Shown piece after piece: positions 1-64,000 of a stretch of 64,000 bases of DNA (positions within the stretch are counted from its first letter, which is position 1; every line of letters starts with the position of its first letter). A program made the translations under genes and the position numbers. The DNA is from Microbacterium endophyticum (GTDB lineage Bacteria; Actinomycetota; Actinomycetes; Actinomycetales; Microbacteriaceae), in assembly GCF_011047135.1 (NCBI RefSeq), contig NZ_CP049255.1:1550001-1614000 (forward strand), given 5' to 3'. The notes below the pieces were generated by a model. The model did not search any database. It was not told the origin of the DNA and was given only the letters and a program-made list of their open reading frames with translations.

Positions 1-464
1 GGCGGGCCATGACACTCGGCGATGCTTTTCCAGCAGCGCTCGTGCTGCCGGGTGAAGGATTCGATGATCCCGCCGTTCATAGAGCCGAAGTTCCGGGTGC
101 GGGGGGTATCGCGACAGCCTCCGCACTGGCGGCACTGTGGTCTTCGACGGTGGTTTCGACCGAGAGAACGTCGCCACTCGACGCGGCGGTCGTCGATGAC
201 ATGACAGCTGTGCAGAGCGAAGGCGAGCCGGTGTGGTGGATTCCTGGTCCGTATCCCAAGTGGGGAACTGGCTTCATGTTGGATTCCCAGCGACGAGAGT
301 TCTTGTCTCCGAGCTCGTTCGGTCACGACGGCGCGGGCGGGCAGGTCGCGTTCGCTGACCGGGACGCCGAGGTCGGCTTCGGCTATGTGACCAACCTGTT
401 CGAGATCGCCGACGATGAACGCGGTACCGAGCTCGTTCGGGCACTTCGTCGCGCTTTGGGCTAA
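1..464 (+). CDS. Serine hydrolase (class C beta-lactamase/EstB type), C-terminal part only
   Basis: The gene enters from the left edge; the reading frame is open from base 3 and ends with TAA at 462-464, so only about 153 C-terminal residues are visible. They align closely by eye with the C-terminal third of the serine hydrolase at 1493-2647: both carry MTLG, GPGEGF or LPGEGF, EVPGAGGIATA/EIPGAGGIATA, GPYPKWG/GPYPRWG and the SFGHDGAGGQ block that supplies the third conserved motif of class C beta-lactamase-like esterases. The nucleophile SxxK motif lies outside the window. The closeness suggests a duplicated gene pair with the glycosidase gene between. The substrate is unknown; family members include esterases, DD-peptidases and beta-lactamases. 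Confidence 0.85.
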   Translation, partial: RAMTLGDAFPAALVLPGEGFDDPAVHRAEVPGAGGIATASALAALWSSTVVSTERTSPLDAAVVDDMTAVQSEGEPVWWIPGPYPKWGTGFMLDSQRREFLSPSSFGHDGAGGQVAFADRDAEVGFGYVTNLFEIADDERGTELVRALRRALG

Positions 465-515
465 GCGGCATCCATTTTCTTCAGCCCGCGCTGCGGGCGC
501 TTTTTGGGAGTATCA

Positions 516-1496
516 ATGACGTTTACGACGCCCGACCGATGGGTCTGGGACTTCTGGATCGCAGACGACGGTGAGCAGTTTCATTTGTTCTATTTGAACG
601 CTCCCCGCTCGCTCGGCGATCCGCACCTTCGTCATCGACACACGTCGATCGGACACGCTGTCAGCGCGGATTTACGAGTCTGGGATGATCGCGGCATCGT
701 GTTGCAGCACGGTGCGCCGGAATCTATAGATGAGACATCGACGTGGACCGGGTCGGTTGTGAAAGACGGCATCACGTGGCGCATGTTTTACACCGGATCG
801 CGGTTTCTTGACCCCGTCGTTCATCGCAACATCGAGACCATTACGGCCGCATCGTCGCTCGATCTGCACACGTGGGTGAAAGACGCATCGACGGTGCTGA
901 GTGCTGATGGTCGTTGGTACGAGACGCTCGATGATGGCACGTGGCATGAAGAGGCGTGGCGTGACCCCTGGATCTACCGTGCTGGTTCGGGGTGGCGAAT
1001 GCTCATCACTGCGCGGGCAAACCGGGTGTCGGGTGGCACCGATCCGCGCGATGCTGGCGTCGTCGGCCTCGCCGAATCCGACGATCTCGTCACCTGGCAG
1101 GCGCAGGCGCCATTGAGCGCGGCTGGCTCCGGCTTCGGACACCTCGAGGTGTTACAGCCGTTCGAATGGGGCGGTCAGCAGTACGTGTTGTTCTCTTGCG
1201 ACTCGACGCATCTTTTCGGTGAACGCAGCGGCCAGCAGGGCGGAATCTGGGCGGCGGTGTGGGATGACGCACGCGCAGAATATGCGGTGGGGGAGGCCCG
1301 CCTCCTCGCTGACGAGCGGCTTTACGCCGGCAGATTGGTGCGGCCGCGAGAAGGCGGCCTCGCGCTCATGGCGTTTCGCAACAGCGGAGCCGACGGTGAT
1401 TTCGCAGGGGCGTTGAGTGATCCCATCCCGCTGTCGTCGACGCCCGACGGATGGCCGACTGTGGGCGAAAGTTATGTTGAGGCGGGTACGAAATGA
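516..1496 (+). CDS. Glycoside hydrolase, GH32/GH43/GH68-like five-bladed propeller
   Basis: 326 residues. The start is the ATG at 516, five bases after GGGAG; an in-frame TTG at 504 lies on that ribosome-binding site and is rejected. The layout is that of clan GH-J/GH-F beta-propeller hydrolases: an N-terminal Trp-Asp strand (VWDFWIADDGEQFHLFYL, Asp near 12, in the nucleophile position), a WRDP motif (Asp near 150, transition-state stabiliser) and HLEV (Glu near 211, in the acid/base position). No signal peptide is seen, so it probably acts in the cytoplasm on a small fructoside or other oligosaccharide. Its stop overlaps the start of the next serine hydrolase by 4 bp (ATGA), indicating one transcript. 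The exact family and substrate are uncertain. Confidence 0.75.
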   Translation: MTFTTPDRWVWDFWIADDGEQFHLFYLNAPRSLGDPHLRHRHTSIGHAVSADLRVWDDRGIVLQHGAPESIDETSTWTGSVVKDGITWRMFYTGSRFLDPVVHRNIETITAASSLDLHTWVKDASTVLSADGRWYETLDDGTWHEEAWRDPWIYRAGSGWRMLITARANRVSGGTDPRDAGVVGLAESDDLVTWQAQAPLSAAGSGFGHLEVLQPFEWGGQQYVLFSCDSTHLFGERSGQQGGIWAAVWDDARAEYAVGEARLLADERLYAGRLVRPREGGLALMAFRNSGADGDFAGALSDPIPLSSTPDGWPTVGESYVEAGTK

Positions 1497-2647
1497 GTCA
1501 GATTGAGCACGCTGAGCACGGATTCGGCGCTGTCATCGATGTTTTCCAGGACGCGGTGGCCGATTATCCCGGTGGTGCCGCACTGTCGATCCGCGTCGGT
1601 GGGCAGACGGTCGTCGACGCTACGAGCGGGTGGGCGGATGCCGCAAGAACGATCCCATGGCGCGAAGACACATCGGCCGTCGTGTTTTCGTGCACGAAGG
1701 GCTTGCTCGCGATTCTCGCAGCGCAACTCGTGCAGGCGGGTCGTCTCGACTACAACGAACTCGTAACCGAGTATTGGCCGGAGTACGGGGCAGAAGGAAA
1801 AGCACGCACACGTGTGTCCGATCTCCTCTCGCACCGCGCGGGACTATCCGCGCCGCACGAAGACTGGACACAAGCGGACATCTGCGACTGGGAGCGAACG
1901 GTATCCGCTCTCGCGGCGCAACGACCGCTCTGGGAACCGGGCAGTGCGTACAACTACCACCCCATCACCTTCGGGTGGCTGGGTGGTGAGATCGTTCGTC
2001 GCATCGGTGGTGCGTCGGTTGGTGAGCAGTTCGCCGACCGGGTCGCTCGCCCGCTCAGCGCGGATGCCTGGATCGGGCTCCCGGATGCACAGGCGCACCG
2101 AGTCGCGGATTCACTCGTGGGCCCAACTCTCGCTGAGCACACGAGCGGGATGCTGGCTGCTCTCGATGACGGTTCGAACCCCTGGCCAGCACGCGGCATG
2201 ACGCTCGGTGGTGCACTACCGGGGGCACTTGTCGGGCCCGGGGAGGGCTTCAACGACCCAGTTGTGCGGCGCGCAGAGATTCCCGGCGCCGGCGGAATCG
2301 CGACAGCTCACGCGCTCGCGTCGATCTGGTCGGCAACCGTTGTTGAAACCGAGGGGCACCGGCTCTTGAACGATGCGACCTTGGATGAAGCCCTGGCGCC
2401 GCGAAGCGAAGGCGAGCCGGTGTTTGCGGCTCCCGGACCATACCCCCGCTGGGGCATGGGGTTTCAGCTCGATTCCGAAGCCCGGCGCTACCTGACGCCG
2501 CGGTCGTTTGGCCACGATGGGGCCGGCGGACAAGCGGCATTTGCCGACCCGGATCACGGCATCGGCTTTGCGTTCGTGACCAGCGCGATGGAGGCGGGCG
2601 ACGATCGTGCCACCCGCATGATCGACGCACTGCGGACGGCGTTGTGA
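1493..2647 (+). CDS. Serine hydrolase, class C beta-lactamase/EstB family
   Basis: 384 residues. The SxxK nucleophile motif is SCTK at residues 66-69; a second motif around Tyr153/Tyr155 (YNYHP) is in the place of YxN/YxS; the C-terminal FGHDGAGG block gives the third motif. No signal peptide is visible, which fits a cytoplasmic esterase rather than a penicillin-interacting enzyme. It is a close paralogue of the truncated gene at the left edge. ATGA overlap upstream with the glycosidase and GTGA overlap downstream with another serine hydrolase place it in a translationally coupled operon. A role in removing ester groups from the glycoside handled by the neighbour is an inference only. Confidence 0.85.
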   Translation: MSQIEHAEHGFGAVIDVFQDAVADYPGGAALSIRVGGQTVVDATSGWADAARTIPWREDTSAVVFSCTKGLLAILAAQLVQAGRLDYNELVTEYWPEYGAEGKARTRVSDLLSHRAGLSAPHEDWTQADICDWERTVSALAAQRPLWEPGSAYNYHPITFGWLGGEIVRRIGGASVGEQFADRVARPLSADAWIGLPDAQAHRVADSLVGPTLAEHTSGMLAALDDGSNPWPARGMTLGGALPGALVGPGEGFNDPVVRRAEIPGAGGIATAHALASIWSATVVETEGHRLLNDATLDEALAPRSEGEPVFAAPGPYPRWGMGFQLDSEARRYLTPRSFGHDGAGGQAAFADPDHGIGFAFVTSAMEAGDDRATRMIDALRTAL

Positions 2648-3828
2648 GCTCGGGCCGAGACGCACGCTTTCGGGTCGAGGGCTATGTTGCAGAAGGCTTC
2701 GGCGCGTTAGCGGATGCTCTTTCTCGGGTCATTGCCTTTGATGACGGCGCCGGCTCAGCTTTTGCACTCTACGAAGATGGCAGGGTCGTCGCAGATCTGT
2801 GGGGTGGGTGGGATGACCTCGCGAACCGTGCTTTTCCCGATGACGCGCTCTTGCGAGTTGCCTCGTGCAGTAAGGGCATCACGGCGACAGTATTCGGCAT
2901 TCTGATTGCCCGTGGCGCGATCGACCCGGCGGCACGAATCGCTGATCTGTGGCCGGAATACGCCGTGAATGGCAAGCAGGACACCACGATCGAGATGGTC
3001 GCGGCACACCTCGCAGGTATCCCCTTTCCGGCGCTCGGTTCCGGGTTGCGTGGCGTCGACTACTTCACCGGCGCGCGATTGCTCGAGACGCTGGCGCGCC
3101 AAGAACCGCTGTGGGTGCCGGGTACGGCGCTCGGCTATCACCCCGCGACCGGGGGCGCTGTGCTCGACGAGATTTGTCGTCGCGCGACCGGGCGTCGGAT
3201 TTCTGAGGTGCTGGCAGCCGAGATCGCGGATCCGCTCGGGCTCAGCATGTGGCTAGGAGCTCCGTCAGAGGTGTTTTCGCGTGTGGTGCGCGGGCACAGC
3301 GTCGACGACGATTCCCCGCAGCCGGCCGCCGAGACTGACTACGCGCGCGCACGGCAGGCGGCATTCGCGGAGGCAGCGCCGTTTGAGCCAGACGAAGGCG
3401 ATCCGCAGGAGTTTGCCGAGTACTACGGCGCGAGTATGCCGTCGGTCGGAGCCGTGACCGATGCTCGTTCGCTCGCACGCATGTACGCGGCCACCGTCAG
3501 TGAGGTTGACGGCATCCGCTTGCTTGACGCGGATACCGTCGCCGAGATGACGCGAGATCGCACGCGCGGCCTGCCGCGACTCGTTGAGAACGGCACGGCC
3601 GGTCCCGATCTCGCGTTCGGGTTCGGGTACCAACTGCCGACGACCACAATGCCGGGCATCACGCCCCGGAGCTTCGGTCATACTGGCCATGGCGCGCGTC
3701 TAGGCCTCGCCGACCCGGAGACCGGCATGGGTGTTGGCTTTGTGTGCAGCAGGATGCGGACTATTGGCGTTGGGGGCGACCCGCGCTGGCGGATCTTGCT
3801 CGACGCAGTGCAGGTACTAGCGCGGTGA
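2644..3828 (+). CDS. Serine hydrolase, class C beta-lactamase/EstB family (second, divergent copy)
   Basis: 394 residues, GTG start overlapping the preceding stop (GTGA). The SxxK motif is SCSK at residues 74-77; YHPATGG holds the second-motif tyrosine; SFGHTGHGARLG near the C terminus is the third motif. Similarity to the two neighbouring hydrolases is much lower than between those two. No signal peptide is seen. The last 12 bases overlap the 3' end of the LacI gene on the other strand. It is probably the last gene of the operon that begins outside the window. Confidence 0.85.
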   Translation: MSSGRDARFRVEGYVAEGFGALADALSRVIAFDDGAGSAFALYEDGRVVADLWGGWDDLANRAFPDDALLRVASCSKGITATVFGILIARGAIDPAARIADLWPEYAVNGKQDTTIEMVAAHLAGIPFPALGSGLRGVDYFTGARLLETLARQEPLWVPGTALGYHPATGGAVLDEICRRATGRRISEVLAAEIADPLGLSMWLGAPSEVFSRVVRGHSVDDDSPQPAAETDYARARQAAFAEAAPFEPDEGDPQEFAEYYGASMPSVGAVTDARSLARMYAATVSEVDGIRLLDADTVAEMTRDRTRGLPRLVENGTAGPDLAFGFGYQLPTTTMPGITPRSFGHTGHGARLGLADPETGMGVGFVCSRMRTIGVGGDPRWRILLDAVQVLAR

Positions 3829-4842
3829 GCTGATCGAGCCTCGTTCGATGACCGGCATGGGTACGAGGGTCTCGGTGTGGGTCTCTTCGCCGGCGAGTAG
3901 CGCTTCTACAGCGCGGCGCCCCATGGCTTCATGGGGCAGCGCGATGGTCGTGAGCCCGGGGCGCAGGTGGGTGGCGAGTTCGTCGTTGTCGAACGAGACG
4001 ATCGATACGTCTTCGGGAATCCGTTTGCCGTGCTCTTGCAGCGCTTGGTATGCGCCGAACGCGAGTCGGTCGTTCATGCAGAGCAGCGCTTTCACATTCG
4101 GCTGCTGCGCCAAGAGTTCGACTGTCGCTTCGTAGCCGTACTCGGGCTCCCAGTCCCACCGGGATAGCTCAGCGGCGAAGGACAGCCCCCGCTCGGCCAT
4201 GGTGGTTCGGATGCCGGCGACTCGGCGTGCTACGGCCTTCGAGCGGAAGAGGTCTTTTTCGGTCTCGTCGTTTTGACCGATGAGTGCGATGCCATCTCGA
4301 TGCCCGGCATCGGCGAGGAGAGTGACGGCTGCCCGACCGCCGGCGAATTCATCCGGCAGGATCGCCGTCGGCACGCGGACGCTGGTCGAGTTGAGCATGA
4401 CTGCCGTCGTGCCGGAGGGCAGTTCTGGTACGTGGATATCGCGGGCGCGCATTGTGGCGAAGATGATGCCGTCGACCTGCCGGTCGAGCAGCGCTTCGAT
4501 AGCTTTGGTTTCGCGCTGGTGCTCACCGCCGGTTTCGGCGACGAGAACGACGTGGCCAGCAGCCTCTGCTGCCGACAGTGCGCCGTTGATCAGCCCGCTC
4601 GCAAAACGGGTTGTCGATACGAGGTCGGAGACGAATCCGATGGTGTGCGTTTTGGCCGTGCGTAGCCCGCGCGCGGCGACATTTGGTCGATATCCGAGTT
4701 CGTCTGCTGCAGCGAGCACGCGCTCGTGGGCTTCTTTTGAAAGTCGAGTATCGAGCCGACCATTGAGAATCATCGATGCGGCGGCGATAGAGAGTCCGGC
4801 ACGCTGTGCCACATCGGCGAGCGTCGTTCTCCGAACAGCCAC
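3817..4842 (-). CDS. LacI family transcriptional regulator
   Basis: 341 residues with GTG start at 4842, preceded by an AAGGCGAG-like ribosome-binding site. The N terminus (TLADVAQRAGLSIAAASMIL) is a LacI helix-turn-helix plus hinge helix, followed by a periplasmic-binding-protein-like effector domain from about residue 60 to the end. It is convergent with the serine hydrolase operon, which it may control. A perfect inverted repeat upstream (4902-4916) is a candidate autoregulatory operator. The effector is presumably the sugar or glycoside processed by the neighbouring enzymes; this is inferred from context. Confidence 0.9.
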   Translation of the reverse strand: MAVRRTTLADVAQRAGLSIAAASMILNGRLDTRLSKEAHERVLAAADELGYRPNVAARGLRTAKTHTIGFVSDLVSTTRFASGLINGALSAAEAAGHVVLVAETGGEHQRETKAIEALLDRQVDGIIFATMRARDIHVPELPSGTTAVMLNSTSVRVPTAILPDEFAGGRAAVTLLADAGHRDGIALIGQNDETEKDLFRSKAVARRVAGIRTTMAERGLSFAAELSRWDWEPEYGYEATVELLAQQPNVKALLCMNDRLAFGAYQALQEHGKRIPEDVSIVSFDNDELATHLRPGLTTIALPHEAMGRRAVEALLAGEETHTETLVPMPVIERGSISSPR

Positions 4843-4901
4843 GTGTTCTCGCCTTCATTGATCGACCCGCGCAAAATCAGTTCCTGAGTTCGATCTTGCC
4901 A

Positions 4902-4916
4902 CTGAAATCGTTTCAG
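4902..4916. promoter_or_regulatory. LacI-type operator candidate
   Basis: CTGAAA-TCG-TTTCAG is a perfect 6-bp inverted repeat around a CG-containing centre, typical in shape for LacI family operators. It sits 60 bp upstream of the LacI start codon, just past the end of the TetR gene, and so would serve autoregulation. Confidence 0.55.
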
Positions 4917-4926
4917 CGCCTGCGCG

Positions 4927-5526
4927 TCAGGCCTTCGCGGCGGTCGCGAGCAGCGCTCGGGAGACGTCACGGGCGAGTTCGAAGGGGTGCGTGAAAGTTT
5001 CCATGCCGACGGTGACGATTGCGCCCTCGTACAGAAGCATGAGCTGACGCGCCATGGTGTCGGGTGAGGGGATGCGTGCCTCGCTGCAGAGAGTTGCGAA
5101 CTGCTCGAGCAACCAAGTTTTCTGACGCGATACCTCGGGGAAGACAGGGTGCCCGTCATGGCCGTCACCGATTTCAGCGCGCGCATTGATGGCGCTGCAT
5201 CCTTTGGGGCTGTTGTTGTCAGACCATGAGATGGCGGCGTCGAAAATCACGAGGATGCGCTCGATCCCGGGTTCTGGAACACGTGCGAGATGGGTTGCGA
5301 CATGAGCCCGCCACCGTTCGTCGCGATGCTGCAGGTACGAGACGACGAGTGCCTCTTTCGAGCCGAATCTGTCGTAGAGCGTCTTCTTGGTGACGCCGGC
5401 GGCCTCGGCGACCACGTCGACTCCGACGGCGTGAATGCCTCGTTCGTAGAAGAGGACGGATGCTGCATCCAGCAAGCGTCGAGCTCCTGGGGTGAGTGGC
5501 TCAAGAACCGGCACAGGCGTCGTCAT
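4927..5526 (-). CDS. TetR family transcriptional regulator
   Basis: 199 residues. Residues about 13-60 form the TetR helix-turn-helix (ending AGVTKKTLYDRFGSKEAL), followed by an all-helical ligand domain including an SPKGCSAINARAEIGDG segment typical of the group. The ATG at 5526 lies 6 bases after TATACT on the minus strand and no Shine-Dalgarno is present, so the mRNA is probably leaderless. The gene is divergent from the EamA transporter with only 33 bp between start codons, so the regulator probably controls both genes. Ligand unknown. Confidence 0.9.
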   Translation of the reverse strand: MTTPVPVLEPLTPGARRLLDAASVLFYERGIHAVGVDVVAEAAGVTKKTLYDRFGSKEALVVSYLQHRDERWRAHVATHLARVPEPGIERILVIFDAAISWSDNNSPKGCSAINARAEIGDGHDGHPVFPEVSRQKTWLLEQFATLCSEARIPSPDTMARQLMLLYEGAIVTVGMETFTHPFELARDVSRALLATAAKA

Positions 5527-5532
5527 GACTCG

Positions 5533-5552
5533 AGTATACCAACCTGTATAGT
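5533..5552. promoter_or_regulatory. Divergent promoter with TetR operator candidate
   Basis: AGTATACC AACC TGTATAGT contains TATAC arms in inverted order. The left arm gives TATACT on the minus strand, 6 nt before the tetR ATG; the right arm gives TATAGT on the plus strand, 7 nt before the eamA ATG. The two -10 boxes therefore form the two halves of one palindrome. A further GGTATAC lies at 5576-5582. Confidence 0.65.
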
Positions 5553-5559
5553 CGCAAGC

Positions 5560-6528
5560 ATGAGTAAACAGATCGGTATACTTTCGGGATTGCTGACGGT
5601 GACGGCATCCGCGGCTTTCGTGCTCACGTGGAGCTCGGGTTTTCTTGTTGCGGCGATCGGCACTGTCGACGTCGCGCCGACGACGCTACTGGTGTGGCGG
5701 TTCGTGCCGCTCGCTGTGGTCTTGCTTGTCTTGACGGTGGCGACCGGTGCCTTTCGGGGTGTGAGCCGTGGCGACCTGCGAAGCCAGGTCATCATCGGGT
5801 TTTTCGCGCAATTCGGTTACTGCGCATGTGTGTACGGGTCGATCGCTGTCGGCATCACGACGGGCACCACGGCGCTCATTGATGCTGTTCAGCCGCTGGT
5901 TGTCGCCACCCTAGTTGGGCCCTTGTTGGGTTTGCGGGTGCGCGGCGCGCAGTGGATCGGACTCGGGGTTGGCGCGGTAGGTGTGGTGTTGGTCGTGCAG
6001 TCGCAGGTTGGTGGATCGGATGCCGCACCTATCGCGTACCTCTTGCCAGCGCTTGCGATGGTGTGCCTGATCGCTGGCACGTTCGTTGAGCGGCGTACGC
6101 AAAATCAGCCGCCTGTGCTTGTGACCTTGACGGTGCACGTGACGGTGACGGCGGTGGCGTTGACCGCGATTGCAGTGGCGACGGGCACTCTTGTGCCGCC
6201 GGCATCCGTTTCGTTCTGGGTCGCGACAGCTGTTGCAGCCCTTTCGCCAACGCTTGCTGCGTACGGGCTGTATTGGTGGTTACTTCGACGCATCGGCGTG
6301 ACGGCACTGAATGCGCTGCTCTTTCTCGTCGCTCCGACAACAGCGCTCGCCGGGGCTGTGCTGCTCGGCGAGCCGCTCACTCTGCTGACGCTCGCTGGCT
6401 TCGTGCTTTGCGGCTCGGGCGTTGCTGTCGTCTTGGTGAGTGAGTCGCGTGCGGCGGTTTTGGCTCGCGTCACGCATCGCTCAGATACACACGCAACCGA
6501 TAGTCAGGCGCTGAGCTTCCACAGCTGA
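5560..6528 (+). CDS. EamA/DMT family transporter
   Basis: 322 residues starting MSKQIGILSG. The frame is open further upstream, but that part would run through the tetR gene; the ATG at 5560 fits a TATAGT -10 seven bases before it. About ten hydrophobic segments in two repeated halves identify a drug/metabolite exporter of the EamA type (RhaT/YdcZ superfamily) in the cytoplasmic membrane. The substrate cannot be read from sequence. It is divergent from tetR and probably repressed by it. The last 25 bp overlap the 3' end of the DUF222 gene on the other strand. Confidence 0.88.
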   Translation: MSKQIGILSGLLTVTASAAFVLTWSSGFLVAAIGTVDVAPTTLLVWRFVPLAVVLLVLTVATGAFRGVSRGDLRSQVIIGFFAQFGYCACVYGSIAVGITTGTTALIDAVQPLVVATLVGPLLGLRVRGAQWIGLGVGAVGVVLVVQSQVGGSDAAPIAYLLPALAMVCLIAGTFVERRTQNQPPVLVTLTVHVTVTAVALTAIAVATGTLVPPASVSFWVATAVAALSPTLAAYGLYWWLLRRIGVTALNALLFLVAPTTALAGAVLLGEPLTLLTLAGFVLCGSGVAVVLVSESRAAVLARVTHRSDTHATDSQALSFHS

Positions 6529-7934
6529 GGGTCAAACCTGCGCCTGCCGCCGATGCGCGGAGTTCTCCCCGGGTCGATATGCGGCGGTGGAACGAACCAC
6601 ACGGTTCCGGCAGTCGGGTGGACCTTGGGCGGCCGCTCGATTCGTATCTTCCACCCTTCGTCGTGCATGCGGTGGTGGCATGCAGTGCACAGCAGGATGC
6701 CGTTGTCGAGATTGGTCGTGCCGCCATCTCGTGACCACCATTTGAGGTGATGGGCCTCGGTGAACTGGGGCGGGAGGTGGCAAAAGGCACAGCCGCCGTC
6801 ACGTTCGACGAGCGCGAGGCGCTGTGACCGGGTGAAGTTGCGCTTCGCGCGGCCCCAATCAAGCACTTCGCTGTCGGTGCCGAGAACGCACGGAATGATC
6901 TCGCCGTTCGCTGCCATCCGCCGGGCGGTTGCGGCATCGATGGGCTGTTCGATTCCGTCGATTGTGGCAACTCCGCTGCCCGATTCAAGTGCTTCAACAG
7001 CTATGCGCACCACAACCGTCGTCGTTGCGAGTGGTAGTTCGCTGCGATCGCAGCCGAGTCCGTGCGCGCACAGGGCTGAGAGCGCATCGGCGCGCAGCTG
7101 GGCGAGCGAGCGTGTTTCTTCCGCAATCGCGCCGCTTTCGGCCTGACCTTCCGAGGCGCCGTGAGCGGGGGCACCTTCCGCGGCCATTCCCCGTTGGTTG
7201 TGCCCGCGGCTCGTGCGCAATTGCTGCGTTACGATTCCCTCGATTGCTGCCACAACGGGTGCGCCCGACTCGGGATCGAGCCGCGCATCAATCAAGATCA
7301 TCCCCGAGGCATCGTGCCTGATCTTCACCGAGCGCTCGCCATGAAGTTCGGTCACCGCAGGCTCAAGCCCGTCGGGGTCTAGGTGCGCTTCTGCTCGGCG
7401 CAGGACGGCATTCAGCTCATCAAGCGTGAGCCGGGTCGCCTGCGTGGTGATTACACGCTCCGCTTCGTCGCGCAATGTGGCGGAGACGCGCATCGCAATG
7501 CGGTTCAGCATCGCAACGATTGCTGCCGCGGCGCACACGCTGATCAAGCCCCGCGAAACCGATGCTGCGACGTGGGGACGCTGTGCGGGCGCCGACTGGC
7601 CAGAGAGAAGCGTGCGCTCACGACTGGCTTCACCCACATGAATGAGTCGATGCGCGTCTCCCGTGTGACCACCGGTTGCAGCCGCGATGAGTTTGGCAGG
7701 CGAGCGGTGCCCAGTCTTTCTGGCAAGTCCTTCTTTGCCGAGCTCGGGGCGCGAACGCGAAGATATCTCGGCGGCAACCCGCATATGAAGACCATCGAGC
7801 TGGCGGCGCATGGCGGAGAGCTTCTCGTTCACACTGAGCAGGCCGGCATCCGTCATGCTGTTTACGTCGCCCGAATCCCAGGCATGAGCCAGCGCTGCGA
7901 GTGTGGCAGCAAGGGATTCCGTTGGTCTTTGCAT
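6504..7934 (-). CDS. DUF222 and HNH endonuclease domain protein (13E12 repeat family)
   Basis: 476 residues. Most of the N-terminal 370 residues are the DUF222 region; the C terminus has an HNH nuclease core: CAFCHLPPQFTEAHHLKWWSRDGG, then NGILLCTACHHRMH, with two CxxC zinc pairs. The fold predicts a DNA-nicking or cleaving nuclease; the biological role of this multicopy actinobacterial family is not settled. A second family member lies at 18516-19862. Upstream there is a near-match to the actinobacterial LexA box (7957-7970). TTAGAT lies 6 nt before the ATG and no Shine-Dalgarno is present, suggesting a leaderless mRNA. Confidence 0.9.
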   Translation of the reverse strand: MQRPTESLAATLAALAHAWDSGDVNSMTDAGLLSVNEKLSAMRRQLDGLHMRVAAEISSRSRPELGKEGLARKTGHRSPAKLIAAATGGHTGDAHRLIHVGEASRERTLLSGQSAPAQRPHVAASVSRGLISVCAAAAIVAMLNRIAMRVSATLRDEAERVITTQATRLTLDELNAVLRRAEAHLDPDGLEPAVTELHGERSVKIRHDASGMILIDARLDPESGAPVVAAIEGIVTQQLRTSRGHNQRGMAAEGAPAHGASEGQAESGAIAEETRSLAQLRADALSALCAHGLGCDRSELPLATTTVVVRIAVEALESGSGVATIDGIEQPIDAATARRMAANGEIIPCVLGTDSEVLDWGRAKRNFTRSQRLALVERDGGCAFCHLPPQFTEAHHLKWWSRDGGTTNLDNGILLCTACHHRMHDEGWKIRIERPPKVHPTAGTVWFVPPPHIDPGRTPRIGGRRRFDPQLWKLSA

Positions 7935-7956
7935 ACGAATATCTAAGCAGTAGCCA

Positions 7957-7973
7957 CCGACATGTGTTCGAAC
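7957..7973. promoter_or_regulatory. LexA/SOS-box-like motif
   Basis: CCGAC-ATGT-GTTCG compares with the actinobacterial consensus CGAAC-N4-GTTCG: the right half is perfect and the left half matches at 3 of 5. It is followed by AAC, making GTTCGAAC. It lies upstream of the DUF222/HNH gene on the minus strand. The match is suggestive, not proof. Confidence 0.35.
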
Positions 7974-8039
7974 AGAGATACGATTGTGGAAACTCGAAAC
8001 GCGGCGGGCATTTGGGAAGAACTGCGCTACGTTGACTGC

Positions 8040-8333
8040 GTGACGAGGGAACGAAAACTGCTCATATCGGCCGCGGCGGTATCGGCGATTCTGGTTGTCA
8101 CGGGAGCTCTCGTTTTTCTCCAGCAGCAGTTTCTTCAGGCGCAGAACCCGGCGTCATTCGGCTGGTTCGCATACCAGCCACTGGCGAATCAATTCTTCTT
8201 CGGCGATGACACGGTGTTTCTGTCGAGTAGCGCGGTGTGGGGAGGCGTGGTGTGTGTGATCGGAGTCGTGGGTCTGGCCGTGCTGCTGGGCTTTCTGCTT
8301 GGTCGTCGCGCCAGCCGAGCAGCCTCGCGCTGA
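8040..8333 (+). CDS. Small membrane protein with two predicted helices, unknown function
   Basis: 97 residues from GTG 8040 (MTRERKLLIS). The frame is open back to ATG 7962 (123 residues), but that ATG lies inside the SOS-like motif and has no ribosome-binding site; GTG 7986 is another possibility. Two hydrophobic segments (about residues 6-27 and 63-87) flank an external stretch with FGWFAYQPLANQFFFGDD. It resembles the short two-helix membrane proteins common in Microbacteriaceae, and I do not recognise a family. Its TGA stop lies inside the first arm of a perfect inverted repeat. Confidence 0.6.
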   Translation: MTRERKLLISAAAVSAILVVTGALVFLQQQFLQAQNPASFGWFAYQPLANQFFFGDDTVFLSSSAVWGGVVCVIGVVGLAVLLGFLLGRRASRAASR

Positions 8334-8362
8334 GTCAGCATCGCTGGTACGTTGCTGACTCA
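8331..8362 (+). other. Perfect 10-bp stem-loop spanning a stop codon
   Basis: TGAGTCAGCA (8331-8340) pairs with TGCTGACTCA (8353-8362) across a 12-nt loop. The first arm begins with the stop codon of the upstream gene and the second arm ends directly before the AAAGGAGG ribosome-binding site of the small ORF at 8374. No T-run follows, so it is not a classical intrinsic terminator. Confidence 0.65.
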
Positions 8363-8373
8363 AAGGAGGCATC

Positions 8374-8523
8374 ATGATCATTGCTCGACTGCTAGAAGCA
8401 TTACCCATGTCTGCTGCGCGCGATCTGCCGCCCGACGCCTTCGGCGATCCGGTTGACGTCGACCCCGCAGCCGCATCGAACCCCACACACCAATACGTCA
8501 CCTGCCTCCCGCAGAGTGCTTAG
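8374..8523 (+). CDS. Small ORF, 49 residues, unknown
   Basis: ATG 8374 to TAG 8521-8523 encodes a 49-residue peptide beginning MIIARLLEALPMSAARDL, with a proline/aspartate-rich middle and a single cysteine near the C terminus. It is supported by one of the strongest Shine-Dalgarno sequences in the window (AAAGGAGG, six bases before the ATG) and by a perfect stem-loop just upstream. No membrane segment or known motif is seen. It could be a translated regulatory or leader peptide; no function is proposed. Confidence 0.5.
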   Translation: MIIARLLEALPMSAARDLPPDAFGDPVDVDPAAASNPTHQYVTCLPQSA

Positions 8524-8698
8524 ATGGTCGAAAGCACGCGGTGCACATGTCGTCTCTGACCCCGATCGCGTGGGCTAATCGCGTCGCCCAATTGGTCGCC
8601 CAGCGACGCTACGCCCGCGCGCTGCGGTGATGCCCCTTGATTGTTCGCAACGGGCGAGTAGCGTTAAAAATTCACAATCGAACTCGGGGGAGTTGCGA

Positions 8699-8884
8699 AT
8701 GACTGGACTCGTTGCCGCAATGGTGGGCACCGGCGGCACGGTGGCTGTGATCGCTCTCATCGTGGGCATGATGGTGCTGCGCCGGCATCCTGCGGAATCC
8801 CGTACGACAAATCCGGAACTTTGCGCCGCGCACGAAGAAATTCGCGATCAGATCGACCGCGGCCGCAGCGGGCTGCTGCGCTAA
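8699..8884 (+). CDS. Single-pass small membrane protein, unknown
   Basis: 61 residues. ATG 8699 follows GGGGGAG with normal spacing; the same frame is open upstream to 8627 but without a ribosome-binding site. A glycine/valine-rich hydrophobic helix (about residues 4-24, ending MMVLRRH) is followed by a charged cytoplasmic tail that includes one cysteine. The 175 bases between this gene and the small ORF before it hold nothing I can recognise. Confidence 0.5.
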   Translation: MTGLVAAMVGTGGTVAVIALIVGMMVLRRHPAESRTTNPELCAAHEEIRDQIDRGRSGLLR

Positions 8885-8949
8885 GCGATCTGCTCGCTAA
8901 TCTGCTCTGAGAGTTCGGGGTTGTACTCCAAAACTAGACGAGCCGTACG

Positions 8950-9318
8950 CTAGCTTGATTTGCTTTCGCTCACTGGTGTGCCCTGATGGAAACGCAAAAG
9001 CGGCTTGCCTGACGTGACGTCCCAGAGTGAACTATGTCGACTGTGCGCCGAAGCGCTGCGAACTACGAAAGTGGCGAGAAAAAGCCCTGGAGCGATCTCG
9101 TCACCATTCCACTCAACTGGCTCTGAATCCGCGCGGTCTTGCTCGGATGCGAGCGCGTCGATGATTGCCTCGCGACTCCATTTTCGACCAGACCGGCCAA
9201 TCTCCACGAAGTCGGAGTGCAGCAACGCCGACACCTTGGTGGGGTCTTGCCGCACTGCGGTAGTCATGAGCGCGCGCTCGGCTGTCAAAAGCTCATCGAA
9301 TCGCGAACCGTCCGTCAC
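8950..9318 (-). CDS. NTF2-like/DUF4440 family protein
   Basis: 122 residues, GTG start at 9318 eight bases after GGAG. It begins with a helix (ELLTAERALMTTAV), then LLHSDFVEIGRSGRKWSREAIIDAL, the characteristic pattern of DUF4440/SnoaL-like cone-shaped alpha+beta folds, ending in strands LFLATFVVRSAS and SSLWDVTSGKPLLRFHQGTP. Such proteins are small ligand-binding or regulatory domains; no ligand is predicted. It is a probable single gene. The two genes downstream of it are on the opposite strand. Confidence 0.75.
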   Translation of the reverse strand: MTDGSRFDELLTAERALMTTAVRQDPTKVSALLHSDFVEIGRSGRKWSREAIIDALASEQDRADSEPVEWNGDEIAPGLFLATFVVRSASAHSRHSSLWDVTSGKPLLRFHQGTPVSESKSS

Positions 9319-9337
9319 GCTGGTGTCTCCATGCCGC

Positions 9338-10405
9338 TCAAGCTACCTCGGAAAGAGGGACGCTTCGCACTGGGCCACTTATAGCGCGGGCGGCGTCGGC
9401 GCGGGAAACTTGTATCACCCAGCTGAGACCGTGACGGCTCGTTATGGTCAACTCGCCGTATTGGACGACCGGTAGCCGACGATTGTTCGAAAACCTACGG
9501 TCGGGCCCACCGTTTTTGTTCACGTATTGCCATGTCTCACCGATCTGCTCTGTGTCTCGGGGCACGGAGCCTGGATTTTCGATGAATCGCGTCGTGGCGC
9601 CGTGCACATCGAGAAAGCGATAGCTGATGTCGGTGTAGGACTTTCCTTCGCGCAGCAAGACACGATCGGGGAGAAAATGAAGGCTCATCTTTCCCGCGAT
9701 CAAGGACGGTACCGCGACATTTGTCACCAAATGAGGTGGACCGGTGTCGGTGGCCGCCGCCGCAATCCGTTCCACGAGCGCGCTGGCGCCGGCATTTCGC
9801 TTGTGCTGATGCGGCGTAGATACCGCACCCGCGGCCACGGTCCGCCACATTTTTTGCGAGTCTGACAGCCAAGCCCATTGCTCAACAAGCCTCGCGAACC
9901 ACAACGCGGACGCGTCGTCGACTTCATAGAAGATGATGACCTTCTTGCGAGCTCCGTCGCTCAGGAAGACCCACCAGCACAGCGGTACGGCGGCGACCCA
10001 CACAATCACTCCCCAGGGCAGAGTCGCCGCGCCCAGAGCCACTGCAACAATCAACGTGAGCCAGCCCCACGTAAAACTCCGCGCCGCCGCATTTAGTTGA
10101 TCAACGACGTCATCGCCCCCTGTGGGCTGAAGCTCGACGGTGGTAGCTCCCGTCACGTCATCGAGTACGACCTCGTTTGGATCAAACGTTCTCCCGGCTG
10201 ACTCGACCGATCCCGGCACCTTTGATACACGCTGGTGCGTGGAGCTGCCGTAGTAGACCCCGTGGCGGCCCGTTCGCACATAATTACCGCGTGGCCCCGT
10301 GCCGACTCGAAACCCTGGGACTCCGACGCTTACGCCCACTCCCGACTTACTTAGGTTGAAACGAAACGGGCCAGCTTTCAGACTTTTTCGAACGTAGAAC
10401 CCCAC
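9338..10405 (-). CDS. DUF4236 domain membrane protein
   Basis: 355 residues if started at GTG 10405, which gives MGFYVRKSLKAGPFRFNLSK, the usual beginning of DUF4236 (glycine-rich SGVGVSVGVPGFRVGTGPRG follows). A TTG at 10456 would add 17 residues and cannot be excluded. After the DUF4236 domain (about 1-60) there are two hydrophobic segments near residues 115-155, then a charged C-terminal domain of about 190 residues without recognised motif. DUF4236 function is unknown. The frame is open far upstream but that part overlaps the GMC gene and is rejected. Confidence 0.75.
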   Translation of the reverse strand: MGFYVRKSLKAGPFRFNLSKSGVGVSVGVPGFRVGTGPRGNYVRTGRHGVYYGSSTHQRVSKVPGSVESAGRTFDPNEVVLDDVTGATTVELQPTGGDDVVDQLNAAARSFTWGWLTLIVAVALGAATLPWGVIVWVAAVPLCWWVFLSDGARKKVIIFYEVDDASALWFARLVEQWAWLSDSQKMWRTVAAGAVSTPHQHKRNAGASALVERIAAAATDTGPPHLVTNVAVPSLIAGKMSLHFLPDRVLLREGKSYTDISYRFLDVHGATTRFIENPGSVPRDTEQIGETWQYVNKNGGPDRRFSNNRRLPVVQYGELTITSRHGLSWVIQVSRADAARAISGPVRSVPLSEVA

Positions 10406-10475
10406 TGTTGCCCCCAAGCCGTTTGGATTCTTGAATGGCTCGAAGCGTACAGTCAACGAGGCTGCACGGATACCC

Positions 10476-12038
10476 TCAGCCCGCCGCGACCAACTCCGCA
10501 CCGCGCTCCGCGATTGCGACGGTCGGCGCCTGGGTATTGGCCGTCGGGATGGTCGGCATGACCGAGGCATCCGCGATCCACAGGCCCGAGAGCCCGCGTA
10601 CGCGAAGCTCGGGGTCGACAACCGCGTCGTCGTCGGTGCCGATGCGGGCTGTGCCGGAGCAGTGAAAGAAGGTTCCGATGTTTTCCCGCACAAACCGCAC
10701 GCGCTCGTCGCGAGAGAGCCCAGCCACGGGTGTGATCGGCCCCTCGGCAAGCTCCGCGTAGGCGGACGTCGCGACGAGGTCTTGCGCGGCATCCAATGCT
10801 TCGACCATCGCTCCGAGATCCTTTGGATCAGCGAGGTAGTTCGGCTGAAAGTCGGCGGGCACATCGGGGTCGGCAGATCGCGAGCGCACCCACCCGACAC
10901 TTCGCGAACCGTAGAGCCCGGGAACCAGGGCGAACACGCGATTGCCCGACAGATCGTGCGCTGCATGCAGGGCGTCATCGCCGCGTGAGCCGTGAGCAAT
11001 GACAGTGTGCAGATCGGGCCCAGCTTCGGCAAAAGAGCTTCGCCAATTCACCATTGCGCCACCACCGTTGCCGAGCACGGGTCCGAGGTCTGCGCACGCG
11101 CGAAAATTAACGCCGAGAATCAGCGGGTGGTCTTGAAAGTTCTCGCCCACGCCCGGCAGGTCGTGCACGGGACGGATGCCGGCCGCACGCAGCCGCTCAG
11201 AATCTCCGATGCCCGAGCGCTGCAACAGCCGCGGCGTATCGAGCGCTCCGGCGGCGAGCGCGGTGCGGGTCGCTGTCGTCGTGACAAGCTCTCCGTCGAC
11301 AACGTGTCGCACGCCCAATACGTCGTCGCCCGAAAGCACGAGCGTGTGCACGGCGCTACCGACGAGCACGTCGAGGTTTGCCCGCCCGAGCGCAGGCTCA
11401 AGATACGCGCGCGCCGTGCTCCATCGTTCGAACGAGCCGTCGGCGTTTTCTACCGCGTTGTAGTCAGGGTAGACAGCGCCCTCATTAGAAGCAGCGTTGG
11501 CATCGTCGATCACCGGGATGCCGCGCGCGCCGGCGGCGTCGATGAGCGCATGAGCGATCGGGTGCACGCGGGTCAAAGGCGCGACACGCATGGGCCCAGC
11601 GACGCCGCGAAATGCAGGGTCGCCGCCGGCGCGTGCCTCGGAGCGGCGAAAGTAGGGCAGCAGTTCGTCGTAGCTCCAGCCGATGGCCCCGGCATCCGCC
11701 CACGCGTCGTAATCGGCGCGCGCACCGCGATACCAGAGCATCGCGTTGGTGCTCGAAGAGCCGCCGAGCACTTTGCCGCGCGGCACGGCAATAGCCCGCC
11801 CGAGCACGTGATCGGTCGGGGTCGCGTGGTAGCCATAGTCGTAGGGTCCGCCGATCATGGCGTCCCAGCGTGCGGCATCCAAGACTTCGCGCAGGCCGCG
11901 GTGGTCGGGTCCGCTTTCGATCAGCAGCACTCGAGCGGCGGAGTCTTCCGACAGGCGTGCCGCGAGTACGCAGCCAGCCGCGCCGCCGCCGACGACGAGA
12001 AAGTCGTAGGCGGCAGCGGGGGCTGAAACGAGCGGCAT
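10476..12038 (-). CDS. GMC family FAD-dependent oxidoreductase
   Basis: 520 residues. The N terminus has the dinucleotide-binding motif FLVVGGGAAGCVLAARL followed by an acidic strand end (LLIESGP); GGSSSTNAMLWYRG is the GMC signature 1 region; TFFHCSGTARIG supplies the active-site histidine; and the C terminus (GLWIADASVMPTIPTANTQAP) is the usual GMC ending. Family members oxidise alcohols such as choline, glucose or isethionate. It is the last gene of a five-gene operon and overlaps the ThDP beta-subunit gene by 1 bp. In this context it could oxidise an alcohol precursor of the aldehyde used by the operon dehydrogenase. Confidence 0.92.
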   Translation of the reverse strand: MPLVSAPAAAYDFLVVGGGAAGCVLAARLSEDSAARVLLIESGPDHRGLREVLDAARWDAMIGGPYDYGYHATPTDHVLGRAIAVPRGKVLGGSSSTNAMLWYRGARADYDAWADAGAIGWSYDELLPYFRRSEARAGGDPAFRGVAGPMRVAPLTRVHPIAHALIDAAGARGIPVIDDANAASNEGAVYPDYNAVENADGSFERWSTARAYLEPALGRANLDVLVGSAVHTLVLSGDDVLGVRHVVDGELVTTTATRTALAAGALDTPRLLQRSGIGDSERLRAAGIRPVHDLPGVGENFQDHPLILGVNFRACADLGPVLGNGGGAMVNWRSSFAEAGPDLHTVIAHGSRGDDALHAAHDLSGNRVFALVPGLYGSRSVGWVRSRSADPDVPADFQPNYLADPKDLGAMVEALDAAQDLVATSAYAELAEGPITPVAGLSRDERVRFVRENIGTFFHCSGTARIGTDDDAVVDPELRVRGLSGLWIADASVMPTIPTANTQAPTVAIAERGAELVAAG

Positions 12039-12652
12039 CAGTTGTGCTCGCTCGGACCCATGATCGTGATGCCCTCGGTCTTCTCAACGTGACGCACGAA
12101 GATGTACTTGTCTTCGCGTCCGTCCGAGTGCTTGCGCTTGATGCCCGGCTCGAGAATGCCATCGGTTTTGGCGACCACGATGTACGGCTCGGATGCCTTC
12201 AGCCCAGCTTCGCAGTGAGCGTCGAACTCTTCGAGGGTCTCCGCCGTGAACGCCTTGTCAACGCCGGCACCGCGCGCGATGGCGGCGAGATTCACACGCC
12301 CACCCTTGGTGTGCGTGCGCGGGCCACCGATCGACTGGTACTGCTCGTTGTCCCACACGACGACGAACAGGTTCTTCGGCTGCTCGTTGGCAAGCGTTGC
12401 CAAGATACCGAGGTTGAACAGCAGCCCACCGTCGGTGTCGAGCGAGACGATGCGACGGTTAAGGAGACCAACCGAAAGACCGAATGCCTCGGGGGTGACG
12501 CATCCGAGCTGCTGCTGAAAGAGACTCGCGTCGCGCATGTGCGGCGCCGCGTTGTACCACTCGTCGACAGCGCCGCCGAGAGAGAGGATGACGAGTTCGT
12601 TCTCGAGGCGTGCCCCGAGGAGCTTCATGGCTTCAAACCGGCTGTAACTCAT
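12038..12652 (-). CDS. ThDP-dependent decarboxylase, ThDP-binding (beta) subunit, ComE/sulfopyruvate-decarboxylase-like
   Basis: 204 residues. The pattern LGGAVDEWYNAA, then LDTDGGLLFNLGILATLAN and NLFVVVWDNEQYQSIGGP, then THTKG, is that of the ThDP (PP) domain of two-subunit sulfopyruvate/phosphonopyruvate decarboxylases. The usual GDG of the ThDP motif reads TDG. The gene overlaps the alpha subunit gene by 4 bp, as usual for such heterodimers. It probably decarboxylates a 2-oxo acid to an aldehyde, which would feed the aldehyde dehydrogenase of the operon. The substrate is not defined by sequence. Confidence 0.82.
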   Translation of the reverse strand: MSYSRFEAMKLLGARLENELVILSLGGAVDEWYNAAPHMRDASLFQQQLGCVTPEAFGLSVGLLNRRIVSLDTDGGLLFNLGILATLANEQPKNLFVVVWDNEQYQSIGGPRTHTKGGRVNLAAIARGAGVDKAFTAETLEEFDAHCEAGLKASEPYIVVAKTDGILEPGIKRKHSDGREDKYIFVRHVEKTEGITIMGPSEHN

Positions 12653-13149
12653 CGGACGAGGTCCCCTCCCAGAACAACTGCTGCGTGGTAATACGAGGCG
12701 TACGCAGTTTCATACGCGTTGAAGACTGCCTGCTCGATCTTGTCGACGTCGTGCACGATCGTGTACGGCGTGCGCAGGGTCTTCAGCAGCGGCTCCATCG
12801 TGATGCCGTGCGGGATCGCCCACCAGTTGTTTTCGCCCATTTCACCGCGGTAGCTCATGATCATGACAACCGGAATGCCGGCGCCAAGGCCCATGCGGGC
12901 GAGGTGCTCGGTGGCAGCGCGAAGCCCGGAGTTCTCCATGATGAGCACAGCGCGCTGACCCGAAAGAAACACGCCTCCGGCGATTGCGGCGCCTTCGCCC
13001 TCGTTCGTCACGGGAATCGTGCGAATGTCGGGGTCGGCATCGAGGGCGGGGTAGAGCTCTTTCAAGAGCGAGTCGGGCAGGTAGGTGGCGACGGTGACGC
13101 CGGCACGTTTGAGCCCGCGAATCACCGCCTCAACAGCGTCGGCTCTCAT
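12649..13149 (-). CDS. ThDP-dependent decarboxylase, PYR-domain (alpha) subunit, ComD-like
   Basis: 166 residues. It contains the PYR domain: TYLPDSLLKELYPAL, then IPVTNEGEGAAIAGGVFLSG with the conserved glutamate that activates the ThDP aminopyrimidine, and ENSGLRAATEHLARMGLGAG followed by IPVVMIMSYRGEMGE. This matches the alpha subunit of sulfopyruvate decarboxylase (ComD) and related enzymes. It overlaps the monooxygenase gene upstream and the beta subunit downstream by 4 bp each, so the subunits are translationally coupled. Confidence 0.82.
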   Translation of the reverse strand: MRADAVEAVIRGLKRAGVTVATYLPDSLLKELYPALDADPDIRTIPVTNEGEGAAIAGGVFLSGQRAVLIMENSGLRAATEHLARMGLGAGIPVVMIMSYRGEMGENNWWAIPHGITMEPLLKTLRTPYTIVHDVDKIEQAVFNAYETAYASYYHAAVVLGGDLVR

Positions 13150-14528
13150 GCCAGAACTCCTGTTTCTTGGGCGCTCGCCGACAGTCGGTGAGCACGGTGG
13201 GTGGGGGAAAGACGCGGTGCGCCGCTGAAGCGCTCGCGAAGAGTGGGCGAACCAGCGGATGCCTCGGCCCGGCCACGTGCGGCAAGGATCGGCAGCACCA
13301 ACTCGATGAAGTCGCGGTAAGCGGCCGGGCCACCGAATGTGGGTTCGAGCATGATGCCGTCGATACCCGAGCCGTCGACGATGGCTTCGATCTCATCGGC
13401 GACCTGCTCCGGAGTGCCAGTGACCTGGAAACCGCGAATCGCTTTCGTGCGGAACTGATCGAGCACCGCCCGCACGCGCACGTCAGGGTCTTTCTTGGCG
13501 TAGCGATCAACGAGGGTCTGACCGAGATCGGTCTTGATGTCGGTGAGCTTCGTTTCGGGGTCAAACCCGGTGAGGTCGATGCCGGTGATGCCCGCAAACA
13601 TGACGGCTGCGTCGTCGAGGCCGAGCAGGTCCTCATATTCAGCGCGCTTGGCGCGAGCTTCTTCTTCGGTCTTGGCAACGGTCACGGTCATTCCCGTGAC
13701 GACCTTGACGTCAGCGGCATCCCGACCCTGCAGTTCTGCCTGCGCGCGGATGTCGGCAACGTGACCGGCCGCGCCTGCGATCGTCTGACCCTGAATGAAG
13801 ACAGCCTCGGCGTTTCGGGCGGCATACGCGCGGCCACGGTCGCTCGTTCCCGCTTGAAACAGCACGGGTGTGCGCTGCGGGGTCGGCGGAACAGCGAAGA
13901 TGCCGTGCGATCGCTGGTAGGTGCCGTCGACCTCGATGCGGTGGAGTTTTACGGGATCGGCGTACATACCGGTTTTGCGGTCGCGCACTTCGGCATCGTC
14001 GTCCCAACTGTGCTCCCAGAAGCGCAGGCACGTGTCGAGAAAGTCGTCGGCCGCGTCGTAGCGCTGGTCGTGGGTGAGCGTCTCGGTGACGCCGAAGAGA
14101 TCGTCGGTTGTCTTCTGCGAACTGCCCGTGACGATGTTCCAGCCGATGCGCCCACCCGTGAAGCGGTCGAGGGTCGCAAAGCGACGCGCGAGCGCATAGG
14201 GGCGCTCGACGGTCGTCGGCGAAGTCACCACAAACCCGAGGTTTTCGGTTTCGTGCGCGAGAGTCGCGATCGCGAGCATCGGGTCGAGCGCGGGAAACTG
14301 GATGCCGTGGGCGGCAACTTCTTCGGGCATCCGTCCGTCAAGAGTCGCGTAGCCATACGTGTCGGCGAAGAAGAGAAAATCGAACCCGGCCTGGTCGAGC
14401 TCTTTCGCGAGCCCTACCCAGTAGTCGAGTTGGTCCCAATCGTCGCCGCGGCCCTCGGGGTGCGTCCACGTGGGCATGCCGTTGCTCGGATTCATCATCT
14501 CGAACACGCCAAAAATAATGCGACTCAT
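13146..14528 (-). CDS. NtaA/SnaA/DszA family FMN-dependent monooxygenase
   Basis: 460 residues from ATG 14528 (MSRIIFGVFEMMNPSNG), which overlaps the stop of the aldehyde dehydrogenase gene (ATGA). It has the bacterial luciferase-like TIM barrel with family marks: WVGLAKELDQAGFDFLFFAD, RFATLDRFTGGRIGWNIVTG and PVLFQAGTSDRGRAYAARNA. Members (nitrilotriacetate, dibenzothiophene sulfone and dimethyl sulfide monooxygenases) use FMNH2 from a separate reductase and cleave C-N or C-S bonds. No reductase gene is in the window. The C terminus carries about 40 extra residues rich in Arg and Ser. Confidence 0.9.
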   Translation of the reverse strand: MSRIIFGVFEMMNPSNGMPTWTHPEGRGDDWDQLDYWVGLAKELDQAGFDFLFFADTYGYATLDGRMPEEVAAHGIQFPALDPMLAIATLAHETENLGFVVTSPTTVERPYALARRFATLDRFTGGRIGWNIVTGSSQKTTDDLFGVTETLTHDQRYDAADDFLDTCLRFWEHSWDDDAEVRDRKTGMYADPVKLHRIEVDGTYQRSHGIFAVPPTPQRTPVLFQAGTSDRGRAYAARNAEAVFIQGQTIAGAAGHVADIRAQAELQGRDAADVKVVTGMTVTVAKTEEEARAKRAEYEDLLGLDDAAVMFAGITGIDLTGFDPETKLTDIKTDLGQTLVDRYAKKDPDVRVRAVLDQFRTKAIRGFQVTGTPEQVADEIEAIVDGSGIDGIMLEPTFGGPAAYRDFIELVLPILAARGRAEASAGSPTLRERFSGAPRLSPTHRAHRLSASAQETGVLA

Positions 14529-16036
14529 ATGACCATCACCACTGTCTTCGTCTCGAGATAGTTTTCGAGGCCCTGAGCGCCGTTCTCGTAGCCCCAGCCC
14601 GACTCTTTGTGGCCACCCTTTGGAAGCTCGGGGCCAAGGAACGAGTGGCAGTTGACCCACACGGTTCCGGCTTCGAGTGCCGAGGCGACGCGATGTCCGT
14701 TGCTGAGGCCCTCGGTCCAGACGCTCGCGGCGAGACCGTAGTCGCTGTCGTTTGCCCAGCCGACAACCTCATCGAGATCATCGAACGGTGTGACGACGGC
14801 CACGGGGCCGAAGATCTCCTCGCGCATGAGGCGCATGTCGGCGCGCACACCGGTCAACACGGTGGGGGAGAAGAATGTATCCGCCGGTCCGCTGAGCTTG
14901 CCGCCCGTGACGACGGTTGCGCCTTCGACCCGGCCCTCCGAAATGAAGTCAGAAACGCGCTCTGCCTGCGCCCGACTTACGAGGGGCCCAAGGTCGGCGG
15001 CGCTGTCGAGGCCGTGCCCGAGGCGCAGCTTGTCACCCGCAGCCGCCATGCCGTCGACGACGTCTTGATACACGTCGCGGTGCGCGTAGATGCGAGCGCT
15101 CGCAACACACACCTGGCCGCCATTGTCGAAGATTCCGCGCGAGACTCCCTCGATCGCGGCAGGAAGGTCTGCGTCGGGCATGATGATCGACGGTGACTTT
15201 CCGCCGAGTTCGAGCGTGAGCCGCTTCAAGCTGCCGGCGGCCGAACTCACGAGTCGCTTGCCGACAGCGGTTGAGCCGGTGAATGCGAGCTTGTCGACAC
15301 CGCGATGATCGGCGAGAGCTTGCCCCGCCTCCGTGCCGTAGCCGGTGAGGATATTGACGACACCATCGGGAACACCGGCTTCTTGCAACAGGCGACCGAG
15401 GTAGAGCGCCGTGAGCGGAGTGTTTTCGGCCGGTTTCAGGACGATCGTGCAGCCAGCTGCGAGGGCCGGCGCGAGCTTCATCGCCGTCATGATGAGAGGT
15501 GAGTTCCACGGCACAACCGCTGCGACGACGCCGACGGGTTCGCGCCGCGTATAGGCGAAGACCTCTTTACCGGGAGGGGTGCGCGAAAGCGAGGTGGGAA
15601 TCGTCTCGCCGGTGATCTTGGTCGGCCACCCGGCGTAGTAGCGGAACTGGCTGATCGCGGCGGGCACTTCGCCAAAGAGAGAGGTGCGCAGGTTCTTGCC
15701 CTGATCGAGAGTTTCGAGTTCTGCGAGGTCCTCAAGGTGCTCTTGCATGACGTCGGCGATACGCCAGAGCAAAGCGCTGCGGGCGGCGGGTGTCATCTTT
15801 GCCCACGCCGGGGAGATCAGCGCTGTGCGCGCCGCGGATACGGCTTTGTCGGCATCCGCTTCTCTCGCTCGAGCGACGTGCGCGATAACAGCGCCCGTGG
15901 CTGGGTCGATAGTCGAAAAGCGCTCGCCGGTGGATGCCTCAACCCATGCGCCGCCGATCAGCAGCTTTCCCGGGTCGTCAGCGAGAAACTGTGACACGCG
16001 CTCGCGCAGCGCGATGTTCCCGATCTCGATCGTCAT
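14525..16036 (-). CDS. Aldehyde dehydrogenase family protein
   Basis: 503 residues, first gene of the operon. The NAD(P) site (TGSTAVGKRLV), the general base glutamate (LTLELGGKSP) and the catalytic cysteine (NGGQVCVASARIY) are all present, with the usual C-terminal EIFGPVAVVTPF and GHKESGWGYENGAQGLENYLE. It oxidises an aldehyde to the acid with NAD(P). TAGCAT lies 6 nt before the ATG with no ribosome-binding site, so the mRNA is probably leaderless. A perfect inverted repeat sits just upstream of that -10 box. Likely substrate is the aldehyde made by the ThDP decarboxylase or the GMC enzyme. Confidence 0.93.
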   Translation of the reverse strand: MTIEIGNIALRERVSQFLADDPGKLLIGGAWVEASTGERFSTIDPATGAVIAHVARAREADADKAVSAARTALISPAWAKMTPAARSALLWRIADVMQEHLEDLAELETLDQGKNLRTSLFGEVPAAISQFRYYAGWPTKITGETIPTSLSRTPPGKEVFAYTRREPVGVVAAVVPWNSPLIMTAMKLAPALAAGCTIVLKPAENTPLTALYLGRLLQEAGVPDGVVNILTGYGTEAGQALADHRGVDKLAFTGSTAVGKRLVSSAAGSLKRLTLELGGKSPSIIMPDADLPAAIEGVSRGIFDNGGQVCVASARIYAHRDVYQDVVDGMAAAGDKLRLGHGLDSAADLGPLVSRAQAERVSDFISEGRVEGATVVTGGKLSGPADTFFSPTVLTGVRADMRLMREEIFGPVAVVTPFDDLDEVVGWANDSDYGLAASVWTEGLSNGHRVASALEAGTVWVNCHSFLGPELPKGGHKESGWGYENGAQGLENYLETKTVVMVI

Positions 16037-16042
16037 GCTTCG

Positions 16043-16068
16043 ATGCTAAATAGCTATCGTTGATAGCT
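16043..16068 (-). promoter_or_regulatory. Operon promoter -10 and 7-bp inverted-repeat operator candidate
   Basis: On the minus strand TAGCAT (16048-16043) is spaced 6 nt from the aldehyde dehydrogenase ATG. Immediately upstream, AGCTATC-GTT-GATAGCT (16052-16068) is a perfect 7-bp inverted repeat with a 3-bp centre, located in the -10/-35 spacer. It lies between the operon and the divergent AraC-type gene, so it could serve both. Confidence 0.55.
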
Positions 16069-16140
16069 GGTAGCAATCAGATGACGATCGTGTTTCCAGA
16101 TCATCGGGAACCATTGTGTGCCTGCCGGACATGACCCGAT

Positions 16141-16578
16141 ATGGGAGCATCGACGGCAGCCTTCGACCACGTCTCGCACATGACGACAACACGACGCGCT
16201 CAGCTGAGAGCGCGCGCATTGCAGGTCATCAGCGAACAGTGCTGGCACCCGCAATTTGATGAGGATGCACTCGCTGGGGTGCTTGACGTATCGCGAAAGA
16301 CCCTCGATCGCACCTTCTCGGAGGGCGAGAGTGTGGCGTACGCCATCGGCCGGGCTCGCGTGCAACGGGTGCGACGCTCGCTCTTGTGCGGGCAATGCCG
16401 CAGCGTGCGAGTGGCCTCTGAAGCGGCAGGCTTCACCAGCCTTGGCGCAATGAAGTTTCACTTCCGCCGCGTCTTCGATGAGACCCCACTGCAGCTGCAA
16501 CGGCGATTGCGTCATCAAGAAAACGATGTGTCGAGCGCACCGCGCTGGAGTCACGGTGCGACGGGGGCGTGGCTGTGA
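16141..16578 (+). CDS. Stand-alone AraC-type helix-turn-helix protein
   Basis: 145 residues; ATG 16141 was chosen, though ATG 16180 (MTTTRRAQL) is also possible. The only recognisable domain is a C-terminal AraC/XylS double helix-turn-helix (residues about 40-130: AGVLDVSRKTLDRTFSEGES, then VRVASEAAGFTSLGAMKFHF followed by RRVFDETPLQLQRRL). No effector domain is present, unlike the usual 280-300 residue members. It is divergent from the five-gene operon, which is its natural candidate target. Its stop overlaps the start of the secreted protein gene (TGATG). Confidence 0.75.
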   Translation: MGASTAAFDHVSHMTTTRRAQLRARALQVISEQCWHPQFDEDALAGVLDVSRKTLDRTFSEGESVAYAIGRARVQRVRRSLLCGQCRSVRVASEAAGFTSLGAMKFHFRRVFDETPLQLQRRLRHQENDVSSAPRWSHGATGAWL

Positions 16579-17189
16579 TGCGCTGGCGTAGGCTGCGCGC
16601 TGCGGCGTTGCCCATCATGGTGACTGCGGTGGTGGCCGCGGGTGTGCTTTCTGCGCCGACGGCGGCTTCGGCCTCCGAGGCACCAGCCGACCTCAGTGCA
16701 ACGCGAGCGTGCACAGTGGGGGGACTACCCATCACGTCCCAAGACGATGCAAAGTCAGTGCCGACCGTGATCTCCTGCTTCGACACGATCGCAGAAGCGA
16801 AAGAGTTCATCGCCGATGGCGCTCCCGGAGACCTTGAGAAGCTGCTGGCTGCTGGCGGTGAGACTCCGTCGCGTGCAGCGCTCGCCGCGGCGAGTACCGT
16901 GCACGTCGGAACACTCTGGGCATCGACCGGCGCGAGCGGCAGTTCGCTCTTGCATTGGGGTACGGGTTCTGGGTGTTACGGGGTGACCTATGGCTTTCCG
17001 AGCCTCCCATCCGGGTGGAATGACACCGCCCGATCCGCACGAGGCTATGCGAACTGCTGGGTCACCACGTATGCGAATACCTCGTACGGCGGTTCCAGGC
17101 TCAACTGCACCCCTTACTGCTCAAGTCTCGGGTCGCTCAACGGCGCCGTCTCGTCGGTCGTTTACCGGCCCTCCGGCACATTCGGGTAG
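16578..17189 (+). CDS. Secreted beta/gamma-crystallin-like protein (peptidase inhibitor I36 type)
   Basis: 203 residues from ATG 16578, overlapping the AraC-type stop by 1 base; a GTG at 16569 is an alternative. The N terminus is a Sec signal peptide (RWRRLRAAALPIM, hydrophobic VTAVVAAGVL, then SAPTAASASEA). The C-terminal half has GTLWASTGASGSSLL, GWNDTARSARGYANC and VTTYANTSYGGSRLNCTPYC, the pattern of the Streptomyces metalloproteinase inhibitor/I36 beta-gamma crystallin fold. Six cysteines in the mature protein could form three disulfides. Exported; target unknown. Coupling to a regulator gene is unusual. Confidence 0.7.
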   Translation: MRWRRLRAAALPIMVTAVVAAGVLSAPTAASASEAPADLSATRACTVGGLPITSQDDAKSVPTVISCFDTIAEAKEFIADGAPGDLEKLLAAGGETPSRAALAAASTVHVGTLWASTGASGSSLLHWGTGSGCYGVTYGFPSLPSGWNDTARSARGYANCWVTTYANTSYGGSRLNCTPYCSSLGSLNGAVSSVVYRPSGTFG

Positions 17190-17202
17190 CGGTGCGATCC
17201 GC

Positions 17203-17571
17203 TCACTCGACGCCGGGCACTTCTGCCAACGATGAATAGACGGGGATGCCACGCTCGCGTGCGATGGTGACATCCTGATCTGCGCCTTTAGATTCGCCCG
17301 GAAGTCGAAGCACGGCGTCGCAGTGCTGCAGCAGGCGATGCGCGGTCGGATACATGACGTTCGCTGCGAGCGGGTCGGAAGGTCCGCTCGCGCCTGCACT
17401 ACTGAGAATCGGTAGCGCTACCCATTCGCCGATCATCGGGATGTGGCCGGCTCTGAAAATCGGCCAGGCAGCCTCTTCAAGTCGGGTGAGGTTCTTTTGC
17501 ATCAGCGCGGCGTCTCCGTGAGTGCCCGATGCGTAGGGCCCAGCGATCAAAATCATCAGTGGCTTCGTCAT
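17203..17571 (-). CDS. DUF4406 domain protein (nucleoside deoxyribosyltransferase-like fold)
   Basis: 122 residues from ATG 17571. The sequence opens LMILIAGPYASGTHGD, has a GHIPMIGEWVALP stretch, and ends in a DAVLRLPGESKGADQD block followed by VTIARERGIPVY, matching DUF4406 and the fold of nucleoside 2-deoxyribosyltransferases; no catalytic assignment is possible. TACTGT lies 6 nt before the ATG, indicating a leaderless transcript. It is divergent from the DeoR regulator, which probably controls it. The longer frame to 17832 overlaps the DeoR gene and is rejected. Convergent with the I36-like gene (13 bp apart). Confidence 0.75.
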   Translation of the reverse strand: MTKPLMILIAGPYASGTHGDAALMQKNLTRLEEAAWPIFRAGHIPMIGEWVALPILSSAGASGPSDPLAANVMYPTAHRLLQHCDAVLRLPGESKGADQDVTIARERGIPVYSSLAEVPGVE

Positions 17572-17577
17572 TCGGCT

Positions 17578-17610
17578 ACAGTAATACAAGAACGTGCACA
17601 TTCGTGCACA
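17578..17610. promoter_or_regulatory. Divergent promoter with repeated CGTGCACA motif
   Basis: CGTGCACA occurs at 17593-17600 and again at 17603-17610 (10-bp period), each containing the palindrome GTGCAC, followed by AACGTG. The repeat lies between the DUF4406 -10 box (ACAGTA on the plus strand, 17578-17583) and the DeoR ribosome-binding site, a fitting place for DeoR autoregulation. Confidence 0.5.
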
Positions 17611-17627
17611 AACGTGAAGGAGTACGT

Positions 17628-18386
17628 ATGTTGGCGGCATCGCGCAAAGAGCTTCTGCTCGATCGACTGCGCAGCGAAGGGCGCATTGTGGCGAAGGATC
17701 TTGCTGCCGAAATCGGTGTCTCGGAGGACAGCATCCGTCGCGACTTACGTGAGCTCGATGCGGCTGGGCTTGCCGTTCGCGTGTACGGAGGTGCACTACC
17801 CGCGTCGCCCGCTGTCGTGAACTATGGCGCACGTCAGTCCGTTGCGACCGAGAGCAAACAGCGCATTGGCCGATACGCGGCGCGCCTCATCGAGCCGGGG
17901 AGCACAGTGCTGATCGACGGCGGCACGACTGCGCTCGAGATAGTGCGGGCGCTGCCACTCGAAATCGAGTGCACGATCATCACCCACAGCCCGACGGTTG
18001 CTGCTGCACTTCTCGACCATGCGGCAGAAGTGATCATTCTGGGCGGCCGTCTCTTCAAGCACTCAGCGGTAGCGAGCGGCGCGGCCACCGCTGAGGCGGC
18101 CACGGCAATCAGCGCAGACCGCTTTTTTCTCGGAGTCACCGGAATTCACGAGCACTCCGGCCTCACGACCGGAGACTCGGATGAAGCGGCGATGAAGCGC
18201 GTGCTGGCAAGTCGAGCGAGCGAGACTTATGTGCTGGGCAGTAGTGAGAAAGTCGGGGCTGTCTCGCGCTACCGAGTGTTGCCGCTCGATGAGGTCGCCG
18301 CGGTGATCGTGGACGCGGCGGGCCCGGCGTCACAGACACTCAGCGCACTGGCCGGTAGTGGAGTCCGGTTGCTCGAAGCGAGCTGA
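17628..18386 (+). CDS. DeoR/GlpR family transcriptional regulator
   Basis: 252 residues from ATG 17628, preceded by AAGGAG with 7-base spacing. The N terminus (LLLDRLRSEGRIVAKDLAAE followed by IGVSEDSIRRDLRELDAAG) is the DeoR helix-turn-helix, followed by the sugar-phosphate-binding DeoRC domain (VLIDGGTTALEIVRALP, FFLGVTGIHEHSGLTTGDSD, LGSSEKVG). Effectors of the family are phosphorylated sugars or nucleoside breakdown products. The DUF4406 partner hints at nucleoside metabolism, but this is inference. Confidence 0.9.
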   Translation: MLAASRKELLLDRLRSEGRIVAKDLAAEIGVSEDSIRRDLRELDAAGLAVRVYGGALPASPAVVNYGARQSVATESKQRIGRYAARLIEPGSTVLIDGGTTALEIVRALPLEIECTIITHSPTVAAALLDHAAEVIILGGRLFKHSAVASGAATAEAATAISADRFFLGVTGIHEHSGLTTGDSDEAAMKRVLASRASETYVLGSSEKVGAVSRYRVLPLDEVAAVIVDAAGPASQTLSALAGSGVRLLEAS

Positions 18387-18490
18387 GCGATCGTTCGCGG
18401 GATGTGGTGTCGCATCCGTTTCTCCCCAAAATTTTTTCAAGAAAGTTATCCACACCGGGGCTTTTCGGGCTGATTTGGCATGGTCAATGT

Positions 18491-18504
18491 CGGAGGTATG
18501 TTCG
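18491..18504. promoter_or_regulatory. LexA/SOS-box-like motif upstream of second DUF222 gene
   Basis: CGGAG-GTAT-GTTCG compares with CGAAC-N4-GTTCG (right half perfect; left half matches 2-3 bases). It is directly followed by GATACT, a -10-like box 6 nt before the ATG at 18516. The same half-site occurs before the first DUF222 gene. Confidence 0.35.
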
Positions 18505-18515
18505 ATACTTGTGTC

Positions 18516-19862
18516 ATGTCAGAGAACGAAGCCGAGCAGCAAGAAGCAGAAGCGCACGAGCTTTCTGAGTCTGTGGCGACGTTGATTTCGTTCGATGAAC
18601 AGATCGCTCAGATGCAGGCGGCACGCGCCGAGGTTCTCGCGAACATGGGGCGGATCGCGCTCGCGCAAATTCGACGGATGACATCACGAGACTCACGGGA
18701 TCGGGAAATTCCGATGCGGGCCGTCGCAGCAGAAGTTGCGGCGGCACTGCGGTTGTCGGATCGCACCGCGCAGGCACGGATCGACGACGCGATCGAAGTG
18801 ACTGGGGCGTACCCAGAGACGTTCGCGTCGTGGAGTGCCGGGCATGTCTCGGAACGGCATGTGCAAGAAGTACTGCGGGCGGGTGAAAACCTGACGGATG
18901 CTGCGGCCAAAGCCCAGTACGACCACGAGGTGGTGGCGGTCGCTGAAGTGGAAACCCCGGGGAGGTTGCGGGGGTTCGCTGCGGCCCTGGCCGAGAAAGC
19001 ACAACCGCGGACGCTTCAGGAACGCTTCGATGATGCGAACGCGACCCGCACGGTGCGCCTGTTTGACCTGGCCGATGGGATGAGTTCACTCAACGCAGTA
19101 TTGCCGTCGGTGCAGGCGCATGGGATTTTCAACCGGCTCACCCAGCAGGCGCGGGCGTTGAAAGACTTCCAGGCGGGACGGTCGGACTACGGTACGAAGC
19201 TTCACACCGAGGACGAGCCGGTGGATGATCGGCGGACGACGGATCAGATCCGCGCCGACCTGTTCTCCGACATGTTGTTGACGTCGGTTCCGAGCCTTGA
19301 CCCGCTCGCGGGGGATGACTGCGGCGGGCTGGGAGCGATCAAGGCGATTGTGCAGGTCACGGTGCCCGCGACGACGCTCGCGGGCACGAGTTCTACACCC
19401 GCGGACCTGTCCGGCTTGAGTCTTGTCGATCCGGAGAGTGCACGGCGCCTCGCGGGTACTGCGCCGGGGTGGGATCGCGTGTTCACGCATCCCGTCACCG
19501 GAACCGTGGTCTCGGTTGACCGGTACCGGCCGAACGATCAGTTGAAGCGGCAACTCAGGGCGCGAGACCAGCACTGCAGATTCGTGGGATGCCGCATGCC
19601 CACCCACCGGTGCGATATTGATCACACAGTCGATGCGGCCCTCGGCGGACCAACACATCAGCACAATCTCGCGCATCTGTGTCGACGACACCACAGTTTG
19701 AAACACGCGAGCCGGTGGTCCGTGAAACAGCGCGGTGATGGGGTCCTCGAGTGGACATCACCGACCGGGCGAAGCTACACCGACAAGCCACCCGGGGTCG
19801 CATTCGAACCCGATTCGCTCCTTGCTCGCGGGGAAAGCAGTCGTCAGTCGTCGGCGGGATGA
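18516..19862 (+). CDS. DUF222 and HNH endonuclease domain protein (13E12 repeat family), second copy
   Basis: 448 residues from ATG 18516 (MSENEAEQQEAEAHELSESV); ATGs at 18480 and 18498 are in frame but the first lies upstream of the promoter-like elements and the second directly abuts GGAGGT. The DUF222 region covers about residues 20-340; the C-terminal HNH nuclease is CRFVGCRMPTHRCDIDHTVD, then LGGPTHQHNLAHLCRRHHSL, with the HNH histidines and zinc cysteines in place. It is divergent in sequence from the first copy at 6504-7934, so not a recent duplication. Preceded by an SOS-like half-site. Confidence 0.88.
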   Translation: MSENEAEQQEAEAHELSESVATLISFDEQIAQMQAARAEVLANMGRIALAQIRRMTSRDSRDREIPMRAVAAEVAAALRLSDRTAQARIDDAIEVTGAYPETFASWSAGHVSERHVQEVLRAGENLTDAAAKAQYDHEVVAVAEVETPGRLRGFAAALAEKAQPRTLQERFDDANATRTVRLFDLADGMSSLNAVLPSVQAHGIFNRLTQQARALKDFQAGRSDYGTKLHTEDEPVDDRRTTDQIRADLFSDMLLTSVPSLDPLAGDDCGGLGAIKAIVQVTVPATTLAGTSSTPADLSGLSLVDPESARRLAGTAPGWDRVFTHPVTGTVVSVDRYRPNDQLKRQLRARDQHCRFVGCRMPTHRCDIDHTVDAALGGPTHQHNLAHLCRRHHSLKHASRWSVKQRGDGVLEWTSPTGRSYTDKPPGVAFEPDSLLARGESSRQSSAG

Positions 19863-20332
19863 AGACTCAACGCGACGCAGTCGATGTCGCCCGGAGCGAC
19901 AGCTGGGTGACCGTCTTTTGTTACGCACACGGTGAACGATGTGGGGATGTTTCCCGGGGTCGGTGACGGGTCGAGCGGGTCACCCGCAGGAAAGCCCGCC
20001 TCCCACACGGCGCGGCAGGTAGCAATGGCGTCGTCAACATTGACTCGGCCGTCCTCGGTCAATACCGAAACTGAAGTGCCAGTAAGCGAACCGTCGGCGC
20101 TCAGCGGAGGATCGCCAAGGCAATCCACGATCTCGGTGTCGGTCACAGGCGCAGCTTGGAGCACTTGGAACGCGGCGATCGAGACTCCCGCGACGACGAA
20201 AACAGTTCCCGCGGCACTGAGCTTTCCCCACCAGGTACGCCACCAGCGTGGACGAGTGAGGTCGGACTGCATCCGCTCAACAAGGAGATCTTCGATGGCT
20301 TGGGCGCGTGGCATCCGCTCGTTGTCGTTCAT
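19844..20332 (-). CDS. Membrane-anchored partner of the ECF sigma factor (anti-sigma candidate)
   Basis: 162 residues from ATG 20332, which overlaps the sigma factor stop (ATGA). A short cytoplasmic N terminus of about 35 residues (AQAIEDLLVERMQSDLTRPR followed by WWRTWW) precedes one transmembrane helix (about residues 40-60) and an extracytoplasmic domain with three cysteines. The position directly after an ECF sigma gene suggests an anti-sigma role. The zinc-type HxxxCxxC motif is absent, so this is not a classical ZAS anti-sigma factor. The 3' end overlaps the DUF222 gene by 19 bp. Confidence 0.65.
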   Translation of the reverse strand: MNDNERMPRAQAIEDLLVERMQSDLTRPRWWRTWWGKLSAAGTVFVVAGVSIAAFQVLQAAPVTDTEIVDCLGDPPLSADGSLTGTSVSVLTEDGRVNVDDAIATCRAVWEAGFPAGDPLDPSPTPGNIPTSFTVCVTKDGHPAVAPGDIDCVALSLHPADD

Positions 20333-20919
20333 TCCGTCACCCCCTCGGTATCCGGTGCGTACTGCGACAGGCTTCGCCGCAATCGCCCTTTTGCCCGTGA
20401 AAGTCGAGACTTCACCGTGCCCTCCGGAAGACCGAGTGTGCGAGCAGCATCGCGTGTGGTCAATCCTTCCACCATGCACAGCACGACTACTGCCGAGTCG
20501 CGGGCGCCCAAGTCTGCAAGCACCGCCTGGACTTCGGCTGACACCGATGCCGCATCAACAACCCGAGCGACTTCGTCGGCGTGATCGGGCTCGGGTGCGT
20601 CGTGTGGCACTTTTGCCAACAGACGTCGATATCGACGGAGCCCGCGCAATTGGTTCTTCGCCGCATACGACACCACCGTCAATAGCCACGGCACGACGCT
20701 CTCGTCGACAATCCGCACGCTTTCACGCTTCTTCCAAAGCTCGGCGAAGGCGGCACCCACGACCTCTTCGGCATCCCACGGCGACTGCACCATTGCGAGT
20801 GCGACTCGGTAACAAGCGCGCTCATGGCGACGAAAAAGCAACCGATATGCCTGCTCGTCGCCTTTCGTGAGCCGAAACAGCAGATCGCTGTCTGATGGCT
20901 CGACGCCGCCGCTCGTCAC
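20329..20919 (-). CDS. ECF-type RNA polymerase sigma factor
   Basis: 196 residues from GTG 20919, which follows GGGGGG with suitable spacing. Region 2 is FRLTKGDEQAYRLLFRRHER, ERACYRVALAMV, then WDAEEVVGAAFAELWKKRES; region 4 is LGARDSAVVVLCMVEGLTTR followed by DAARTLGLPEGTVKSRLSRA. The same frame is open upstream to ATGs at 21105 and 21111, the latter directly preceded by GAAGGGGGT, which could add about 62 residues of unrelated, Arg/Ser-rich sequence. Coupled to the downstream membrane protein, its likely regulator. Confidence 0.85.
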   Translation of the reverse strand: MTSGGVEPSDSDLLFRLTKGDEQAYRLLFRRHERACYRVALAMVQSPWDAEEVVGAAFAELWKKRESVRIVDESVVPWLLTVVSYAAKNQLRGLRRYRRLLAKVPHDAPEPDHADEVARVVDAASVSAEVQAVLADLGARDSAVVVLCMVEGLTTRDAARTLGLPEGTVKSRLSRAKGRLRRSLSQYAPDTEGVTE

Positions 20920-21206
20920 TACCTGACCCCCCGATCGCTGTCGCACACATCTCTTCTGCGAAGCACACTCAGGATAACCGTGATGGCGCGAGTTCACTTT
21001 TCGGGAGGGGCAGGCAAAAGCTCGATGCCCGGTAGTGAGCGAAGCCCTCACCAAGGTACGCGTCGGCACGAGAGCGAAGGCCGAACGGCTCGTCGTGCGA
21101 CTCATGTGCATACCCCCTTCGCTCACCACCGGTGCGAGAGCGCACTGAAACGAGCGCTCTAGGGGAATGTCCGGCAGGGCGAGTTTGGTTCCGATGACAG
21201 CAAAGA
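20920..21206. other. 287-bp gap between XRE-cupin gene and sigma factor gene
   Basis: I see no independent gene here. It presumably holds the sigma factor promoter. A minus-strand ATG pair at 21111/21105 preceded by GAAGGGGGT is open into the sigma factor frame, so this part may be an N-terminal extension or a leader peptide. No convincing hairpin was found. Confidence 0.4.
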
Positions 21207-21806
21207 TCAGGGGGCGACCGCGTAGACGAGCAGAATCGTCGCACCATCCGGCCCCGGCAACGACCAGCGATTGCGATATGCACCCGGATGCGACAGCGCA
21301 TCTCCCGGGCCAAGCTCCCAGTCGCCACGACCATCGATTGTGACTATGACCGAGCCTTCGACCACATACACGGTCAGCTCGCCATCGGACTCGAACCAAT
21401 CGCCCACGTACGGGCCATGCTCGATTCGATACTCCTGCACGGTCGCGATATGGGCCGACCCCGACGAGATGACGCGGCTACTCGCGGCATCATCACCTTC
21501 CGCGATCGGTACGCGTTTTCCTTCTTCGCGCCGGGTGAGCGTGATGGGCTCAGGCTCTGGCATTGCCGGTAGCAGCGACGAAGGAGAGATGCCGAGAACC
21601 TTCGCTAGGCGAAAGAGAGTGACGACCGACGGCATCGTATTGCCGCTCTCGATCTGACTCAGAAACGGCTGGCTGATTTCGGCAGCGGTGGCAAGTGACC
21701 GCATAGAGAGCTTGCGTGCCGTGCGCGCGGCACGGATCTCGCGCCCCAGCGAGACTCCGATCAGCGCATCAGTTGCTGAGGCATCCGCTGTGTTCGGGTC
21801 GGTCAT
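21207..21806 (-). CDS. XRE family regulator with C-terminal cupin domain
   Basis: 199 residues. An XRE helix-turn-helix spans about residues 20-78 (LGREIRAARTARKLSMRSLA, then TAAEISQPFLSQIESGNTMP), and a double-stranded beta-helix cupin domain occupies about 105-195 (VGDWFESDGELTVYVVEGSV, then VTIDGRGDWELGPGDALSHP). This arrangement is that of PuuR/SutR-like regulators that sense small metabolites. Its ATG overlaps the stop of the DivIVA-like gene (ATGA), so the two are co-translated. Target and ligand unknown. Confidence 0.88.
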   Translation of the reverse strand: MTDPNTADASATDALIGVSLGREIRAARTARKLSMRSLATAAEISQPFLSQIESGNTMPSVVTLFRLAKVLGISPSSLLPAMPEPEPITLTRREEGKRVPIAEGDDAASSRVISSGSAHIATVQEYRIEHGPYVGDWFESDGELTVYVVEGSVIVTIDGRGDWELGPGDALSHPGAYRNRWSLPGPDGATILLVYAVAP

Positions 21807-23080
21807 CCCTCCGCCGACTGCTCTTCAGTGTGCTCTTCTAGCGCTTCTTCAGATGTCTCGGTCTTTGCCGGTTCTTTGCCGCGCGACTCCGGGCGAATGA
21901 GTTCGCGCACCTCGGACATAAAACTCGTGAGCTGCTGCTGTTGCCACCGCAACTGCCGTGTGCGGTCCTCAGCATCGCGCAGCACCCCGTTGGTGTGGTC
22001 GGTGACCGAGTCCACGATGCCCTGGGCTTTGGTGCGCGCGCGGTCCATCGTCTCTTCGGCCTTCAGGCGCGCCTCGGCTTCGATCTGCTTCGCTTGCGCG
22101 CGCATGACGCGCTCGTAGTCGTCAGCCTTGTTCGAGATGCGCTGTGCGTGCTCGAGTGAAGCCGTGACCTGGGCGTTTGCATCCGATGTGATGCGCTCGG
22201 CATGAGCGACAGCCTGATTGTGCAGCATGAGAAACTCCTGCTGAGCATCATCCTGCCGTCGTGTGAGTGACTCTTCGAACTCAAGCACACGCGCATTCAT
22301 CTCACGAACGGCGCGCTCGGCGTCGGCACGAAGCTCCGTCGTTTCGCGCGTGACCATCGCGCGAAGCGCGGCGGCGCCCTTCTCAGCTTCCGATTTGATC
22401 GTCTCGGCTTCACGCTCGGCCTGAGCGACCTTCTCTGCGGCGTGTGCAGCTTCTCGCTCGATCGCGGCTTCATGCGCGGTGCGTTCAGTGTCGATCTTGA
22501 GATGTACCTGGTCGGCCCCGTGCTGGGCCTCAGCGGTCAGGGCCGCCGCATCGGAGCGGCCCTGCGAACGGTGCTCCTCGGCTTCGTCGCGCGCCGAGTC
22601 GAGTAGCCGCTCAGCCTGAGTCACGGCGTTCTGAATGAGAAGGCTCGCCTGTTCTTCGGCAACGCGAAGCACAGCTTCGAATTGGTTCCGATGAGTGCCT
22701 TCGTCGCCGGTCGCTTCTTCGGCGAGCTCCGACGTAAGAGTGGTTACTTGGCGCTGCGCTTCTTCGAGCTGTGCGTTGACGGCGGCCATGTCGGCGCGGA
22801 GCTGCTCGACTTCTTTTTGCTGCTGCTCGAATTCTTCGCGCTGCTCTGCCTTAGCGCGCTCGACAGCGTCGCGCTGGCGCTGTTCCGCGGCGGTTATCTC
22901 GCTCGTTGCACGATTGAGTCGCGTCGTGAGGTCGCCGATAGCTGAGTCAACCTCTTGCTTGTCGTAGCCACGGAAACCGATCGAAAACTCGCTGGAGCCA
23001 TCGGACGATGACTGCAGCAGGTCGTCGAAAGATGACTGAGCGGGAGCGGGGGAGCCGTGGGAGTTTGGGGAATCAGTCAT
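21803..23080 (-). CDS. DivIVA-domain coiled-coil protein
   Basis: 425 residues from ATG 23080 (MTDSPNSHGSPAPAQSSFDD); ATG 23092 is in frame but abuts its purine-rich stretch. An SSSEFSIGFRGYDKQEVDSA-type segment near residues 30-50 is a DivIVA/GpsB/SepIVA-like N-terminal domain (FRGYD followed by EVD). The remaining sequence up to about residue 390 is almost uninterrupted coiled coil rich in Glu, Ala, Arg and Gln, with a lysine/glutamate-rich tail. Such proteins act at the membrane in polar growth or septation. Overlaps the XRE-cupin gene by 4 bp, an unusual partner. Confidence 0.75.
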   Translation of the reverse strand: MTDSPNSHGSPAPAQSSFDDLLQSSSDGSSEFSIGFRGYDKQEVDSAIGDLTTRLNRATSEITAAEQRQRDAVERAKAEQREEFEQQQKEVEQLRADMAAVNAQLEEAQRQVTTLTSELAEEATGDEGTHRNQFEAVLRVAEEQASLLIQNAVTQAERLLDSARDEAEEHRSQGRSDAAALTAEAQHGADQVHLKIDTERTAHEAAIEREAAHAAEKVAQAEREAETIKSEAEKGAAALRAMVTRETTELRADAERAVREMNARVLEFEESLTRRQDDAQQEFLMLHNQAVAHAERITSDANAQVTASLEHAQRISNKADDYERVMRAQAKQIEAEARLKAEETMDRARTKAQGIVDSVTDHTNGVLRDAEDRTRQLRWQQQQLTSFMSEVRELIRPESRGKEPAKTETSEEALEEHTEEQSAEG

Positions 23081-23238
23081 TCGGGGCAGCATTCCTTCGT
23101 GTGGGAGGTCAAGCTGTGCCGCACAGCACTGCGAGCTGTCCCGCAGGCGAGTGGCGACTGGCGCTCGCGGAACACACTGCAACTCTGCCAGACCTCACCC
23201 GCGCTCCACTACAGCGTCCGCTGAAGATGTTCGATGAC

Positions 23239-26004
23239 TCAGCTCGATGGTGCGGAATCACCAACCTGAGTGAGACGCCATACCCGGTCGCGGGAGAAGG
23301 GCTGCTCGAACGGACGTGCCCCGATCGCGCGCGCGATCGCGTTACCGATCGCGGGAGCCACCGGGTTATAGGGCGACTCGCTCATCGACTTCGCACCGAA
23401 CGGGCCAAGCTCGTCGCTCGTCTCGGCGAAATACACCTCGGTGTCGGGAACGTCGGCGAACTGCGGTACCCGGTACGTGCGGAACACCGCGTTCGTCACC
23501 TGTCCTTCGTCAATCATGACCTCTTCGTAGAGAGCACTGCCGATGCCCTGCGCGGCTCCACCTTCAACCTGACCGCGGCACTGCGCCGGGTTGAGCACGA
23601 CGCCGGCATCAGCCGCTTGAATCGACTGCAGAACACGCACGATACCCGTCTCAACGTGAACCGCGACCCGCACGGCATGCACGTTGAAAGCGATCGAACG
23701 CAGATCGCCGAACTCGCTCCCGTCCGCGGTGAGCCCGTCCGCGGTGAGCTGGTCGGCAGGAGCCGCAGCAATGATCTCTGCGAAAGTAACCAGGCGAGTG
23801 GGCGTCAGGATGCCGTCGGCCTGAAGCAACGCAGCGCTCGCGGCAGTGTTGGTCACGGCGGCGGCGATGCGGAGCATCCGCTCTTTCAGCCTGAGACACG
23901 CGGCGTACAGAGCCTTGCCAGCGACCGTGATTCCAGCGGACGCGAATGCTCCGGTGTCGTGAGCGACGGCATCCGTGTCTGAGCTCCAGAGCGAAACCCG
24001 GTCGCCGGTTGCTTCGAGAACGCTTGACGCAATCTGCCGGTGCACCGTCGTGGTGCCGTTGCCGAATTCTGCTGTGCCCACGCCGAGTAGGTAGGTGCCG
24101 TCGGAGCGGAGTGTTGCCGTCGTGTGTGAAATGTGCCCGCGGGGCGCAAGGGTTGCGATCATCGCGACCGCCATTCCCTCGCCGACATGCCACCCCTCTG
24201 GCGCGGCAACACCGTTACCGCGACGGAGTGCGGCCTCTGCAAGATCGAGACACTGATCAAGACCGTAACTGCCCCAAATGAGATCTTCTTCGTATTTGTC
24301 TTCATCAGGATGCAGCGGGTCACCCTCGCGCACGGCGTTGAGGCGGCGGAGCTCGAACGGGTCGATGTTCAGGCGTTGCGCGAGCATGTCCATGGCGGAT
24401 TCGACTCCGAGGATCACCTGCCCGAGCCCGTAGCCCCGGAACGCACCGGAAGGCACATTGTTCGTATACACAACCTCGGCATCGAGCTGCTTGGCAGGCA
24501 CCCGGTACAGCGTCGTCGATTCGGCGAGAGAGTGAAACAGCACACCGCGTGAGTGATTACCGTACGCGCCGGTATCGCTCAACACATCGACCTTCATCGC
24601 CGTGAGTAAGCCGGCGGAGGTCGCGCCCAGTGTCACCTTCACCCGCATAGGGTGACGAAGCGCAGCACGCTGGAACTGGTCGGTGCGCGAGAATTCGTAG
24701 GCGACAGGTCGGCCTGTGCGAAGTACCGCGAGGGCGACGAGATCTTCCGTGAAGATCTCTTGCTTGCCACCGAACCCGCCGCCCACGCGTGGCGCGTAGA
24801 CGCGCACCCGGTCTTGTTCGAGGTCGAAGATGTGGCACAGCTCGTCACGCGTAAGAAACGGAACCTGCGTTGAAGATCGGATGACAAGGCGACCCTCTTC
24901 ATCGAGGTGACCCATCGCGCCGTGCGTCTCAAGCTGCGCGTGCGAGACACGCTGCGTCTGCCACGAGCCCTCAACCGTGACATCGCTCGCGGCAAAAGCT
25001 GCGGCAACGTCGTCACCGGAGTCCTCGTGCACGCTCAGGATGACATTGCGGTGCGCTTCGTCGACGCGCTCTTCTGGTGTGCGCTCCGGGTGCAGCAAGG
25101 GTGCGCCCGGAAGCCGTGCAGCTTCGGGGTCGAAAACGGCAGGAAGAACCTCGTATTCCACCTGGACGAGCCGGCACGCGGCTTCGGCGGCTGCCGCGGT
25201 CTCGGCGACAACAGCGACAACGCGCTGCCCGATATGGCGCACGACATCGTCGAGCATGCGGGTGTCATCGGGGTCATCTTCGCGGTGCTCGTGGCGGCCG
25301 GTCGAGTAACGCTTGTCTGGCACGTCTTCGTGAGTGAAAACAGCGACGACACCGGCGACGGCTTTGGCGGCGGTCGTGTCGATCGAAATGATGCGCGCGT
25401 GTGCGTGCGGTGAAGAAAGCACACGGAGGGTGAGAGCCGCCGTGATCGGTTCGTCGAACGTGTAGGGTTCACGGCCCTGCACGACGCGACGCGCAGCCTC
25501 CGGAGACACGGAATGCCCGATGCCCGATGCTGTCGGCTCCGCCGGTATCGCACCACCCGTCGTTCGCACCGGCCCCAGAACGGATGCCGTTATCGCCGCG
25601 CGGATCGGACGGTACCCCGTGCAGCGGCACAGGTTGCCCTTCATCCGCCGGTCGAGATCATCGAGATCGCTCTCACAGAGCGTTGATGCCGTGACGCTCA
25701 TACCGGGCGTGCAGAAACCGCACTGAAACCCGAAGTGGTTTACGAGCGCCTCCTGCACGGGATGAAGCTCATCTGCGGGCGCAAGCCCGGCAGCGGTCGT
25801 TACCGACCGTCCCTCTACGCGCACGGCCGGAATGATGCACGAGTGCACCGGGTCACCGTCGAGCAGTACTGAGCACGCGCCGCAGTCGCCGGCATCGCAC
25901 CCCTTCTTCACCTCGGTGTGTCCGTTCTCGCGCAGCAGGGTGCGAAGGCTCTGCCCCGCCCGCGGGTCTGCATCGACGGGTGCGCCATTGACGTCGAACT
26001 TCAT
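23239..26004 (-). CDS. Molybdenum hydroxylase (xanthine dehydrogenase family), fused [2Fe-2S] and molybdopterin subunits
   Basis: 921 residues from ATG 26004, overlapping the FAD subunit stop (ATGA). Residues 1-150 are the small subunit: plant-ferredoxin type cysteines C36, C41, C44, C56 and the second cluster C95, C98, C126, C128. From about 190 the large Mo subunit follows: VGGGFGGKQEIFTEDLVALA, PSGAFRGYGLGQV, EFGNGTTTVHRQIA, and GPFGAKSMSESPYNPVAPAI, whose glutamate is in the position of the catalytic base. It forms a cytoplasmic Mo/Fe-S/FAD enzyme with the upstream gene. Xanthine or another N-heterocycle is likely, but substrate is not fixed by sequence. Confidence 0.9.
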   Translation of the reverse strand: MKFDVNGAPVDADPRAGQSLRTLLRENGHTEVKKGCDAGDCGACSVLLDGDPVHSCIIPAVRVEGRSVTTAAGLAPADELHPVQEALVNHFGFQCGFCTPGMSVTASTLCESDLDDLDRRMKGNLCRCTGYRPIRAAITASVLGPVRTTGGAIPAEPTASGIGHSVSPEAARRVVQGREPYTFDEPITAALTLRVLSSPHAHARIISIDTTAAKAVAGVVAVFTHEDVPDKRYSTGRHEHREDDPDDTRMLDDVVRHIGQRVVAVVAETAAAAEAACRLVQVEYEVLPAVFDPEAARLPGAPLLHPERTPEERVDEAHRNVILSVHEDSGDDVAAAFAASDVTVEGSWQTQRVSHAQLETHGAMGHLDEEGRLVIRSSTQVPFLTRDELCHIFDLEQDRVRVYAPRVGGGFGGKQEIFTEDLVALAVLRTGRPVAYEFSRTDQFQRAALRHPMRVKVTLGATSAGLLTAMKVDVLSDTGAYGNHSRGVLFHSLAESTTLYRVPAKQLDAEVVYTNNVPSGAFRGYGLGQVILGVESAMDMLAQRLNIDPFELRRLNAVREGDPLHPDEDKYEEDLIWGSYGLDQCLDLAEAALRRGNGVAAPEGWHVGEGMAVAMIATLAPRGHISHTTATLRSDGTYLLGVGTAEFGNGTTTVHRQIASSVLEATGDRVSLWSSDTDAVAHDTGAFASAGITVAGKALYAACLRLKERMLRIAAAVTNTAASAALLQADGILTPTRLVTFAEIIAAAPADQLTADGLTADGSEFGDLRSIAFNVHAVRVAVHVETGIVRVLQSIQAADAGVVLNPAQCRGQVEGGAAQGIGSALYEEVMIDEGQVTNAVFRTYRVPQFADVPDTEVYFAETSDELGPFGAKSMSESPYNPVAPAIGNAIARAIGARPFEQPFSRDRVWRLTQVGDSAPSS

Positions 26005-26825
26005 CGCGTCGCCTCCAGATCGCGCCGAATATTCTGTGCGAGCTCGAGGCTCACGCCGCGTCGCCAGTCGGCGGATCCGAGCGGGTCTGTATAGAAGTTC
26101 GGCGCGGATGCGATGGCATCCGTCAGAACGTCTTGTGGGGGAAGCGCATCGAAGCGCACGACATAAGGCGTCAGCGTCGCCGCTGTGAGGCCAAACATCG
26201 CCGAGCCGTCTTCGTCGATGCGACCGGTGATGACACAGCCGGATCGACCAAGCTCCGCCAGTGCGATCTTGCGAAGGAAGGCCGTCGAGCGAAGTGCGTG
26301 AGTGGGAAGCTCGATAGCGCGCAACACCTCGCCGCGGGACAGGTTGTTCTCGGCGTTGCCCGTGATGATGTCGGCAACGGGTTCGCGGCGCTCGCCGCCG
26401 TCGGGTTGCCAAATCCACGCGACACCGTCGAGAGCCACCGCGAGCGAGATCATGGCGCCGGCGGCAAACGACCGACACACGTTGCCGCCGACGGTTGCGG
26501 TATTCCAAATCTTGAATGACGCGAGAAGTGCGTTCGCGGCGTCGGGCACCAGCGACAGCGCTGTCCATTCGGTGGGGGCTACTGTGGCATCCGTCGCCCA
26601 GGCCAGGAGGCGCGCGATCGTGCAGGTTGCCGAAATTCGCAGCCCATCGGGCAGCAGCTCGATGTCGGGCCAGGCCATTGTCGTGAGGTCAACGAACCCG
26701 GTCGTGTCGGGCTGCGGCTCACTCATGCTCCACGTGCCACCGGCGATGAAGTCCTCGCCGGGTGCGAGCGTCAGTGCGTCCCGCGATCGTGCGGCACGGA
26801 AGCTCGTGACGGTGTTGATGTCCAC
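26001..26825 (-). CDS. FAD-binding subunit of molybdenum hydroxylase (CoxM/XdhB type)
   Basis: 274 residues from GTG 26825, preceded by AAGGAGG with good spacing; a longer frame to 26855 ignores this site. The FAD pyrophosphate-binding loop (FIAGGTWSM), the second motif (NTATVGGNVCRSFAAGAM) and the C-terminal CO dehydrogenase flavoprotein region (FYTDPLGSADWRRGVSLELA) are visible. It passes electrons from the Fe-S clusters to NAD or another acceptor. First gene of a two-gene operon with a candidate operator just upstream. Confidence 0.9.
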   Translation of the reverse strand: MDINTVTSFRAARSRDALTLAPGEDFIAGGTWSMSEPQPDTTGFVDLTTMAWPDIELLPDGLRISATCTIARLLAWATDATVAPTEWTALSLVPDAANALLASFKIWNTATVGGNVCRSFAAGAMISLAVALDGVAWIWQPDGGERREPVADIITGNAENNLSRGEVLRAIELPTHALRSTAFLRKIALAELGRSGCVITGRIDEDGSAMFGLTAATLTPYVVRFDALPPQDVLTDAIASAPNFYTDPLGSADWRRGVSLELAQNIRRDLEATR

Positions 26826-26842
26826 GGATGCCTCCTTCCGGT

Positions 26843-26863
26843 GATGTTCACACAATTAACATC
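26843..26863. promoter_or_regulatory. Operator candidate before molybdenum hydroxylase operon
   Basis: GATGTT (26843-26848) and AACATC (26858-26863) form a perfect 6-bp inverted repeat with an AT-rich 9-bp centre (CACACAATT), 18 bp upstream of the GTG start on the minus strand. The rest of the 203-bp gap up to 27028 shows nothing further. Confidence 0.4.
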
Positions 26864-27028
26864 GCCGCACGCCAGTGAACCAGGCCGTCGTTTCTGGCGT
26901 GTTTCGAGCCGCCCAGGGGTGGCTGGGGCAAAAATATCGCCGATGTTCGCTCAACGAATCTTTTGCGGCAGTGCAGTCGCGAAGTACGCGGTCGGCACAC
27001 GATGGTGGAGTGAGGAAAGCGAGGGGCC

Positions 27029-27676
27029 ATGCGTGCACTTTCAATCGTGAGGTGGGTGATTGTCGGGCTACTCATCGCTGCCGCCGTCGTCCCCGCCGCA
27101 GCCGCGGCTGTTCGCGGGTGGACATTCGTTGCTGTGCAAGATGAAGCTATGGCACCTACTTACGGAGATGGCGAGCTTCTCGTGTTGCGTCCCCCGACTG
27201 GCGGGGAGTACTTCGCCGTGGGTGAGGTCGTCACAGCAGATTCTGGCGAGGGTCAGATGATCGGGCGGGTGGCAGGAGTAGGTGACGACGGCACGTTCGA
27301 TCTGCAACTGTTAACGAGCGATTCAGGCGAAGTTGTCGCGGTGGCGCCTGTCTATATCGATGCGGTTGTTGAGTATCACATCAGCAGTGAATTCAGTCTG
27401 CTGGTGCAATGGCCTACCCGTATTGCCCTGATAGTGATCGCGCTAGCGCTGGCTCTGCTCCCGCCTCGACCGCGCAGCGGACGTGCGCGGTCGAGGCGAG
27501 GGAACCCTCTGCCGCGCCCCGCGACGGCCGCATACGAAGGAGCATCGGCAACAAACGAATTCGTGCAACGTGAACGCGAGGCAGAGATGCTCGATCGAGA
27601 GCAAGACTTCTCTCCATATGCTGACTCCGGATCGGCTACTCGGCGCGCGCACCGTGCACCCTCACGTGATGAGTGA
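27029..27676 (+). CDS. Signal-peptidase-I-like (S26/S24 fold) membrane protein lacking the catalytic serine
   Basis: 215 residues from ATG 27029 after GCGAGGGG. An N-terminal helix (residues about 7-29) is followed by VQDEAMAPTYGDGELLVL, in which EAMAPT stands where SipW-type peptidases have (G)SMEPT, so the nucleophile Ser is Ala. AVGEVVTADSGEGQMIGRVA then replaces the usual GDIV...HRI box. A second helix lies near residues 130-148, and the C terminus is a long charged tail. It is probably catalytically inactive, a scaffold or diverged paralogue. Divergent from the molybdenum hydroxylase operon. Confidence 0.65.
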   Translation: MRALSIVRWVIVGLLIAAAVVPAAAAAVRGWTFVAVQDEAMAPTYGDGELLVLRPPTGGEYFAVGEVVTADSGEGQMIGRVAGVGDDGTFDLQLLTSDSGEVVAVAPVYIDAVVEYHISSEFSLLVQWPTRIALIVIALALALLPPRPRSGRARSRRGNPLPRPATAAYEGASATNEFVQREREAEMLDREQDFSPYADSGSATRRAHRAPSRDE

Positions 27677-27735
27677 CCAAGACCCGCACGAGGGTCATCG
27701 ATCGGTCTCAACGCGCGGCTTGAGTGAGGCTCACT

Positions 27736-28533
27736 TCACAGCTCGAGTTCGACAGCCGTCTCGAGCGCTGCTTCGATCGAGCGCATCCAGCCGTCTTTGA
27801 GAGCAGAATTCTTCTCGTCGTAGAGCGATGCTCCGTCGACCAGATTGCTCGAGCATGCGCACACCATTCCGGCACGCAGCCCGCGCATCCGGGCGACGAT
27901 GTAGAGAGCGGATGCCTCCATCTCCACGTTGAGGATGCCCATCGTATTCAGCTGCGCAATCCACTCCGGGGTTTCGGCGTAAAACGCGTCATCGCTCACG
28001 CTGATGCCGGTGTGGGATCGGGTGCCCGACGCCTCCGCAAGCCGCGTCGAGTGGCGGGCGAGTGACATCGTGAGCTCGAGATCGGGAACCGCGGGGAAGC
28101 CCTTCGGGAGGTACGCGTCAGTAGTGCCGTCATTGCGGAAGCTGCCTTCGCTCACAAGCAGATCACCGGGGGCGATACCCGGCTGGAGGCCAGCGGAACT
28201 CCCGACGCGAATGAACGACGTCACTCCGACGCGCGCGAGTTCCTCCACAGCGATCGCGGTGGAAGGGCACCCCATGCCGGTTGAGGTCGCCGTGATGTGA
28301 CGGCCTTTGTACCAGCCCGTCATCGTGCGGTGCTCGCGATTGTGAGCGACCTCTTTCACGTCGGAAAGAAACTCAGCGACGAACGGAACCCGAAACGGGT
28401 CACCGGGCAAAAGCGCAACCGAGGAGACTTCTCCCGGCGCGATGCCGATGTGGTACTGCCGAACGCCGATACCCTCTTGGGATTTGTCGACGTGTGATGC
28501 GTTTGCGTGGGATGTGCTTCCAGAAGTGGTCAT
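27736..28533 (-). CDS. udp: Nucleoside phosphorylase (uridine phosphorylase type)
   Basis: 265 residues from ATG 28533, seven bases after AAGGAG. The phosphate-binding region (VALLPGDPFRVPFVAEFLSD), the GMGCPSTAIAVEELARVGVT block, the IRVGSSAGLQPGIAPGDLLV signature and the active-site LNVEMEASALYIVARMRGLR identify the PNP/UDP family, Udp branch. It cleaves uridine (or another nucleoside) with phosphate to base and ribose-1-phosphate. Alone in its transcription unit; nearby nucleobase-related genes fit a salvage role. The assignment to uridine over purine nucleosides is by overall pattern. Confidence 0.82.
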   Translation of the reverse strand: MTTSGSTSHANASHVDKSQEGIGVRQYHIGIAPGEVSSVALLPGDPFRVPFVAEFLSDVKEVAHNREHRTMTGWYKGRHITATSTGMGCPSTAIAVEELARVGVTSFIRVGSSAGLQPGIAPGDLLVSEGSFRNDGTTDAYLPKGFPAVPDLELTMSLARHSTRLAEASGTRSHTGISVSDDAFYAETPEWIAQLNTMGILNVEMEASALYIVARMRGLRAGMVCACSSNLVDGASLYDEKNSALKDGWMRSIEAALETAVELEL

Positions 28534-28671
28534 ATCTTGCTCCTTGCAGGTCTGAGACGAGGCGAATTCGCCGCAGTCCCCGCCCTGAGCAGTGCGCCAG
28601 GCTTTCGCCCATGGTGATAGGACACGCAGTTCGCTGAGCGTAACACGTCTCACTTTCGCTGCAGCAGCGCC

Positions 28672-29769
28672 TTATGCCTCTTGCGGAATGGTGCACGCCT
28701 CTTCAGTATTTGCGCTCTGCGCTCGTCGATGAAGCGGTCCGTCGAGTACCCGCAACGGTCGCGTGCTTGCGTCATAACGGGCCGCGACGATCTCGGCGAG
28801 GGCCGCAATCGCAACCTCATCGGGGCGTGATCCGCCGAGATCGAGGCCGAGGGGAGAATGAAGGCGAGCGAGGGATGCCGCGTCAACACCCGCCTGCAAC
28901 AGCAGCGTCGTGCGACGCGCCACAGTGGCCCGAGCTCCGAGAGCGCCGACGAAGCCAACGGGGAGATCTAGCGCGACGCGCAACGCTGGCACATCGAGGC
29001 GTTCATCGTGAGTGAGTACGCACACCGCGGTGCGCGCGTCGATGTCGCCATCGATGTCGCTCAACCGCGCCAGATATTCATGAGGCATCTCCGCCACGAG
29101 CTCGGTCGCTTCTGGGAAACGCTCTGCTGTGATCAGCAGCGGCCACGCGTCGCACACCGTTACGGCCCACCCCGAAGCCGCAGCAACGCGACAGAGGGCG
29201 GCGGCGTGTTCTCCGGCACCAAGAATAATGAGGCGAGGTTTGGGCGCCACCGAGATGAGAAGTACATCGTCGCCGTCATATGCGGCGGTAAGCATGTGGG
29301 TTTCGCGCAACCGAAGAGCGCGCTCGCTTTGCGTGCTGGCTGCGAGTTCTTCGGGGGCCACGAGACGACCTATGGCCGGGCCGGAGGTGACAAGACTCAC
29401 GGAGACCGGCCGGTCGGCAGCGGCCAGCTCGAGTGCGGCGAGGGTTGCGGCATCCGTTGGTTCGATCAGGGAAGAAACGACGTCGACCGCACCGCCGCAT
29501 GCGAGTCCGGCTGCGTGAGCGACATCGTCACTAAACCCAAAGGATGCCGTGCGGCCGACGCCACTCGCGAGTGCTTCGGCGCCCAGCATGACCGAGTCGC
29601 CCTCGACACATCCGCCTGAGATCGAACCGATCACGCGACCCGATTCGGTCAGCGCCATCGCCGCGCCAGCACCGCGCGGAGCGCTCCGCGCGACCCGGGT
29701 GACGGTAATCACGGCGACGCGTTCACCCGCATGCAGTGCCGGGAGGAGAGCGGTGGCAAGCTCGAGCAT
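28672..29769 (-). CDS. XdhC/CoxI family molybdenum hydroxylase maturation factor
   Basis: 365 residues from ATG 29769; TAGCGT lies 6 nt before the ATG on the minus strand, so the mRNA is probably leaderless. The N-terminal XdhC domain has ITVTRVARSAPRGAGAAMAL and GRVIGSISGGCVEGDSVMLG; the C-terminal Rossmann part has PRLIILGAGEHAAALCRVAA and the family ending RLHSPLGLDLGGSRPDEVAI. XdhC proteins bind and sulfurate the Mo cofactor and insert it into the apo-hydroxylase. This supports the hydroxylase gene 3 kb away being functional. Confidence 0.88.
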   Translation of the reverse strand: MLELATALLPALHAGERVAVITVTRVARSAPRGAGAAMALTESGRVIGSISGGCVEGDSVMLGAEALASGVGRTASFGFSDDVAHAAGLACGGAVDVVSSLIEPTDAATLAALELAAADRPVSVSLVTSGPAIGRLVAPEELAASTQSERALRLRETHMLTAAYDGDDVLLISVAPKPRLIILGAGEHAAALCRVAAASGWAVTVCDAWPLLITAERFPEATELVAEMPHEYLARLSDIDGDIDARTAVCVLTHDERLDVPALRVALDLPVGFVGALGARATVARRTTLLLQAGVDAASLARLHSPLGLDLGGSRPDEVAIAALAEIVAARYDASTRPLRVLDGPLHRRAQSANTEEACTIPQEA

Positions 29770-29817
29770 GCACTTACGCTAGCTGCACGGTGTTTCGAGA
29801 ACGCTACATGGAGCAAC

Positions 29818-30375
29818 ATGGTCGAACCTTTGGTGTACGGCGCGGTACTCGCAGCAGGTGCGGGCACCCGGTTCGGAGGGCCAAAAGCACTCGCGCGAAG
29901 TGACGATGGGGTGCCCTGGCTCGTTCAGGTCGTGGCGGCACTCACCGATGGTGGTTGCACGAAAGTAGGTGTCACACTCGGCGCGGAACGTGACGCGGCC
30001 GGTGAGCTCGTGCCGCCACGGGCTCAGGTCCTTGAGGTTCCCCAGTGGTCAAGCGGTCTTTCGGCGAGCGTACGCACCGCGTTGGAAGCCGCCGAGGTCG
30101 CGGAGGCGGTGGCCGTGATTATCTGCACCGTTGATACCCCCGATCTGCCCGCTGCCGCGGTTGCCCGCGTCGTCGCGGGTGCCCGAGAATCCTCGCTCGC
30201 GCAGGCCGTCTATGACGGACGACCGGGGCACCCGGTGTTAATCGGGCGAGACCACTTTGCCGCAGTGCAAGAGCGCTTGTCGGGAGACACCGGCGCGGGA
30301 CACTACCTCCGCGCGCACGACGCTCACCGAGTCGAGTGCGGCGATCTCTGGTCGGGGCTCGATATCGATCGGTAG
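29818..30375 (+). CDS. MocA/MobA-like nucleotidyltransferase (molybdenum cofactor cytidylyltransferase)
   Basis: 185 residues from ATG 29818. The signature VLAAGAGTRFGGPKAL, then VQVVAALTDGG, then VDTPDLPAAAVARVVAG, PGHPVLIGRDHFAAVQERLS and GDTGAGHYLRAH match the MobA-like NTP transferase family, MocA branch, which converts molybdopterin to the cytosine dinucleotide form used by hydroxylases of this class. Divergent from xdhC with 48 bp between. Together with the hydroxylase and XdhC it forms a dispersed maturation set. Confidence 0.85.
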   Translation: MVEPLVYGAVLAAGAGTRFGGPKALARSDDGVPWLVQVVAALTDGGCTKVGVTLGAERDAAGELVPPRAQVLEVPQWSSGLSASVRTALEAAEVAEAVAVIICTVDTPDLPAAAVARVVAGARESSLAQAVYDGRPGHPVLIGRDHFAAVQERLSGDTGAGHYLRAHDAHRVECGDLWSGLDIDR

Positions 30376-30402
30376 TCAGCGCATGAGACGTACGATCGAA
30401 CT

Positions 30403-30615
30403 GTGGTCATCTTTGCTGCTGTCGTGCTGCTCGTGAATGCGCTTTTCAACTTTGTGGTGTGGCCGAGGTTTTATCCACGTATCGCGAACGACCCACGCGC
30501 ACGCGACGCCGCGGGCACACGCACCGCGTTCTACCGCGTGCACGTGGTGCTGATTACCATCGCACTCGTGTTGGCTGTGGCATCCGTTGTTGCCGGAGTT
30601 GTTGTTCTGCTCTAG
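30403..30615 (+). CDS. SCO4848-like small membrane protein
   Basis: 70 residues with two transmembrane helices (about 2-19 and 47-69) and a conserved-looking NFVVWPRFYPRIANDPRARD segment in between. GTG 30403 lies 6 nt after TACGAT, indicating a leaderless mRNA. It resembles the actinobacterial SCO4848 family by its WP-F-x-N-DPRA pattern, but with moderate certainty. Function unknown. The last 4 bases overlap the convergent dehydrogenase gene. Confidence 0.6.
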   Translation: MVIFAAVVLLVNALFNFVVWPRFYPRIANDPRARDAAGTRTAFYRVHVVLITIALVLAVASVVAGVVVLL

Positions 30616-31538
30616 CCGCCGACGACGACGTTGATGGGTTTTTCGCCCGCGCGCATCAGCTCGATTTGGCGGCGCACCAACCGCGCGATTCGCGGGCGCA
30701 TGGCTGTCGTCGCTCCGCCTACGTGCGGCGAAATGAGCACTCCGGGTAACGCCCAGAGCGGGTGATCCTTCGGGAGAGGCTCGGGATCGGTCACATCGAG
30801 GGCCGCTCTGATGCGCCGGCGCGACACATGATCGATCAGCGCTTCGGTGTCGATGAGAGGCCCCCGCCCCACGTTGACGATGAGAGCGTTCTCGGGAAGC
30901 AACGAAAGCTCGGCGTCGCCAATGATGTGGCGGGTACTCTCGCCGCCAGGGAGAGTGAGAATGACGACATCAGACGTGGGAAGAAGCATGTCGAGTTCGT
31001 CGACACCGTGCACCCGGAAGCCATCCTCTTCGCGCGCACGGGAAGCGACAGGAATGATCTGAACTTCGAAGCCTTCAAGTCGTGCGGCGACCGCTTTACC
31101 CACGCCACCGAAGCCCAGCAGCAAGACACGCTTGTCGGCGAGGCTTTCGGTGAAGACTGTCTGCCACTCACCACGTGTTGCGTCGACGGCGAACCGGCCG
31201 AGTTCGCGCTGTGCGGCAAGAGTGAGTGCGAGGGCGAGTTCTGCTGTCGAGGTCTCGTGGACGCTCGCAGCGTTGGCGAAAATCGTGCCGACGGGTAGTC
31301 GAGACTCGATGCCCTCGTAGCCGATCGACTGGCTTTGCACGAGACGCGACGAGACATCTTTCAGTCGCGAAAGCGCCCCTGGCTGGCGCAGATAGGGCGT
31401 CACGACCAGATCGATACGTTGGCGCGGAGCGGGTGCGTCCATCGGCCACACGATGAGCTCGACGCCTGCGGGCAACGGCTGCACGTCTGCCGCCAGTTCA
31501 GACGAAGGAACCGAGACGACAAGCGGCGGAGTACTCAC
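30612..31538 (-). CDS. D-isomer-specific 2-hydroxyacid dehydrogenase family protein
   Basis: 308 residues, GTG start at 31538. The NAD-binding motif VLLLGFGGVGKAVAARLEGF, the signature LPENALIVNVGRGPLIDTEA and the catalytic region DVTDPEPLPKDHPLWALPGV followed by ISPHVGG (Arg, Glu and His in place) establish the family. It reduces a 2-oxo acid or oxidises a D-2-hydroxy acid with NAD(P)H; the actual substrate is unknown. Upstream on the minus strand TAGCCT lies 6 nt before the GTG; that spacer also contains GGAGG, so either leaderless or led initiation is possible. Confidence 0.9.
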   Translation of the reverse strand: MSTPPLVVSVPSSELAADVQPLPAGVELIVWPMDAPAPRQRIDLVVTPYLRQPGALSRLKDVSSRLVQSQSIGYEGIESRLPVGTIFANAASVHETSTAELALALTLAAQRELGRFAVDATRGEWQTVFTESLADKRVLLLGFGGVGKAVAARLEGFEVQIIPVASRAREEDGFRVHGVDELDMLLPTSDVVILTLPGGESTRHIIGDAELSLLPENALIVNVGRGPLIDTEALIDHVSRRRIRAALDVTDPEPLPKDHPLWALPGVLISPHVGGATTAMRPRIARLVRRQIELMRAGEKPINVVVGG

Positions 31539-31566
31539 CCTCCGAGGCTATCGCGAGCTTGTGGCG

Positions 31567-32274
31567 CTATGCGGCGGCGGAGACGACTGCGGCGATGGCG
31601 GATGTGAAGAAGCCAAGCCCATCGATACCAGAGCGCATCGCCAACGGCGTGTTCGGGCCGAAACCTTCTTCTACAGCGTGTTCGGGGTGAGGCATGAGAC
31701 CCACGACGTTGCCGCGCTCGTTCGTGAGGCCTGCGATGTCATCGAGTGACCCGTTGGGGTTCACGCCGAGGTAGCGGAATGCCACAAGGCCCTCACCCTC
31801 GACGCGTTTGAGCGTCTCGGCGTCTGCCGTGAATCCGCCATCCGCGTTCTTCAGCGGAATGACGATTTCTTCGCCCGCCGTGAACTCACTCGTCCACGCG
31901 GTCGAAGCGTTCTCGACACGCAGCCGCTGATCGCGGCGAATGAACTGCTGGTTCGCATTCCTGATCAATCCGCCTGGCAGCAGGTGAGCTTCGACAAGCA
32001 TTTGAAAACCGTTGCAAATACCGAGAATCGGCATTCCGGATGCCGCAGCACTTTTGACTTCGGTCATGATTGGTGCGAGCGCCGCGATCGCGCCGGCCCG
32101 GAGGTAATCTCCGTAGCTGAATCCGCCCGGGAGCACGAGAGCATCCACTCCGTCGAGGTCGTGGGTTCCGTGCCACAGCGCGACAGGCTCTGCGCCGGCG
32201 ATTCGGATGGCGCGCTGTGCGTCGCGGTCATCGAGCGAGCCCGGGAACGTGATGACCCCGATGCGCGCTGTCAT
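31567..32274 (-). CDS. purQ: Phosphoribosylformylglycinamidine synthase, glutaminase subunit
   Basis: 235 residues. Class I glutamine amidotransferase: [20 protein letters not shown], the nucleophile elbow GICNGFQML with the active cysteine, and the C-terminal [18 protein letters not shown] carrying the catalytic His and Glu. It supplies ammonia to PurL for the fourth step of de novo purine synthesis (FGAR to FGAM). Overlaps purS by 4 bp. purL is not in the window. Confidence 0.96.
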
Positions 32275-32519
32275 TCGACGACCTCGATGCCGACGACATC
32301 CTCGATCACTGAGTTAGAGAGCACGTCGGCGGCGATCTGTCGCGCCTGGTCGAGCACTGCCTCGGTAACCTCGCCCGCTACATGGAGCTCGAAACGTTTG
32401 CCGATGCGCACTGAATCGAACGTCTCAACGCCCATACGGGTGAGGGCGCCAGCGACGGCCTTCCCCTGTGGGTCGAGGAGTTCGGCTTTGGGCATCACGT
32501 CGACGACGATTGTGGGCAT
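32271..32519 (-). CDS. purS: Phosphoribosylformylglycinamidine synthase subunit PurS
   Basis: 82 residues from ATG 32519 ([20 protein letters not shown]), preceded by GGAG. The pattern [20 protein letters not shown], then [20 protein letters not shown] is that of PurS, the small dimeric protein that bridges PurL and PurQ in Gram-positive-type FGAM synthase. Overlaps purQ (ATGA). The frame is open to 32732 but that part covers the divergent ceb promoter and is rejected. Confidence 0.95.
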
Positions 32520-32586
32520 TCGAAGGCTCCGATGTCGTGGGAAAAGCAGCGGTTCCACTGTAGTGGCCAAATCGTGATCAGAATCA

Positions 32587-32657
32587 TGGGAGCGCTCTCT
32601 TGACGTCGTGGGAGCGGTCCCATAGTGTTTCGTGCGAAGAGGTTGGGAGCGCTCCCA
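32587..32657 (+). promoter_or_regulatory. cebE promoter with three CelR/CebR operators
   Basis: TTGACG (32600-32605) and TAGTGT (32623-32628) are separated by 17 bp. Operator O1 TGGGAGCGCTCT (32587-32598) lies just upstream of the -35; O2 TGGGAGCGGTCCCA (32609-32622) fills the spacer; O3 TGGGAGCGCTCCCA (32644-32657) is a perfect 14-bp palindrome downstream of the start site. O3 equals the operator known for CelR of Thermobifida fusca and CebR of Streptomyces. Confidence 0.88.
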
Positions 32658-32716
32658 CGAAACAGCACGAGAGCGCTTCGGTTCAGCCTCACCCCCAAAA
32701 CACAAAGGAGTGACCC

Positions 32717-33994
32717 GTGAAATCACGCGCACTGCGCCGCGCCGCTACAGTCGCGGCCGTTGCATCAACAGCAGCTCTCGTTCTCGCCGGATGTGCGGGC
32801 AGCAGCGATGGCGGCTCGTCGGCAGATGGTGGCGACATCACGCTGACCGTCGCCACATTCAATGACTTCGGCTACACCGATGCGCTTCTTCAGAAGTACA
32901 TGGATGAGAACCCCGGCGTCACTGTCGTCCAGAACAAAGCAGCGACGTCGAACGATGCTCGTGCCAATTACTTCCAGAAGCTCGGCAAGACGGGTCTCGC
33001 CGACGTTGAGGCCATCGAGGTTGACTGGCTGCCCGAGGTCATGGAGTACTCCGACCTCCTCGCACCGGTTCCGACCGACTTGACCGACCGCTGGCTCGAC
33101 TGGAAGGTCGAGGCGGCAACGGATGCCGACGGAAACCTCATCGGTTACGGCACCGACATCGGACCGGAGGGTGTGTGCTACCGATCAGACCTGTTCGAAG
33201 CGGCCGGTCTTCCCACCGATCGTGACGAAGTTGCCGCAATGCTCGAGGGTGACTGGTCCACGTACTTCGAAGCCGGTGACGAGTATGTCGCAGCAACAGG
33301 CAAGGCATTCTTCGACTCCGCCGGTGGTACCTATCAGGGCATGGTGAACCAGCTTCCTGCCGCGTACGAAGACCCCGACACCGGTGACATCACGGCTACC
33401 ACGAACACCGAAGTAGAAGACATCTACAACCAGGTGCTCGACGCGAGTGCCACGCAGTCCGCTCACCTCGGCCAGTGGTCGGATGACTGGATGGCTGGCC
33501 TTTCGAACGGTGCCTTCGCCACGATGCTCTGCCCGGGCTGGATGCTCGGCGTCATCTCCGGCAACGCAGCTGACACGACCGGCTGGGACATTGCCAACGT
33601 CTTCCCCGGCGGCGGCGGAAACTGGGGCGGTTCGTACCTGACGGTACCCGCCAACGGCGAACACGTTGAGGCAGCGCAGAAGCTCGCTGACTGGCTGACC
33701 GCTCCCGAGCAGCAGATTGCAGCGTTCGACGAGGCCGGAACGTTCCCGAGCCAGAACGAAGCGCTCACCGACTCGACGCTGCTCGACGCGACCAACGAGT
33801 ACTTCAACAACGCACCGGTGGGTCAGATCCTCACCGACCGTGCGAACGCCGTCACGGTTGCACCGTTCAAGGGTGCGTTCTATTTCCAGATCAACGACGC
33901 CATGCAGAAGGCGCTCACCCGTGTCGAAGATGGCACGCAAGATGCGCAGCAGTCCTGGGATCAGTGGGTCTCTGAAGTCGACGCACTTCAGTAA
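32717..33994 (+). CDS. cebE: Cellobiose/cello-oligosaccharide ABC transporter substrate-binding lipoprotein
   Basis: 425 residues from GTG 32717, preceded by AAAGGAG. A lipoprotein signal peptide ends at LVLAGC (cysteine near residue 26), followed by a Ser/Gly-rich linker and a cluster B solute-binding domain (VATFNDFGYTDALLQKYMDE ... DVEAIEVDWLPEVMEYSD ... WDIANVFPGGGGNWGGSYLT). It is membrane-anchored outside the cell and hands oligosaccharides to the permeases. Specificity for cellobiose is inferred from the CelR-type operators and the adjacent GH1 beta-glucosidase. No ATPase gene is present; actinobacterial systems of this kind share MsiK encoded elsewhere. Confidence 0.88.
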   Translation: MKSRALRRAATVAAVASTAALVLAGCAGSSDGGSSADGGDITLTVATFNDFGYTDALLQKYMDENPGVTVVQNKAATSNDARANYFQKLGKTGLADVEAIEVDWLPEVMEYSDLLAPVPTDLTDRWLDWKVEAATDADGNLIGYGTDIGPEGVCYRSDLFEAAGLPTDRDEVAAMLEGDWSTYFEAGDEYVAATGKAFFDSAGGTYQGMVNQLPAAYEDPDTGDITATTNTEVEDIYNQVLDASATQSAHLGQWSDDWMAGLSNGAFATMLCPGWMLGVISGNAADTTGWDIANVFPGGGGNWGGSYLTVPANGEHVEAAQKLADWLTAPEQQIAAFDEAGTFPSQNEALTDSTLLDATNEYFNNAPVGQILTDRANAVTVAPFKGAFYFQINDAMQKALTRVEDGTQDAQQSWDQWVSEVDALQ

Positions 33995-34012
33995 CCCTCC
34001 GTCATAGCTCGC

Positions 34013-34046
34013 AAGTGGTGTGGGCACGAAAGTGCCCACACCACTT
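34013..34046 (+). other. Intercistronic stem-loop between cebE and cebF
   Basis: AAGTGGTGTGGGCAC (34013-34027) pairs perfectly over 15 bp with GTGCCCACACCACTT (34032-34046), closed by a GAAA tetraloop (GNRA type). No T-run follows. Such hairpins after the binding-protein gene stabilise its mRNA or reduce read-through, giving more binding protein than permease. Confidence 0.9.
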
Positions 34047-34096
34047 CGGCTGCCTCACAGTGCTCGATCCCAATTCCCCCTGAAAAGAGGTGCGTC

Positions 34097-35179
34097 GTGA
34101 CGACGACCATGAACCCGCCGGAAGTGGCAAAGCCCACTCCACCGGCACCGAAGAAGCCGCGCCGCGTCGGTTTCGGCCCGCGGCTCAGCCGGTGGGACTT
34201 CAAGTTCTCGCCCTACCTGTATATCTCGCCGTTCTTCATCCTCTTCTTCATCGTCGGGCTTTTCCCGATCGCGTTCACCGCCGTGATCTCTTTCATGGAC
34301 TGGGACTTGGTCCGCAACACGGGCACATTCATCGGATTCGACCAGTACGCGTATGTGCTCTCGAACCCCAAGTTTTGGATCGCGCTGCGCAACACGTTCA
34401 GCATCTTCCTGATTTCGTCAGTTCCGCAGCTCATCTTCGCGATCTTCATCGCTGCGATTCTCGACCAGAACATTCGGGCGAAGACGTTCTGGCGTATGGG
34501 AGTCTTGCTGCCCTACGTCATGGCGCCCGTCGCCGTCGCGCTCATCTTCAGCAACATGTTCGGCGACCAGTACGGCATCGTCAACACGACGCTTCAAAAC
34601 CTTGGCCTTCCGGCGGTGCCCTGGCACTCCAACGCGTTCGCCAGCCACATCGCGATCGCGACAATGGTGAACTTCCGCTGGACCGGCTACAACACCCTCA
34701 TCCTTCTGGCGGCGATGCAGGCAATTCCGCGCGACTACTACGAAGCTGCGACCGTCGATGGCGCTGGCAAAGTTCGCCAGTTCTTCTCGATCACCGTGCC
34801 GAGCCTTCGACCGACCCTCATCTTCGTGATCATCACGTCGACCATCGGTGGTCTTCAGATCTTCGACGAGCCGCGCATGTACGACCAGTACGGCACCGGC
34901 GGCGCGAACTACCAGTGGCTGACCATCACGCTGTGGCTGTATGACATCGGTTGGGGTGAGTGGAACTTCGGTCGTGCCGCAGCGCTGGCCTGGATTCTCT
35001 TCATCATCATTTTGGCGATTGGTGTTATCAATCTCTTCGTCACTCAGGGCCTCGTGCGAAACGAGGGCGGGCGCACAGCGATGACTCGCGCGCAACGAAG
35101 AACTGCAGCGCGTTTGGCGAAACGCGATGTCGCTGCCACAAAGAGCAACAAACACCAGACCGAGGAGGCGGGGTCATGA
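34097..35179 (+). CDS. cebF: Sugar ABC transporter permease
   Basis: 360 residues from GTG 34097, following AAAAGAGG. Six transmembrane helices, a proline-rich cytoplasmic N terminus, and the EAA loop IPRDYYEAATVDGAGKVRQF identify a MalF/UgpA-type permease. The C terminus has a lysine/arginine-rich cytoplasmic tail. It pairs with CebG to form the channel. Overlaps cebG by 4 bp. Confidence 0.9.
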   Translation: MTTTMNPPEVAKPTPPAPKKPRRVGFGPRLSRWDFKFSPYLYISPFFILFFIVGLFPIAFTAVISFMDWDLVRNTGTFIGFDQYAYVLSNPKFWIALRNTFSIFLISSVPQLIFAIFIAAILDQNIRAKTFWRMGVLLPYVMAPVAVALIFSNMFGDQYGIVNTTLQNLGLPAVPWHSNAFASHIAIATMVNFRWTGYNTLILLAAMQAIPRDYYEAATVDGAGKVRQFFSITVPSLRPTLIFVIITSTIGGLQIFDEPRMYDQYGTGGANYQWLTITLWLYDIGWGEWNFGRAAALAWILFIIILAIGVINLFVTQGLVRNEGGRTAMTRAQRRTAARLAKRDVAATKSNKHQTEEAGS

Positions 35180-36093
35180 CCGCTGTTGAGCCTGTTCCAG
35201 TCGGCGTCACCGACCGTGATATCGCACCCGAAGAACGCTCGCGTCCCCCCAAGCGTCGCCGTGCCGTCAAGGGCACGCGCCCCGGCTGGTTCGTTTACTC
35301 GAGTCTCGCTGTCGTTCTGATCGCGTCGCTGTTTCCCTACTACTGGTCGTTGCTGATCGGGTCCGGTGACTCGTCCACGATCCGCGACCCCAACATGTCG
35401 TGGATTCCCGGTGGCAACTTCTTCGAAAATGCCGCTGCCGTCGTCAACGACCCCGCGGTGAATTTCTGGCTGGCGCTCTGGAACTCGATCTTCAGCTCAG
35501 CGTTGATCGCGCTATCCGTCGTGTTCTTCTCCACCCTCGCGGGCTGGGCGTTCGCGAAGCTGAAGTTCAAGGGCAGCTCATTCCTGCTCATCTTCGTCAT
35601 CGCAACGATGGCGGTCCCCATGCAGCTCGGGGTTGTGCCGCTTTACATTCTGTTTAGCGAGATCGGATGGACAGGACAGATCGGCGCGATCATCGTGCCC
35701 GCCCTCGTGACCGCGTTCGGTGTGTTCTGGATGACGCAGTATCTGCAACAGGCGGTTCCTGACGAGCTGATCGAGGCGGCCCGCGTGGATGGTGCAAGCT
35801 CGTTCCGCACGTTCCTCACGGTCGGGCTGCCAGCAGCGCGCCCCGCAGCCGCAATGCTTGCGCTGTTCACCTTCGTGACGGCATGGAACAACTTCTTCTG
35901 GCCGTTCATCGTTCTCGACCGCCAGAACCCGACCCTGCCAGTTGCGCTTTCGCTCCTGCAATCCAACTATTTTGTGGACTACTCGATCGTGCTCGCAGGC
36001 GTCTTGCTCTCGACCATTCCGCTCTTGATCCTCTTTATCTTTGCGGGAAGACAACTCGTTAGTGGCATCATGCAGGGGGCGGTGAAGGGGTGA
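35176..36093 (+). CDS. cebG: Sugar ABC transporter permease
   Basis: 305 residues from ATG 35176, overlapping the cebF stop (ATGA) and preceded by GAGGAGGCGGGG. Six transmembrane helices and the EAA loop PDELIEAARVDGASSFRTFL identify a MalG/UgpE-type permease; the family ending RQLVSGIMQGAVKG is present. Partner of CebF. The stop is close to the beta-glucosidase start. Confidence 0.9.
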   Translation: MTAVEPVPVGVTDRDIAPEERSRPPKRRRAVKGTRPGWFVYSSLAVVLIASLFPYYWSLLIGSGDSSTIRDPNMSWIPGGNFFENAAAVVNDPAVNFWLALWNSIFSSALIALSVVFFSTLAGWAFAKLKFKGSSFLLIFVIATMAVPMQLGVVPLYILFSEIGWTGQIGAIIVPALVTAFGVFWMTQYLQQAVPDELIEAARVDGASSFRTFLTVGLPAARPAAAMLALFTFVTAWNNFFWPFIVLDRQNPTLPVALSLLQSNYFVDYSIVLAGVLLSTIPLLILFIFAGRQLVSGIMQGAVKG

Positions 36094-36122
36094 CTCTCAT
36101 TGCTCGAAAGGAAACAAACACT

Positions 36123-37562
36123 ATGACCACCGCTTCACGCACGTTCCCGCAGAACTTCCTGTTCGGTGCGGCAACTGCCGCCTATCAGATTGAAGGAGCG
36201 GCAAGCGAAGACGGTCGTACTGACTCCATCTGGGATGCTTTCGCTCGCGTTCCAGGGGCTGTCATCAACGCCGACAACGGCGACGTCGCGTGTGATCACT
36301 ACCACCGCTACTCCGCGGACATTGCGCTGATGAAGGACCTGGGGTTGCAGACGTATCGATTCTCCACTTCATGGTCGCGCGTTCACCCCGACGGGGGCCA
36401 GTTGAATCCGGCCGGCGTCGATTTCTACAAGCGTCTCGTCGATGGGCTTCTCGAAGCCGGCATCCTGCCTTGGCTGACGCTCTACCACTGGGATCTGCCG
36501 CAAGCCCTGCAAGAAAAGGGCGGGTGGACCAATCGCGACACCGCTGATCTGTTCACCGAGTACGCGCTCGACATGCACGATGCCCTCGGTGACCGAGTCA
36601 ACGTGTGGACGACTCTCAACGAACCATGGTGCTCGTCGTTTCTCAGTTATACAGCCGGAATTCACGCCCCGGGCCACTACAGCGCGCTCGAAGGCATGCT
36701 GGCGTCACATCACCTCCTGCTGGGACATGGGCAAGCAGTACGCGAACTTCGCGCACGCGACTCCAGTCTCGACCTCGGAATCACACTCAATCTGACGGTC
36801 GCTGACCCGGCAGACGCCGAGTCAGCGAGTGACGTCGACGCCGCTCGCCGCATTGACGGGCAATTCAACCGATGGTTCCTCGACCCGGTGTTCCGCGGCG
36901 CGTACCCGAGCGATGTGCTCGACGACATCCGTGCCGTTGACGCGCAGGCGGTGGCTCAGTTCGAAACGGCGGTGCAGCCGGGCGACCTCGAGGTGATCTC
37001 GACGCCGATCGACGCGCTCGGCGTGAACTACTACCACGGCGAACTCGTCGGTGGTACGCCTGCCACGTCGCCCGCGATCAGCGGTGATGCCCCAACCGAT
37101 CGTGTCGCACACTCGCCGTTCCCTGCGGCCGATGGAATCTACTGGCACGACCGCCAGCTGCCGCAGACCGCGATGCACTGGGATGTACAGCCGGAGGGTT
37201 TGACGCGCCTTCTTCGCCGTGTCAGCGCGGAGTATGCAGCCCCCGCTTCGACGACCCTCTACGTCACCGAAAACGGCGCCGCCTACGACGACGTCGCCGT
37301 TGTTGAGGACGGCCAAGTGCGAGTTCACGATGCCGAGCGATCGGTGTTCGTTCGCGAACATCTCGGCGCAATCCTCGATGCCATCGAGACCGGGGTCGAT
37401 ATCCGCGGTTACTTCTACTGGTCTCTTCTCGACAATTTCGAGTGGGCATGGGGATATGAGAAGCGTTTCGGAATCGTGCATGTCGACTACCTCACGCAGG
37501 AGCGCTCACTCAAAGACAGCGGTCTCGAGTACCAGCGTGTGATCGCCGAGCGGGCGCTCTAG
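36123..37562 (+). CDS. bglC: GH1 family beta-glucosidase
   Basis: 479 residues. ATG 36123 was chosen because AAAGGA lies 10 bases upstream; a GTG at 36090 overlapping cebG would add 11 residues. The N-terminal FPQNFLFGAATAAYQIEGAA is the GH1 signature; the acid/base Glu is in TLNEPW (near 167) and the nucleophile Glu in YVTENGAAY (near 383). There is no signal peptide, so it hydrolyses imported cellobiose in the cytoplasm to glucose. Same arrangement as the ceb operons of Streptomyces. Confidence 0.95.
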   Translation: MTTASRTFPQNFLFGAATAAYQIEGAASEDGRTDSIWDAFARVPGAVINADNGDVACDHYHRYSADIALMKDLGLQTYRFSTSWSRVHPDGGQLNPAGVDFYKRLVDGLLEAGILPWLTLYHWDLPQALQEKGGWTNRDTADLFTEYALDMHDALGDRVNVWTTLNEPWCSSFLSYTAGIHAPGHYSALEGMLASHHLLLGHGQAVRELRARDSSLDLGITLNLTVADPADAESASDVDAARRIDGQFNRWFLDPVFRGAYPSDVLDDIRAVDAQAVAQFETAVQPGDLEVISTPIDALGVNYYHGELVGGTPATSPAISGDAPTDRVAHSPFPAADGIYWHDRQLPQTAMHWDVQPEGLTRLLRRVSAEYAAPASTTLYVTENGAAYDDVAVVEDGQVRVHDAERSVFVREHLGAILDAIETGVDIRGYFYWSLLDNFEWAWGYEKRFGIVHVDYLTQERSLKDSGLEYQRVIAERAL

Positions 37563-37619
37563 CACCAGTTTCGGTTCGCCATCTCGAGAAGGCATAGCGA
37601 GATACGCCAAGATGAGCAG

Positions 37620-38630
37620 ATGACGATTTCTTCCCGGGGCGTGGCGACGATCGAGGAGGTCGCTGCGGTAGCCGGCGTTTCTCGATCGACCGTGTCGCGC
37701 GTGGTCAACGGATCGACCGCAGTGAGCCCGGAAGCGCGGGAGTCCGTGCAAGAGGCGATCGCACGGCTGAACTATGTGCCGAACCGGGCCGCTCGCTCGC
37801 TCGCAAGCCGACTCACTCTTGCGATCGCACTCGTCGTTCCCGAGGACACCACACGATTCTTTGGCGACCCCTTCTTTGCTGCCATCGTCTCCGGCATCAA
37901 TTCGGTCATTAGAGATTCCGACTACGTTCTCAACCTTCTGATTGCAAGCGACGACGCTGGCGAGAAGATGACGAGTTATGTGCGAGGCGGAAACGTCGAT
38001 GGCGCCATCGTGGTCTCGCACCACACCAGCGACACGTTTATCGATCGCATCGCGGCCGCGGTTCCCGTGGTTTACGGTGGTCGGCCCGTTCGGGAGCGAC
38101 CAAACGACTACTACGTCGACGTCGACAACCGGGCTGGGGCAGCGGATGCCACGGCGCACCTGATCGCGAAGGGTCGCCAGAACATCGCGACGATCACCGG
38201 GCCGCTCACCATGCCGGCCGGCGTCGACCGTCTCGACGGATTCAACGACGCGATGAGTGCAGCGGGACTGACTCCGGTCGCTACAGCCGACGGCAACTTC
38301 ACTGCCAACGGTGGAGCGACAGCAATGCGCGAGATCCTCGAGACCGGTGCTCGGCCCGATGCGATCTTTATCGCGAGCGACTTGATGGCCAGGGGTGCCA
38401 TGGCCGTACTTCAAGGTGACGGGTTGCGGGTTCCCGATGACGTTGCGATCGTCGGCTTCGACGACTCCCCGGTTGCGACGGGTGTCGTTCCCCAGCTGAC
38501 GACCATGCGTCAACCCTCGTTCACCCAGGGCCGTGCCATGGCGACGACGCTTCTCCAAATCCTCGGCGGCGAAGAGCCGACGCACGCCACCATCATGTCC
38601 ACCGAATTGATCGACCGCGATTCGGCTTAG
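37620..38630 (+). CDS. celR: LacI family repressor of the cellobiose operon
   Basis: 336 residues from ATG 37620. The helix-turn-helix is ATIEEVAAVAGVSRSTVSRV with hinge ARSLASR; the effector domain has FFGDPFFAAIVSGINSVIRD and the C-terminal AIVGFDDSPVATGVVPQLTT. The orthologous proteins CelR and CebR bind TGGGAGCGCTCCCA and release it on binding cellobiose; the same sequence occurs in the promoter of this operon. No other LacI gene is near. Convergent with the nucleobase permease gene (4-bp overlap). Confidence 0.88.
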   Translation: MTISSRGVATIEEVAAVAGVSRSTVSRVVNGSTAVSPEARESVQEAIARLNYVPNRAARSLASRLTLAIALVVPEDTTRFFGDPFFAAIVSGINSVIRDSDYVLNLLIASDDAGEKMTSYVRGGNVDGAIVVSHHTSDTFIDRIAAAVPVVYGGRPVRERPNDYYVDVDNRAGAADATAHLIAKGRQNIATITGPLTMPAGVDRLDGFNDAMSAAGLTPVATADGNFTANGGATAMREILETGARPDAIFIASDLMARGAMAVLQGDGLRVPDDVAIVGFDDSPVATGVVPQLTTMRQPSFTQGRAMATTLLQILGGEEPTHATIMSTELIDRDSA

Positions 38631-39919
38631 CCGACGAGCGGGCCGCCATCGTCGGCACCGGTCTTTCGCCAGCGCGCGAGCGCGTTGCCACCGTGATAGA
38701 TGACGAGTGCAGCTGCTGTTCCGATCACGATGGCTCCGAGTTGGAATTCGCCCCACTGCATTGTGAAGCCGGCGATCGCAATCACGAGAGCAACGGCGGC
38801 GGTGTACTGGTTGACGGGGCGCGAGAAATCTACGCGGTTGTCGACCCAGATCTTGATTCCAATGATTCCGATGAGGCCATAGAGCGCCGTTGTGACACCG
38901 CCGAGCACCCCCGGCGGTACCGAGTTGAACACTTCCCCCACCTTCGGAGACAGGCTCAAGAGGATCGCCACGGTCCCCGCTACCCAGTAAGCGGCGGTTG
39001 AATACACGCGGGTTGCTGCCATCACCCCGATGTTTTCGCCGTAGGTCGTGGTACCCGAACCGCCGAACGTGCCAGCGAGTGTCGTCGCAAGGCCGTCTGC
39101 GATCAGCGCGCGGCCGGTGGACTTGTTGACCGACGCATCCGTCATCGTTGCGACTCCCCGCACGTGACCAACGTTCTCAGCGATCAGCACGAGCACGACC
39201 GGAAGGAACATCGCGATCACACTCCAGGTTCCGGGAGATGCGAAATCGGCGATGTGGAAGGTGGGCAAACCCAGCCAGTCAGCTTCGCCGACTTTCGAGT
39301 AGTCGACTTCACCGCGGATGACGGCGACGATGTAGCCGACGGCGACGCCGACAAAAATCGAGATGCGCCCCAGGAAGCCGCGAAAGAGCACGCTGAAGAC
39401 GATGACCGCCGCAAGCGTGATCGTTGCTGTGATGGGTGATTGCTGGTAGCTCGCCCAGGCTGTGGGCGCGAGGTTGAACCCGATCAGCGCGACGATGCTT
39501 CCGGCGACCACCGGCGGCATGAGCTTGTCGATCCAGCGGATGCCCGCAAACTGCACGACGAAGCCGATAGCGGCAAGGAGCACGCCGACCGCCACGATTC
39601 CGGCGAGGGCCGAGCCCATTCCCGCGCTCGCGGTTGCGGCCGTAACCGGTGCGATGAAGGCGAACGATGAGCCCAAGTAGCTCGGCAGCTTGTTTTTCGT
39701 GACGAGCAAGAACAGCAGCGTGCCGATGCCGGAGAACAGGAGCGTCGTCGATACCGGAAAGCCCGTGAGTGCGGGAACGAGAAAGGTTGCGCCGAACATC
39801 GCGACGACGTGCTGCACGCCGATGGCGATGGTCGCGGGCCAGTTGAGCCGCTCAGCTGGTGCAACGACTTCTCCGGGGGCAACGGTCCGACCGTTTCCGT
39901 GCATGGTCCAGATGGGCAT
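38627..39919 (-). CDS. NCS2 family uracil/xanthine permease
   Basis: 430 residues with about 12-14 transmembrane helices. Family marks include NWPATIAIGVQHVVAMFGAT, the substrate-site helix with VLVLIAENVGHVRGVATMTD (the conserved Glu) and ATTLAGTFGGSGTTTYGENI. It is a proton symporter for uracil or a purine base; the sequence suggests the UraA branch. It lies 43 bp downstream of purC and may be transcribed with it, linking base uptake to purine synthesis. Confidence 0.9.
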   Translation of the reverse strand: MPIWTMHGNGRTVAPGEVVAPAERLNWPATIAIGVQHVVAMFGATFLVPALTGFPVSTTLLFSGIGTLLFLLVTKNKLPSYLGSSFAFIAPVTAATASAGMGSALAGIVAVGVLLAAIGFVVQFAGIRWIDKLMPPVVAGSIVALIGFNLAPTAWASYQQSPITATITLAAVIVFSVLFRGFLGRISIFVGVAVGYIVAVIRGEVDYSKVGEADWLGLPTFHIADFASPGTWSVIAMFLPVVLVLIAENVGHVRGVATMTDASVNKSTGRALIADGLATTLAGTFGGSGTTTYGENIGVMAATRVYSTAAYWVAGTVAILLSLSPKVGEVFNSVPPGVLGGVTTALYGLIGIIGIKIWVDNRVDFSRPVNQYTAAVALVIAIAGFTMQWGEFQLGAIVIGTAAALVIYHGGNALARWRKTGADDGGPLVG

Positions 39920-39962
39920 AGTTCTCTCTCGGTTCAGTAGTTTTGCTGGTTCGAGTGGCGCG

Positions 39963-40883
39963 TCACGCGCCCGTGAGGCGCTCGAGGAGCTCGCGATAGC
40001 GAGCCGCAGTGCGCGTCACGATCTCTGCGGGAAGATCCGGGGGTGTGCCCGTCTTATCCCAGTTCGCAGCCAGCCAGTTGCGCACAATTTGCTTGTCGAA
40101 GCTTGCCATGCGCTCGGCGGGTGTCGACGCTGTGCGCCAAGTTTCGGCATCCCAGTATCGCGAAGAGTCGCTCGTGAGCACTTCGTCACCGAGGGTCAGC
40201 GTGCCGTTGCCATCGGCGCCGAACTCGAACTTGGTGTCAGCGAGAATGAGGCCGTGCGATTCCGCCAGAGCCGCAGCTCGGCGGTAGATCTCAAGGGATG
40301 CGTCTCGGAGCGCTTCGGCCACGGCCGCTCCTACGAGCTCAATGCTCTGCTCGTACGAAATGTTCTCGTCGTGTTCGCCCATCGGGGCCTTGTACGCGGG
40401 GGTATAGATGGGCTCGGGAAGCCGGTCGCCGTCGCTCAGACCTTCGGGGAGCGGGATGCCGCACACTGTGCCGCTCGACTGATACTCGACCCAGCCGCTG
40501 CCGGTGAGGTATCCGCGCACAACGCACTCGATGGGGTACATCTCCAGGCTTCGCACGAGCATCGATCGGCCCGATACGGTCGCGGGGATGAGCTCCCGCA
40601 CGGTGTCATCGCCGCCCAGTTCGTGGTCGGCAATCAGGTGATTGGGGATCCTCCGCCCGCCGTCGCCGCCCGCGAGCTGGTCGAACCACCAGAGGCTCAG
40701 GGTCGTGAGCAACTCGCCTTTGCCCGCAATACCGGGGGAGAGGACGTGGTCGAAAGCGCTCACTCGATCACTGGCGACCACCAGCATCCGTTCGGCGCTT
40801 TCGGTGGTGTCGGGCACGTAGAGGTCCCGAACCTTGCCCGAATACAGGTGTCGCCAGCCGGCCATGCTCAAAGGTGAAGTCAC
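39963..40883 (-). CDS. purC: Phosphoribosylaminoimidazole-succinocarboxamide synthase (SAICAR synthetase)
   Basis: 306 residues from GTG 40883; ATG 40865 is an alternative with no ribosome-binding site. Signature elements: LYSGKVRDLYVPD (nucleotide-binding loop), VVASDRVSAFDHVLSPGIAG, VVRGYLTGSGWVEYQSSGTV, and LILADTKFEFG. It joins aspartate to CAIR with ATP in purine synthesis. The length suits the longer SAICAR synthetase form. The upstream region is extremely G-rich on the coding strand and may influence expression. Confidence 0.97.
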   Translation of the reverse strand: MTSPLSMAGWRHLYSGKVRDLYVPDTTESAERMLVVASDRVSAFDHVLSPGIAGKGELLTTLSLWWFDQLAGGDGGRRIPNHLIADHELGGDDTVRELIPATVSGRSMLVRSLEMYPIECVVRGYLTGSGWVEYQSSGTVCGIPLPEGLSDGDRLPEPIYTPAYKAPMGEHDENISYEQSIELVGAAVAEALRDASLEIYRRAAALAESHGLILADTKFEFGADGNGTLTLGDEVLTSDSSRYWDAETWRTASTPAERMASFDKQIVRNWLAANWDKTGTPPDLPAEIVTRTAARYRELLERLTGA

Positions 40884-40933
40884 CGCCCCATTATCCCGCC
40901 CTTACCCCGTCACCCTGCTGCGCTCACCCATGC

Positions 40934-41083
40934 GCCCCGACCCCTCGTGCCCCCGCCCCCCTCGCCCCCTCGTGCCCCCGCCCCCCTCGTGCCCCTGGCC
41001 CCCACGCGCCCCTGGCCCCCTCGTGCCCCGGCCCCCTCGCCCCTGGCTCGCTCGTGCCCCCGCCCCCCTTGACCCTGGCTCGC
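40934..41083. repeat. C-rich (minus strand G-rich) low-complexity repeat
   Basis: About 150 bp composed almost entirely of runs of 4-6 C separated by CTCGTG, CTGG or CTCG. The unit CTCGTGCCCC occurs five times. On the minus strand, the coding strand of purC, this gives many runs of 4-6 G with short loops, with G-quadruplex potential, ending about 50 bp upstream of the purC start codon. No ORF here is credible. Confidence 0.85.
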
Positions 41084-41094
41084 TTCGATCCCCC

Positions 41095-41146
41095 ATGTCT
41101 CACTTGTGCAGGTTTTTGGGCCCGCGGAAGTGAATAAGTGAGACAT
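41095..41146. repeat. 52-bp element with perfect 11-bp inverted termini
   Basis: ATGTCTCACTT (41095-41105) and AAGTGAGACAT (41136-41146) are exact inverted repeats around a 30-bp centre. It lies between purC and purD, next to a purine-rich tract (41150-41190). It could be a purD terminator or processing hairpin, or a small mobile palindrome. Confidence 0.7.
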
Positions 41147-41193
41147 CGGCGGGGGAAAAAAAGGAGGGAAGGGGGGGGGAGCTGAAGGTGGGG

Positions 41194-42456
41194 CTAGGCG
41201 CGGGACGCGATGTCGGTGCGGTATTGACCGCCCGGCAGCGAGATTTCGGCGAGGGCAGCGTACGCGGCGTCGCGGGCGGCGGCAAAGTCTTCGCCGGTTG
41301 CCACAACGCTCAGCACGCGTCCGCCGGTGGCGAGAAGCTCGCCGTCGACCGACTTCGTCGCCGCATGGGCAATGTGGACGCCCTCGATAGCGGCTGCAGC
41401 ATCGAGTCCGCCGAGGGCTCGACCAGTGAGCGGATGCCCCGGGTACCCCTCGCTCGCGAGCACAACCGTCACGGCGGCGGTGTCGGCGAAACCTGGCCGC
41501 GCCATGTCTTCCAGCGTGCCCGATGCCGCTGCTAAGAGCAGCTCAGAGAGGGGGTCGGTGAGTCGCGGTAAAACGACCTGTGTCTCGGGGTCGCCGAAAC
41601 GCGCGTTGAACTCGATGACCTTGATACCGGACTCGGTGACGATGAGGCCGGCGTAGAGGAGTCCGATGAACGGGGTGCCCTCGGCATCCATTTCGCGAAT
41701 GACTGGCTCAGCAACGTCGCGAGTCACCTGGTCGACGAACGCTTCTTCGCTCCCGAAGCGGTCGGCAAGCCACGGCAGCGGTGAGTACGCGCCCATGCCA
41801 CCCGTGTTGGGGCCGGCGTCACCATCGAGCAGGCGCTTGAAATCCTGTGCGGGGCTGAGCGGCAGCACGCGGTCTCCGTCGCACAAAAAGAACAGCGACA
41901 CTTCGGGGCCCGAGAGAAACTCTTCGACGAGAACCGAACCAGTCGCCAAAAAACTATCGGCGTGCGCGAGGGCCGCGTCGCGGTCATCTGTCACGATGAC
42001 GCCCTTACCCGCGGCGAGTCCGTCGGCTTTCACGACGTACGGGGCACCGAACGCGTCGAGGGCGGCCGCTGTTTCCTCGCGGTTGTACGCGTGCTGGGCG
42101 CGACCTGTCGGAACCCCCGCGGCGTGCATGATGCGCTTCGCGAAGGCCTTCGAGCCCTCGAGCGCTGCGGCGGCCTTGCCGGGACCGAAGACCGGGATGC
42201 CGCGGGTACGCAGCGCATCGGCGACCCCCGCCACTAGGGGTGCTTCCGGACCGACCACGACGAGGTCGATCTGCTCGCTACCGGCGAACTCAGTGACGGC
42301 GACGGCGTCGGTCTCCGTGAGCGCGACGATGGTTGCGTCGGCGGCGATGCCGGCGTTGCCCGCCGCCGCAAAGATCACATGATCAGCGCTCTCTGCACGA
42401 AGAGCGAGGATGATGGCGTGCTCTCGCGCGCCCGAGCCGAGGACCAGGATTCTCAC
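41194..42456 (-). CDS. purD: Phosphoribosylamine-glycine ligase (GAR synthetase)
   Basis: 420 residues, GTG start at 42456. N-domain ILVLGSGAREHAI; ATP-grasp domain with KADGLAAGKGVIV, LVEEFLSGPEVSLFFLCDGD, and the PurD signature NTGGMGAYSPLP; C-domain RFGDPETQVVLPRL. It catalyses the second step of purine synthesis. TAGGCT on the minus strand lies 6 nt before the GTG, indicating a leaderless mRNA. Divergent from the sterol-carrier-type gene with only 47 bp between. Confidence 0.97.
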   Translation of the reverse strand: MRILVLGSGAREHAIILALRAESADHVIFAAAGNAGIAADATIVALTETDAVAVTEFAGSEQIDLVVVGPEAPLVAGVADALRTRGIPVFGPGKAAAALEGSKAFAKRIMHAAGVPTGRAQHAYNREETAAALDAFGAPYVVKADGLAAGKGVIVTDDRDAALAHADSFLATGSVLVEEFLSGPEVSLFFLCDGDRVLPLSPAQDFKRLLDGDAGPNTGGMGAYSPLPWLADRFGSEEAFVDQVTRDVAEPVIREMDAEGTPFIGLLYAGLIVTESGIKVIEFNARFGDPETQVVLPRLTDPLSELLLAAASGTLEDMARPGFADTAAVTVVLASEGYPGHPLTGRALGGLDAAAAIEGVHIAHAATKSVDGELLATGGRVLSVVATGEDFAAARDAAYAALAEISLPGGQYRTDIASRA

Positions 42457-42462
42457 CCGGCC

Positions 42463-42497
42463 AGCCTAGCCGTGGGCCGCGCTGTGCCCGGTACGGT
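42463..42497. promoter_or_regulatory. Back-to-back leaderless promoters for purD and the SCP-like gene
   Basis: AGCCTA at 42463-42468 reads TAGGCT on the minus strand, 6 nt before the purD GTG. TACGGT at 42492-42497 on the plus strand is 6 nt before ATG 42504. No Shine-Dalgarno accompanies either start. Confidence 0.6.
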
Positions 42498-42503
42498 ATC
42501 GCC

Positions 42504-42872
42504 ATGGCTCGCAAAATCTCGACAGACGACGGCCGCACAGCTCTGGCCGCGGTGACGGCTGCGCGTGAGGCCGGAGCTGTGCCTGCACGTGCGGATGAGG
42601 CGACGGCATCCCGCTATCTTTTGCAGTTGCTTGCAGAAAAGGCACCGGGTCGCACCGTGGAGGTGCGGGTGCCGCCCCATGGTGCTGCTCAGATCATCGA
42701 AGGCCCGCGACACACACGTGGCACTCCGCCCAACGTCGTAGAGATGGACCCTGCTACCTGGATCGCCCTGGCGACGGGTTCCGAAAAGTGGGCGGATGCC
42801 GCGGCCCAGGGCCGCATCAACGCTTCGGGTGTGCGGGCCGATCTTTCGCCCGTGCTCCCCGTTCGCCCCTGA
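42504..42872 (+). CDS. Sterol carrier (SCP2-like) family protein
   Basis: 122 residues. The pattern GRTVEVRVPPHGAAQIIEGP, then RGTPPNVVEMDPATWIALAT and EKWADAAAQGRINASGVRAD is that of the actinobacterial sterol carrier family/MDMPI C-terminal-like proteins usually found next to purD or purF. No signal peptide. The fold binds hydrophobic ligands, but the role is unknown. Leaderless start as described for the promoter. Confidence 0.8.
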   Translation: MARKISTDDGRTALAAVTAAREAGAVPARADEATASRYLLQLLAEKAPGRTVEVRVPPHGAAQIIEGPRHTRGTPPNVVEMDPATWIALATGSEKWADAAAQGRINASGVRADLSPVLPVRP

Positions 42873-42890
42873 ACCGGGCGAGGCGTACGC

Positions 42891-42927
42891 TTCACATCAG
42901 GCTGAAAGTTTGGTTAGGCTTGCCTAA
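42891..42927 (+). promoter_or_regulatory. Iron-responsive leaderless promoter with DtxR/IdeR-type box
   Basis: TTAGGC-TT-GCCTAA (42914-42927) is a perfect inverted repeat resembling the core of DtxR/IdeR boxes. It contains the -10 hexamer TAGGCT (42915-42920) and ends on the A of the ATG at 42927, six bases after that hexamer. TTCACA at 42891-42896 is a -35 candidate with 18-bp spacing. Confidence 0.75.
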
Positions 42928-43802
42928 TGAAATCAGGCCTGGCTGCATCCACACTCCGTCTTCTCGCTGGTGGCGCCGGGATCGTGTTCGTTGCCGCCGG
43001 GCTGCTTTCGGCCGCGTCTACCGCGAGCAGTGCCGCGGAGCCCACGTCTGCGACATCAGCGTCTGCGGCAACAGCATGCGAAGTGACGTCCGCGCAGCTG
43101 GTGTGGGGATTCAAAGAGTCCTTTCGCTCGTACATTTCGGGCTCCATCGCGAACGGCGACTGGGAGGTCAACGCGCCCGTGACATACGAAACACCCGAAT
43201 TCACCTGGCCACAGGGCTCGGGTGAGTATGACCCGGAACGCGCAATCGGCACGATCTCGTTCGAGGGTGGTGTGACGTTCTCGGGCCACGACGGCCTGTT
43301 GAATACGTCGATCGGCAACCCCACGTTGGTATTCGATGAGGGTGGAGCCCACCTCCTCCTCGACGTCAGCGGTGTCTCGATGAGCGATGCGATGGCGGGG
43401 AACGCAGAGAATGTCCAGACGGCAACGCAGGTCAGGTTCGCTGACCTCGATCTCGCGGTGTCTCCTCTTGATGCGGGTGATGGCGCCGTCACCGCAACCG
43501 CAATTCCGGCAGCGATCACGGCCGAGGGGTTTGCCGCGTTCGGTAACTATGAGGCCGGCACCGCGCTCGATCCGATGAGCGTCGCGATGACTTTGGACTG
43601 CGCTGCCCCCGAATTAGAGGCCGGCTCCGAACCCGAAGCCGCATCTACATCCGCGGCATCCGTACCGAGGAAAGTCGCGGCTGAAACGGAATCTGCCAGC
43701 GGGTCGTTGTTCGCATGGGTGGGCGTGGGAGGAGCCGCCGTCTTGATCGCGGCGGTCGCATCGTTCATCGTTGTTCGCCGCCGTTCGAAGGAGCGTCAAT
43801 GA
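42927..43802 (+). CDS. htaA: HtaA-domain heme-binding surface protein
   Basis: 291 residues. A signal peptide (LLAGGAGIVFVAAGLLSAAS) precedes one HtaA domain (about residues 50-225: LVWGFKESFRSYISGSIANG, then GGVTFSGHDGLLNTSIGNPT with the conserved His). A C-terminal helix (LFAWVGVGGAAVLIAAVASF) followed by VRRRSKERQ anchors it in the membrane. HtaA proteins capture heme or hemoproteins outside the cell for the HmuTUV transporter encoded directly downstream. First gene of the operon, under an iron box overlapping its start codon. Overlaps hmuT by 4 bp. Confidence 0.88.
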   Translation: MKSGLAASTLRLLAGGAGIVFVAAGLLSAASTASSAAEPTSATSASAATACEVTSAQLVWGFKESFRSYISGSIANGDWEVNAPVTYETPEFTWPQGSGEYDPERAIGTISFEGGVTFSGHDGLLNTSIGNPTLVFDEGGAHLLLDVSGVSMSDAMAGNAENVQTATQVRFADLDLAVSPLDAGDGAVTATAIPAAITAEGFAAFGNYEAGTALDPMSVAMTLDCAAPELEAGSEPEAASTSAASVPRKVAAETESASGSLFAWVGVGGAAVLIAAVASFIVVRRRSKERQ

Positions 43803-44905
43803 AGCGGGCACGCAGGGCGATCACGACACTCGTTGCCGCGGCACTCCTCTTCACCGGCTGTGCCACTGCCGGTGAGCAACCCGCGTCATCGAGCTCAGCT
43901 CCCGCGGTGCCGCTTGCCGACGCCGAGGTTCTCGATGACCCGCTCGCGTACGAGGGAGCGTCAACGGCGGCGATCGCGGATGCCGCGGTGCACGCCGTCA
44001 TGGAGCACCCCACGCAGTCGCTCCCGGCAACCGTGGTCTCGCACGACCGCGACGGTGATGTCGATGTCGTCGTCGGCGACACGTCCAGAGTGATCACGCT
44101 CGATATCTCGGGGTCGCTGGCGGCAACGGTGTGGGGGCTTGGGTTTGGGGAGACGCTCGTGGCGCGCGATCAGTCGACGACCTTTCCGGGAACCGAAGAT
44201 CTGCCGCTCGTGACGAGCGGTGGTCACACGGTGAACGCCGAGTCGATCATCGCGCTCGAGCCTTCGGTGGTCATCACGGATGGCAGCGTGGGGCCGCGAG
44301 ATGTTGTAGAGCAGCTTCGCGACGTGGGCATTCAGGTTGTCTTCGTCGTGAACGACCCGTCGTTTTCCGGCGCGGCAGCTCTCGCCGAAGACGTTGCCGC
44401 CGTCTATGGCGCACCTGATGCTGGAGCGGCACTCGCCGCCCACATCACGGGCGAGGTCGACGACAAGATCGATGAGATTGCCACCCTCCCCTCGATCGCG
44501 TCGGGAGAGAAACTCCGCATGATCTTTCTGTATCTACGAGGAGCGTCGGGCGTGTACTACCTCTTCGGTGAAGAGTCTGGCGCGGACGAGCTCATCACGG
44601 CTCTCGGCGGTGTCGACGTTGCCGGCGAACTCGGGCGGAGCGGGATGCAGCCGATGACCGACGAAGCGATGGTCGCCGCCGACCCCGATCTCATACTCGT
44701 GATGACGGACGGCCTCGCGTCAGTCGGTGGCGTCGACGGTCTCCTCGAGTCGAAGCCCGCGATCGCGATCACCGCGGCGGGCCAGCATCGGCGTTTTGTC
44801 GACATGGCCGACGGCGAGATTCTCTCGTTCGGGCCGCGCTCGGCAGACGTGCTCGACGCTCTTGCCCGCGCGATCTATGCCCCAGCGGCATCCGATGCTT
44901 CGTGA
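43799..44905 (+). CDS. hmuT: Heme ABC transporter substrate-binding lipoprotein
   Basis: 368 residues from ATG 43799, just after GAAGGAG and overlapping the htaA stop. The lipobox is LFTGC (Cys near 21). A class III (BtuF/FecB-type) binding domain follows: SLAATVWGLGFGETLVARDQ, then LVTSGGHTVNAESIIALEPS, and YYLFGEESGADELITALGGV. It is anchored outside the membrane and passes heme to the permease. Ligand assigned by the HtaA neighbours and the HmuT pattern. Confidence 0.88.
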   Translation: MKRARRAITTLVAAALLFTGCATAGEQPASSSSAPAVPLADAEVLDDPLAYEGASTAAIADAAVHAVMEHPTQSLPATVVSHDRDGDVDVVVGDTSRVITLDISGSLAATVWGLGFGETLVARDQSTTFPGTEDLPLVTSGGHTVNAESIIALEPSVVITDGSVGPRDVVEQLRDVGIQVVFVVNDPSFSGAAALAEDVAAVYGAPDAGAALAAHITGEVDDKIDEIATLPSIASGEKLRMIFLYLRGASGVYYLFGEESGADELITALGGVDVAGELGRSGMQPMTDEAMVAADPDLILVMTDGLASVGGVDGLLESKPAIAITAAGQHRRFVDMADGEILSFGPRSADVLDALARAIYAPAASDAS

Positions 44906-45942
44906 GCGTGACGCTTCGCCGGACCACCGTCGTGACTTTCGTCTCGGTGTTCCTGATCGTCGGCGTCGTGCTCTCGGCGGGTCTCGGGCAGCTTTCGATC
45001 ACGCCGACAGAAGTCCTGGGCTCGCTCCTTCGCTCCCTCGGGCTCGATGTCGGGTGGGCACCTGGCGATGAACTGGTCGAGAAGACACTGTGGCAGATTC
45101 GATTTCCACGCATCGTGATGGCGCTTCTCGTTGGTGCGCTTCTTGCCATCGCCGGAGCGATCATGCAGGCGATTTTCGGTAATCCGCTTGCTGAACCCGG
45201 AGTCGTTGGAGTCTCCTCTGGTGCCGCGGTCGGCGCCGCGGCATCGATTGCGCTGGGTCTGACCTTCTTCGGTACCTGGACAACGGCCGTGTTCGCCTTC
45301 GTCGGGGGGCTTGCTGCGACCCTCATCGTGTATTCAACAGCGAGAGCTGCGGGGCGTACCGAGTCGGTCACCCTGATTCTCACGGGTATCGCTGTTAATG
45401 CGTTCACCGGCGCAGCGCTCGCCATCCTGATGTTTGCCGGCGGCAGTTCGGCGCGGGAGCAGATCGTCTTCTGGCAGCTGGGTTCACTCAACGGGTCACG
45501 CTGGGCTGAAGTCGGCATCGTCTCCTTTCTCGGAGCCGTGTCGACGGCGATCGCTTTCAGCTTCGCGCGCCAGTTCGACCTGCTCGCACTCGGTGACCGT
45601 ACGGCATCCCATCTGGGTGTGCGTGTGGAGCGACTCCGAGTCGTATCAATCGTCGTTGTCGCGCTCATGACGGGAGTCGCGGTCGCGTTCGTGGGAATCA
45701 TCGCTTTTGTCGGCCTTGTCGTGCCGCACCTTGGGCGCATGGCGCTTGGGCCGGCCAATCGCTGGGTCATGATCGTCTCGCTGCTCGGGGGCGCGACGCT
45801 CTTGGTCTACGCCGATCTGCTGGCGCGCACCCTCGTGCCTTCTGCAGATCTGCCGATCGGCATCTTGACGTCGTTGATCGGCGGCCCATTCTTCTATTGG
45901 CTGATTCGGCGTGGCCGGCGCTCGGGCGGAGGATGGGCATGA
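44902..45942 (+). CDS. hmuU: Heme ABC transporter permease (FecCD family)
   Basis: 346 residues from GTG 44902, overlapping the hmuT stop. About ten transmembrane helices with FecCD marks: RIVMALLVGALLAIAGAIMQ, GNPLAEPGVVGVSSGAAVG, and GIIAFVGLVVPHLGRMALGP. Forms the membrane channel of the heme importer with HmuV. Confidence 0.92.
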   Translation: MSVTLRRTTVVTFVSVFLIVGVVLSAGLGQLSITPTEVLGSLLRSLGLDVGWAPGDELVEKTLWQIRFPRIVMALLVGALLAIAGAIMQAIFGNPLAEPGVVGVSSGAAVGAAASIALGLTFFGTWTTAVFAFVGGLAATLIVYSTARAAGRTESVTLILTGIAVNAFTGAALAILMFAGGSSAREQIVFWQLGSLNGSRWAEVGIVSFLGAVSTAIAFSFARQFDLLALGDRTASHLGVRVERLRVVSIVVVALMTGVAVAFVGIIAFVGLVVPHLGRMALGPANRWVMIVSLLGGATLLVYADLLARTLVPSADLPIGILTSLIGGPFFYWLIRRGRRSGGGWA

Positions 45943-46727
45943 AAACGGATGCCACGCAGCCCGCGTTCGAGGTGCGCTCTGTGACTTACCGCGTTGGCGC
46001 AGCCACGATCCTCGAGAATGTCTCGATCGATGTGTTCTATGGACGCGTGCTCGCCCTCGTCGGGCCAAACGGCGCCGGAAAGTCCAGTCTTTTGGGCGTG
46101 CTCACCGCCGACATTACGCCGACCGGCGGTGGGGTGCTCCTCGACGGCAGAACGCTTGCGCTTCACAGCGCCACCGACCTTGCGCGCACGCGCAGCGTGC
46201 TGCTGCAATCCAACCAGGTGTCCTTCGCCTTCTCGGCTCACGACGTCGTGGAGATGGGGCGTGCGCCCTGGACTGGCGCCGTGGCGCGTGACGACGAGGC
46301 GATGATTGCGAATGCGATGCGCCGAGCCGATGTGAGCCACCTTGCGGATCGCCCGTTTTCATCGCTTTCCGGTGGCGAGCGTGCGAGGGTGTCGCTCGCT
46401 CGCGTGCTCGCACAGGACACGCGCATTGTCTTGCTGGACGAACCGACCGCGGCTCTCGACCTCCGCCATCAAGAAGATGTGTTGCGCATCGCGCGTGATC
46501 TTGCCGCGGACGGCCGTGCCGTCATCGTGGTGCTTCACGATCTCTCGCTTGCCGCCGCCTATGCGGACGAAGTGGCGATGATCGATGTCGGTCGACTCGT
46601 GGCCCACGGCACTCCTGCTGAGGTGTTCACGGCCGAGCGCATCGGTGCTGTGTATGGAACCGCCGTGCGCGTTGTTTCCGACGTCGACACCGGCCGCCCC
46701 ATCGTGCTGCCGCGACGATCTGCATGA
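45939..46727 (+). CDS. hmuV: Heme ABC transporter ATP-binding protein
   Basis: 262 residues from ATG 45939, overlapping the hmuU stop; ATG 45933 is possible but abuts its ribosome-binding site GCGGAGG. Walker A LVGPNGAGKSSLLG, signature FSSLSGGERARVSLARVLAQ, Walker B IVLLDEPTAALDL and the switch His in VVLHDLSLA are present. It drives heme import. Last gene before the second iron-box promoter. Confidence 0.93.
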   Translation: MKTDATQPAFEVRSVTYRVGAATILENVSIDVFYGRVLALVGPNGAGKSSLLGVLTADITPTGGGVLLDGRTLALHSATDLARTRSVLLQSNQVSFAFSAHDVVEMGRAPWTGAVARDDEAMIANAMRRADVSHLADRPFSSLSGGERARVSLARVLAQDTRIVLLDEPTAALDLRHQEDVLRIARDLAADGRAVIVVLHDLSLAAAYADEVAMIDVGRLVAHGTPAEVFTAERIGAVYGTAVRVVSDVDTGRPIVLPRRSA

Positions 46728-46757
46728 AAATTCACACACCTTGCATTCAGGTTAAAG

Positions 46758-46776
46758 ATAGGCAAGGCTAAGCTAA
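46758..46776 (+). promoter_or_regulatory. DtxR/IdeR-type iron box
   Basis: The minus-strand reading TTAGCTTAGCCTTGCCTAT matches the DtxR consensus TTAGGTTAGCCTAACCTAA at 15 of 19 positions. It lies about 80 bp upstream of the large HtaA gene and overlaps a TAAGCT -10 candidate. Confidence 0.7.
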
Positions 46777-46857
46777 GTAAGCAGACCCTAAGTTCTGCAC
46801 ACTCCGCGTACTGAACCAGTGGCGCGGAATTTTCCCCACTCTTCAAGGAGTTTCTTC

Positions 46858-49287
46858 GTGCAAAGAATGAGTAGATCGCCCGTTCATCGGCTGCTCGCGA
46901 GCGTGATCACCGGCGCGCTCGTCATGGCTGGTGCCGTCGTAGGTATCGCTGCCCCGGCGCAGGCAGCTGAGGCATCCACGCTGTCATGGGGCGTGAAGCA
47001 GAGCTTCGTTTCGTACGTCGGTGGTCCGATCGGCGGCGGGTCGGTTGTCACGAGCGGTAGCGTGTCTGATTCATCGCCCTTCGTCTGGAGTGACGGAAGC
47101 AGCACTGTCGACGCCGATGCGCAGTCGGGTGAGGCGGCATTCACCGGTTCCGTGCAGTTCACAGCCCACAGCGGTGTGCTCGACGTCACGCTTTCGAACC
47201 CACGTGTTTCCATCGAGACCGAGTCCGCCGGTGTGTTGTACGTCGACGCCGTGACGCGCGACATGTCGAGTGGTGAATACACGACCTCGACCGGCGTCGG
47301 CATCGCCACGCTGGCGCTGTCGGCCCCCGCGATCGCCGATGGCACGGCCACCTACGCAGACGTCGCGGCGACTTTGACGGATGCCGGTGTGCCACTGTTC
47401 GCGGGCTTCTATACCGCGGGAACCGCTCTCGATCCACTCACTCTGACGGTGCCGTATCTCGCCCCCGAGACTCCAGAAGTGCCGGAACCTTCGCTGACGG
47501 TCTCACCGGCTGAGTCGCTCGATCCGAGCGGCGCGACGGTCACGATCACCGGGTCGAATTACAACACCGATGCCCTCGGGCTCTACGGCCCGACGGCCGG
47601 TCAGTCGGCGGGCGTGTACGTGCAGATCGGTTGGATTGCAGACAACTGGCGGGCATCCGATGGCGCGCCGGCGAGCTCACGCGCAAGTGCGTACACAGCA
47701 TGGGCGCAGGGCGCGAGCAGCGATGCGCCCTACGTGAAGTGGTCGCTCAATGATGACGGCACCGCGAACTTCACGTGGAACGTCACTATCGACGAAGACA
47801 CCTTGGCGGCGAAGCAGATCGACGGCGGCACTCTTGCCGTGTTCACGATCGGTGCCGGCGGTGTCGTTCAGGCGGTCAACGAGCTCGCCGAGCCGATCAG
47901 TTTTGCCGCTGTTTCGCCAGAGCCGACACCAGAGCCGACACCGGAGCCCACGACTGAGCCGACGCCGGAACCGACGCCGGAACCGAGCGCTCCCCAGGTT
48001 GAAGTGTCTCCGACGACCAACCTCGATCCGGCACTTGCTCACACGCTCACGGTGACCGGTACCAACTTCTCCGGTGCCGGAGCGGCGAATGGTGCGTACG
48101 TTCTTCTGGGCGAAACGTCGCTCTGGAACGGCACAGGCGCTCTTCCCACCGAGGGGTGGATAGTTCAGGCCTGGGTGCAGCCGGCACAGATCGTCGACGG
48201 TGAATTCACAACGACGCTCACGGTTCCTGCCGGATCTCTCGATGCCGGAGTTGACTATCAAGTCGTCACGTCTGCCGCGCACCGGCTGTCGATAACCGAT
48301 CGTTCACTCGACACGTTCACACCGGTCACTGTCGCGCAGCAGTCTGCGCCGGTCGTCAGTATCGGCGGACTCACCAGCGGAAACATCGAACGCGGTGGGA
48401 CCCTCACCGTTGGCGGCTCTGGGTTTACCCCGGGTGACAGGGTGACTGCTGTTGTGCACTCCGACCCGGTCACTATCGGCACAGTTGTCGCCGGTGATAC
48501 TGGCCGAGTGAGCTTTTCGTGGACGGTACCCGCTGACTTCGAGGTGGGAACGCACACGATCGAGCTGAGCGTCGACGGAGACGTCGTGGCATCCGCCCAG
48601 TTCTCGATCACGGCCTCCGCCGCACCGGCAGCGGTAGAAGCACCGGCTGCGCCCACGTGCCTTGCGCAGTCGGTTTCGGGCGCAACGCTCCAGTGGGGTG
48701 TCAAACAATCATTCGTGAGCTACATCAATGGTCCGATCGCGAACGGTTCCATCTCGGGCGGTTGGGGTGGCGGATCGGGTGCTTACAGCACCGAGAACGA
48801 TCGTGGCCGCGTCAGCTTTGCAGGTTCGATTCACTACACGGGACACGACGGGCTGCTCGATCTGACCATCTCTAACCCGCGCATCCAAGTGACGAGCGCA
48901 TCGAGTGCGTCGCTCATCGTGAATGTGCAGTCGAAGGGCTTCAACGGCTCACCCGACGTCAACGCGTCCAGTGTCGTTTTCGCCACGCTTTCGCTACCCG
49001 CAGCAGCACAATCGGGTGGAAGCATCTCGTGGTCGAGTGCGTCGGCGACGCTGACGGCAGCTGGTGCCGAAGCCTTTGCTGGCTTCTACAACGCCGGTGA
49101 TGCACTCGATTCGGTGTCGTTCACGTTCCCGCTCGGCGCCGACGTGCCCTGTGACGCATCGACGGATGCCACGCTCGCAGCGACCGGCGGCACGATGCCC
49201 GTCGACGCGCTGTGGATCGGCGCTTCACTCCTCCTTCTCGGTGCTGGCGCGCTGGTACTTCGCCGGCGTCGGATGCAGAGCGCCTGA
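46858..49287 (+). CDS. Large cell-wall-anchored HtaA-domain heme-binding protein
   Basis: 809 residues from GTG 46858, seven bases after AAGGAG; ATG 46867 is the next option. After a signal peptide (LASVITGALVMAGAVVGIAA) comes an HtaA domain (about 40-205), an Ig-like repeat, a PEPT linker, a second Ig-like repeat and a third (LTSGNIERGGTLTVGGSGF), then a second HtaA domain (about 605-770: LQWGVKQSFVSYINGPIANG). The C terminus is LAATGG, a hydrophobic helix and RRRRMQSA, the LAxTG type sorting signal recognised by class E sortases. It is the outermost heme receptor of the system. Confidence 0.88.
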   Translation: MQRMSRSPVHRLLASVITGALVMAGAVVGIAAPAQAAEASTLSWGVKQSFVSYVGGPIGGGSVVTSGSVSDSSPFVWSDGSSTVDADAQSGEAAFTGSVQFTAHSGVLDVTLSNPRVSIETESAGVLYVDAVTRDMSSGEYTTSTGVGIATLALSAPAIADGTATYADVAATLTDAGVPLFAGFYTAGTALDPLTLTVPYLAPETPEVPEPSLTVSPAESLDPSGATVTITGSNYNTDALGLYGPTAGQSAGVYVQIGWIADNWRASDGAPASSRASAYTAWAQGASSDAPYVKWSLNDDGTANFTWNVTIDEDTLAAKQIDGGTLAVFTIGAGGVVQAVNELAEPISFAAVSPEPTPEPTPEPTTEPTPEPTPEPSAPQVEVSPTTNLDPALAHTLTVTGTNFSGAGAANGAYVLLGETSLWNGTGALPTEGWIVQAWVQPAQIVDGEFTTTLTVPAGSLDAGVDYQVVTSAAHRLSITDRSLDTFTPVTVAQQSAPVVSIGGLTSGNIERGGTLTVGGSGFTPGDRVTAVVHSDPVTIGTVVAGDTGRVSFSWTVPADFEVGTHTIELSVDGDVVASAQFSITASAAPAAVEAPAAPTCLAQSVSGATLQWGVKQSFVSYINGPIANGSISGGWGGGSGAYSTENDRGRVSFAGSIHYTGHDGLLDLTISNPRIQVTSASSASLIVNVQSKGFNGSPDVNASSVVFATLSLPAAAQSGGSISWSSASATLTAAGAEAFAGFYNAGDALDSVSFTFPLGADVPCDASTDATLAATGGTMPVDALWIGASLLLLGAGALVLRRRRMQSA
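47917..47988 (+). repeat. Six 12-bp units coding for a PEPT linker
   Basis: The sequence encodes PEPT-PEPT-PEPT-TEPT-PEPT-PEPS, six near-identical 12-bp units inside the large HtaA protein. Such proline/glutamate linkers span the cell wall and often vary in copy number by slippage. Confidence 0.9.
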
Positions 49288-49295
49288 ATGAAGCC

Positions 49296-49359
49296 CGTCT
49301 GCGTGTAGACGATGAGACGCCGGGCCTCGCTGAGGCGGGGCCCGGCGTTCTCGCAGACG
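49296..49359 (+). terminator. GC-rich nested hairpin after the large htaA gene
   Basis: ACGCCGGGCC (49317-49326) pairs with GGCCCGGCGT (49339-49348), loop 12 nt. Outer arms CGTCTGCG (49296-49303) and CGCAGACG (49352-49359) can also pair. There is no T-run, so it may act as a Rho-assisted terminator or a stability element. Confidence 0.6.
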
Positions 49360-49388
49360 TGTGCGCTGGGCAGTGAGACAATGGACTC

Positions 49389-49739
49389 ATGGCCGACCAG
49401 GCGTCTACTCCCCAGAATCCCGTCGAAGGGTCCGTTTCGGACCCGATCGAGACAGTCACCGTGCGTCGTTCGCCGCGATACGGCATCTTTCTTCTGCTGG
49501 GGGCGGGGTTCGGCATCCTGGTCGCGATGATTCTGACCTTCGCGTTCAACGGCACCGATGAGGTCAGCACCTCGGGCGTGACCTACTCAGATACACAGGT
49601 TTTCGGCTTCCTCGCGCTGTTCTGCGGAGCCGCGGGCATCCTCCTCGGTGGTGTCGTCGCGCTCGTTCTTGGTCGCGTGGTCGGGCGCCGCACCCTCGAT
49701 CTGCGTGCGGAGCACGCGATCGTTCGCACTCAAGACTGA
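49389..49739 (+). CDS. Two-helix membrane protein, unknown function
   Basis: 116 residues from ATG 49389. A charged N-terminal tail of about 28 residues precedes two transmembrane helices (about 31-51 and 73-96) separated by a short acidic loop; the C terminus is basic (GRVVGRRTLDLRAEHAIVRT). It has the look of a conserved actinobacterial protein found near purine genes, but I cannot name a family. It is convergent with the next gene (3-base gap). Confidence 0.65.
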   Translation: MADQASTPQNPVEGSVSDPIETVTVRRSPRYGIFLLLGAGFGILVAMILTFAFNGTDEVSTSGVTYSDTQVFGFLALFCGAAGILLGGVVALVLGRVVGRRTLDLRAEHAIVRTQD

Positions 49740-49742
49740 GCG

Positions 49743-50354
49743 TCAGGCCAACTCCGCGATGATCGGGTGGATCGCAGAGTCGAAGGCGGCGACATCCCCG
49801 CGTAGTCCATCGGTGACCGCGACAGTGAGTGCGCCGATCCACCACACCCCACGCTGACTGAGTGGCAGCACTTGAACGTTCAGCTCGAAAGAGTGTGCGC
49901 GACGCCCGACCTGCCGCTCGTGTTCTGCGATTGCGCTCGCATATGCGCGGTACGACGTGCCAGGACGCGAAGTGCTGGTCTTGCTGTAGACCTCGAAGGC
50001 GCGATTCACGTGGGTCAGCGCCGCAGCCCCGTGCGGGGCGACGGCTGCACGAAGTCGATCTGCGCCCGTTTCTGGGAGCGCCAGCAGATCATCGAAACCG
50101 GCGATGAGTTCGAGCGGCACCGGTGAAAGATTGGCCTGGGGCTCAACGGTCATGTTCCAGTACTGCTGCCATTCGCGTTCGAGATCGAGCTGTTCCGCGT
50201 CGCCGCGATCCACTGGCGGTGACGGAACACCGCGAAGCGGGGGCAGCTCAGCGGGGGAGCGAACCCCCATGACTTGCCGCAGAAAGAGAGCAAGCAGCAC
50301 GGGCCGACTCGCGTCTTCGCGAATTACCCACTCCGGACTCCCCGCCCCAGTCAT
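49743..50354 (-). CDS. Conserved hypothetical cytoplasmic protein
   Basis: 203 residues from ATG 50354 (MTGAGSPEWVIREDASRPVL). No signal peptide or membrane segment; it starts with a helix (LLALFLRQVMGVRSPAELPP) and has WWIGALTVAVTDGLRG and FDSAIHPIIAELA near the end. I do not recognise a domain. It is divergent from purM with a strong hairpin in the shared 144-bp region. The longer frame to 50612 overlaps purM and is rejected. Confidence 0.7.
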   Translation of the reverse strand: MTGAGSPEWVIREDASRPVLLALFLRQVMGVRSPAELPPLRGVPSPPVDRGDAEQLDLEREWQQYWNMTVEPQANLSPVPLELIAGFDDLLALPETGADRLRAAVAPHGAAALTHVNRAFEVYSKTSTSRPGTSYRAYASAIAEHERQVGRRAHSFELNVQVLPLSQRGVWWIGALTVAVTDGLRGDVAAFDSAIHPIIAELA

Positions 50355-50381
50355 GCGGCCATTGTAGGGCCGCACCCCTCC

Positions 50382-50425
50382 GGAGGATACGTGCCGCGGG
50401 GACGACCTTTGCGGCAGTATCCTCC
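50382..50425. other. Long bulged hairpin between divergent gene and purM
   Basis: GGAGGATAC (50382-50390) pairs with GTATCCTCC (50417-50425), and after one bulged G, TGCCGC (50392-50397) pairs with GCGGCA (50411-50416), loop 13 nt. The arms contain GGAGG and CCTCC, i.e. a Shine-Dalgarno and its complement. It lies upstream of the purM -10. Confidence 0.65.
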
Positions 50426-50486
50426 TCCCGCGGCCAGATGTCCCCAAGAAGCAGCGCACTGGCAGCCGCACGGGTGCGGCCCCCGG

Positions 50487-50492
50487 TAGGCT
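50487..50492 (+). promoter_or_regulatory. -10 box of leaderless purM transcript
   Basis: TAGGCT is followed by six bases (GTTCAC) and the GTG start codon at 50499. There is no Shine-Dalgarno. GCCGCACGGGTGCGGC (50465-50480) just upstream forms a small hairpin over the -35 area. Confidence 0.6.
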
Positions 50493-50498
50493 GTTCAC

Positions 50499-51650
50499 GT
50501 GGCATCCACCTCTCCCACATCCTCCACGAATCCCTACGCCGACGCTGGTGTCGATACGGCGGCAGGTGATCTCGCTGTCGAACTCATGAAGTCGGCTGTC
50601 CGCCGCACGCACGGCCCCGAAGTTCTCGGTGGTGTCGGTGGCTTCGCCGGACTCTTCGACGCCTCAGCGCTGCGCTCATACACGAAGCCGCTACTGGCAT
50701 CGAGTACGGATGGCGTGGGCACAAAGGTCGCGATCGCCCAGGCTGTCGACAAGCACGACACGATCGGGCTCGACCTCGTCGGTATGGTCGTCGACGACAT
50801 CGTCGTTGTGGGCGCAAAGCCCCTCTTCATGACTGACTACATTGCCTGCGGCAAGGTGGTTCCAGAGCGCATCGCCGCGATCGTTTCCGGTATCGCTCAG
50901 GGCTGCGCCGAGACGGGCACCGCCCTCGTCGGTGGCGAGACGGCGGAACACCCCGGTCTCCTCGGTGCCGCTGACTATGACGTCGCGGGTGCTGCGACCG
51001 GAGTCGTCGAGGCGGACCGGATGCTGGGCGCCGACCGCGTTCGTGGCGGCGACGTTGTGCTCGCGCTCGCATCCAGTGGGCTTCACTCCAATGGTTACTC
51101 GCTCGTGCGCCATATCGTGACCCGCGCCGGCATCAGCTATGGCGACCACGCGGCTGACTTCGGTGTCAGCTGGGGCGAAGCGCTTCTCGAGCCCACTCGT
51201 CTGTACGCGACCCCGCTGCTGCAGCTCATCGATGCTATCGGCATGGATGTGCACGCGCTGAGTCACGTCACGGGTGGCGGGATTGCGGCAAACCTTGCCC
51301 GCATCCTGCCGGAACAGTGCTGGGTCGATGTTGATCGTGCATCCTGGTCTCCCGCTCCGGTCTTCCGGGTGCTCGCTGACCTGGGTGGCCTCGATCTGCA
51401 AGACACCGAGGGAACCTGGAATCTTGGAATCGGTTTCCTCGCGGTTGTCTCCGCCGAGAAAGCGGATGCCGCGGCATCGTTCCTCGCCAACGTCGGCATT
51501 GCGACCTGGCAGGTCGGCACCGTCTCAGACGGTGCGCGCCCGGCGGGAGAGTTCGAACAGGGCGCCAAGGGTGTCAACGGCGGAGCGGTCAGGCTCGTCG
51601 GATCGTACGCTGATGCGACTGGCGCATCGTCTGCCATAGGAGCGAAGTAA
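50499..51650 (+). CDS. purM: Phosphoribosylformylglycinamidine cyclo-ligase (AIR synthetase)
   Basis: 383 residues from GTG 50499. Marks: LLASSTDGVGTKVAIAQAVD, GMVVDDIVVVGAKPLFMTDY, VGGETAEHPGLLGAADYDVA and the C-terminal SHVTGGGIAANLARILPEQC. It converts FGAM to AIR. A Ser/Thr-rich N-terminal stretch of about 12 residues precedes the family start. Six bases separate it from purF, so both are on one transcript. Confidence 0.97.
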   Translation: MASTSPTSSTNPYADAGVDTAAGDLAVELMKSAVRRTHGPEVLGGVGGFAGLFDASALRSYTKPLLASSTDGVGTKVAIAQAVDKHDTIGLDLVGMVVDDIVVVGAKPLFMTDYIACGKVVPERIAAIVSGIAQGCAETGTALVGGETAEHPGLLGAADYDVAGAATGVVEADRMLGADRVRGGDVVLALASSGLHSNGYSLVRHIVTRAGISYGDHAADFGVSWGEALLEPTRLYATPLLQLIDAIGMDVHALSHVTGGGIAANLARILPEQCWVDVDRASWSPAPVFRVLADLGGLDLQDTEGTWNLGIGFLAVVSAEKADAAASFLANVGIATWQVGTVSDGARPAGEFEQGAKGVNGGAVRLVGSYADATGASSAIGAK

Positions 51651-51656
51651 CACCAC

Positions 51657-53117
51657 ATGTGCGGCATCGTCGGAATGGTCGGGCAGGGGCCCGTCAATCA
51701 AGACATCTACGATTCACTTCTTCTGCTGCAACACCGCGGTCAAGACTCGACGGGTATTTCCACCGCTGAGGCGACCGGTGTCATCCATTCGCACAAGGCC
51801 AAGGGCCAAGTGCGCGAGGGCTTTCGCACTCGCGATATGCGAGCACTCCTCGGCGAAATCGGACTCGGCCACTGCCGTTACGCCACCAAAGGCTCAGCTT
51901 CAAGCGAAGAAGAAGCTCAGCCCTTCTACGTAAACGCGCCATACGGCATCGTGCTCGTTCACAACGGAAACCTCACCAACACGCGTGAGCTCACCGACGA
52001 CCTCTTCTATAAAGATCGTCGTCACCTCAACACGAGCTCCGACACGGAACTGCTCGTGAATGTGCTTGCGTTCGAGCTGCAGGCCGTCATGACGACGATC
52101 GAGCTCGATCCGACGCAGGTCTTTCAGGCGGTGACCCGCGTCCACGAGCGCGTCGAGGGTTCGTACGCGGCAATCGCCCTGATCGCCGGGCACGGACTGC
52201 TCGCCTTCCGTGATCCGTTCGGCATTCGCCCCATGATTCTCGGCACGCGAAAAGCTGAGAACGGCCGCTACGAGTGGATCGTGGCATCCGAGTCTCTCGT
52301 GCTCGAAAACGGCGGATTCGATGTCGTGCGCGATGTGCTTCCCGGCGAGGCAGTGTTCATCGATCTTGACGGAAACCTGCACAGTCAGCAGTGCTCACCG
52401 TCGCCGCAGCTCGTTCCATGCTCTTTCGAGTATGTCTACCTTGCTCGCCCCGACTCGATCATGAACGGCATCTCGGTATACGAGGCCCGCCTGCGAATGG
52501 GTGAGCGTTTGGCCGACACGATCGCCAAGTACACACCGTCTGAAGCGATCGATGTCGTCATGCCCATTCCGGACTCCTCGCGTCCAGCTGCGATGCAGGT
52601 CGCACGAAAGTTGGGCCTGGAGTACCGCGAAGGTTTCTACAAGAACCGCTACGTCGGACGCACCTTCATCATGCCCGGACAGGCGGTGCGTAAAAAGAGT
52701 GTGCGTCAAAAGCTCAACGCGATGTCGAGCGAGTTCAAGGGCAAGAATGTGTTGCTGATCGATGATTCGATCGTTCGCGGTACGACTTCGAAAGAGATCA
52801 TTCAAATGGCTCGGGACGCTGGGGCTAAGAGCGTGACTTTCGCTTCGGCCGCGCCGCCGGTGCGTTTTCCGCACGTGTACGGCATCAACATGCCCTCGCG
52901 TCACGAACTTGTTGCTCATGGGCGCACGATTCCGGAAATCGCGGAAGAACTCGGCGCGGACTACATGGTTTATCAAGAAATCGACGATTTGAAAGCAGCG
53001 ATCATGGAGGGCTCGGACGTCACCGACCTCGACATGAGTTGCTTCGATGGTCGATATGTCACGGGAACAGTGACAGAAGAGTACCTGTCGTGGGTTGAGG
53101 GCTCGCAGTCGTCGTGA
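51657..53117 (+). CDS. purF: Amidophosphoribosyltransferase
   Basis: 486 residues starting MCGIVGMVGQG: Cys2 is the N-terminal nucleophile, exposed after Met removal with no propeptide. Glutaminase motifs: LLLLQHRGQDSTGISTAEAT, VLVHNGNLTNTREL, LNTSSDTELLVNV. The phosphoribosyltransferase PRPP loop is NVLLIDDSIVRGTTSKEIIQ. First step of purine synthesis. The start of an MFS gene overlaps its stop by 4 bp. Confidence 0.97.
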   Translation: MCGIVGMVGQGPVNQDIYDSLLLLQHRGQDSTGISTAEATGVIHSHKAKGQVREGFRTRDMRALLGEIGLGHCRYATKGSASSEEEAQPFYVNAPYGIVLVHNGNLTNTRELTDDLFYKDRRHLNTSSDTELLVNVLAFELQAVMTTIELDPTQVFQAVTRVHERVEGSYAAIALIAGHGLLAFRDPFGIRPMILGTRKAENGRYEWIVASESLVLENGGFDVVRDVLPGEAVFIDLDGNLHSQQCSPSPQLVPCSFEYVYLARPDSIMNGISVYEARLRMGERLADTIAKYTPSEAIDVVMPIPDSSRPAAMQVARKLGLEYREGFYKNRYVGRTFIMPGQAVRKKSVRQKLNAMSSEFKGKNVLLIDDSIVRGTTSKEIIQMARDAGAKSVTFASAAPPVRFPHVYGINMPSRHELVAHGRTIPEIAEELGADYMVYQEIDDLKAAIMEGSDVTDLDMSCFDGRYVTGTVTEEYLSWVEGSQSS

Positions 53118-54319
53118 CGAAGCGTTCCCTCATCGGCGGCCGAGTGCTCGCCCTGATTGGGATCGTCCTGCTCGCATTCTCCCTGCGTTCCGCAGTCGCT
53201 TCGCTCTCGCCGATCGTTGACGAGATATCGGCTGATATCGCGCTGTCGCCCACGATCGTGGGTTTGATAGGTACCGCTCCGCCGGTCTGCTACGCGATCT
53301 TCGGCATCCTGACGCCGCGTTGGGAGCGCAGAGTCGGCGTGCAGAGCCTCGCGGTCGTCGCTTTGCTGGCTGTCACCGGTGGCATGATTTGGCGGGCATC
53401 CGCAGCCGATGCTGTTTCGCTGGTTTCGGCTACCGCACTTATTTTTGCTGCCGTCGGTGTGGCCAATGTGCTCCTGCCGCCACTCGTCAAAAGATATTTT
53501 CCAGACCACCTCGGTGCGATGACCACTCTCTTCACGACGACGATGGCCGTGGCGACGTTCGTGCCGCCGATCGTCGCGGTGCCGATTGCGGACGCTGCGG
53601 GCTGGCGTGCATCTCTCGGACTCTGGGCAGTTTTCGCGCTGGCCGCGATCGTGCCGTGGGCGGTGCTCGCTGTCCGCTCGCGGGCAATCATCGGGGACGA
53701 GAACCTGCCTGTTGCTGCTCGACGGCTATGGTCTTTGCCGCTCACATGGGCGCTCGTCGTCGCATTCTCGGCGAGTTCGGCGACCGCCTACACGATGTTC
53801 GCGTGGTTGCCTCTTGTGCTTACCGAAACCGCGGGAGTGAGCGCTGGAGCTGCCGGCGCGTTGCTATCACTCTTCGCTTTCATGGGGCTGCCGCTTTCGC
53901 TCCTCGTTCCAACGATCGTCGCGCGAACTCGCCACGGGATCGCCGTTCTCTTCAGCGTTGCGATCGCGTCGGCGTTGGCGGGGGTAGCTGGTCTCGCTTT
54001 TGCGCCAGCAACAGCAACCTGGCTGTGGGTGGCACTCCTTGGCATGTGCCCGCTGCTCTTTCCGCTCGTGCTCATGCTGCTGGGAATGCGAACAGAGTCA
54101 TCGCGCACGGCAGTCGCGCTCAGTGGCTTCGTTCAAAGCGCTGGCTATACGATCGCCGCGATCTTCCCGTTCCTGTTCGGCGTCATCCACACCGTGACGG
54201 GAGGATGGACAATTCCGCTTCTCACGCTCGGCGTCATCGCTGTCGCAGCAATTCCGGCCGCGAAAATTATCGCTCAGTCAACGACGGTCGAGAGCGAATT
54301 GCGACGCCGAGAGCCCTAG
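53114..54319 (+). CDS. MFS transporter, CynX/NimT-like
   Basis: 401 residues from GTG 53114 overlapping the purF stop (GTGA). Twelve transmembrane helices; the N-terminal ALIGIVLLAFSLRSAVASLS and the CYAIFGILTPRWERRVGVQS loop, then ANVLLPPLVKRYFPDHLGAM match the CynX/NimT (cyanate/2-nitroimidazole) branch. Exporters of small molecules; the substrate is unknown. Translational coupling with purF suggests a link to purine metabolism or simple hitch-hiking. Confidence 0.88.
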   Translation: MTKRSLIGGRVLALIGIVLLAFSLRSAVASLSPIVDEISADIALSPTIVGLIGTAPPVCYAIFGILTPRWERRVGVQSLAVVALLAVTGGMIWRASAADAVSLVSATALIFAAVGVANVLLPPLVKRYFPDHLGAMTTLFTTTMAVATFVPPIVAVPIADAAGWRASLGLWAVFALAAIVPWAVLAVRSRAIIGDENLPVAARRLWSLPLTWALVVAFSASSATAYTMFAWLPLVLTETAGVSAGAAGALLSLFAFMGLPLSLLVPTIVARTRHGIAVLFSVAIASALAGVAGLAFAPATATWLWVALLGMCPLLFPLVLMLLGMRTESSRTAVALSGFVQSAGYTIAAIFPFLFGVIHTVTGGWTIPLLTLGVIAVAAIPAAKIIAQSTTVESELRRREP

Positions 54320-54329
54320 AGCAGAGCTC

Positions 54330-54512
54330 TTACGCCTTTTTGTCCTCGTACTCGTCCGAGTAGTCATCTGCCCATTTGTCGATGTACTCGGGCTCACCAC
54401 CCTCAGCGTGACCCAGCTCGCGCTCCAGCGCGGCGTAGTTCAGGCTCGGGCTGTACGACTTGAGTTCGCGAGCAATTTTGGTGTGCTTCGCCTTCTGACG
54501 GCCACGCCCCAT
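54330..54512 (-). CDS. DUF3073 family small protein
   Basis: 60 residues from ATG 54512, six bases after GAGGGGG. It starts MGRGRQKAKHTKIARELKSY with the conserved basic head, followed by SPSLNYAALERELG and an acidic C-terminal tail (DKWADDYSDEYEDKKA). Found across actinobacteria, usually near purM/purF as here; function unknown. The in-frame upstream extension to 54557 lacks a ribosome-binding site. Confidence 0.88.
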   Translation of the reverse strand: MGRGRQKAKHTKIARELKSYSPSLNYAALERELGHAEGGEPEYIDKWADDYSDEYEDKKA

Positions 54513-54662
54513 GCGAGACCCCCTCATGGTCTTCGGCTGCGGGTGATTTGGCAGCACCCGCGGTATTCACGGATCCGGTGAGATAACCGGGGAAGAGTAG
54601 CATTCAGAATAACACGGCGCGTGTGCACTCGTGCTGCGCCGCAAGCCGAGAAAGGTGGGGTC

Positions 54663-55208
54663 ATGTCCGAAGAGGCATCCAAAATTCCCGGATCCACAGA
54701 GAAAAGCGCACTGCACGGTGCTGTTCTCGTGGGTGTAATTCCTGGTCAGCCAGCGCGAGTCGTGCATGAAGCTGCGCGGTACTCACAAGTTTTGGGCGCG
54801 CCACTGCTGGTGGTTCACGTAGACGTGACCCGTTTTGTCACGTCTGAAGACCCGGACGGCTATGTGCACTCAGCGCCGATCGATCTCAACATCGCAACCT
54901 CCGAGGGCGAACTCGATGAGGTACGCGCTGAAGTCGAAGCGGCTCTTTCCGATACCGATGTCCCGTGGGTGCTCGATCAGCTTGTCGGCGACCCGGCGCT
55001 TGCAATCAAGCATCACGCCGACAAGGTCGATGCACGGCTGCTGGTGATTGGTACCCGTAAGCGCGGCTTCGGCGAATCGGTGCGCGAGTTCTTCACCGGC
55101 TCCGTCGCCGCTCGTCTCGCGCACCGTCAACACCGACCGATTTTGGTGGTGCCGCTCGATGACCCGCTTTCGGATGAGGATGATCCGTGGGTGGGTACTG
55201 AGGCCTGA
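54663..55208 (+). CDS. Universal stress protein (UspA family)
   Basis: 181 residues from ATG 54663 after AAAGGTGGGG. The UspA fold: AVLVGVIPGQPARVVHEAAR, then LGAPLLVVHVDVTRF, ADKVDARLLVIGTRKRGFGE and the ATP-binding-like GSVAARLAHRQHRPILVVPL (G-x-x-x-x(S) pattern). A cytoplasmic stress-response nucleotide-binding protein; no stress type can be read. It is convergent with padR, with no bases to spare between. Confidence 0.9.
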   Translation: MSEEASKIPGSTEKSALHGAVLVGVIPGQPARVVHEAARYSQVLGAPLLVVHVDVTRFVTSEDPDGYVHSAPIDLNIATSEGELDEVRAEVEAALSDTDVPWVLDQLVGDPALAIKHHADKVDARLLVIGTRKRGFGESVREFFTGSVAARLAHRQHRPILVVPLDDPLSDEDDPWVGTEA

Positions 55209-55210
55209 TG

Positions 55211-55816
55211 TCAGGACTCTAGCGCGTGCGTGATGCCTTGCGCCGCGTCAGCGAGCGCACTCTCTAGCGCGTCGACAACGGCCGCGTCGAGCGTGCCGCC
55301 GCGTGCAACGAACGCACGTAGGTCTCCTCGAACGCGTCCTCGGAATTCGTTGATGACGGCATCCGCGCGACTCACTTGGGCACGGCTGCGCCCGCGCTCA
55401 TCTTCGGATGCCGTTGGCTCGCTCGGGCGGTGATCGGAACGTGTTGCCGATGCAAGATCGGCGCGCAGGCTCTTCATCGCGGCTCTCATGCTCGTGCGAA
55501 CCTCATCGGCGATGAGTCGCACCGAGTCGGCGAGATCAGCCTGGATGCCGTCGATTTCTCCGGCGCGGGCGCTCACTTCTGCGTGCCCGGCGGGTGTGAT
55601 CTCATAGACCGTCTTTCGACCGTCGATGATCTTGGTCACGAGGCCCTCGGCTTCGAGCTTGGCGAGGCGTGGGTATATCGTTCCCGCGCTGGGGGTGTAA
55701 GTGCCGCCGGTGCGCTCGGATAGGGCTTGGATGATGTCGTACCCATGGCGAGGGCCTTCATCGAGGAGGCTCAGAAGGTACAGACGAAGGTCGCCATGAG
55801 AGAAAACGGGGCTCAT
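55211..55816 (-). CDS. PadR family transcriptional regulator
   Basis: 201 residues. The N-terminal winged helix (LRLYLLSLLDEGPRHGYDII, then LSERTGGTYTPSAGTIYPRL) and the dimerisation domain follow, the latter with an alanine/arginine-rich middle. It overlaps the DUF4097 gene upstream by 4 bp, the standard arrangement in which a PadR protein is co-expressed with an envelope-related DUF4097 protein. The likely operator is the palindrome pair upstream of that gene. Confidence 0.9.
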   Translation of the reverse strand: MSPVFSHGDLRLYLLSLLDEGPRHGYDIIQALSERTGGTYTPSAGTIYPRLAKLEAEGLVTKIIDGRKTVYEITPAGHAEVSARAGEIDGIQADLADSVRLIADEVRTSMRAAMKSLRADLASATRSDHRPSEPTASEDERGRSRAQVSRADAVINEFRGRVRGDLRAFVARGGTLDAAVVDALESALADAAQGITHALES

Positions 55817-56682
55817 GAGAGTTCCTCGGTTTCGGGTTCTGCAGACTCCGCGCTCGGGACGCCGCTCTCCTCGCGACGGAGAACGATGATGTCACCCGAT
55901 ACCGAGTTAGCGCGCACATCAACGAAAGAGTTGCTGAGTTCACCCGACGAGCCGACATAGTTCGTTCCCGGCACCGACCCTTTTCCGGAGTGCACGGAGC
56001 CGTCGATTTGAACACGCCCACTCACGCTTCGCACGACGTAATTTCCGGGGAGTGCGTCGTCGAGGCGCACGGTCGCGTCACCACTGACGGTGTTGAGATT
56101 GATTTGGTGGACATCGCCGGTTGAATCAATGAGCATTGCGCCCGAGACAGTATCGATGCTTGCCTTCCGCACAGTACCGATCACGGCTACATCTCCGGAG
56201 ACGCTGTTTGCGCTCAGTGCACCGGAAAAATGCCGCGCTTGCACGTCTCCCGAGACGGCGTTGACGCTCACATCACCCTCGAGACCATCGATGAAGACGT
56301 CGCCCGACACCGTGTTGAGCTTGGCGTTGGTGTGCAAGCCCGAGATGAGAGCGCTCGCGCTGACGACCCCGAGAGTGAGTGCGACATCTCGCGGGACGGC
56401 TACCGAGATTTCCGCTTTCGGCCCCCCGGATCCGAAGTTCCGAAAAACCTCCAAGAAGTTGTCCCACCGCAGCTGAGGGTGATCGATTTCCACGGTCGAC
56501 CCTGATGCTTCGATACGCAGGTCTTTCGATGTCACCGAGTGGACTTCGATGCGAACACCCGGCTCGTCGTGCGCGACGACGTCGATCTGCCCTCCGACCA
56601 TGCCGATCTTGAGTTTTTTCACATCATCGATGTCGATGACCCGGCTCTGCCCCGGCTGAACGATCCATTTCTCGAGTGTCAT
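55813..56682 (-). CDS. DUF4097 beta-strand repeat protein
   Basis: 289 residues from ATG 56682, preceded by GAGGAG. After an N-terminal stretch (MTLEKWIVQPGQSRVIDIDD) come repeats of the DUF4097 type with the motif VSGDV or VSGD every 20-odd residues (LNTVSGDVFIDGLEGDVSVN, then AVSGDVQARHFSGALSANSV), forming a beta-helix/solenoid. No signal peptide is visible. Function of the family is unclear but it is often partnered by PadR. The C terminus is rich in Glu and Ser. Confidence 0.88.
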   Translation of the reverse strand: MTLEKWIVQPGQSRVIDIDDVKKLKIGMVGGQIDVVAHDEPGVRIEVHSVTSKDLRIEASGSTVEIDHPQLRWDNFLEVFRNFGSGGPKAEISVAVPRDVALTLGVVSASALISGLHTNAKLNTVSGDVFIDGLEGDVSVNAVSGDVQARHFSGALSANSVSGDVAVIGTVRKASIDTVSGAMLIDSTGDVHQINLNTVSGDATVRLDDALPGNYVVRSVSGRVQIDGSVHSGKGSVPGTNYVGSSGELSNSFVDVRANSVSGDIIVLRREESGVPSAESAEPETEELS

Positions 56683-56703
56683 GATGTCTACTCCTCCTCG
56701 GAA

Positions 56704-56741
56704 CGCGATATATCGCGTGTTCAAAATAACACGATATATCG
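56704..56741. promoter_or_regulatory. PadR operator candidate: two CGATATATCG palindromes
   Basis: CGCGATATATCGCG (56704-56717) is a perfect 14-bp palindrome, and CGATATATCG (56732-56741) a 10-bp one, centres 26 bp apart. Both lie 22-60 bp upstream of the DUF4097-padR operon start. Confidence 0.75.
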
Positions 56742-56759
56742 CGTTTAGCGAGAGTGGAC

Positions 56760-56798
56760 GAAAAAGTGGGCCTCGCGCACCCGAAACGCGAGGCCCAC
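56760..56798 (-). terminator. Rho-independent terminator
   Basis: GTGGGCCTCGCG (56766-56777) pairs perfectly over 12 bp with CGCGAGGCCCAC (56787-56798), loop 9 nt. On the minus strand it is followed by CTTTTTCG. It ends the 54-residue gene at 56811-56975. Confidence 0.93.
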
Positions 56799-56810
56799 CA
56801 GAAGGGGTCG

Positions 56811-56975
56811 TTAGGAGCGGCTACGGCCGCCGATGACCCGGAACAGGAAAGCGATAAGTGCGATCACGCCGACGATGAGTGCGACCCACAGAAGCCACTG
56901 GAGGGCGCTGCTGAGTCCACCGACGATGGCCAAAACGATAGCGACAACGATGATGATGAGAAGTGCGATGTTCAT
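56811..56975 (-). CDS. Small hydrophobic membrane protein, 54 residues
   Basis: ATG 56975 to TAA 56811-56813 (minus strand). AAGGAG lies eight bases before the ATG. The protein is almost all hydrophobic with two helices (MNIALLIIIVVAIVLAIVGG, then LQWLLWVALIVGVIALIAFL) and a basic tail (RVIGGRSRS). Its own strong terminator follows. It looks like the small hydrophobic stress-related proteins common in Microbacteriaceae; function unknown. Too short for a standard 60-residue cut-off. Confidence 0.85.
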   Translation of the reverse strand: MNIALLIIIVVAIVLAIVGGLSSALQWLLWVALIVGVIALIAFLFRVIGGRSRS

Positions 56976-57115
56976 GGAGTGTGCTCCTTCATAATTCCGG
57001 CGTGGAGTTCACCCGGGGTGTCTCATGGACAATGCCCCACAGTGTCACTAGCACGGCCTCGGCCACAGGGGGTTGACTACACAGAGAATGTGGTGGTAAT
57101 CCATGAGATACTGAT

Positions 57116-57137
57116 TTGGATACATCTGTGTATCCAA
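57116..57137. promoter_or_regulatory. Operator candidate before the RND pump
   Basis: TTGGATACA (57116-57124) and TGTATCCAA (57129-57137) form a perfect 9-bp inverted repeat with a 4-bp spacer (TCTG). It lies 26 bp upstream of the GTG start. TetR- and MarR-type repressors use operators of this form; no such gene adjoins. Confidence 0.65.
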
Positions 57138-57163
57138 AGACGTTTCCCAGCCGAAGGCAATAA

Positions 57164-60100
57164 GTGTCGAACCTCGCCGTCCTGAGCCTCAAAAATCGTG
57201 CGCTCATTGCTCTCATCACGATCGTTGCCGCAGTCTTCGGAGGCTTGGCTCTCACAAGCCTCAAGCAAGAACTGATCCCGTCGATCGAGTTCCCGCAATT
57301 GTCGATCATTTCGACATACCCGGGGGCTTCACCCGACGTCGTCGCCAATGACGTATCGACGCCGATCGAGACTGCTATCCAGGGCGTACCTGGTCTTGAG
57401 TCGACAAGCGCGACGAGCACGACCAACGCATCGATCGTGCAAGCATCCTTCGCGTACGGCACAGACCTTGCGACTGCGGAGCAGAAGATCACTCAGGCGA
57501 TCGGGCGCATCCAAAGTCAGCTGCCCGACAGCGTCGACCCCAACGTGCTCGCTGTCAGCACCGACGACTTGCCGGTCATCCAGCTCGCCGTCATTGGATA
57601 CGACGACGAAGAGACGGTGCAGTCACTTCTCGAAGCTAGCGTCGTTCCGGATCTCGAAGATATCGACGGCGTCAACTCTGCACAGATCGTCGGCGGGGTC
57701 GGGCAGCGCGTAGTCATCACTCCGGATCAGAGCGCGCTTGCCGATCGCGGCTTCACTCAGCAAGCCATTTCGGATGCTCTTGATCAGAACGGCACCCTTT
57801 TTCCCGGTGGTGACATTACTGAAGGCGATCAGACACTCACCGTGCAAACCGGCACAAAAGTTGAGTCGGTCGACGCAATCGCGGCGCTCCCCCTCGTGCC
57901 GAGCGATGCAGCGCAGTTCGCCGCCGGAACAACCACTATTGCCGATGTCGCAACTGTGGAACTCACTCGCGACCCCGTCACCTCGATCTCACGGGTGAAC
58001 GGCGAACCTGCGCTGACGATAGCGACTACAAAACTTCCATCTGCGAACACCGTTGACGTGTCGACTGCTGTCCTAGCGGCACTGCCAGCACTTTCTGATG
58101 ACCTCGGCGGCAATGCCGAGTTCACCGTCGTCTTCGATCAGGCCCCGTATATCCAGCAGTCGATCGAGGCTCTCGCGCAGGAGGGTCTTCTCGGGCTCTT
58201 TTTCGCCGTGCTCGTGATCCTGCTCTTCTTGCTCTCGGTGCGTTCGACGCTCGTCACAGCGATTTCCATCCCGACGAGCGTGCTGATCACCTTTATTGGC
58301 ATTCAAGCCTTTGGGTATTCGCTCAATATCCTTACGCTGGGCGCGCTGACCATCGCCATCGGTCGTGTCGTTGACGATTCCATCGTGGTGATCGAAAACA
58401 TTAAGCGCCATTACGTCGGAGATGCTGACAAGCTTGCCTCCATAACCCTCGCTGTGCGTGAAGTCGCTGCCGCGATCACAGCATCGACGATTACTACGGT
58501 CGCCGTCTTCCTGCCCATCGCCTTCGTCGGGGACTTGACCGGGGAGCTGTTCCGGCCGTTCGCGGCGACCGTTGCTATCGCGATGATCGCGTCGCTTCTG
58601 GTCGCGCTCACCATTGTCCCGGTGCTCGCGTTTTGGTTCTTGAAGCCCGGAAAGCCCTTGCGCACCGAGGACGGCATGATCGTCGACCCGGAGGACCCGA
58701 CGGCGCCGCCGAGCAGATTGCAGCGTGCATACCTCCCGGTGCTGAACTGGACCCTTCATCACTCGTGGGTCACTCTCGGTATCGCCCTGCTCGTGCTCGC
58801 GGGCACCGGCGCCCTGGCACCTTTCATGAAGACAAACTTCTTGGGAGACTCGGGGCAGAATACGTTCACGGTTTCTCAAGAACTGGGAGCCGCCGCCAGC
58901 CTCGACGCTGAAGACGCAGCGGCGGCGGAGGTCGAGGACGCTCTCGGCGGCGTGGATGGTATCGAGACGATTCAGGTTTCCATCGGTTCGAGCGGTTCAG
59001 CAATCCGTGACGCGTTCTCGGGTGGAAGCGCTGGCATTACCTACTCGATCACCACCGACAGCAACGCTGACCAGGTCGTCGTGCGCGAGGATACACAGCA
59101 GGCCTTGGCAGATCTGGCTGACGCCGGCACGATCACGGTGACGGCATCCAGCGGTGGTTTTGGGTCGAGCGATATCGCGATCAACGTGTCTGCGCCCGAT
59201 CAGGGCACGCTGCAAGATGCCACGGATGCAGTTGTCGCATCACTCGACGGTGCTGACGGCATCAGTCAGGTGTCGAGCAACCTTTCGGAATCACTCCCGT
59301 ATATCGCGGTCGCGGTCGACCGGGATGCGGCTGCAGCGCTTGGACTGTCTGAGGTCACTGTTGGTGCGCTGGTGTCGAACACGATGCAGCCGCAGTCGGC
59401 GGGAAGCGTCGAGATTGATGACACCACGCTTACTGTGTATTTGGCGGCGTCCGAAACGCCGGCAACTCTCGACGAGCTTCGCGCTCTTGAAGTGCCAAGC
59501 GCGACGGGCCCGGTACGACTCGATGCTGTCGCAACCGTCGAGGAGAGCACCGGTCCGACATCGATCACGACTGAACGTGGACAACGCACCTCGACCGTGA
59601 CGGTGACGCCATCGGGCGACGACCTCAACTCGGCCACGGCGACGGTCGAGTCGGCGCTTGCGGATGTCGAGCTCCCGTCGTCTGCTGACGCCGAAATCGG
59701 TGGTGTCGCAACGCAACAATCCGATGCCTTCTCGCAGCTGGGGCTTGCGCTTCTCGCTGCGATCTTGATCGTATACATCGTGATGGTCGCGACGTTCAAG
59801 TCGCTGCGCCAGCCGCTGCTCCTGCTCGTGTCGGTGCCGTTCGCGGCAACGGGCGCAATTCTCCTCCAGATCGTCACCGGAGTTCCGCTCGGTGTTGCAT
59901 CGCTCATTGGTGTGCTGATGCTGATCGGCATCGTCGTGACGAATGCCATCGTTCTCGTCGATCTTGTTAATCAGTACCGGGTGAAGGGGCTCTCCGCAAT
60001 CGATGCCACGATCGCCGGAAGTTCACGGCGACTTCGTCCGATTCTCATGACGGCATTGGCGACGATCTTCGCGCTGACACCGATGGCGTTGGGAATCACG

Positions 60101-60334
60101 GGCCACGGTGGCTTCATTTCGCAACCGCTCGCAATCGTGGTTATCGGCGGGCTGGTCTCCTCGACAGTGCTGACACTGCTCGTTCTGCCGACGCTTTATA
60201 ACCTCGTCGAGGGTGCGCGAGAGCGCCGTGCTGCGCGGCGTGGGACCGCAGGATCAGACGACGGCGAGACCGCAGTGAAGCCCCGGAAAGCGACGTCACG
60301 CCGCGCGCTACGCGAGGCCGCGTCTCACAGCTGA
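57164..60334 (+). CDS. RND family efflux permease (HAE1/AcrB-like)
   Basis: 1056 residues, GTG start at 57164 after GAAGG. The RND layout is complete: first helix, a periplasmic-type extracellular domain (ELIPSIEFPQLSIISTYPGA, then SPDVVANDVSTPIETAIQGV), then six helices containing GRVVDDSIVVIENI with the adjacent proton-relay aspartates of helix 4, a second external loop, and six further helices (FAATGAILLQIVTGVPLGVA, LIGIVVTNAIVLVDLVNQYR). Proton-driven export of drugs or lipids; no membrane-fusion or outer-channel partner, as expected in a Gram-positive. The 3' end is overlapped by an antisense ORF. Confidence 0.92.
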   Translation: MSNLAVLSLKNRALIALITIVAAVFGGLALTSLKQELIPSIEFPQLSIISTYPGASPDVVANDVSTPIETAIQGVPGLESTSATSTTNASIVQASFAYGTDLATAEQKITQAIGRIQSQLPDSVDPNVLAVSTDDLPVIQLAVIGYDDEETVQSLLEASVVPDLEDIDGVNSAQIVGGVGQRVVITPDQSALADRGFTQQAISDALDQNGTLFPGGDITEGDQTLTVQTGTKVESVDAIAALPLVPSDAAQFAAGTTTIADVATVELTRDPVTSISRVNGEPALTIATTKLPSANTVDVSTAVLAALPALSDDLGGNAEFTVVFDQAPYIQQSIEALAQEGLLGLFFAVLVILLFLLSVRSTLVTAISIPTSVLITFIGIQAFGYSLNILTLGALTIAIGRVVDDSIVVIENIKRHYVGDADKLASITLAVREVAAAITASTITTVAVFLPIAFVGDLTGELFRPFAATVAIAMIASLLVALTIVPVLAFWFLKPGKPLRTEDGMIVDPEDPTAPPSRLQRAYLPVLNWTLHHSWVTLGIALLVLAGTGALAPFMKTNFLGDSGQNTFTVSQELGAAASLDAEDAAAAEVEDALGGVDGIETIQVSIGSSGSAIRDAFSGGSAGITYSITTDSNADQVVVREDTQQALADLADAGTITVTASSGGFGSSDIAINVSAPDQGTLQDATDAVVASLDGADGISQVSSNLSESLPYIAVAVDRDAAAALGLSEVTVGALVSNTMQPQSAGSVEIDDTTLTVYLAASETPATLDELRALEVPSATGPVRLDAVATVEESTGPTSITTERGQRTSTVTVTPSGDDLNSATATVESALADVELPSSADAEIGGVATQQSDAFSQLGLALLAAILIVYIVMVATFKSLRQPLLLLVSVPFAATGAILLQIVTGVPLGVASLIGVLMLIGIVVTNAIVLVDLVNQYRVKGLSAIDATIAGSSRRLRPILMTALATIFALTPMALGITGHGGFISQPLAIVVIGGLVSSTVLTLLVLPTLYNLVEGARERRAARRGTAGSDDGETAVKPRKATSRRALREAASHS

Positions 60335-61055
60335 GTGGCATCGACTCGCGAGGCACGGCGGCCTGCTCCGCCGGTTCTTCGTGCGCGAGACCCGCGGCCG
60401 ATAGTGCCCGAATGAAGACGCCCGCCCACCCGAACATCGCCGTGAAAGCGATTGCTTCGAAGGCCGCGGCGTTGATGAGCTGGGGCGCAAAAAGCGCGCC
60501 GGCAATGGCGAGGTAACACAGCACCCCGACAGTCGTGCGACGAAGCACGCGAGACACTCCCCGAATCATCCAAGGAGTTGTTGCGAGAAGCCCGGCAAAT
60601 CCAGCAATCATTCCGTATGCCACAACATTGTGCAGCCCCTCGTTCAGCGTGAGTGGAATGAACCCTGCCAGCGACAAATTCGCCCCGATGAGTGTGAGAA
60701 AGAGGGTGGTTACCGCGGCTGTTCCCCGCGCCGCCGTGCGGCGAGCAAGGCGACGAAGGTCAGCACGAACGCGGCAGGTGAAGACGATGACGAGCATGCC
60801 TGCAAGTGCGAGGGTTCCGTTGAACACGGTGCCCGACGTAGTCGAGAACATGCCTAAACGACTGAAGTGCAGGTGCCACCACACGGGATCGGTCGTGGTG
60901 AAGATCGCGAAACACACGCCGACCACCAGCACTCCCATGATCGCGAGGCCGAGCTGAGTGGGTGCGATGCGAGCGGACGCCAGTGCACGAAGCGATCGCA
61001 GCGTTGTCAGCTGTCGAAACGGGTTCTCGATCGAAAATGGGACAACACTGCTCAT
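60141..61055 (-). CDS. DUF998-like membrane protein
   Basis: 304 residues from ATG 61055 (MSSVVPFSIENPFRQLTTLR) after GAAGGG; GTG 61070 would add five. Six transmembrane helices follow (GLAIMGVLVVGVCFAIFTTT, then GTVFNGTLALAGMLVIVFTC, AAVTTLFLTLIGANLSLAGF, MIAGFAGLLATTPWMI, TTVGVLCYLAIAGALFAP, FEAIAFTAMFGWAGVFIRAL), with SRLGMFSTTSG between the first two, as in DUF998. The last 65 residues are Arg/Ser/Ala-rich and run antisense through the end of the RND gene for 194 bp, so the natural stop may have been lost. Confidence 0.7.
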   Translation of the reverse strand: MSSVVPFSIENPFRQLTTLRSLRALASARIAPTQLGLAIMGVLVVGVCFAIFTTTDPVWWHLHFSRLGMFSTTSGTVFNGTLALAGMLVIVFTCRVRADLRRLARRTAARGTAAVTTLFLTLIGANLSLAGFIPLTLNEGLHNVVAYGMIAGFAGLLATTPWMIRGVSRVLRRTTVGVLCYLAIAGALFAPQLINAAAFEAIAFTAMFGWAGVFIRALSAAGLAHEEPAEQAAVPRESMPLSCETRPRVARGVTSLSGASLRSRRRLILRSHAAQHGALAHPRRGYKASAERAVSALSRRPARR

Positions 61056-61238
61056 GGGGGCACCCTTCACCCGTAAGGTCGAACCCTACCGGTGCGAATG
61101 CGACCCCCGTCACCGCGCCCGATAGGTGAGCGCTGGGCACCCGGCGCGCTCAGCGCAGCGGCAAGCCGCCGCGCTCAGGATACTGGGGTTGTGTTACAGC
61201 GAAGTGCCACGACCCCGGAACGATGAGGGTAAATGACG

Positions 61239-62162
61239 CTATGCGTCGTGATCTGGTGTCGTGTATTCGATGCCCCATTCAAGCTCCCACGACTCAAGCG
61301 GTGAGAGCCAACGCAGCGACTGCCCGGAATTAAAGGCATCCGCCGGCGCGCTCATCGGCTCGATGGCGACAGCGAGCTCGTGGCCCGGGTAGCGGTCGGT
61401 TGTAAATACCTGCAGGTACTCGAAATCTTCACCCGCCCACACGCTGAGAGTGCGGCCGTCTGGTGCGCGAAGTGTGCCGCTGATGCGGCCATTGTGATCC
61501 CGCTCGATCGCACCGAACGCGGTATCTATCGACAGATCGCCGACACGACGCGGAGATCGTAGATCGTGCGCGGCGTCAACGGGCGCAACTCCGGTCGGCA
61601 GCTTTCGGGCATCGAGCTCGAAGCGTTCCGCTGCTGCCACATCAATAGTGAGATCAGCTGTTGCAACGTCCCCAATGCAGACGTAAGGGTGAGTGCCGAG
61701 CGCCACTGGTGCTGGCTGCGCTCCGATGTTCGTCACCGTGTGCGAGACATGAAGGCCGTTTTGCACCAGGCGGTATGTGACTCTCGTCTCAAGCTGGAAG
61801 GGGTACCCCGTCTGCGGGTAGATGACAGCACGCAGAGTGACGGCATCCGCCTCAAGGCTGGCGACGTCATACGGTGCGAAGCGCAAGAGGCCATGGGAAG
61901 CGTTGCTGAATGCGGGCTCAGTGATCGCAAGTTGTCGTGTCTGGCCGCCCTGCGTCCATTTGCCATCCCTGATGCGGTTAGGCCAGGGCACGAGCACGAT
62001 TCCCGAGGCTGCCGGCGTCGGAATGCCATCCGGATAGCGAGGAACGAGATCGACTCCGTCGATGTTCAATGAACGCAGCGCGCCACCAACCTGGCAGACC
62101 TCCGCTCGTGCACGGGAGGAGGTAAGGGTGTATCGGTGCCCGGTCGGGTCGGCGAGTGTCAT
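61239..62162 (-). CDS. Aldose 1-epimerase family protein
   Basis: 307 residues from ATG 62162, preceded by GAAGGAG. Motifs of the family: VLVPWPNRIRDGKW, the catalytic His in NASHGLLRFAPYDV, the second His in PVALGTHPYVCIGD and the catalytic Glu in AVAIEPMSAPADAFN. Interconverts alpha and beta anomers of an aldose. The GTHPYFxxGD-like pattern places it in the YihR/galactose-mutarotase-like subgroup. Between it and the DUF998 gene are 183 bp without a recognised element. Confidence 0.88.
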   Translation of the reverse strand: MTLADPTGHRYTLTSSRARAEVCQVGGALRSLNIDGVDLVPRYPDGIPTPAASGIVLVPWPNRIRDGKWTQGGQTRQLAITEPAFSNASHGLLRFAPYDVASLEADAVTLRAVIYPQTGYPFQLETRVTYRLVQNGLHVSHTVTNIGAQPAPVALGTHPYVCIGDVATADLTIDVAAAERFELDARKLPTGVAPVDAAHDLRSPRRVGDLSIDTAFGAIERDHNGRISGTLRAPDGRTLSVWAGEDFEYLQVFTTDRYPGHELAVAIEPMSAPADAFNSGQSLRWLSPLESWELEWGIEYTTPDHDA

Positions 62163-62262
62163 CGGTCTGTGCTCCTTCGCTGTCTTTAGGGTACGGGGAG
62201 AGAACTCTCAGGACGGCACGCTACAGTGGAATGTCGGCTTCGGACATCGCGCGTGAGCGCGA

Positions 62263-62325
62263 ATGGGTTTTGTGAGTCCTTGGGGCCGATGGTGTGTGTC
62301 GATCGACGCTCATCACCATCAGTGA
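62263..62325 (+). CDS. Upstream ORF 1 (20 residues)
   Basis: ATG 62263 to TGA 62323-62325, peptide MGFVSPWGRWCVSIDAHHHQ. It is Trp/His/Cys-containing, with a run of three His before the end. Its stop codon is immediately followed by the ATG of the second small ORF. No strong ribosome-binding site. Confidence 0.4.
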   Translation: MGFVSPWGRWCVSIDAHHHQ

Positions 62326-62388
62326 ATGCCCCCGACCCACGATGCTCGGGCTAGCCGCCGCGTGCGGCATCGTTCGCTTTGCGAATAA
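62326..62388 (+). CDS. Upstream ORF 2 (20 residues)
   Basis: ATG 62326, abutting the stop of upstream ORF 1, to TAA 62386-62388; peptide MPPTHDARASRRVRHRSLCE. It ends 14 bases before the helicase start codon, so ribosomes terminating here could re-initiate on the helicase. Confidence 0.35.
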   Translation: MPPTHDARASRRVRHRSLCE

Positions 62389-62402
62389 ACCCAGAAAGAC
62401 TC

Positions 62403-64000
62403 ATGCCTCAAAATAAAAAGCCGGCAGGTTCTCGACCCGCCAAAAACTTCGACCCGAAGTACGCTCCGAAGACCTCTTATCAGGATCGCAAACGTCGTCC
62501 CGATGCAGTCGGTGCGACAAAGCCCGGCTCGAAGAGCCCAAGCCACCGCGGCTATCGCCCGCAGTCCGAGGACGCCGCTCCCACGAAGCGTCGCTGGAAC
62601 GCTGACGAGCGCGCCGCACGTGATGGCGCACGCCCCGCACGCGAAGCTGGCGGCTACGACCGCCCGCGTCGATCGTTCGACAAGGACGCTGCACCGCGCC
62701 GTGGCACAGCTGACCGCTCGTCGGGCGGGCCTCGTCGCGACTTCGCACCGCGTCAAGACCGCGAAGACCGTCCTCGCCGTGACTTCAGTGACCGTCCTCG
62801 TCGTGACTTCAGTGATCGACCGCGTCAAGACCGGGACGACCGTCCCCGTCGCGATGCAAGCGATCGTCCTCGTCAGGACTTCGCTCCTCGTCGTGACTTC
62901 AACGATCGTCCGCGCCAGGATCGTGATGACCGTCCGCGTCGCGAGGCGAACGACCGGCCCCGTCGCGAATCTGCGTCACGCCCCAATTTCACACCGCGCC
63001 CGGACCGCCACGATCGTCCGCGCCGTGACTCCAGCGATCGCCCCCGTCGCACCGACACCGGCAACCGTTCCGACTGGAACGCGCAGCCCAAGTCAAAGGC
63101 GCACGAAGACCACATCGATGTCGTTCACGAGCGCCTGCAGGCAGAGGCCGTCGACGCGACAATCACTACCGGTGAGTCTTTCGGTGACCTCGGTCTTGGG
63201 CAGAACCTCGTTCGCGTACTGAACGACCTCGGTGCACCCCACCCCTTCCCGATTCAGGCGGCAACGGTAAAACCGATCCTCGAAGGACGCGACGTGCTTG
63301 CGCGCGGTCGCACCGGATCTGGCAAGACCATCGCCTTCGGCGCACCCCTGGTGGAGTCAGTTCTCCGCGCCCAGGCCGGTGCCAAGCGTGACTTCGGTCG
63401 CAAGCCCCGTGCTCTCATCATGGCGCCGACGCGTGAGCTCGCTCTTCAGATCGACCGCACGGTGCAGGCACTGGCGCGCAGCGTTGGCCTGTTCACCACG
63501 CAGATCTACGGTGGCGTGCCGCAGGCTCGCCAGGTGGGTGCGCTCCGCAAGGGCGTTGACATCATCATCGGGACGCCCGGTCGTATCGAAGACCTCGTCA
63601 ACCAGGGCAAGCTCGACCTTTCTGAGGTCAGCATCGCTGTTCTCGATGAGGCTGACCACATGTGCGAACTCGGCTTCCTTGAGCCCGTGCAGCGGATTCT
63701 CCGTCACACCGCAGACTCCAGCCAGAAGCTGCTCTTCTCGGCAACGCTCGACCGCGAGGTCGCAGCGCTCGTCGATGAGTTCCTCGTCGAGCCCGCCGTC
63801 TACGAAGTCGCCGGTGAGGACCAGGACTCGGGCACGATCGACCACCGCGTCATCGTCATCGATCACCGCGACAAGGCTGAGATCCTCACCTCGCTCGTTG
63901 ATCGCGACGGCAAGACGCTTGTTTTCGCTCGCACCCGTGCGTATGCCGAGATGCTCGCTGAACAGTTCGATGAGGCTGGTATTTCGGCCGTCGCACTTCA
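62403..64000 (+). CDS. DEAD-box ATP-dependent RNA helicase with long Arg/Asp-rich N-terminal region (partial)
   Basis: Open from ATG 62403 to the right edge, about 532 residues visible. The first 235 residues are disordered with many DRPRRD-type repeats. Then the helicase core: Q motif HPFPIQAATVKPILEG, motif I ARGRTGSGKT (near 304), Ia APTRELALQI, TPGRIEDLVNQG, II LDEADHMCELGF (near 415), III LLFSATLD, and domain 2 starting DHRVIVIDHRDKAEILTSLV. It unwinds structured RNA in the cytoplasm. The N-terminal repeat is much longer than in most RhlE/CsdA proteins and may bind RNA or promote condensates. Confidence 0.95.
   Translation, partial: MPQNKKPAGSRPAKNFDPKYAPKTSYQDRKRRPDAVGATKPGSKSPSHRGYRPQSEDAAPTKRRWNADERAARDGARPAREAGGYDRPRRSFDKDAAPRRGTADRSSGGPRRDFAPRQDREDRPRRDFSDRPRRDFSDRPRQDRDDRPRRDASDRPRQDFAPRRDFNDRPRQDRDDRPRREANDRPRRESASRPNFTPRPDRHDRPRRDSSDRPRRTDTGNRSDWNAQPKSKAHEDHIDVVHERLQAEAVDATITTGESFGDLGLGQNLVRVLNDLGAPHPFPIQAATVKPILEGRDVLARGRTGSGKTIAFGAPLVESVLRAQAGAKRDFGRKPRALIMAPTRELALQIDRTVQALARSVGLFTTQIYGGVPQARQVGALRKGVDIIIGTPGRIEDLVNQGKLDLSEVSIAVLDEADHMCELGFLEPVQRILRHTADSSQKLLFSATLDREVAALVDEFLVEPAVYEVAGEDQDSGTIDHRVIVIDHRDKAEILTSLVDRDGKTLVFARTRAYAEMLAEQFDEAGISAVAL
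62700..63060 (+). repeat. Degenerate tandem repeats encoding DRPRRD units
   Basis: About a dozen imperfect 24- to 27-bp units (GACCGTCCTCGTCGTGACTT and variants) encode DRPRRDFS, DRPRQDRD or DRPRREAN within the helicase N terminus. Confidence 0.85.

Follow-up and report, generated by a model that had tools for sequence, protein, structure and literature searches.

A conserved five-gene operon around a split ThDP-dependent decarboxylase in Microbacterium endophyticum, probably part of a pathway degrading a purine- or pterin-like ring compound

The window analyzed here is a 64,000-nucleotide stretch of the Microbacterium endophyticum genome (contig NZ_CP049255.1, positions 1,550,001–1,614,000), and coordinates refer to it unless stated otherwise. 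Five genes lie on its minus strand without in-frame stops and with GC3 values of 0.75–0.80, and their families are confirmed by Pfam and NCBIfam. The first encodes a 503-aa aldehyde dehydrogenase (ALDH; 14525–16036; PF00171, 569 bits), for which the top NCBIfam model is StyD phenylacetaldehyde dehydrogenase, at 570 and 532 bits against unreached cut-offs of 850 and 800. It is followed by a 460-aa FMN-dependent (LLM) monooxygenase of the NtaA/DmoA family (13146–14528), rightly called NtaA-type in the initial annotation (TIGR03860, 427 bits; cut-off 280); its start is placed at the ATG at 14528, in place of the GTG at 14660 given by the mechanical ORF list. Next come the two subunits of a ThDP-dependent decarboxylase, a 166-aa N-terminal, ComD-like one (ThDP-N; 12649–13149) and a 204-aa C-terminal, ComE-like one (ThDP-C; 12038–12652; PF02775). 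The last gene encodes a 520-aa GMC-family FAD alcohol oxidoreductase (10476–12038; PF00732 and PF05199) that stays under all NCBIfam cut-offs listed (BetA choline dehydrogenase, 332 of 732 bits; mycofactocin MftG, 308.5 of 387 bits) and counts choline oxidase, pyridoxine 4-oxidase and HMF oxidase among its solved relatives. In gene order, neighboring genes overlap by 4, 4, 4 and 1 bp (ATGA three times, TGATG once), just as the 1–4 bp overlaps reported at first.

To assess conservation of this arrangement, 125 related named loci were ranked and the best 80 used (62 alphaproteobacterial and 18 actinobacterial), with gene presence called at thresholds set by hand; some loci end at contig ends, and absences are upper bounds. 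Across these best 80 loci, the gene set recurs in Actinomycetota and Alphaproteobacteria, with the same-strand order ALDH-LLM-ComD-ComE-GMC in 14 loci, ComD-ComE-GMC-ALDH (intervening genes allowed) in 54, ComD-ComE-GMC in eight and other arrangements in four, and the 4-bp ComD/ComE overlap is retained in 79 of the 80. Because gene order and overlap are kept across related loci, the grouping is more than chance: the five genes are one tightly coupled catabolic unit of conserved gene order, so that the initial annotation's claim of a single unit holds under the synteny check it had proposed. The Elstera locus (L044) lacks the GMC gene, and a plasmid locus outside the 80 (L009) carries the ThDP pair and an NMT1-type transporter without ALDH, LLM, GMC or xanthine-dehydrogenase-type genes. 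None of the flanking genes searched for is common to all 18 actinobacterial loci among the best 80. Within the family, ComE is found in five of 299 genomes, in three genera (two draws of 299 genomes each, with the same handles where listed, were treated as one set).

The oxygenase is exchanged between lineages. One oxygenase, either LLM or Rieske, is present in 79 of the best 80 loci, and the two never occur together: LLM is found in 16/18 actinobacterial and 0/62 alphaproteobacterial loci, and the Rieske catalytic part in 61/62 alphaproteobacterial loci and in R. zopfii. A core devoid of any oxygenase was considered and rejected, since the Dietzia and R. zopfii loci both have Rieske oxygenases (that of Dietzia read as one frame); no LLM protein was detected in either genome at E 1e-60. 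The alphaproteobacterial Rieske system is split into a 289-aa part matching VanA_C only, a separate Rieske protein and a GST-family protein, and the nearest solved relatives of its catalytic subunit (one sequence tested) are SxtT/SxtDIOX and NdmA/NdmB. The nearest solved relative of the LLM enzyme is the riboflavin lyase 5w48 (356 bits), followed by dimethyl-sulfide monooxygenase (299 bits), and LLM paralogues (33–52%) are present in several carriers of the ThDP pair. Rieske and P450 motifs were called by pattern matching.

The initial annotation suggested that the ThDP pair may decarboxylate sulfopyruvate or phosphonopyruvate while a C2-C3 sulfonate or phosphonate is broken down. Both subunits are distantly homologous to ComD/ComE and to phosphonopyruvate decarboxylase, but they fall far short of the equivalog cut-offs (sulfopyruvate decarboxylase TIGR03845 and TIGR03846, 97 of 148 bits for the ComD-like and 84 of 221.5 bits for the ComE-like subunit; phosphonopyruvate decarboxylase TIGR03297, 58.7 and 80.2 of 312.5 bits). 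In Leisingera, a locus carrying the sulfopyruvate decarboxylase annotation is surrounded by other genes, and its proteins fall outside the supported clade of the window's pair, which excludes ComDE of L152 and, in the first tree, the AepY rows. Given cut-offs, neighborhood and tree, we dropped this reading, which we regard as very improbable; judged by their product names, two annotated rhizobial clusters have no gene for sulfonates or phosphonates. Many of the 120 ThDP-N relatives listed are labeled "sulfopyruvate decarboxylase subunit alpha," a label that is probably wrong for this family.

By both sequence and fold, the best solved match of ThDP-N is AzcBC, an alpha-imino acid decarboxylase, and for ThDP-C, RhiF outscores AzcC (45.7 vs 33.2 bits). 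The closest relatives of the pair are four Nocardioidaceae loci (39–42%), all with a xanthine-dehydrogenase-type enzyme; in the tree the window's pair clusters with three uncharacterized Nocardioidaceae loci, and deeper branches lack resolution. A clade joining these with the lum pairs (i.e., LumK/LumL of the lumichrome, or riboflavin, catabolic cluster lumA-Y known from Nocardioides simplex; PMC12746152) receives no support but is not rejected either (AU p 0.20), and the tree does not bear out LumK/LumL-type pairs as direct orthologues. The position of L148 was unresolved in the first tree; the second excluded it, the AepY rows (fused) and several others that diverge strongly. ThDP-C carries a TDG motif where lum-type and Leisingera rows have GDG; TDG is also seen in L144, L146, L147 and the Aeromicrobium locus L110, which was ruled out as a lum cluster and is an acyl-CoA locus. 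The four nearest Nocardioidaceae loci were likewise set aside as lum candidates, with no LumU-sized P450-motif frame in the stretches scanned; L147 has a P450-like motif inside a 343-aa frame. Lum-type loci are present elsewhere in the Nocardioidaceae.

Further minus-strand genes were identified in the window. A 2Fe-2S and Mo subunit of a xanthine-dehydrogenase-type hydroxylase (23239–26007, 5' end approximate) exceeds the PF20256 cut-off, with the sole PF20256 match in the genome at 23446–24225 (genome positions 1573446–1574225), and is matched by the corresponding proteins of L012, L013, L014 and L022. Also present are the FAD subunit (26001–26855; PF00941, read from 26013; matches in L012, L013 and L072) and an XdhC-type accessory protein (28672–29769; PF13478 and PF02625). 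A 199-aa XRE/cupin-type regulator (21207–21806; PF01381, Cupin_2 under cut-off) has counterparts in 8/18 actinobacterial loci of the best 80 and adjoins the operon in several relatives. Outside the window, two adenosine-deaminase-family genes lie ∼15–17 kb and a nitrate/taurine-class ABC transporter ∼17–21 kb beyond the GMC end, so that the initially noted lack of a transporter applies to the immediate neighborhood; a COG0402 deaminase is encoded ∼325 kb from the operon. A uricase route was discarded, there being no PF01014 match in the genome.

The same company recurs among the best 80 of 125 loci. The deaminase is found in 61/62 alphaproteobacterial and 9/18 actinobacterial loci, the xanthine-dehydrogenase type in 55/62 and, within the fetched stretch, 5/18 (overall, 65/80 at E 1e-20 over at least 200 residues and 60/80 at no less than 40% query coverage), a BMP-type transporter in 60/62 and 0/18 and an adenine deaminase in 42/62 and 0/18. 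By product name, the two annotated rhizobial clusters contain guanine deaminase, a BMP-type ABC transporter, a molybdopterin enzyme and Rieske oxygenase parts, with no aminotransferase or P450 listed. In the 299 family genomes, the deaminase, often unlinked, is present in eight, i.e., all five ThDP-pair carriers and three non-carriers (a hypergeometric count, uncorrected for shared ancestry, gives 3e-9; the five carriers belong to three genera). Because the hydroxylase, COG0402 deaminase, adenine/adenosine deaminases and BMP-type transporter recur, we read the operon as probably belonging to a pathway, widespread and apparently undescribed, for degrading a purine- or pterin-like ring compound, not a small sulfonate. 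These genes could instead be incidental to ordinary decarboxylation of a 2-oxo acid, such as an arylpyruvate or a branched one, giving an aldehyde that the ALDH oxidizes, in keeping with the StyD-like ALDH and with the split ThDP pairs seen in MmgE/PrpD and acyl-CoA loci; with purine-type genes recurring in two phyla, the deaminase co-occurring though often unlinked and no aminotransferase listed in the two annotated rhizobial clusters, this is unlikely.

From gene content, conservation, co-occurrence and family relations, we infer with moderate confidence that the operon supplies the oxidative steps of a module that degrades a purine/pteridine-type fused N-heterocycle and in which the ThDP pair would remove a ring carboxylate. 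The LLM monooxygenase (the Rieske system in other carriers) would cleave a side chain oxidatively at a heteroatom, the GMC enzyme would convert ring-CH2OH to the aldehyde and the ALDH would convert the aldehyde to the ring carboxylate. By analogy with LumK/LumL, the ThDP pair would then take CO2 off a carboxyl on a ring carbon beside a ring nitrogen (an alpha-imino acid), whereupon the xanthine-dehydrogenase-type enzyme may hydroxylate the freed position and the COG0402 deaminase may remove a ring amino group. Of the pathway first proposed, the aldehyde intermediate is plausible, and the C2-C3 sulfonate substrate is not supported. Counting against the N-heterocycle module are that the window's pair has closer relatives than the LumK/LumL-type pairs and that RhiF ranks above AzcC, as well as the half of the actinobacterial loci without the deaminase and the 13/18 without the hydroxylase in the fetched stretch (best 80 of 125), the lack of hits to the LumI-like and presumed LumH-like queries and of a GMC gene in the lum-type stretches searched, Elstera without GMC and the plasmid locus L009.

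The deaminase bears on another route, in which an adenosine-like nucleoside would have its 5'-CH2OH group oxidized by GMC and ALDH to a carboxylate, a COG0402/ADA-family enzyme would deaminate, the oxygenase would hydroxylate the sugar (C4' or C1'), and, the base being lost to the xanthine-dehydrogenase-type enzyme, a 2-oxo acid would pass to the ThDP pair. The best NCBIfam models for the deaminase are N-ethylammeline chlorohydrolase and then 5'-deoxyadenosine deaminase, and among solved structures it matches an MTA/SAH deaminase best, so that it fits a nucleoside better than a pterin; an ADA-family gene directly before the LLM gene in Subtercola and the BMP-type transporters and adenine deaminase of the alphaproteobacterial clusters point the same way. 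However, two deaminase relatives remain under the cut-offs for 5'-deoxyadenosine deaminase (299–319 of 522 bits) and MTA/SAH deaminase (179–195 of 779 bits), and His takes the place of a 4f0r Glu (in the related TM0936, the residue contacting ribose) in 54/54 deaminases in which the motif was found (65 sequences in total). We know of no precedent for such a route and consider it doubtful.

Within the N-heterocycle module, a pterin is our leading guess for the substrate, though a tentative one. Folate fragments, 6-hydroxymethylpterin and 6-formylpterin would be converted to pterin-6-carboxylate, pterin and then isoxanthopterin and a deaminated form. In such a possible dedicated folate-fragment pathway, LLM (in most Actinomycetota found) or the split Rieske system (in Alphaproteobacteria) would free 6-formyl- or 6-hydroxymethylpterin, GMC and ALDH would produce pterin-6-carboxylate, the ThDP pair would be its decarboxylase and the hydroxylase and deaminase would attack the bare ring. 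We recognized no paper describing the gene set or a pterin-6-carboxylate decarboxylase in a literature search. If correct, the pterin reading would provide a gene set for ring-side folate breakdown and fill a known gap, as PMC9513972 describes how lumazine-6-carboxylate arises as elusive in the one strain studied. That a flavin LLM enzyme and a Rieske oxygenase replace each other within an otherwise conserved gene set also offers a sharp hypothesis on the reaction. More broadly, if the N-heterocycle reading is right, the thiamine-dependent decarboxylation of heterocycles that was described as new for lumichrome in 2025 (PMC12746152) would be a wider motif in the N-heterocycle catabolism of soil, plant-associated and marine bacteria; the split ThDP decarboxylase probably belongs to a kind shown only recently to act on N-heterocyclic rings.

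Among known systems, ComDE and RhiEF/AepY share the fold and the two-subunit (or fused) layout with the window's pair, but family cut-offs are missed and neighborhoods differ. The riboflavin lyase/monooxygenase RcaE (PDB: 5w48) is the closest solved LLM relative over its full length, as a homologue only, and the methylxanthine demethylases NdmA/NdmB and SxtT/SxtDIOX are solved relatives of the alphaproteobacterial Rieske subunit that replaces LLM, in a system that is split. The Streptomyces alpha-imino acid decarboxylase AzcB/AzcC (PDB: 9u8q, 9u8r and 9u8s), compared by entry titles, past which the literature search found nothing, shows 28% identity in the fold alignment, with AzcC ranking below RhiF for the C-subunit. 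Unlike lum, window-type loci have GMC with an LLM or Rieske oxygenase, as well as deaminases and transporters of purine type; no P450 is listed in the two annotated rhizobial clusters, and the ThDP pairs are not sister groups. GMC was absent from the lum-type stretches searched, and queries for the lum-type pyrimidine-ring hydrolases (LumI-like and presumed LumH-like) found 0/80 loci (best 80 of 125). The four lum-type loci checked (P450 and Rieske genes called from motifs in open frames) contain a xanthine-dehydrogenase-type enzyme, a split ThDP pair, and a COG0402-like hydrolase and an ALDH at 27–28% and 39–41%, respectively, to the window's counterparts. According to PMC12746152, LumK/LumL is a two-subunit ThDP enzyme of ∼20 + 23 kDa, to be compared with 166 + 204 aa from adjacent genes here, and it decarboxylates a quinoxaline carboxylate at a step that follows LumM and precedes the xanthine oxidase LumJ. 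Its company (xanthine-dehydrogenase type, deaminase-type hydrolase and ALDH) is present in most alphaproteobacterial and part of the actinobacterial loci, and here with the hydroxylase inside the window and the deaminase far off. The lum cluster resembles window-type loci in its split ThDP pair, the xanthine-oxidase-type hydroxylase LumJ, the hydrolase LumM that removes a ring amino group, LumT and LumN, which oxidize a hydroxymethyl group to a carboxyl, and a Rieske oxygenase, and the lum cluster is, as the proposed module would be, a single set of catabolic genes for a fused N-heterocycle.

The five genes lie on the minus strand of a 2.92-Mb, single-contig genome, of which the window covers positions 1550001-1614000, and run from an aldehyde dehydrogenase (ALDH, 14525-16036) through an NtaA/DmoA-family FMN-dependent monooxygenase (LLM, 13146-14528) and the N- and C-terminal subunits of a split ThDP-dependent decarboxylase (ComD, 12649-13149; ComE, 12038-12652) to a GMC oxidoreductase (10476-12038). 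Family membership of all five proteins was confirmed with Pfam and NCBIfam; the LLM monooxygenase is the sole product above an NCBIfam cut-off (TIGR03860), with none reached by ComD, ComE or GMC among the families listed, or by ALDH among 25 listed of 43 families. Successive genes overlap by 4, 4, 4 and 1 bp and their order is conserved across related loci, which supports the claim of the initial annotation that they form a single unit.

Named genomes were searched with a ComD alignment, giving 125 relatives. The best 80 were kept, comprising 18 Actinomycetota and 62 Alphaproteobacteria as judged by record title, and all locus counts below refer to these best 80 of 125. The operon is real and conserved: when the gene order was checked, it recurred in both groups, as ALDH-LLM-ComD-ComE-GMC in 14 of the 80 loci, ComD-ComE-GMC-ALDH in 54 (with further genes separating GMC and ALDH in those looked at), ComD-ComE-GMC in 8 and other arrangements in 4. 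The 4-bp ComD/ComE overlap is retained in 79 of 80. ComD is 72-99% identical across the set, against 39-51% for the alphaproteobacterial GMC proteins compared with that of the window; judged by the operon, the nearest named relative is Microbacterium halimionae (ComD 99% identical).

The oxygenase differs between the groups. LLM is present in 16/18 actinobacterial and 0/62 alphaproteobacterial loci, the Rieske oxygenase catalytic part in 61/62 and, among the 18 actinobacterial loci, in 1, that of R. zopfii; the two occur together in none of the 80. In Dietzia, the Rieske and catalytic parts share one frame, and a 6.9-kb contig is the only locus of the 80 with neither oxygenase. A plasmid locus outside the 80 lacks ALDH, LLM, GMC and the xanthine-dehydrogenase (XDH)-type hydroxylase, and no oxygenase cluster member was found among its called ORFs. 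In Blastococcus aurantiacus, the LLM match (G681:C10:57063-58418) contains one in-frame TGA, which could stem from disruption of the gene or from a problem of frame or assembly. The nearest solved relative of LLM is riboflavin lyase, at 356 bits, with dimethyl-sulfide monooxygenase next at 299 bits; those of the Rieske catalytic part are SxtT/SxtDIOX and NdmA/NdmB. Because riboflavin lyase and the Ndm enzymes each strip a substituent from a nitrogen of a fused pyrimidine ring, we propose that either oxygenase would perform side-chain cleavage at a heteroatom.

Further genes recur nearby in alphaproteobacterial and actinobacterial loci, respectively: a COG0402 amidohydrolase (61/62, 9/18), XDH-type genes (55/62, 5/18), a BMP-type ABC transporter (60/62, 0/18) and adenine deaminase (42/62, 0/18). 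In annotated rhizobial plasmid clusters the order is guaD, ring-hydroxylating oxygenase alpha, BMP transporter, hypothetical, Rieske protein, GST, LysR, ComD, ComE, GMC, amidohydrolase, oxygenase alpha, molybdopterin enzyme, 2Fe-2S protein, ALDH. In the window, 5 kb past ALDH on the same strand, there are an XRE/cupin regulator (21207-21806, minus), Mo and FAD subunits of XDH type (23239-26855, minus) and XdhC (28672-29769, minus); the PF20256 Mo-hydroxylase found here is the only one in the genome. Locus L012 carries, in this order, XDH-type genes, regulator, amidohydrolase, ALDH, LLM, the ThDP pair and GMC without the window's intervening DNA. Between XDH and regulator, the gene at 21806-23182 (minus) has only a sub-threshold DivIVA match; M. 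halimionae matches it, and no called ORF of other loci does (E 1e-15). Two DUF222 proteins bracket the operon region (6504-7934, minus, with an HNH domain above cut-off; 18480-19862, plus). Elsewhere in the window, a glycosyl hydrolase family 1 enzyme comes after genes for a solute-binding protein and ABC permeases (32717-37562, plus), and in a haem-uptake-like operon (42927-49287, plus) HtaA-domain proteins surround a FecCD-type ABC transporter and a periplasmic binding protein.

The amidohydrolase orthologue of this genome (74% to the Dietzia copy) lies ~325 kb from the operon, among genes resembling those for the BMP-type ABC transporter and adenine deaminase in the alphaproteobacterial clusters. 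Among 299 family genomes, 5 carry ComE and 8 the amidohydrolase, including all 5 ComE carriers (3e-9, hypergeometric, ignoring shared ancestry, the 5 carriers representing 3 genera). In Dietzia, GMC is followed by genes that, read by eye, resemble OHCU decarboxylase and 5-hydroxyisourate hydrolase; the present genome has no PF01014 (uricase) match.

Solved GMC relatives that oxidise ring-CH2OH groups include pyridoxine 4-oxidase and HMF oxidase. Since no lum-type pyrimidine-ring hydrolases were found in the best 80 of 125 loci, GMC and ALDH would be the simpler source of a ring carboxylate. Deaminases of COG0402 that act on pterin or isoxanthopterin are known, as are xanthine oxidases that 7-hydroxylate pterins; Arad3529 is a known pterin deaminase. 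On the strength of these activities, the GMC relatives and lumazine-6-carboxylate, a candidate intermediate of bacterial folate degradation according to PMC9513972, a pterin is tentatively proposed as substrate. Counted against it are the best NCBIfam models of the COG0402 deaminase, N-ethylammeline chlorohydrolase and 5'-deoxyadenosine deaminase, and its best solved match, an MTA/SAH deaminase, though this is qualified by a His, found in 54/54 sequences with the motif among 65 deaminases, at the position aligned with what we take to be a ribose contact.

Other split ThDP lineages were also seen. Three Nocardioidaceae loci (L144, L146, L147) hold an uncharacterised cluster of a sister ThDP pair with XDH, Rieske oxygenase, ALDH and ABC transporter genes, which resembles a further pathway for N-heterocycles or aromatic compounds; in L113 and L168 a further lineage adjoins XDH-type genes, in L113 with ABC transporter and LigB-type dioxygenase genes as well. 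The ThDP enzyme of the conserved operon is often labelled sulfopyruvate decarboxylase. Any specific substrate is a guess; the operon itself most likely encodes a module for N-heterocycle catabolism, including a decarboxylation step like that of LumK/LumL, the split ThDP heterocycle decarboxylase of the lumichrome catabolic cluster of Nocardioides simplex.
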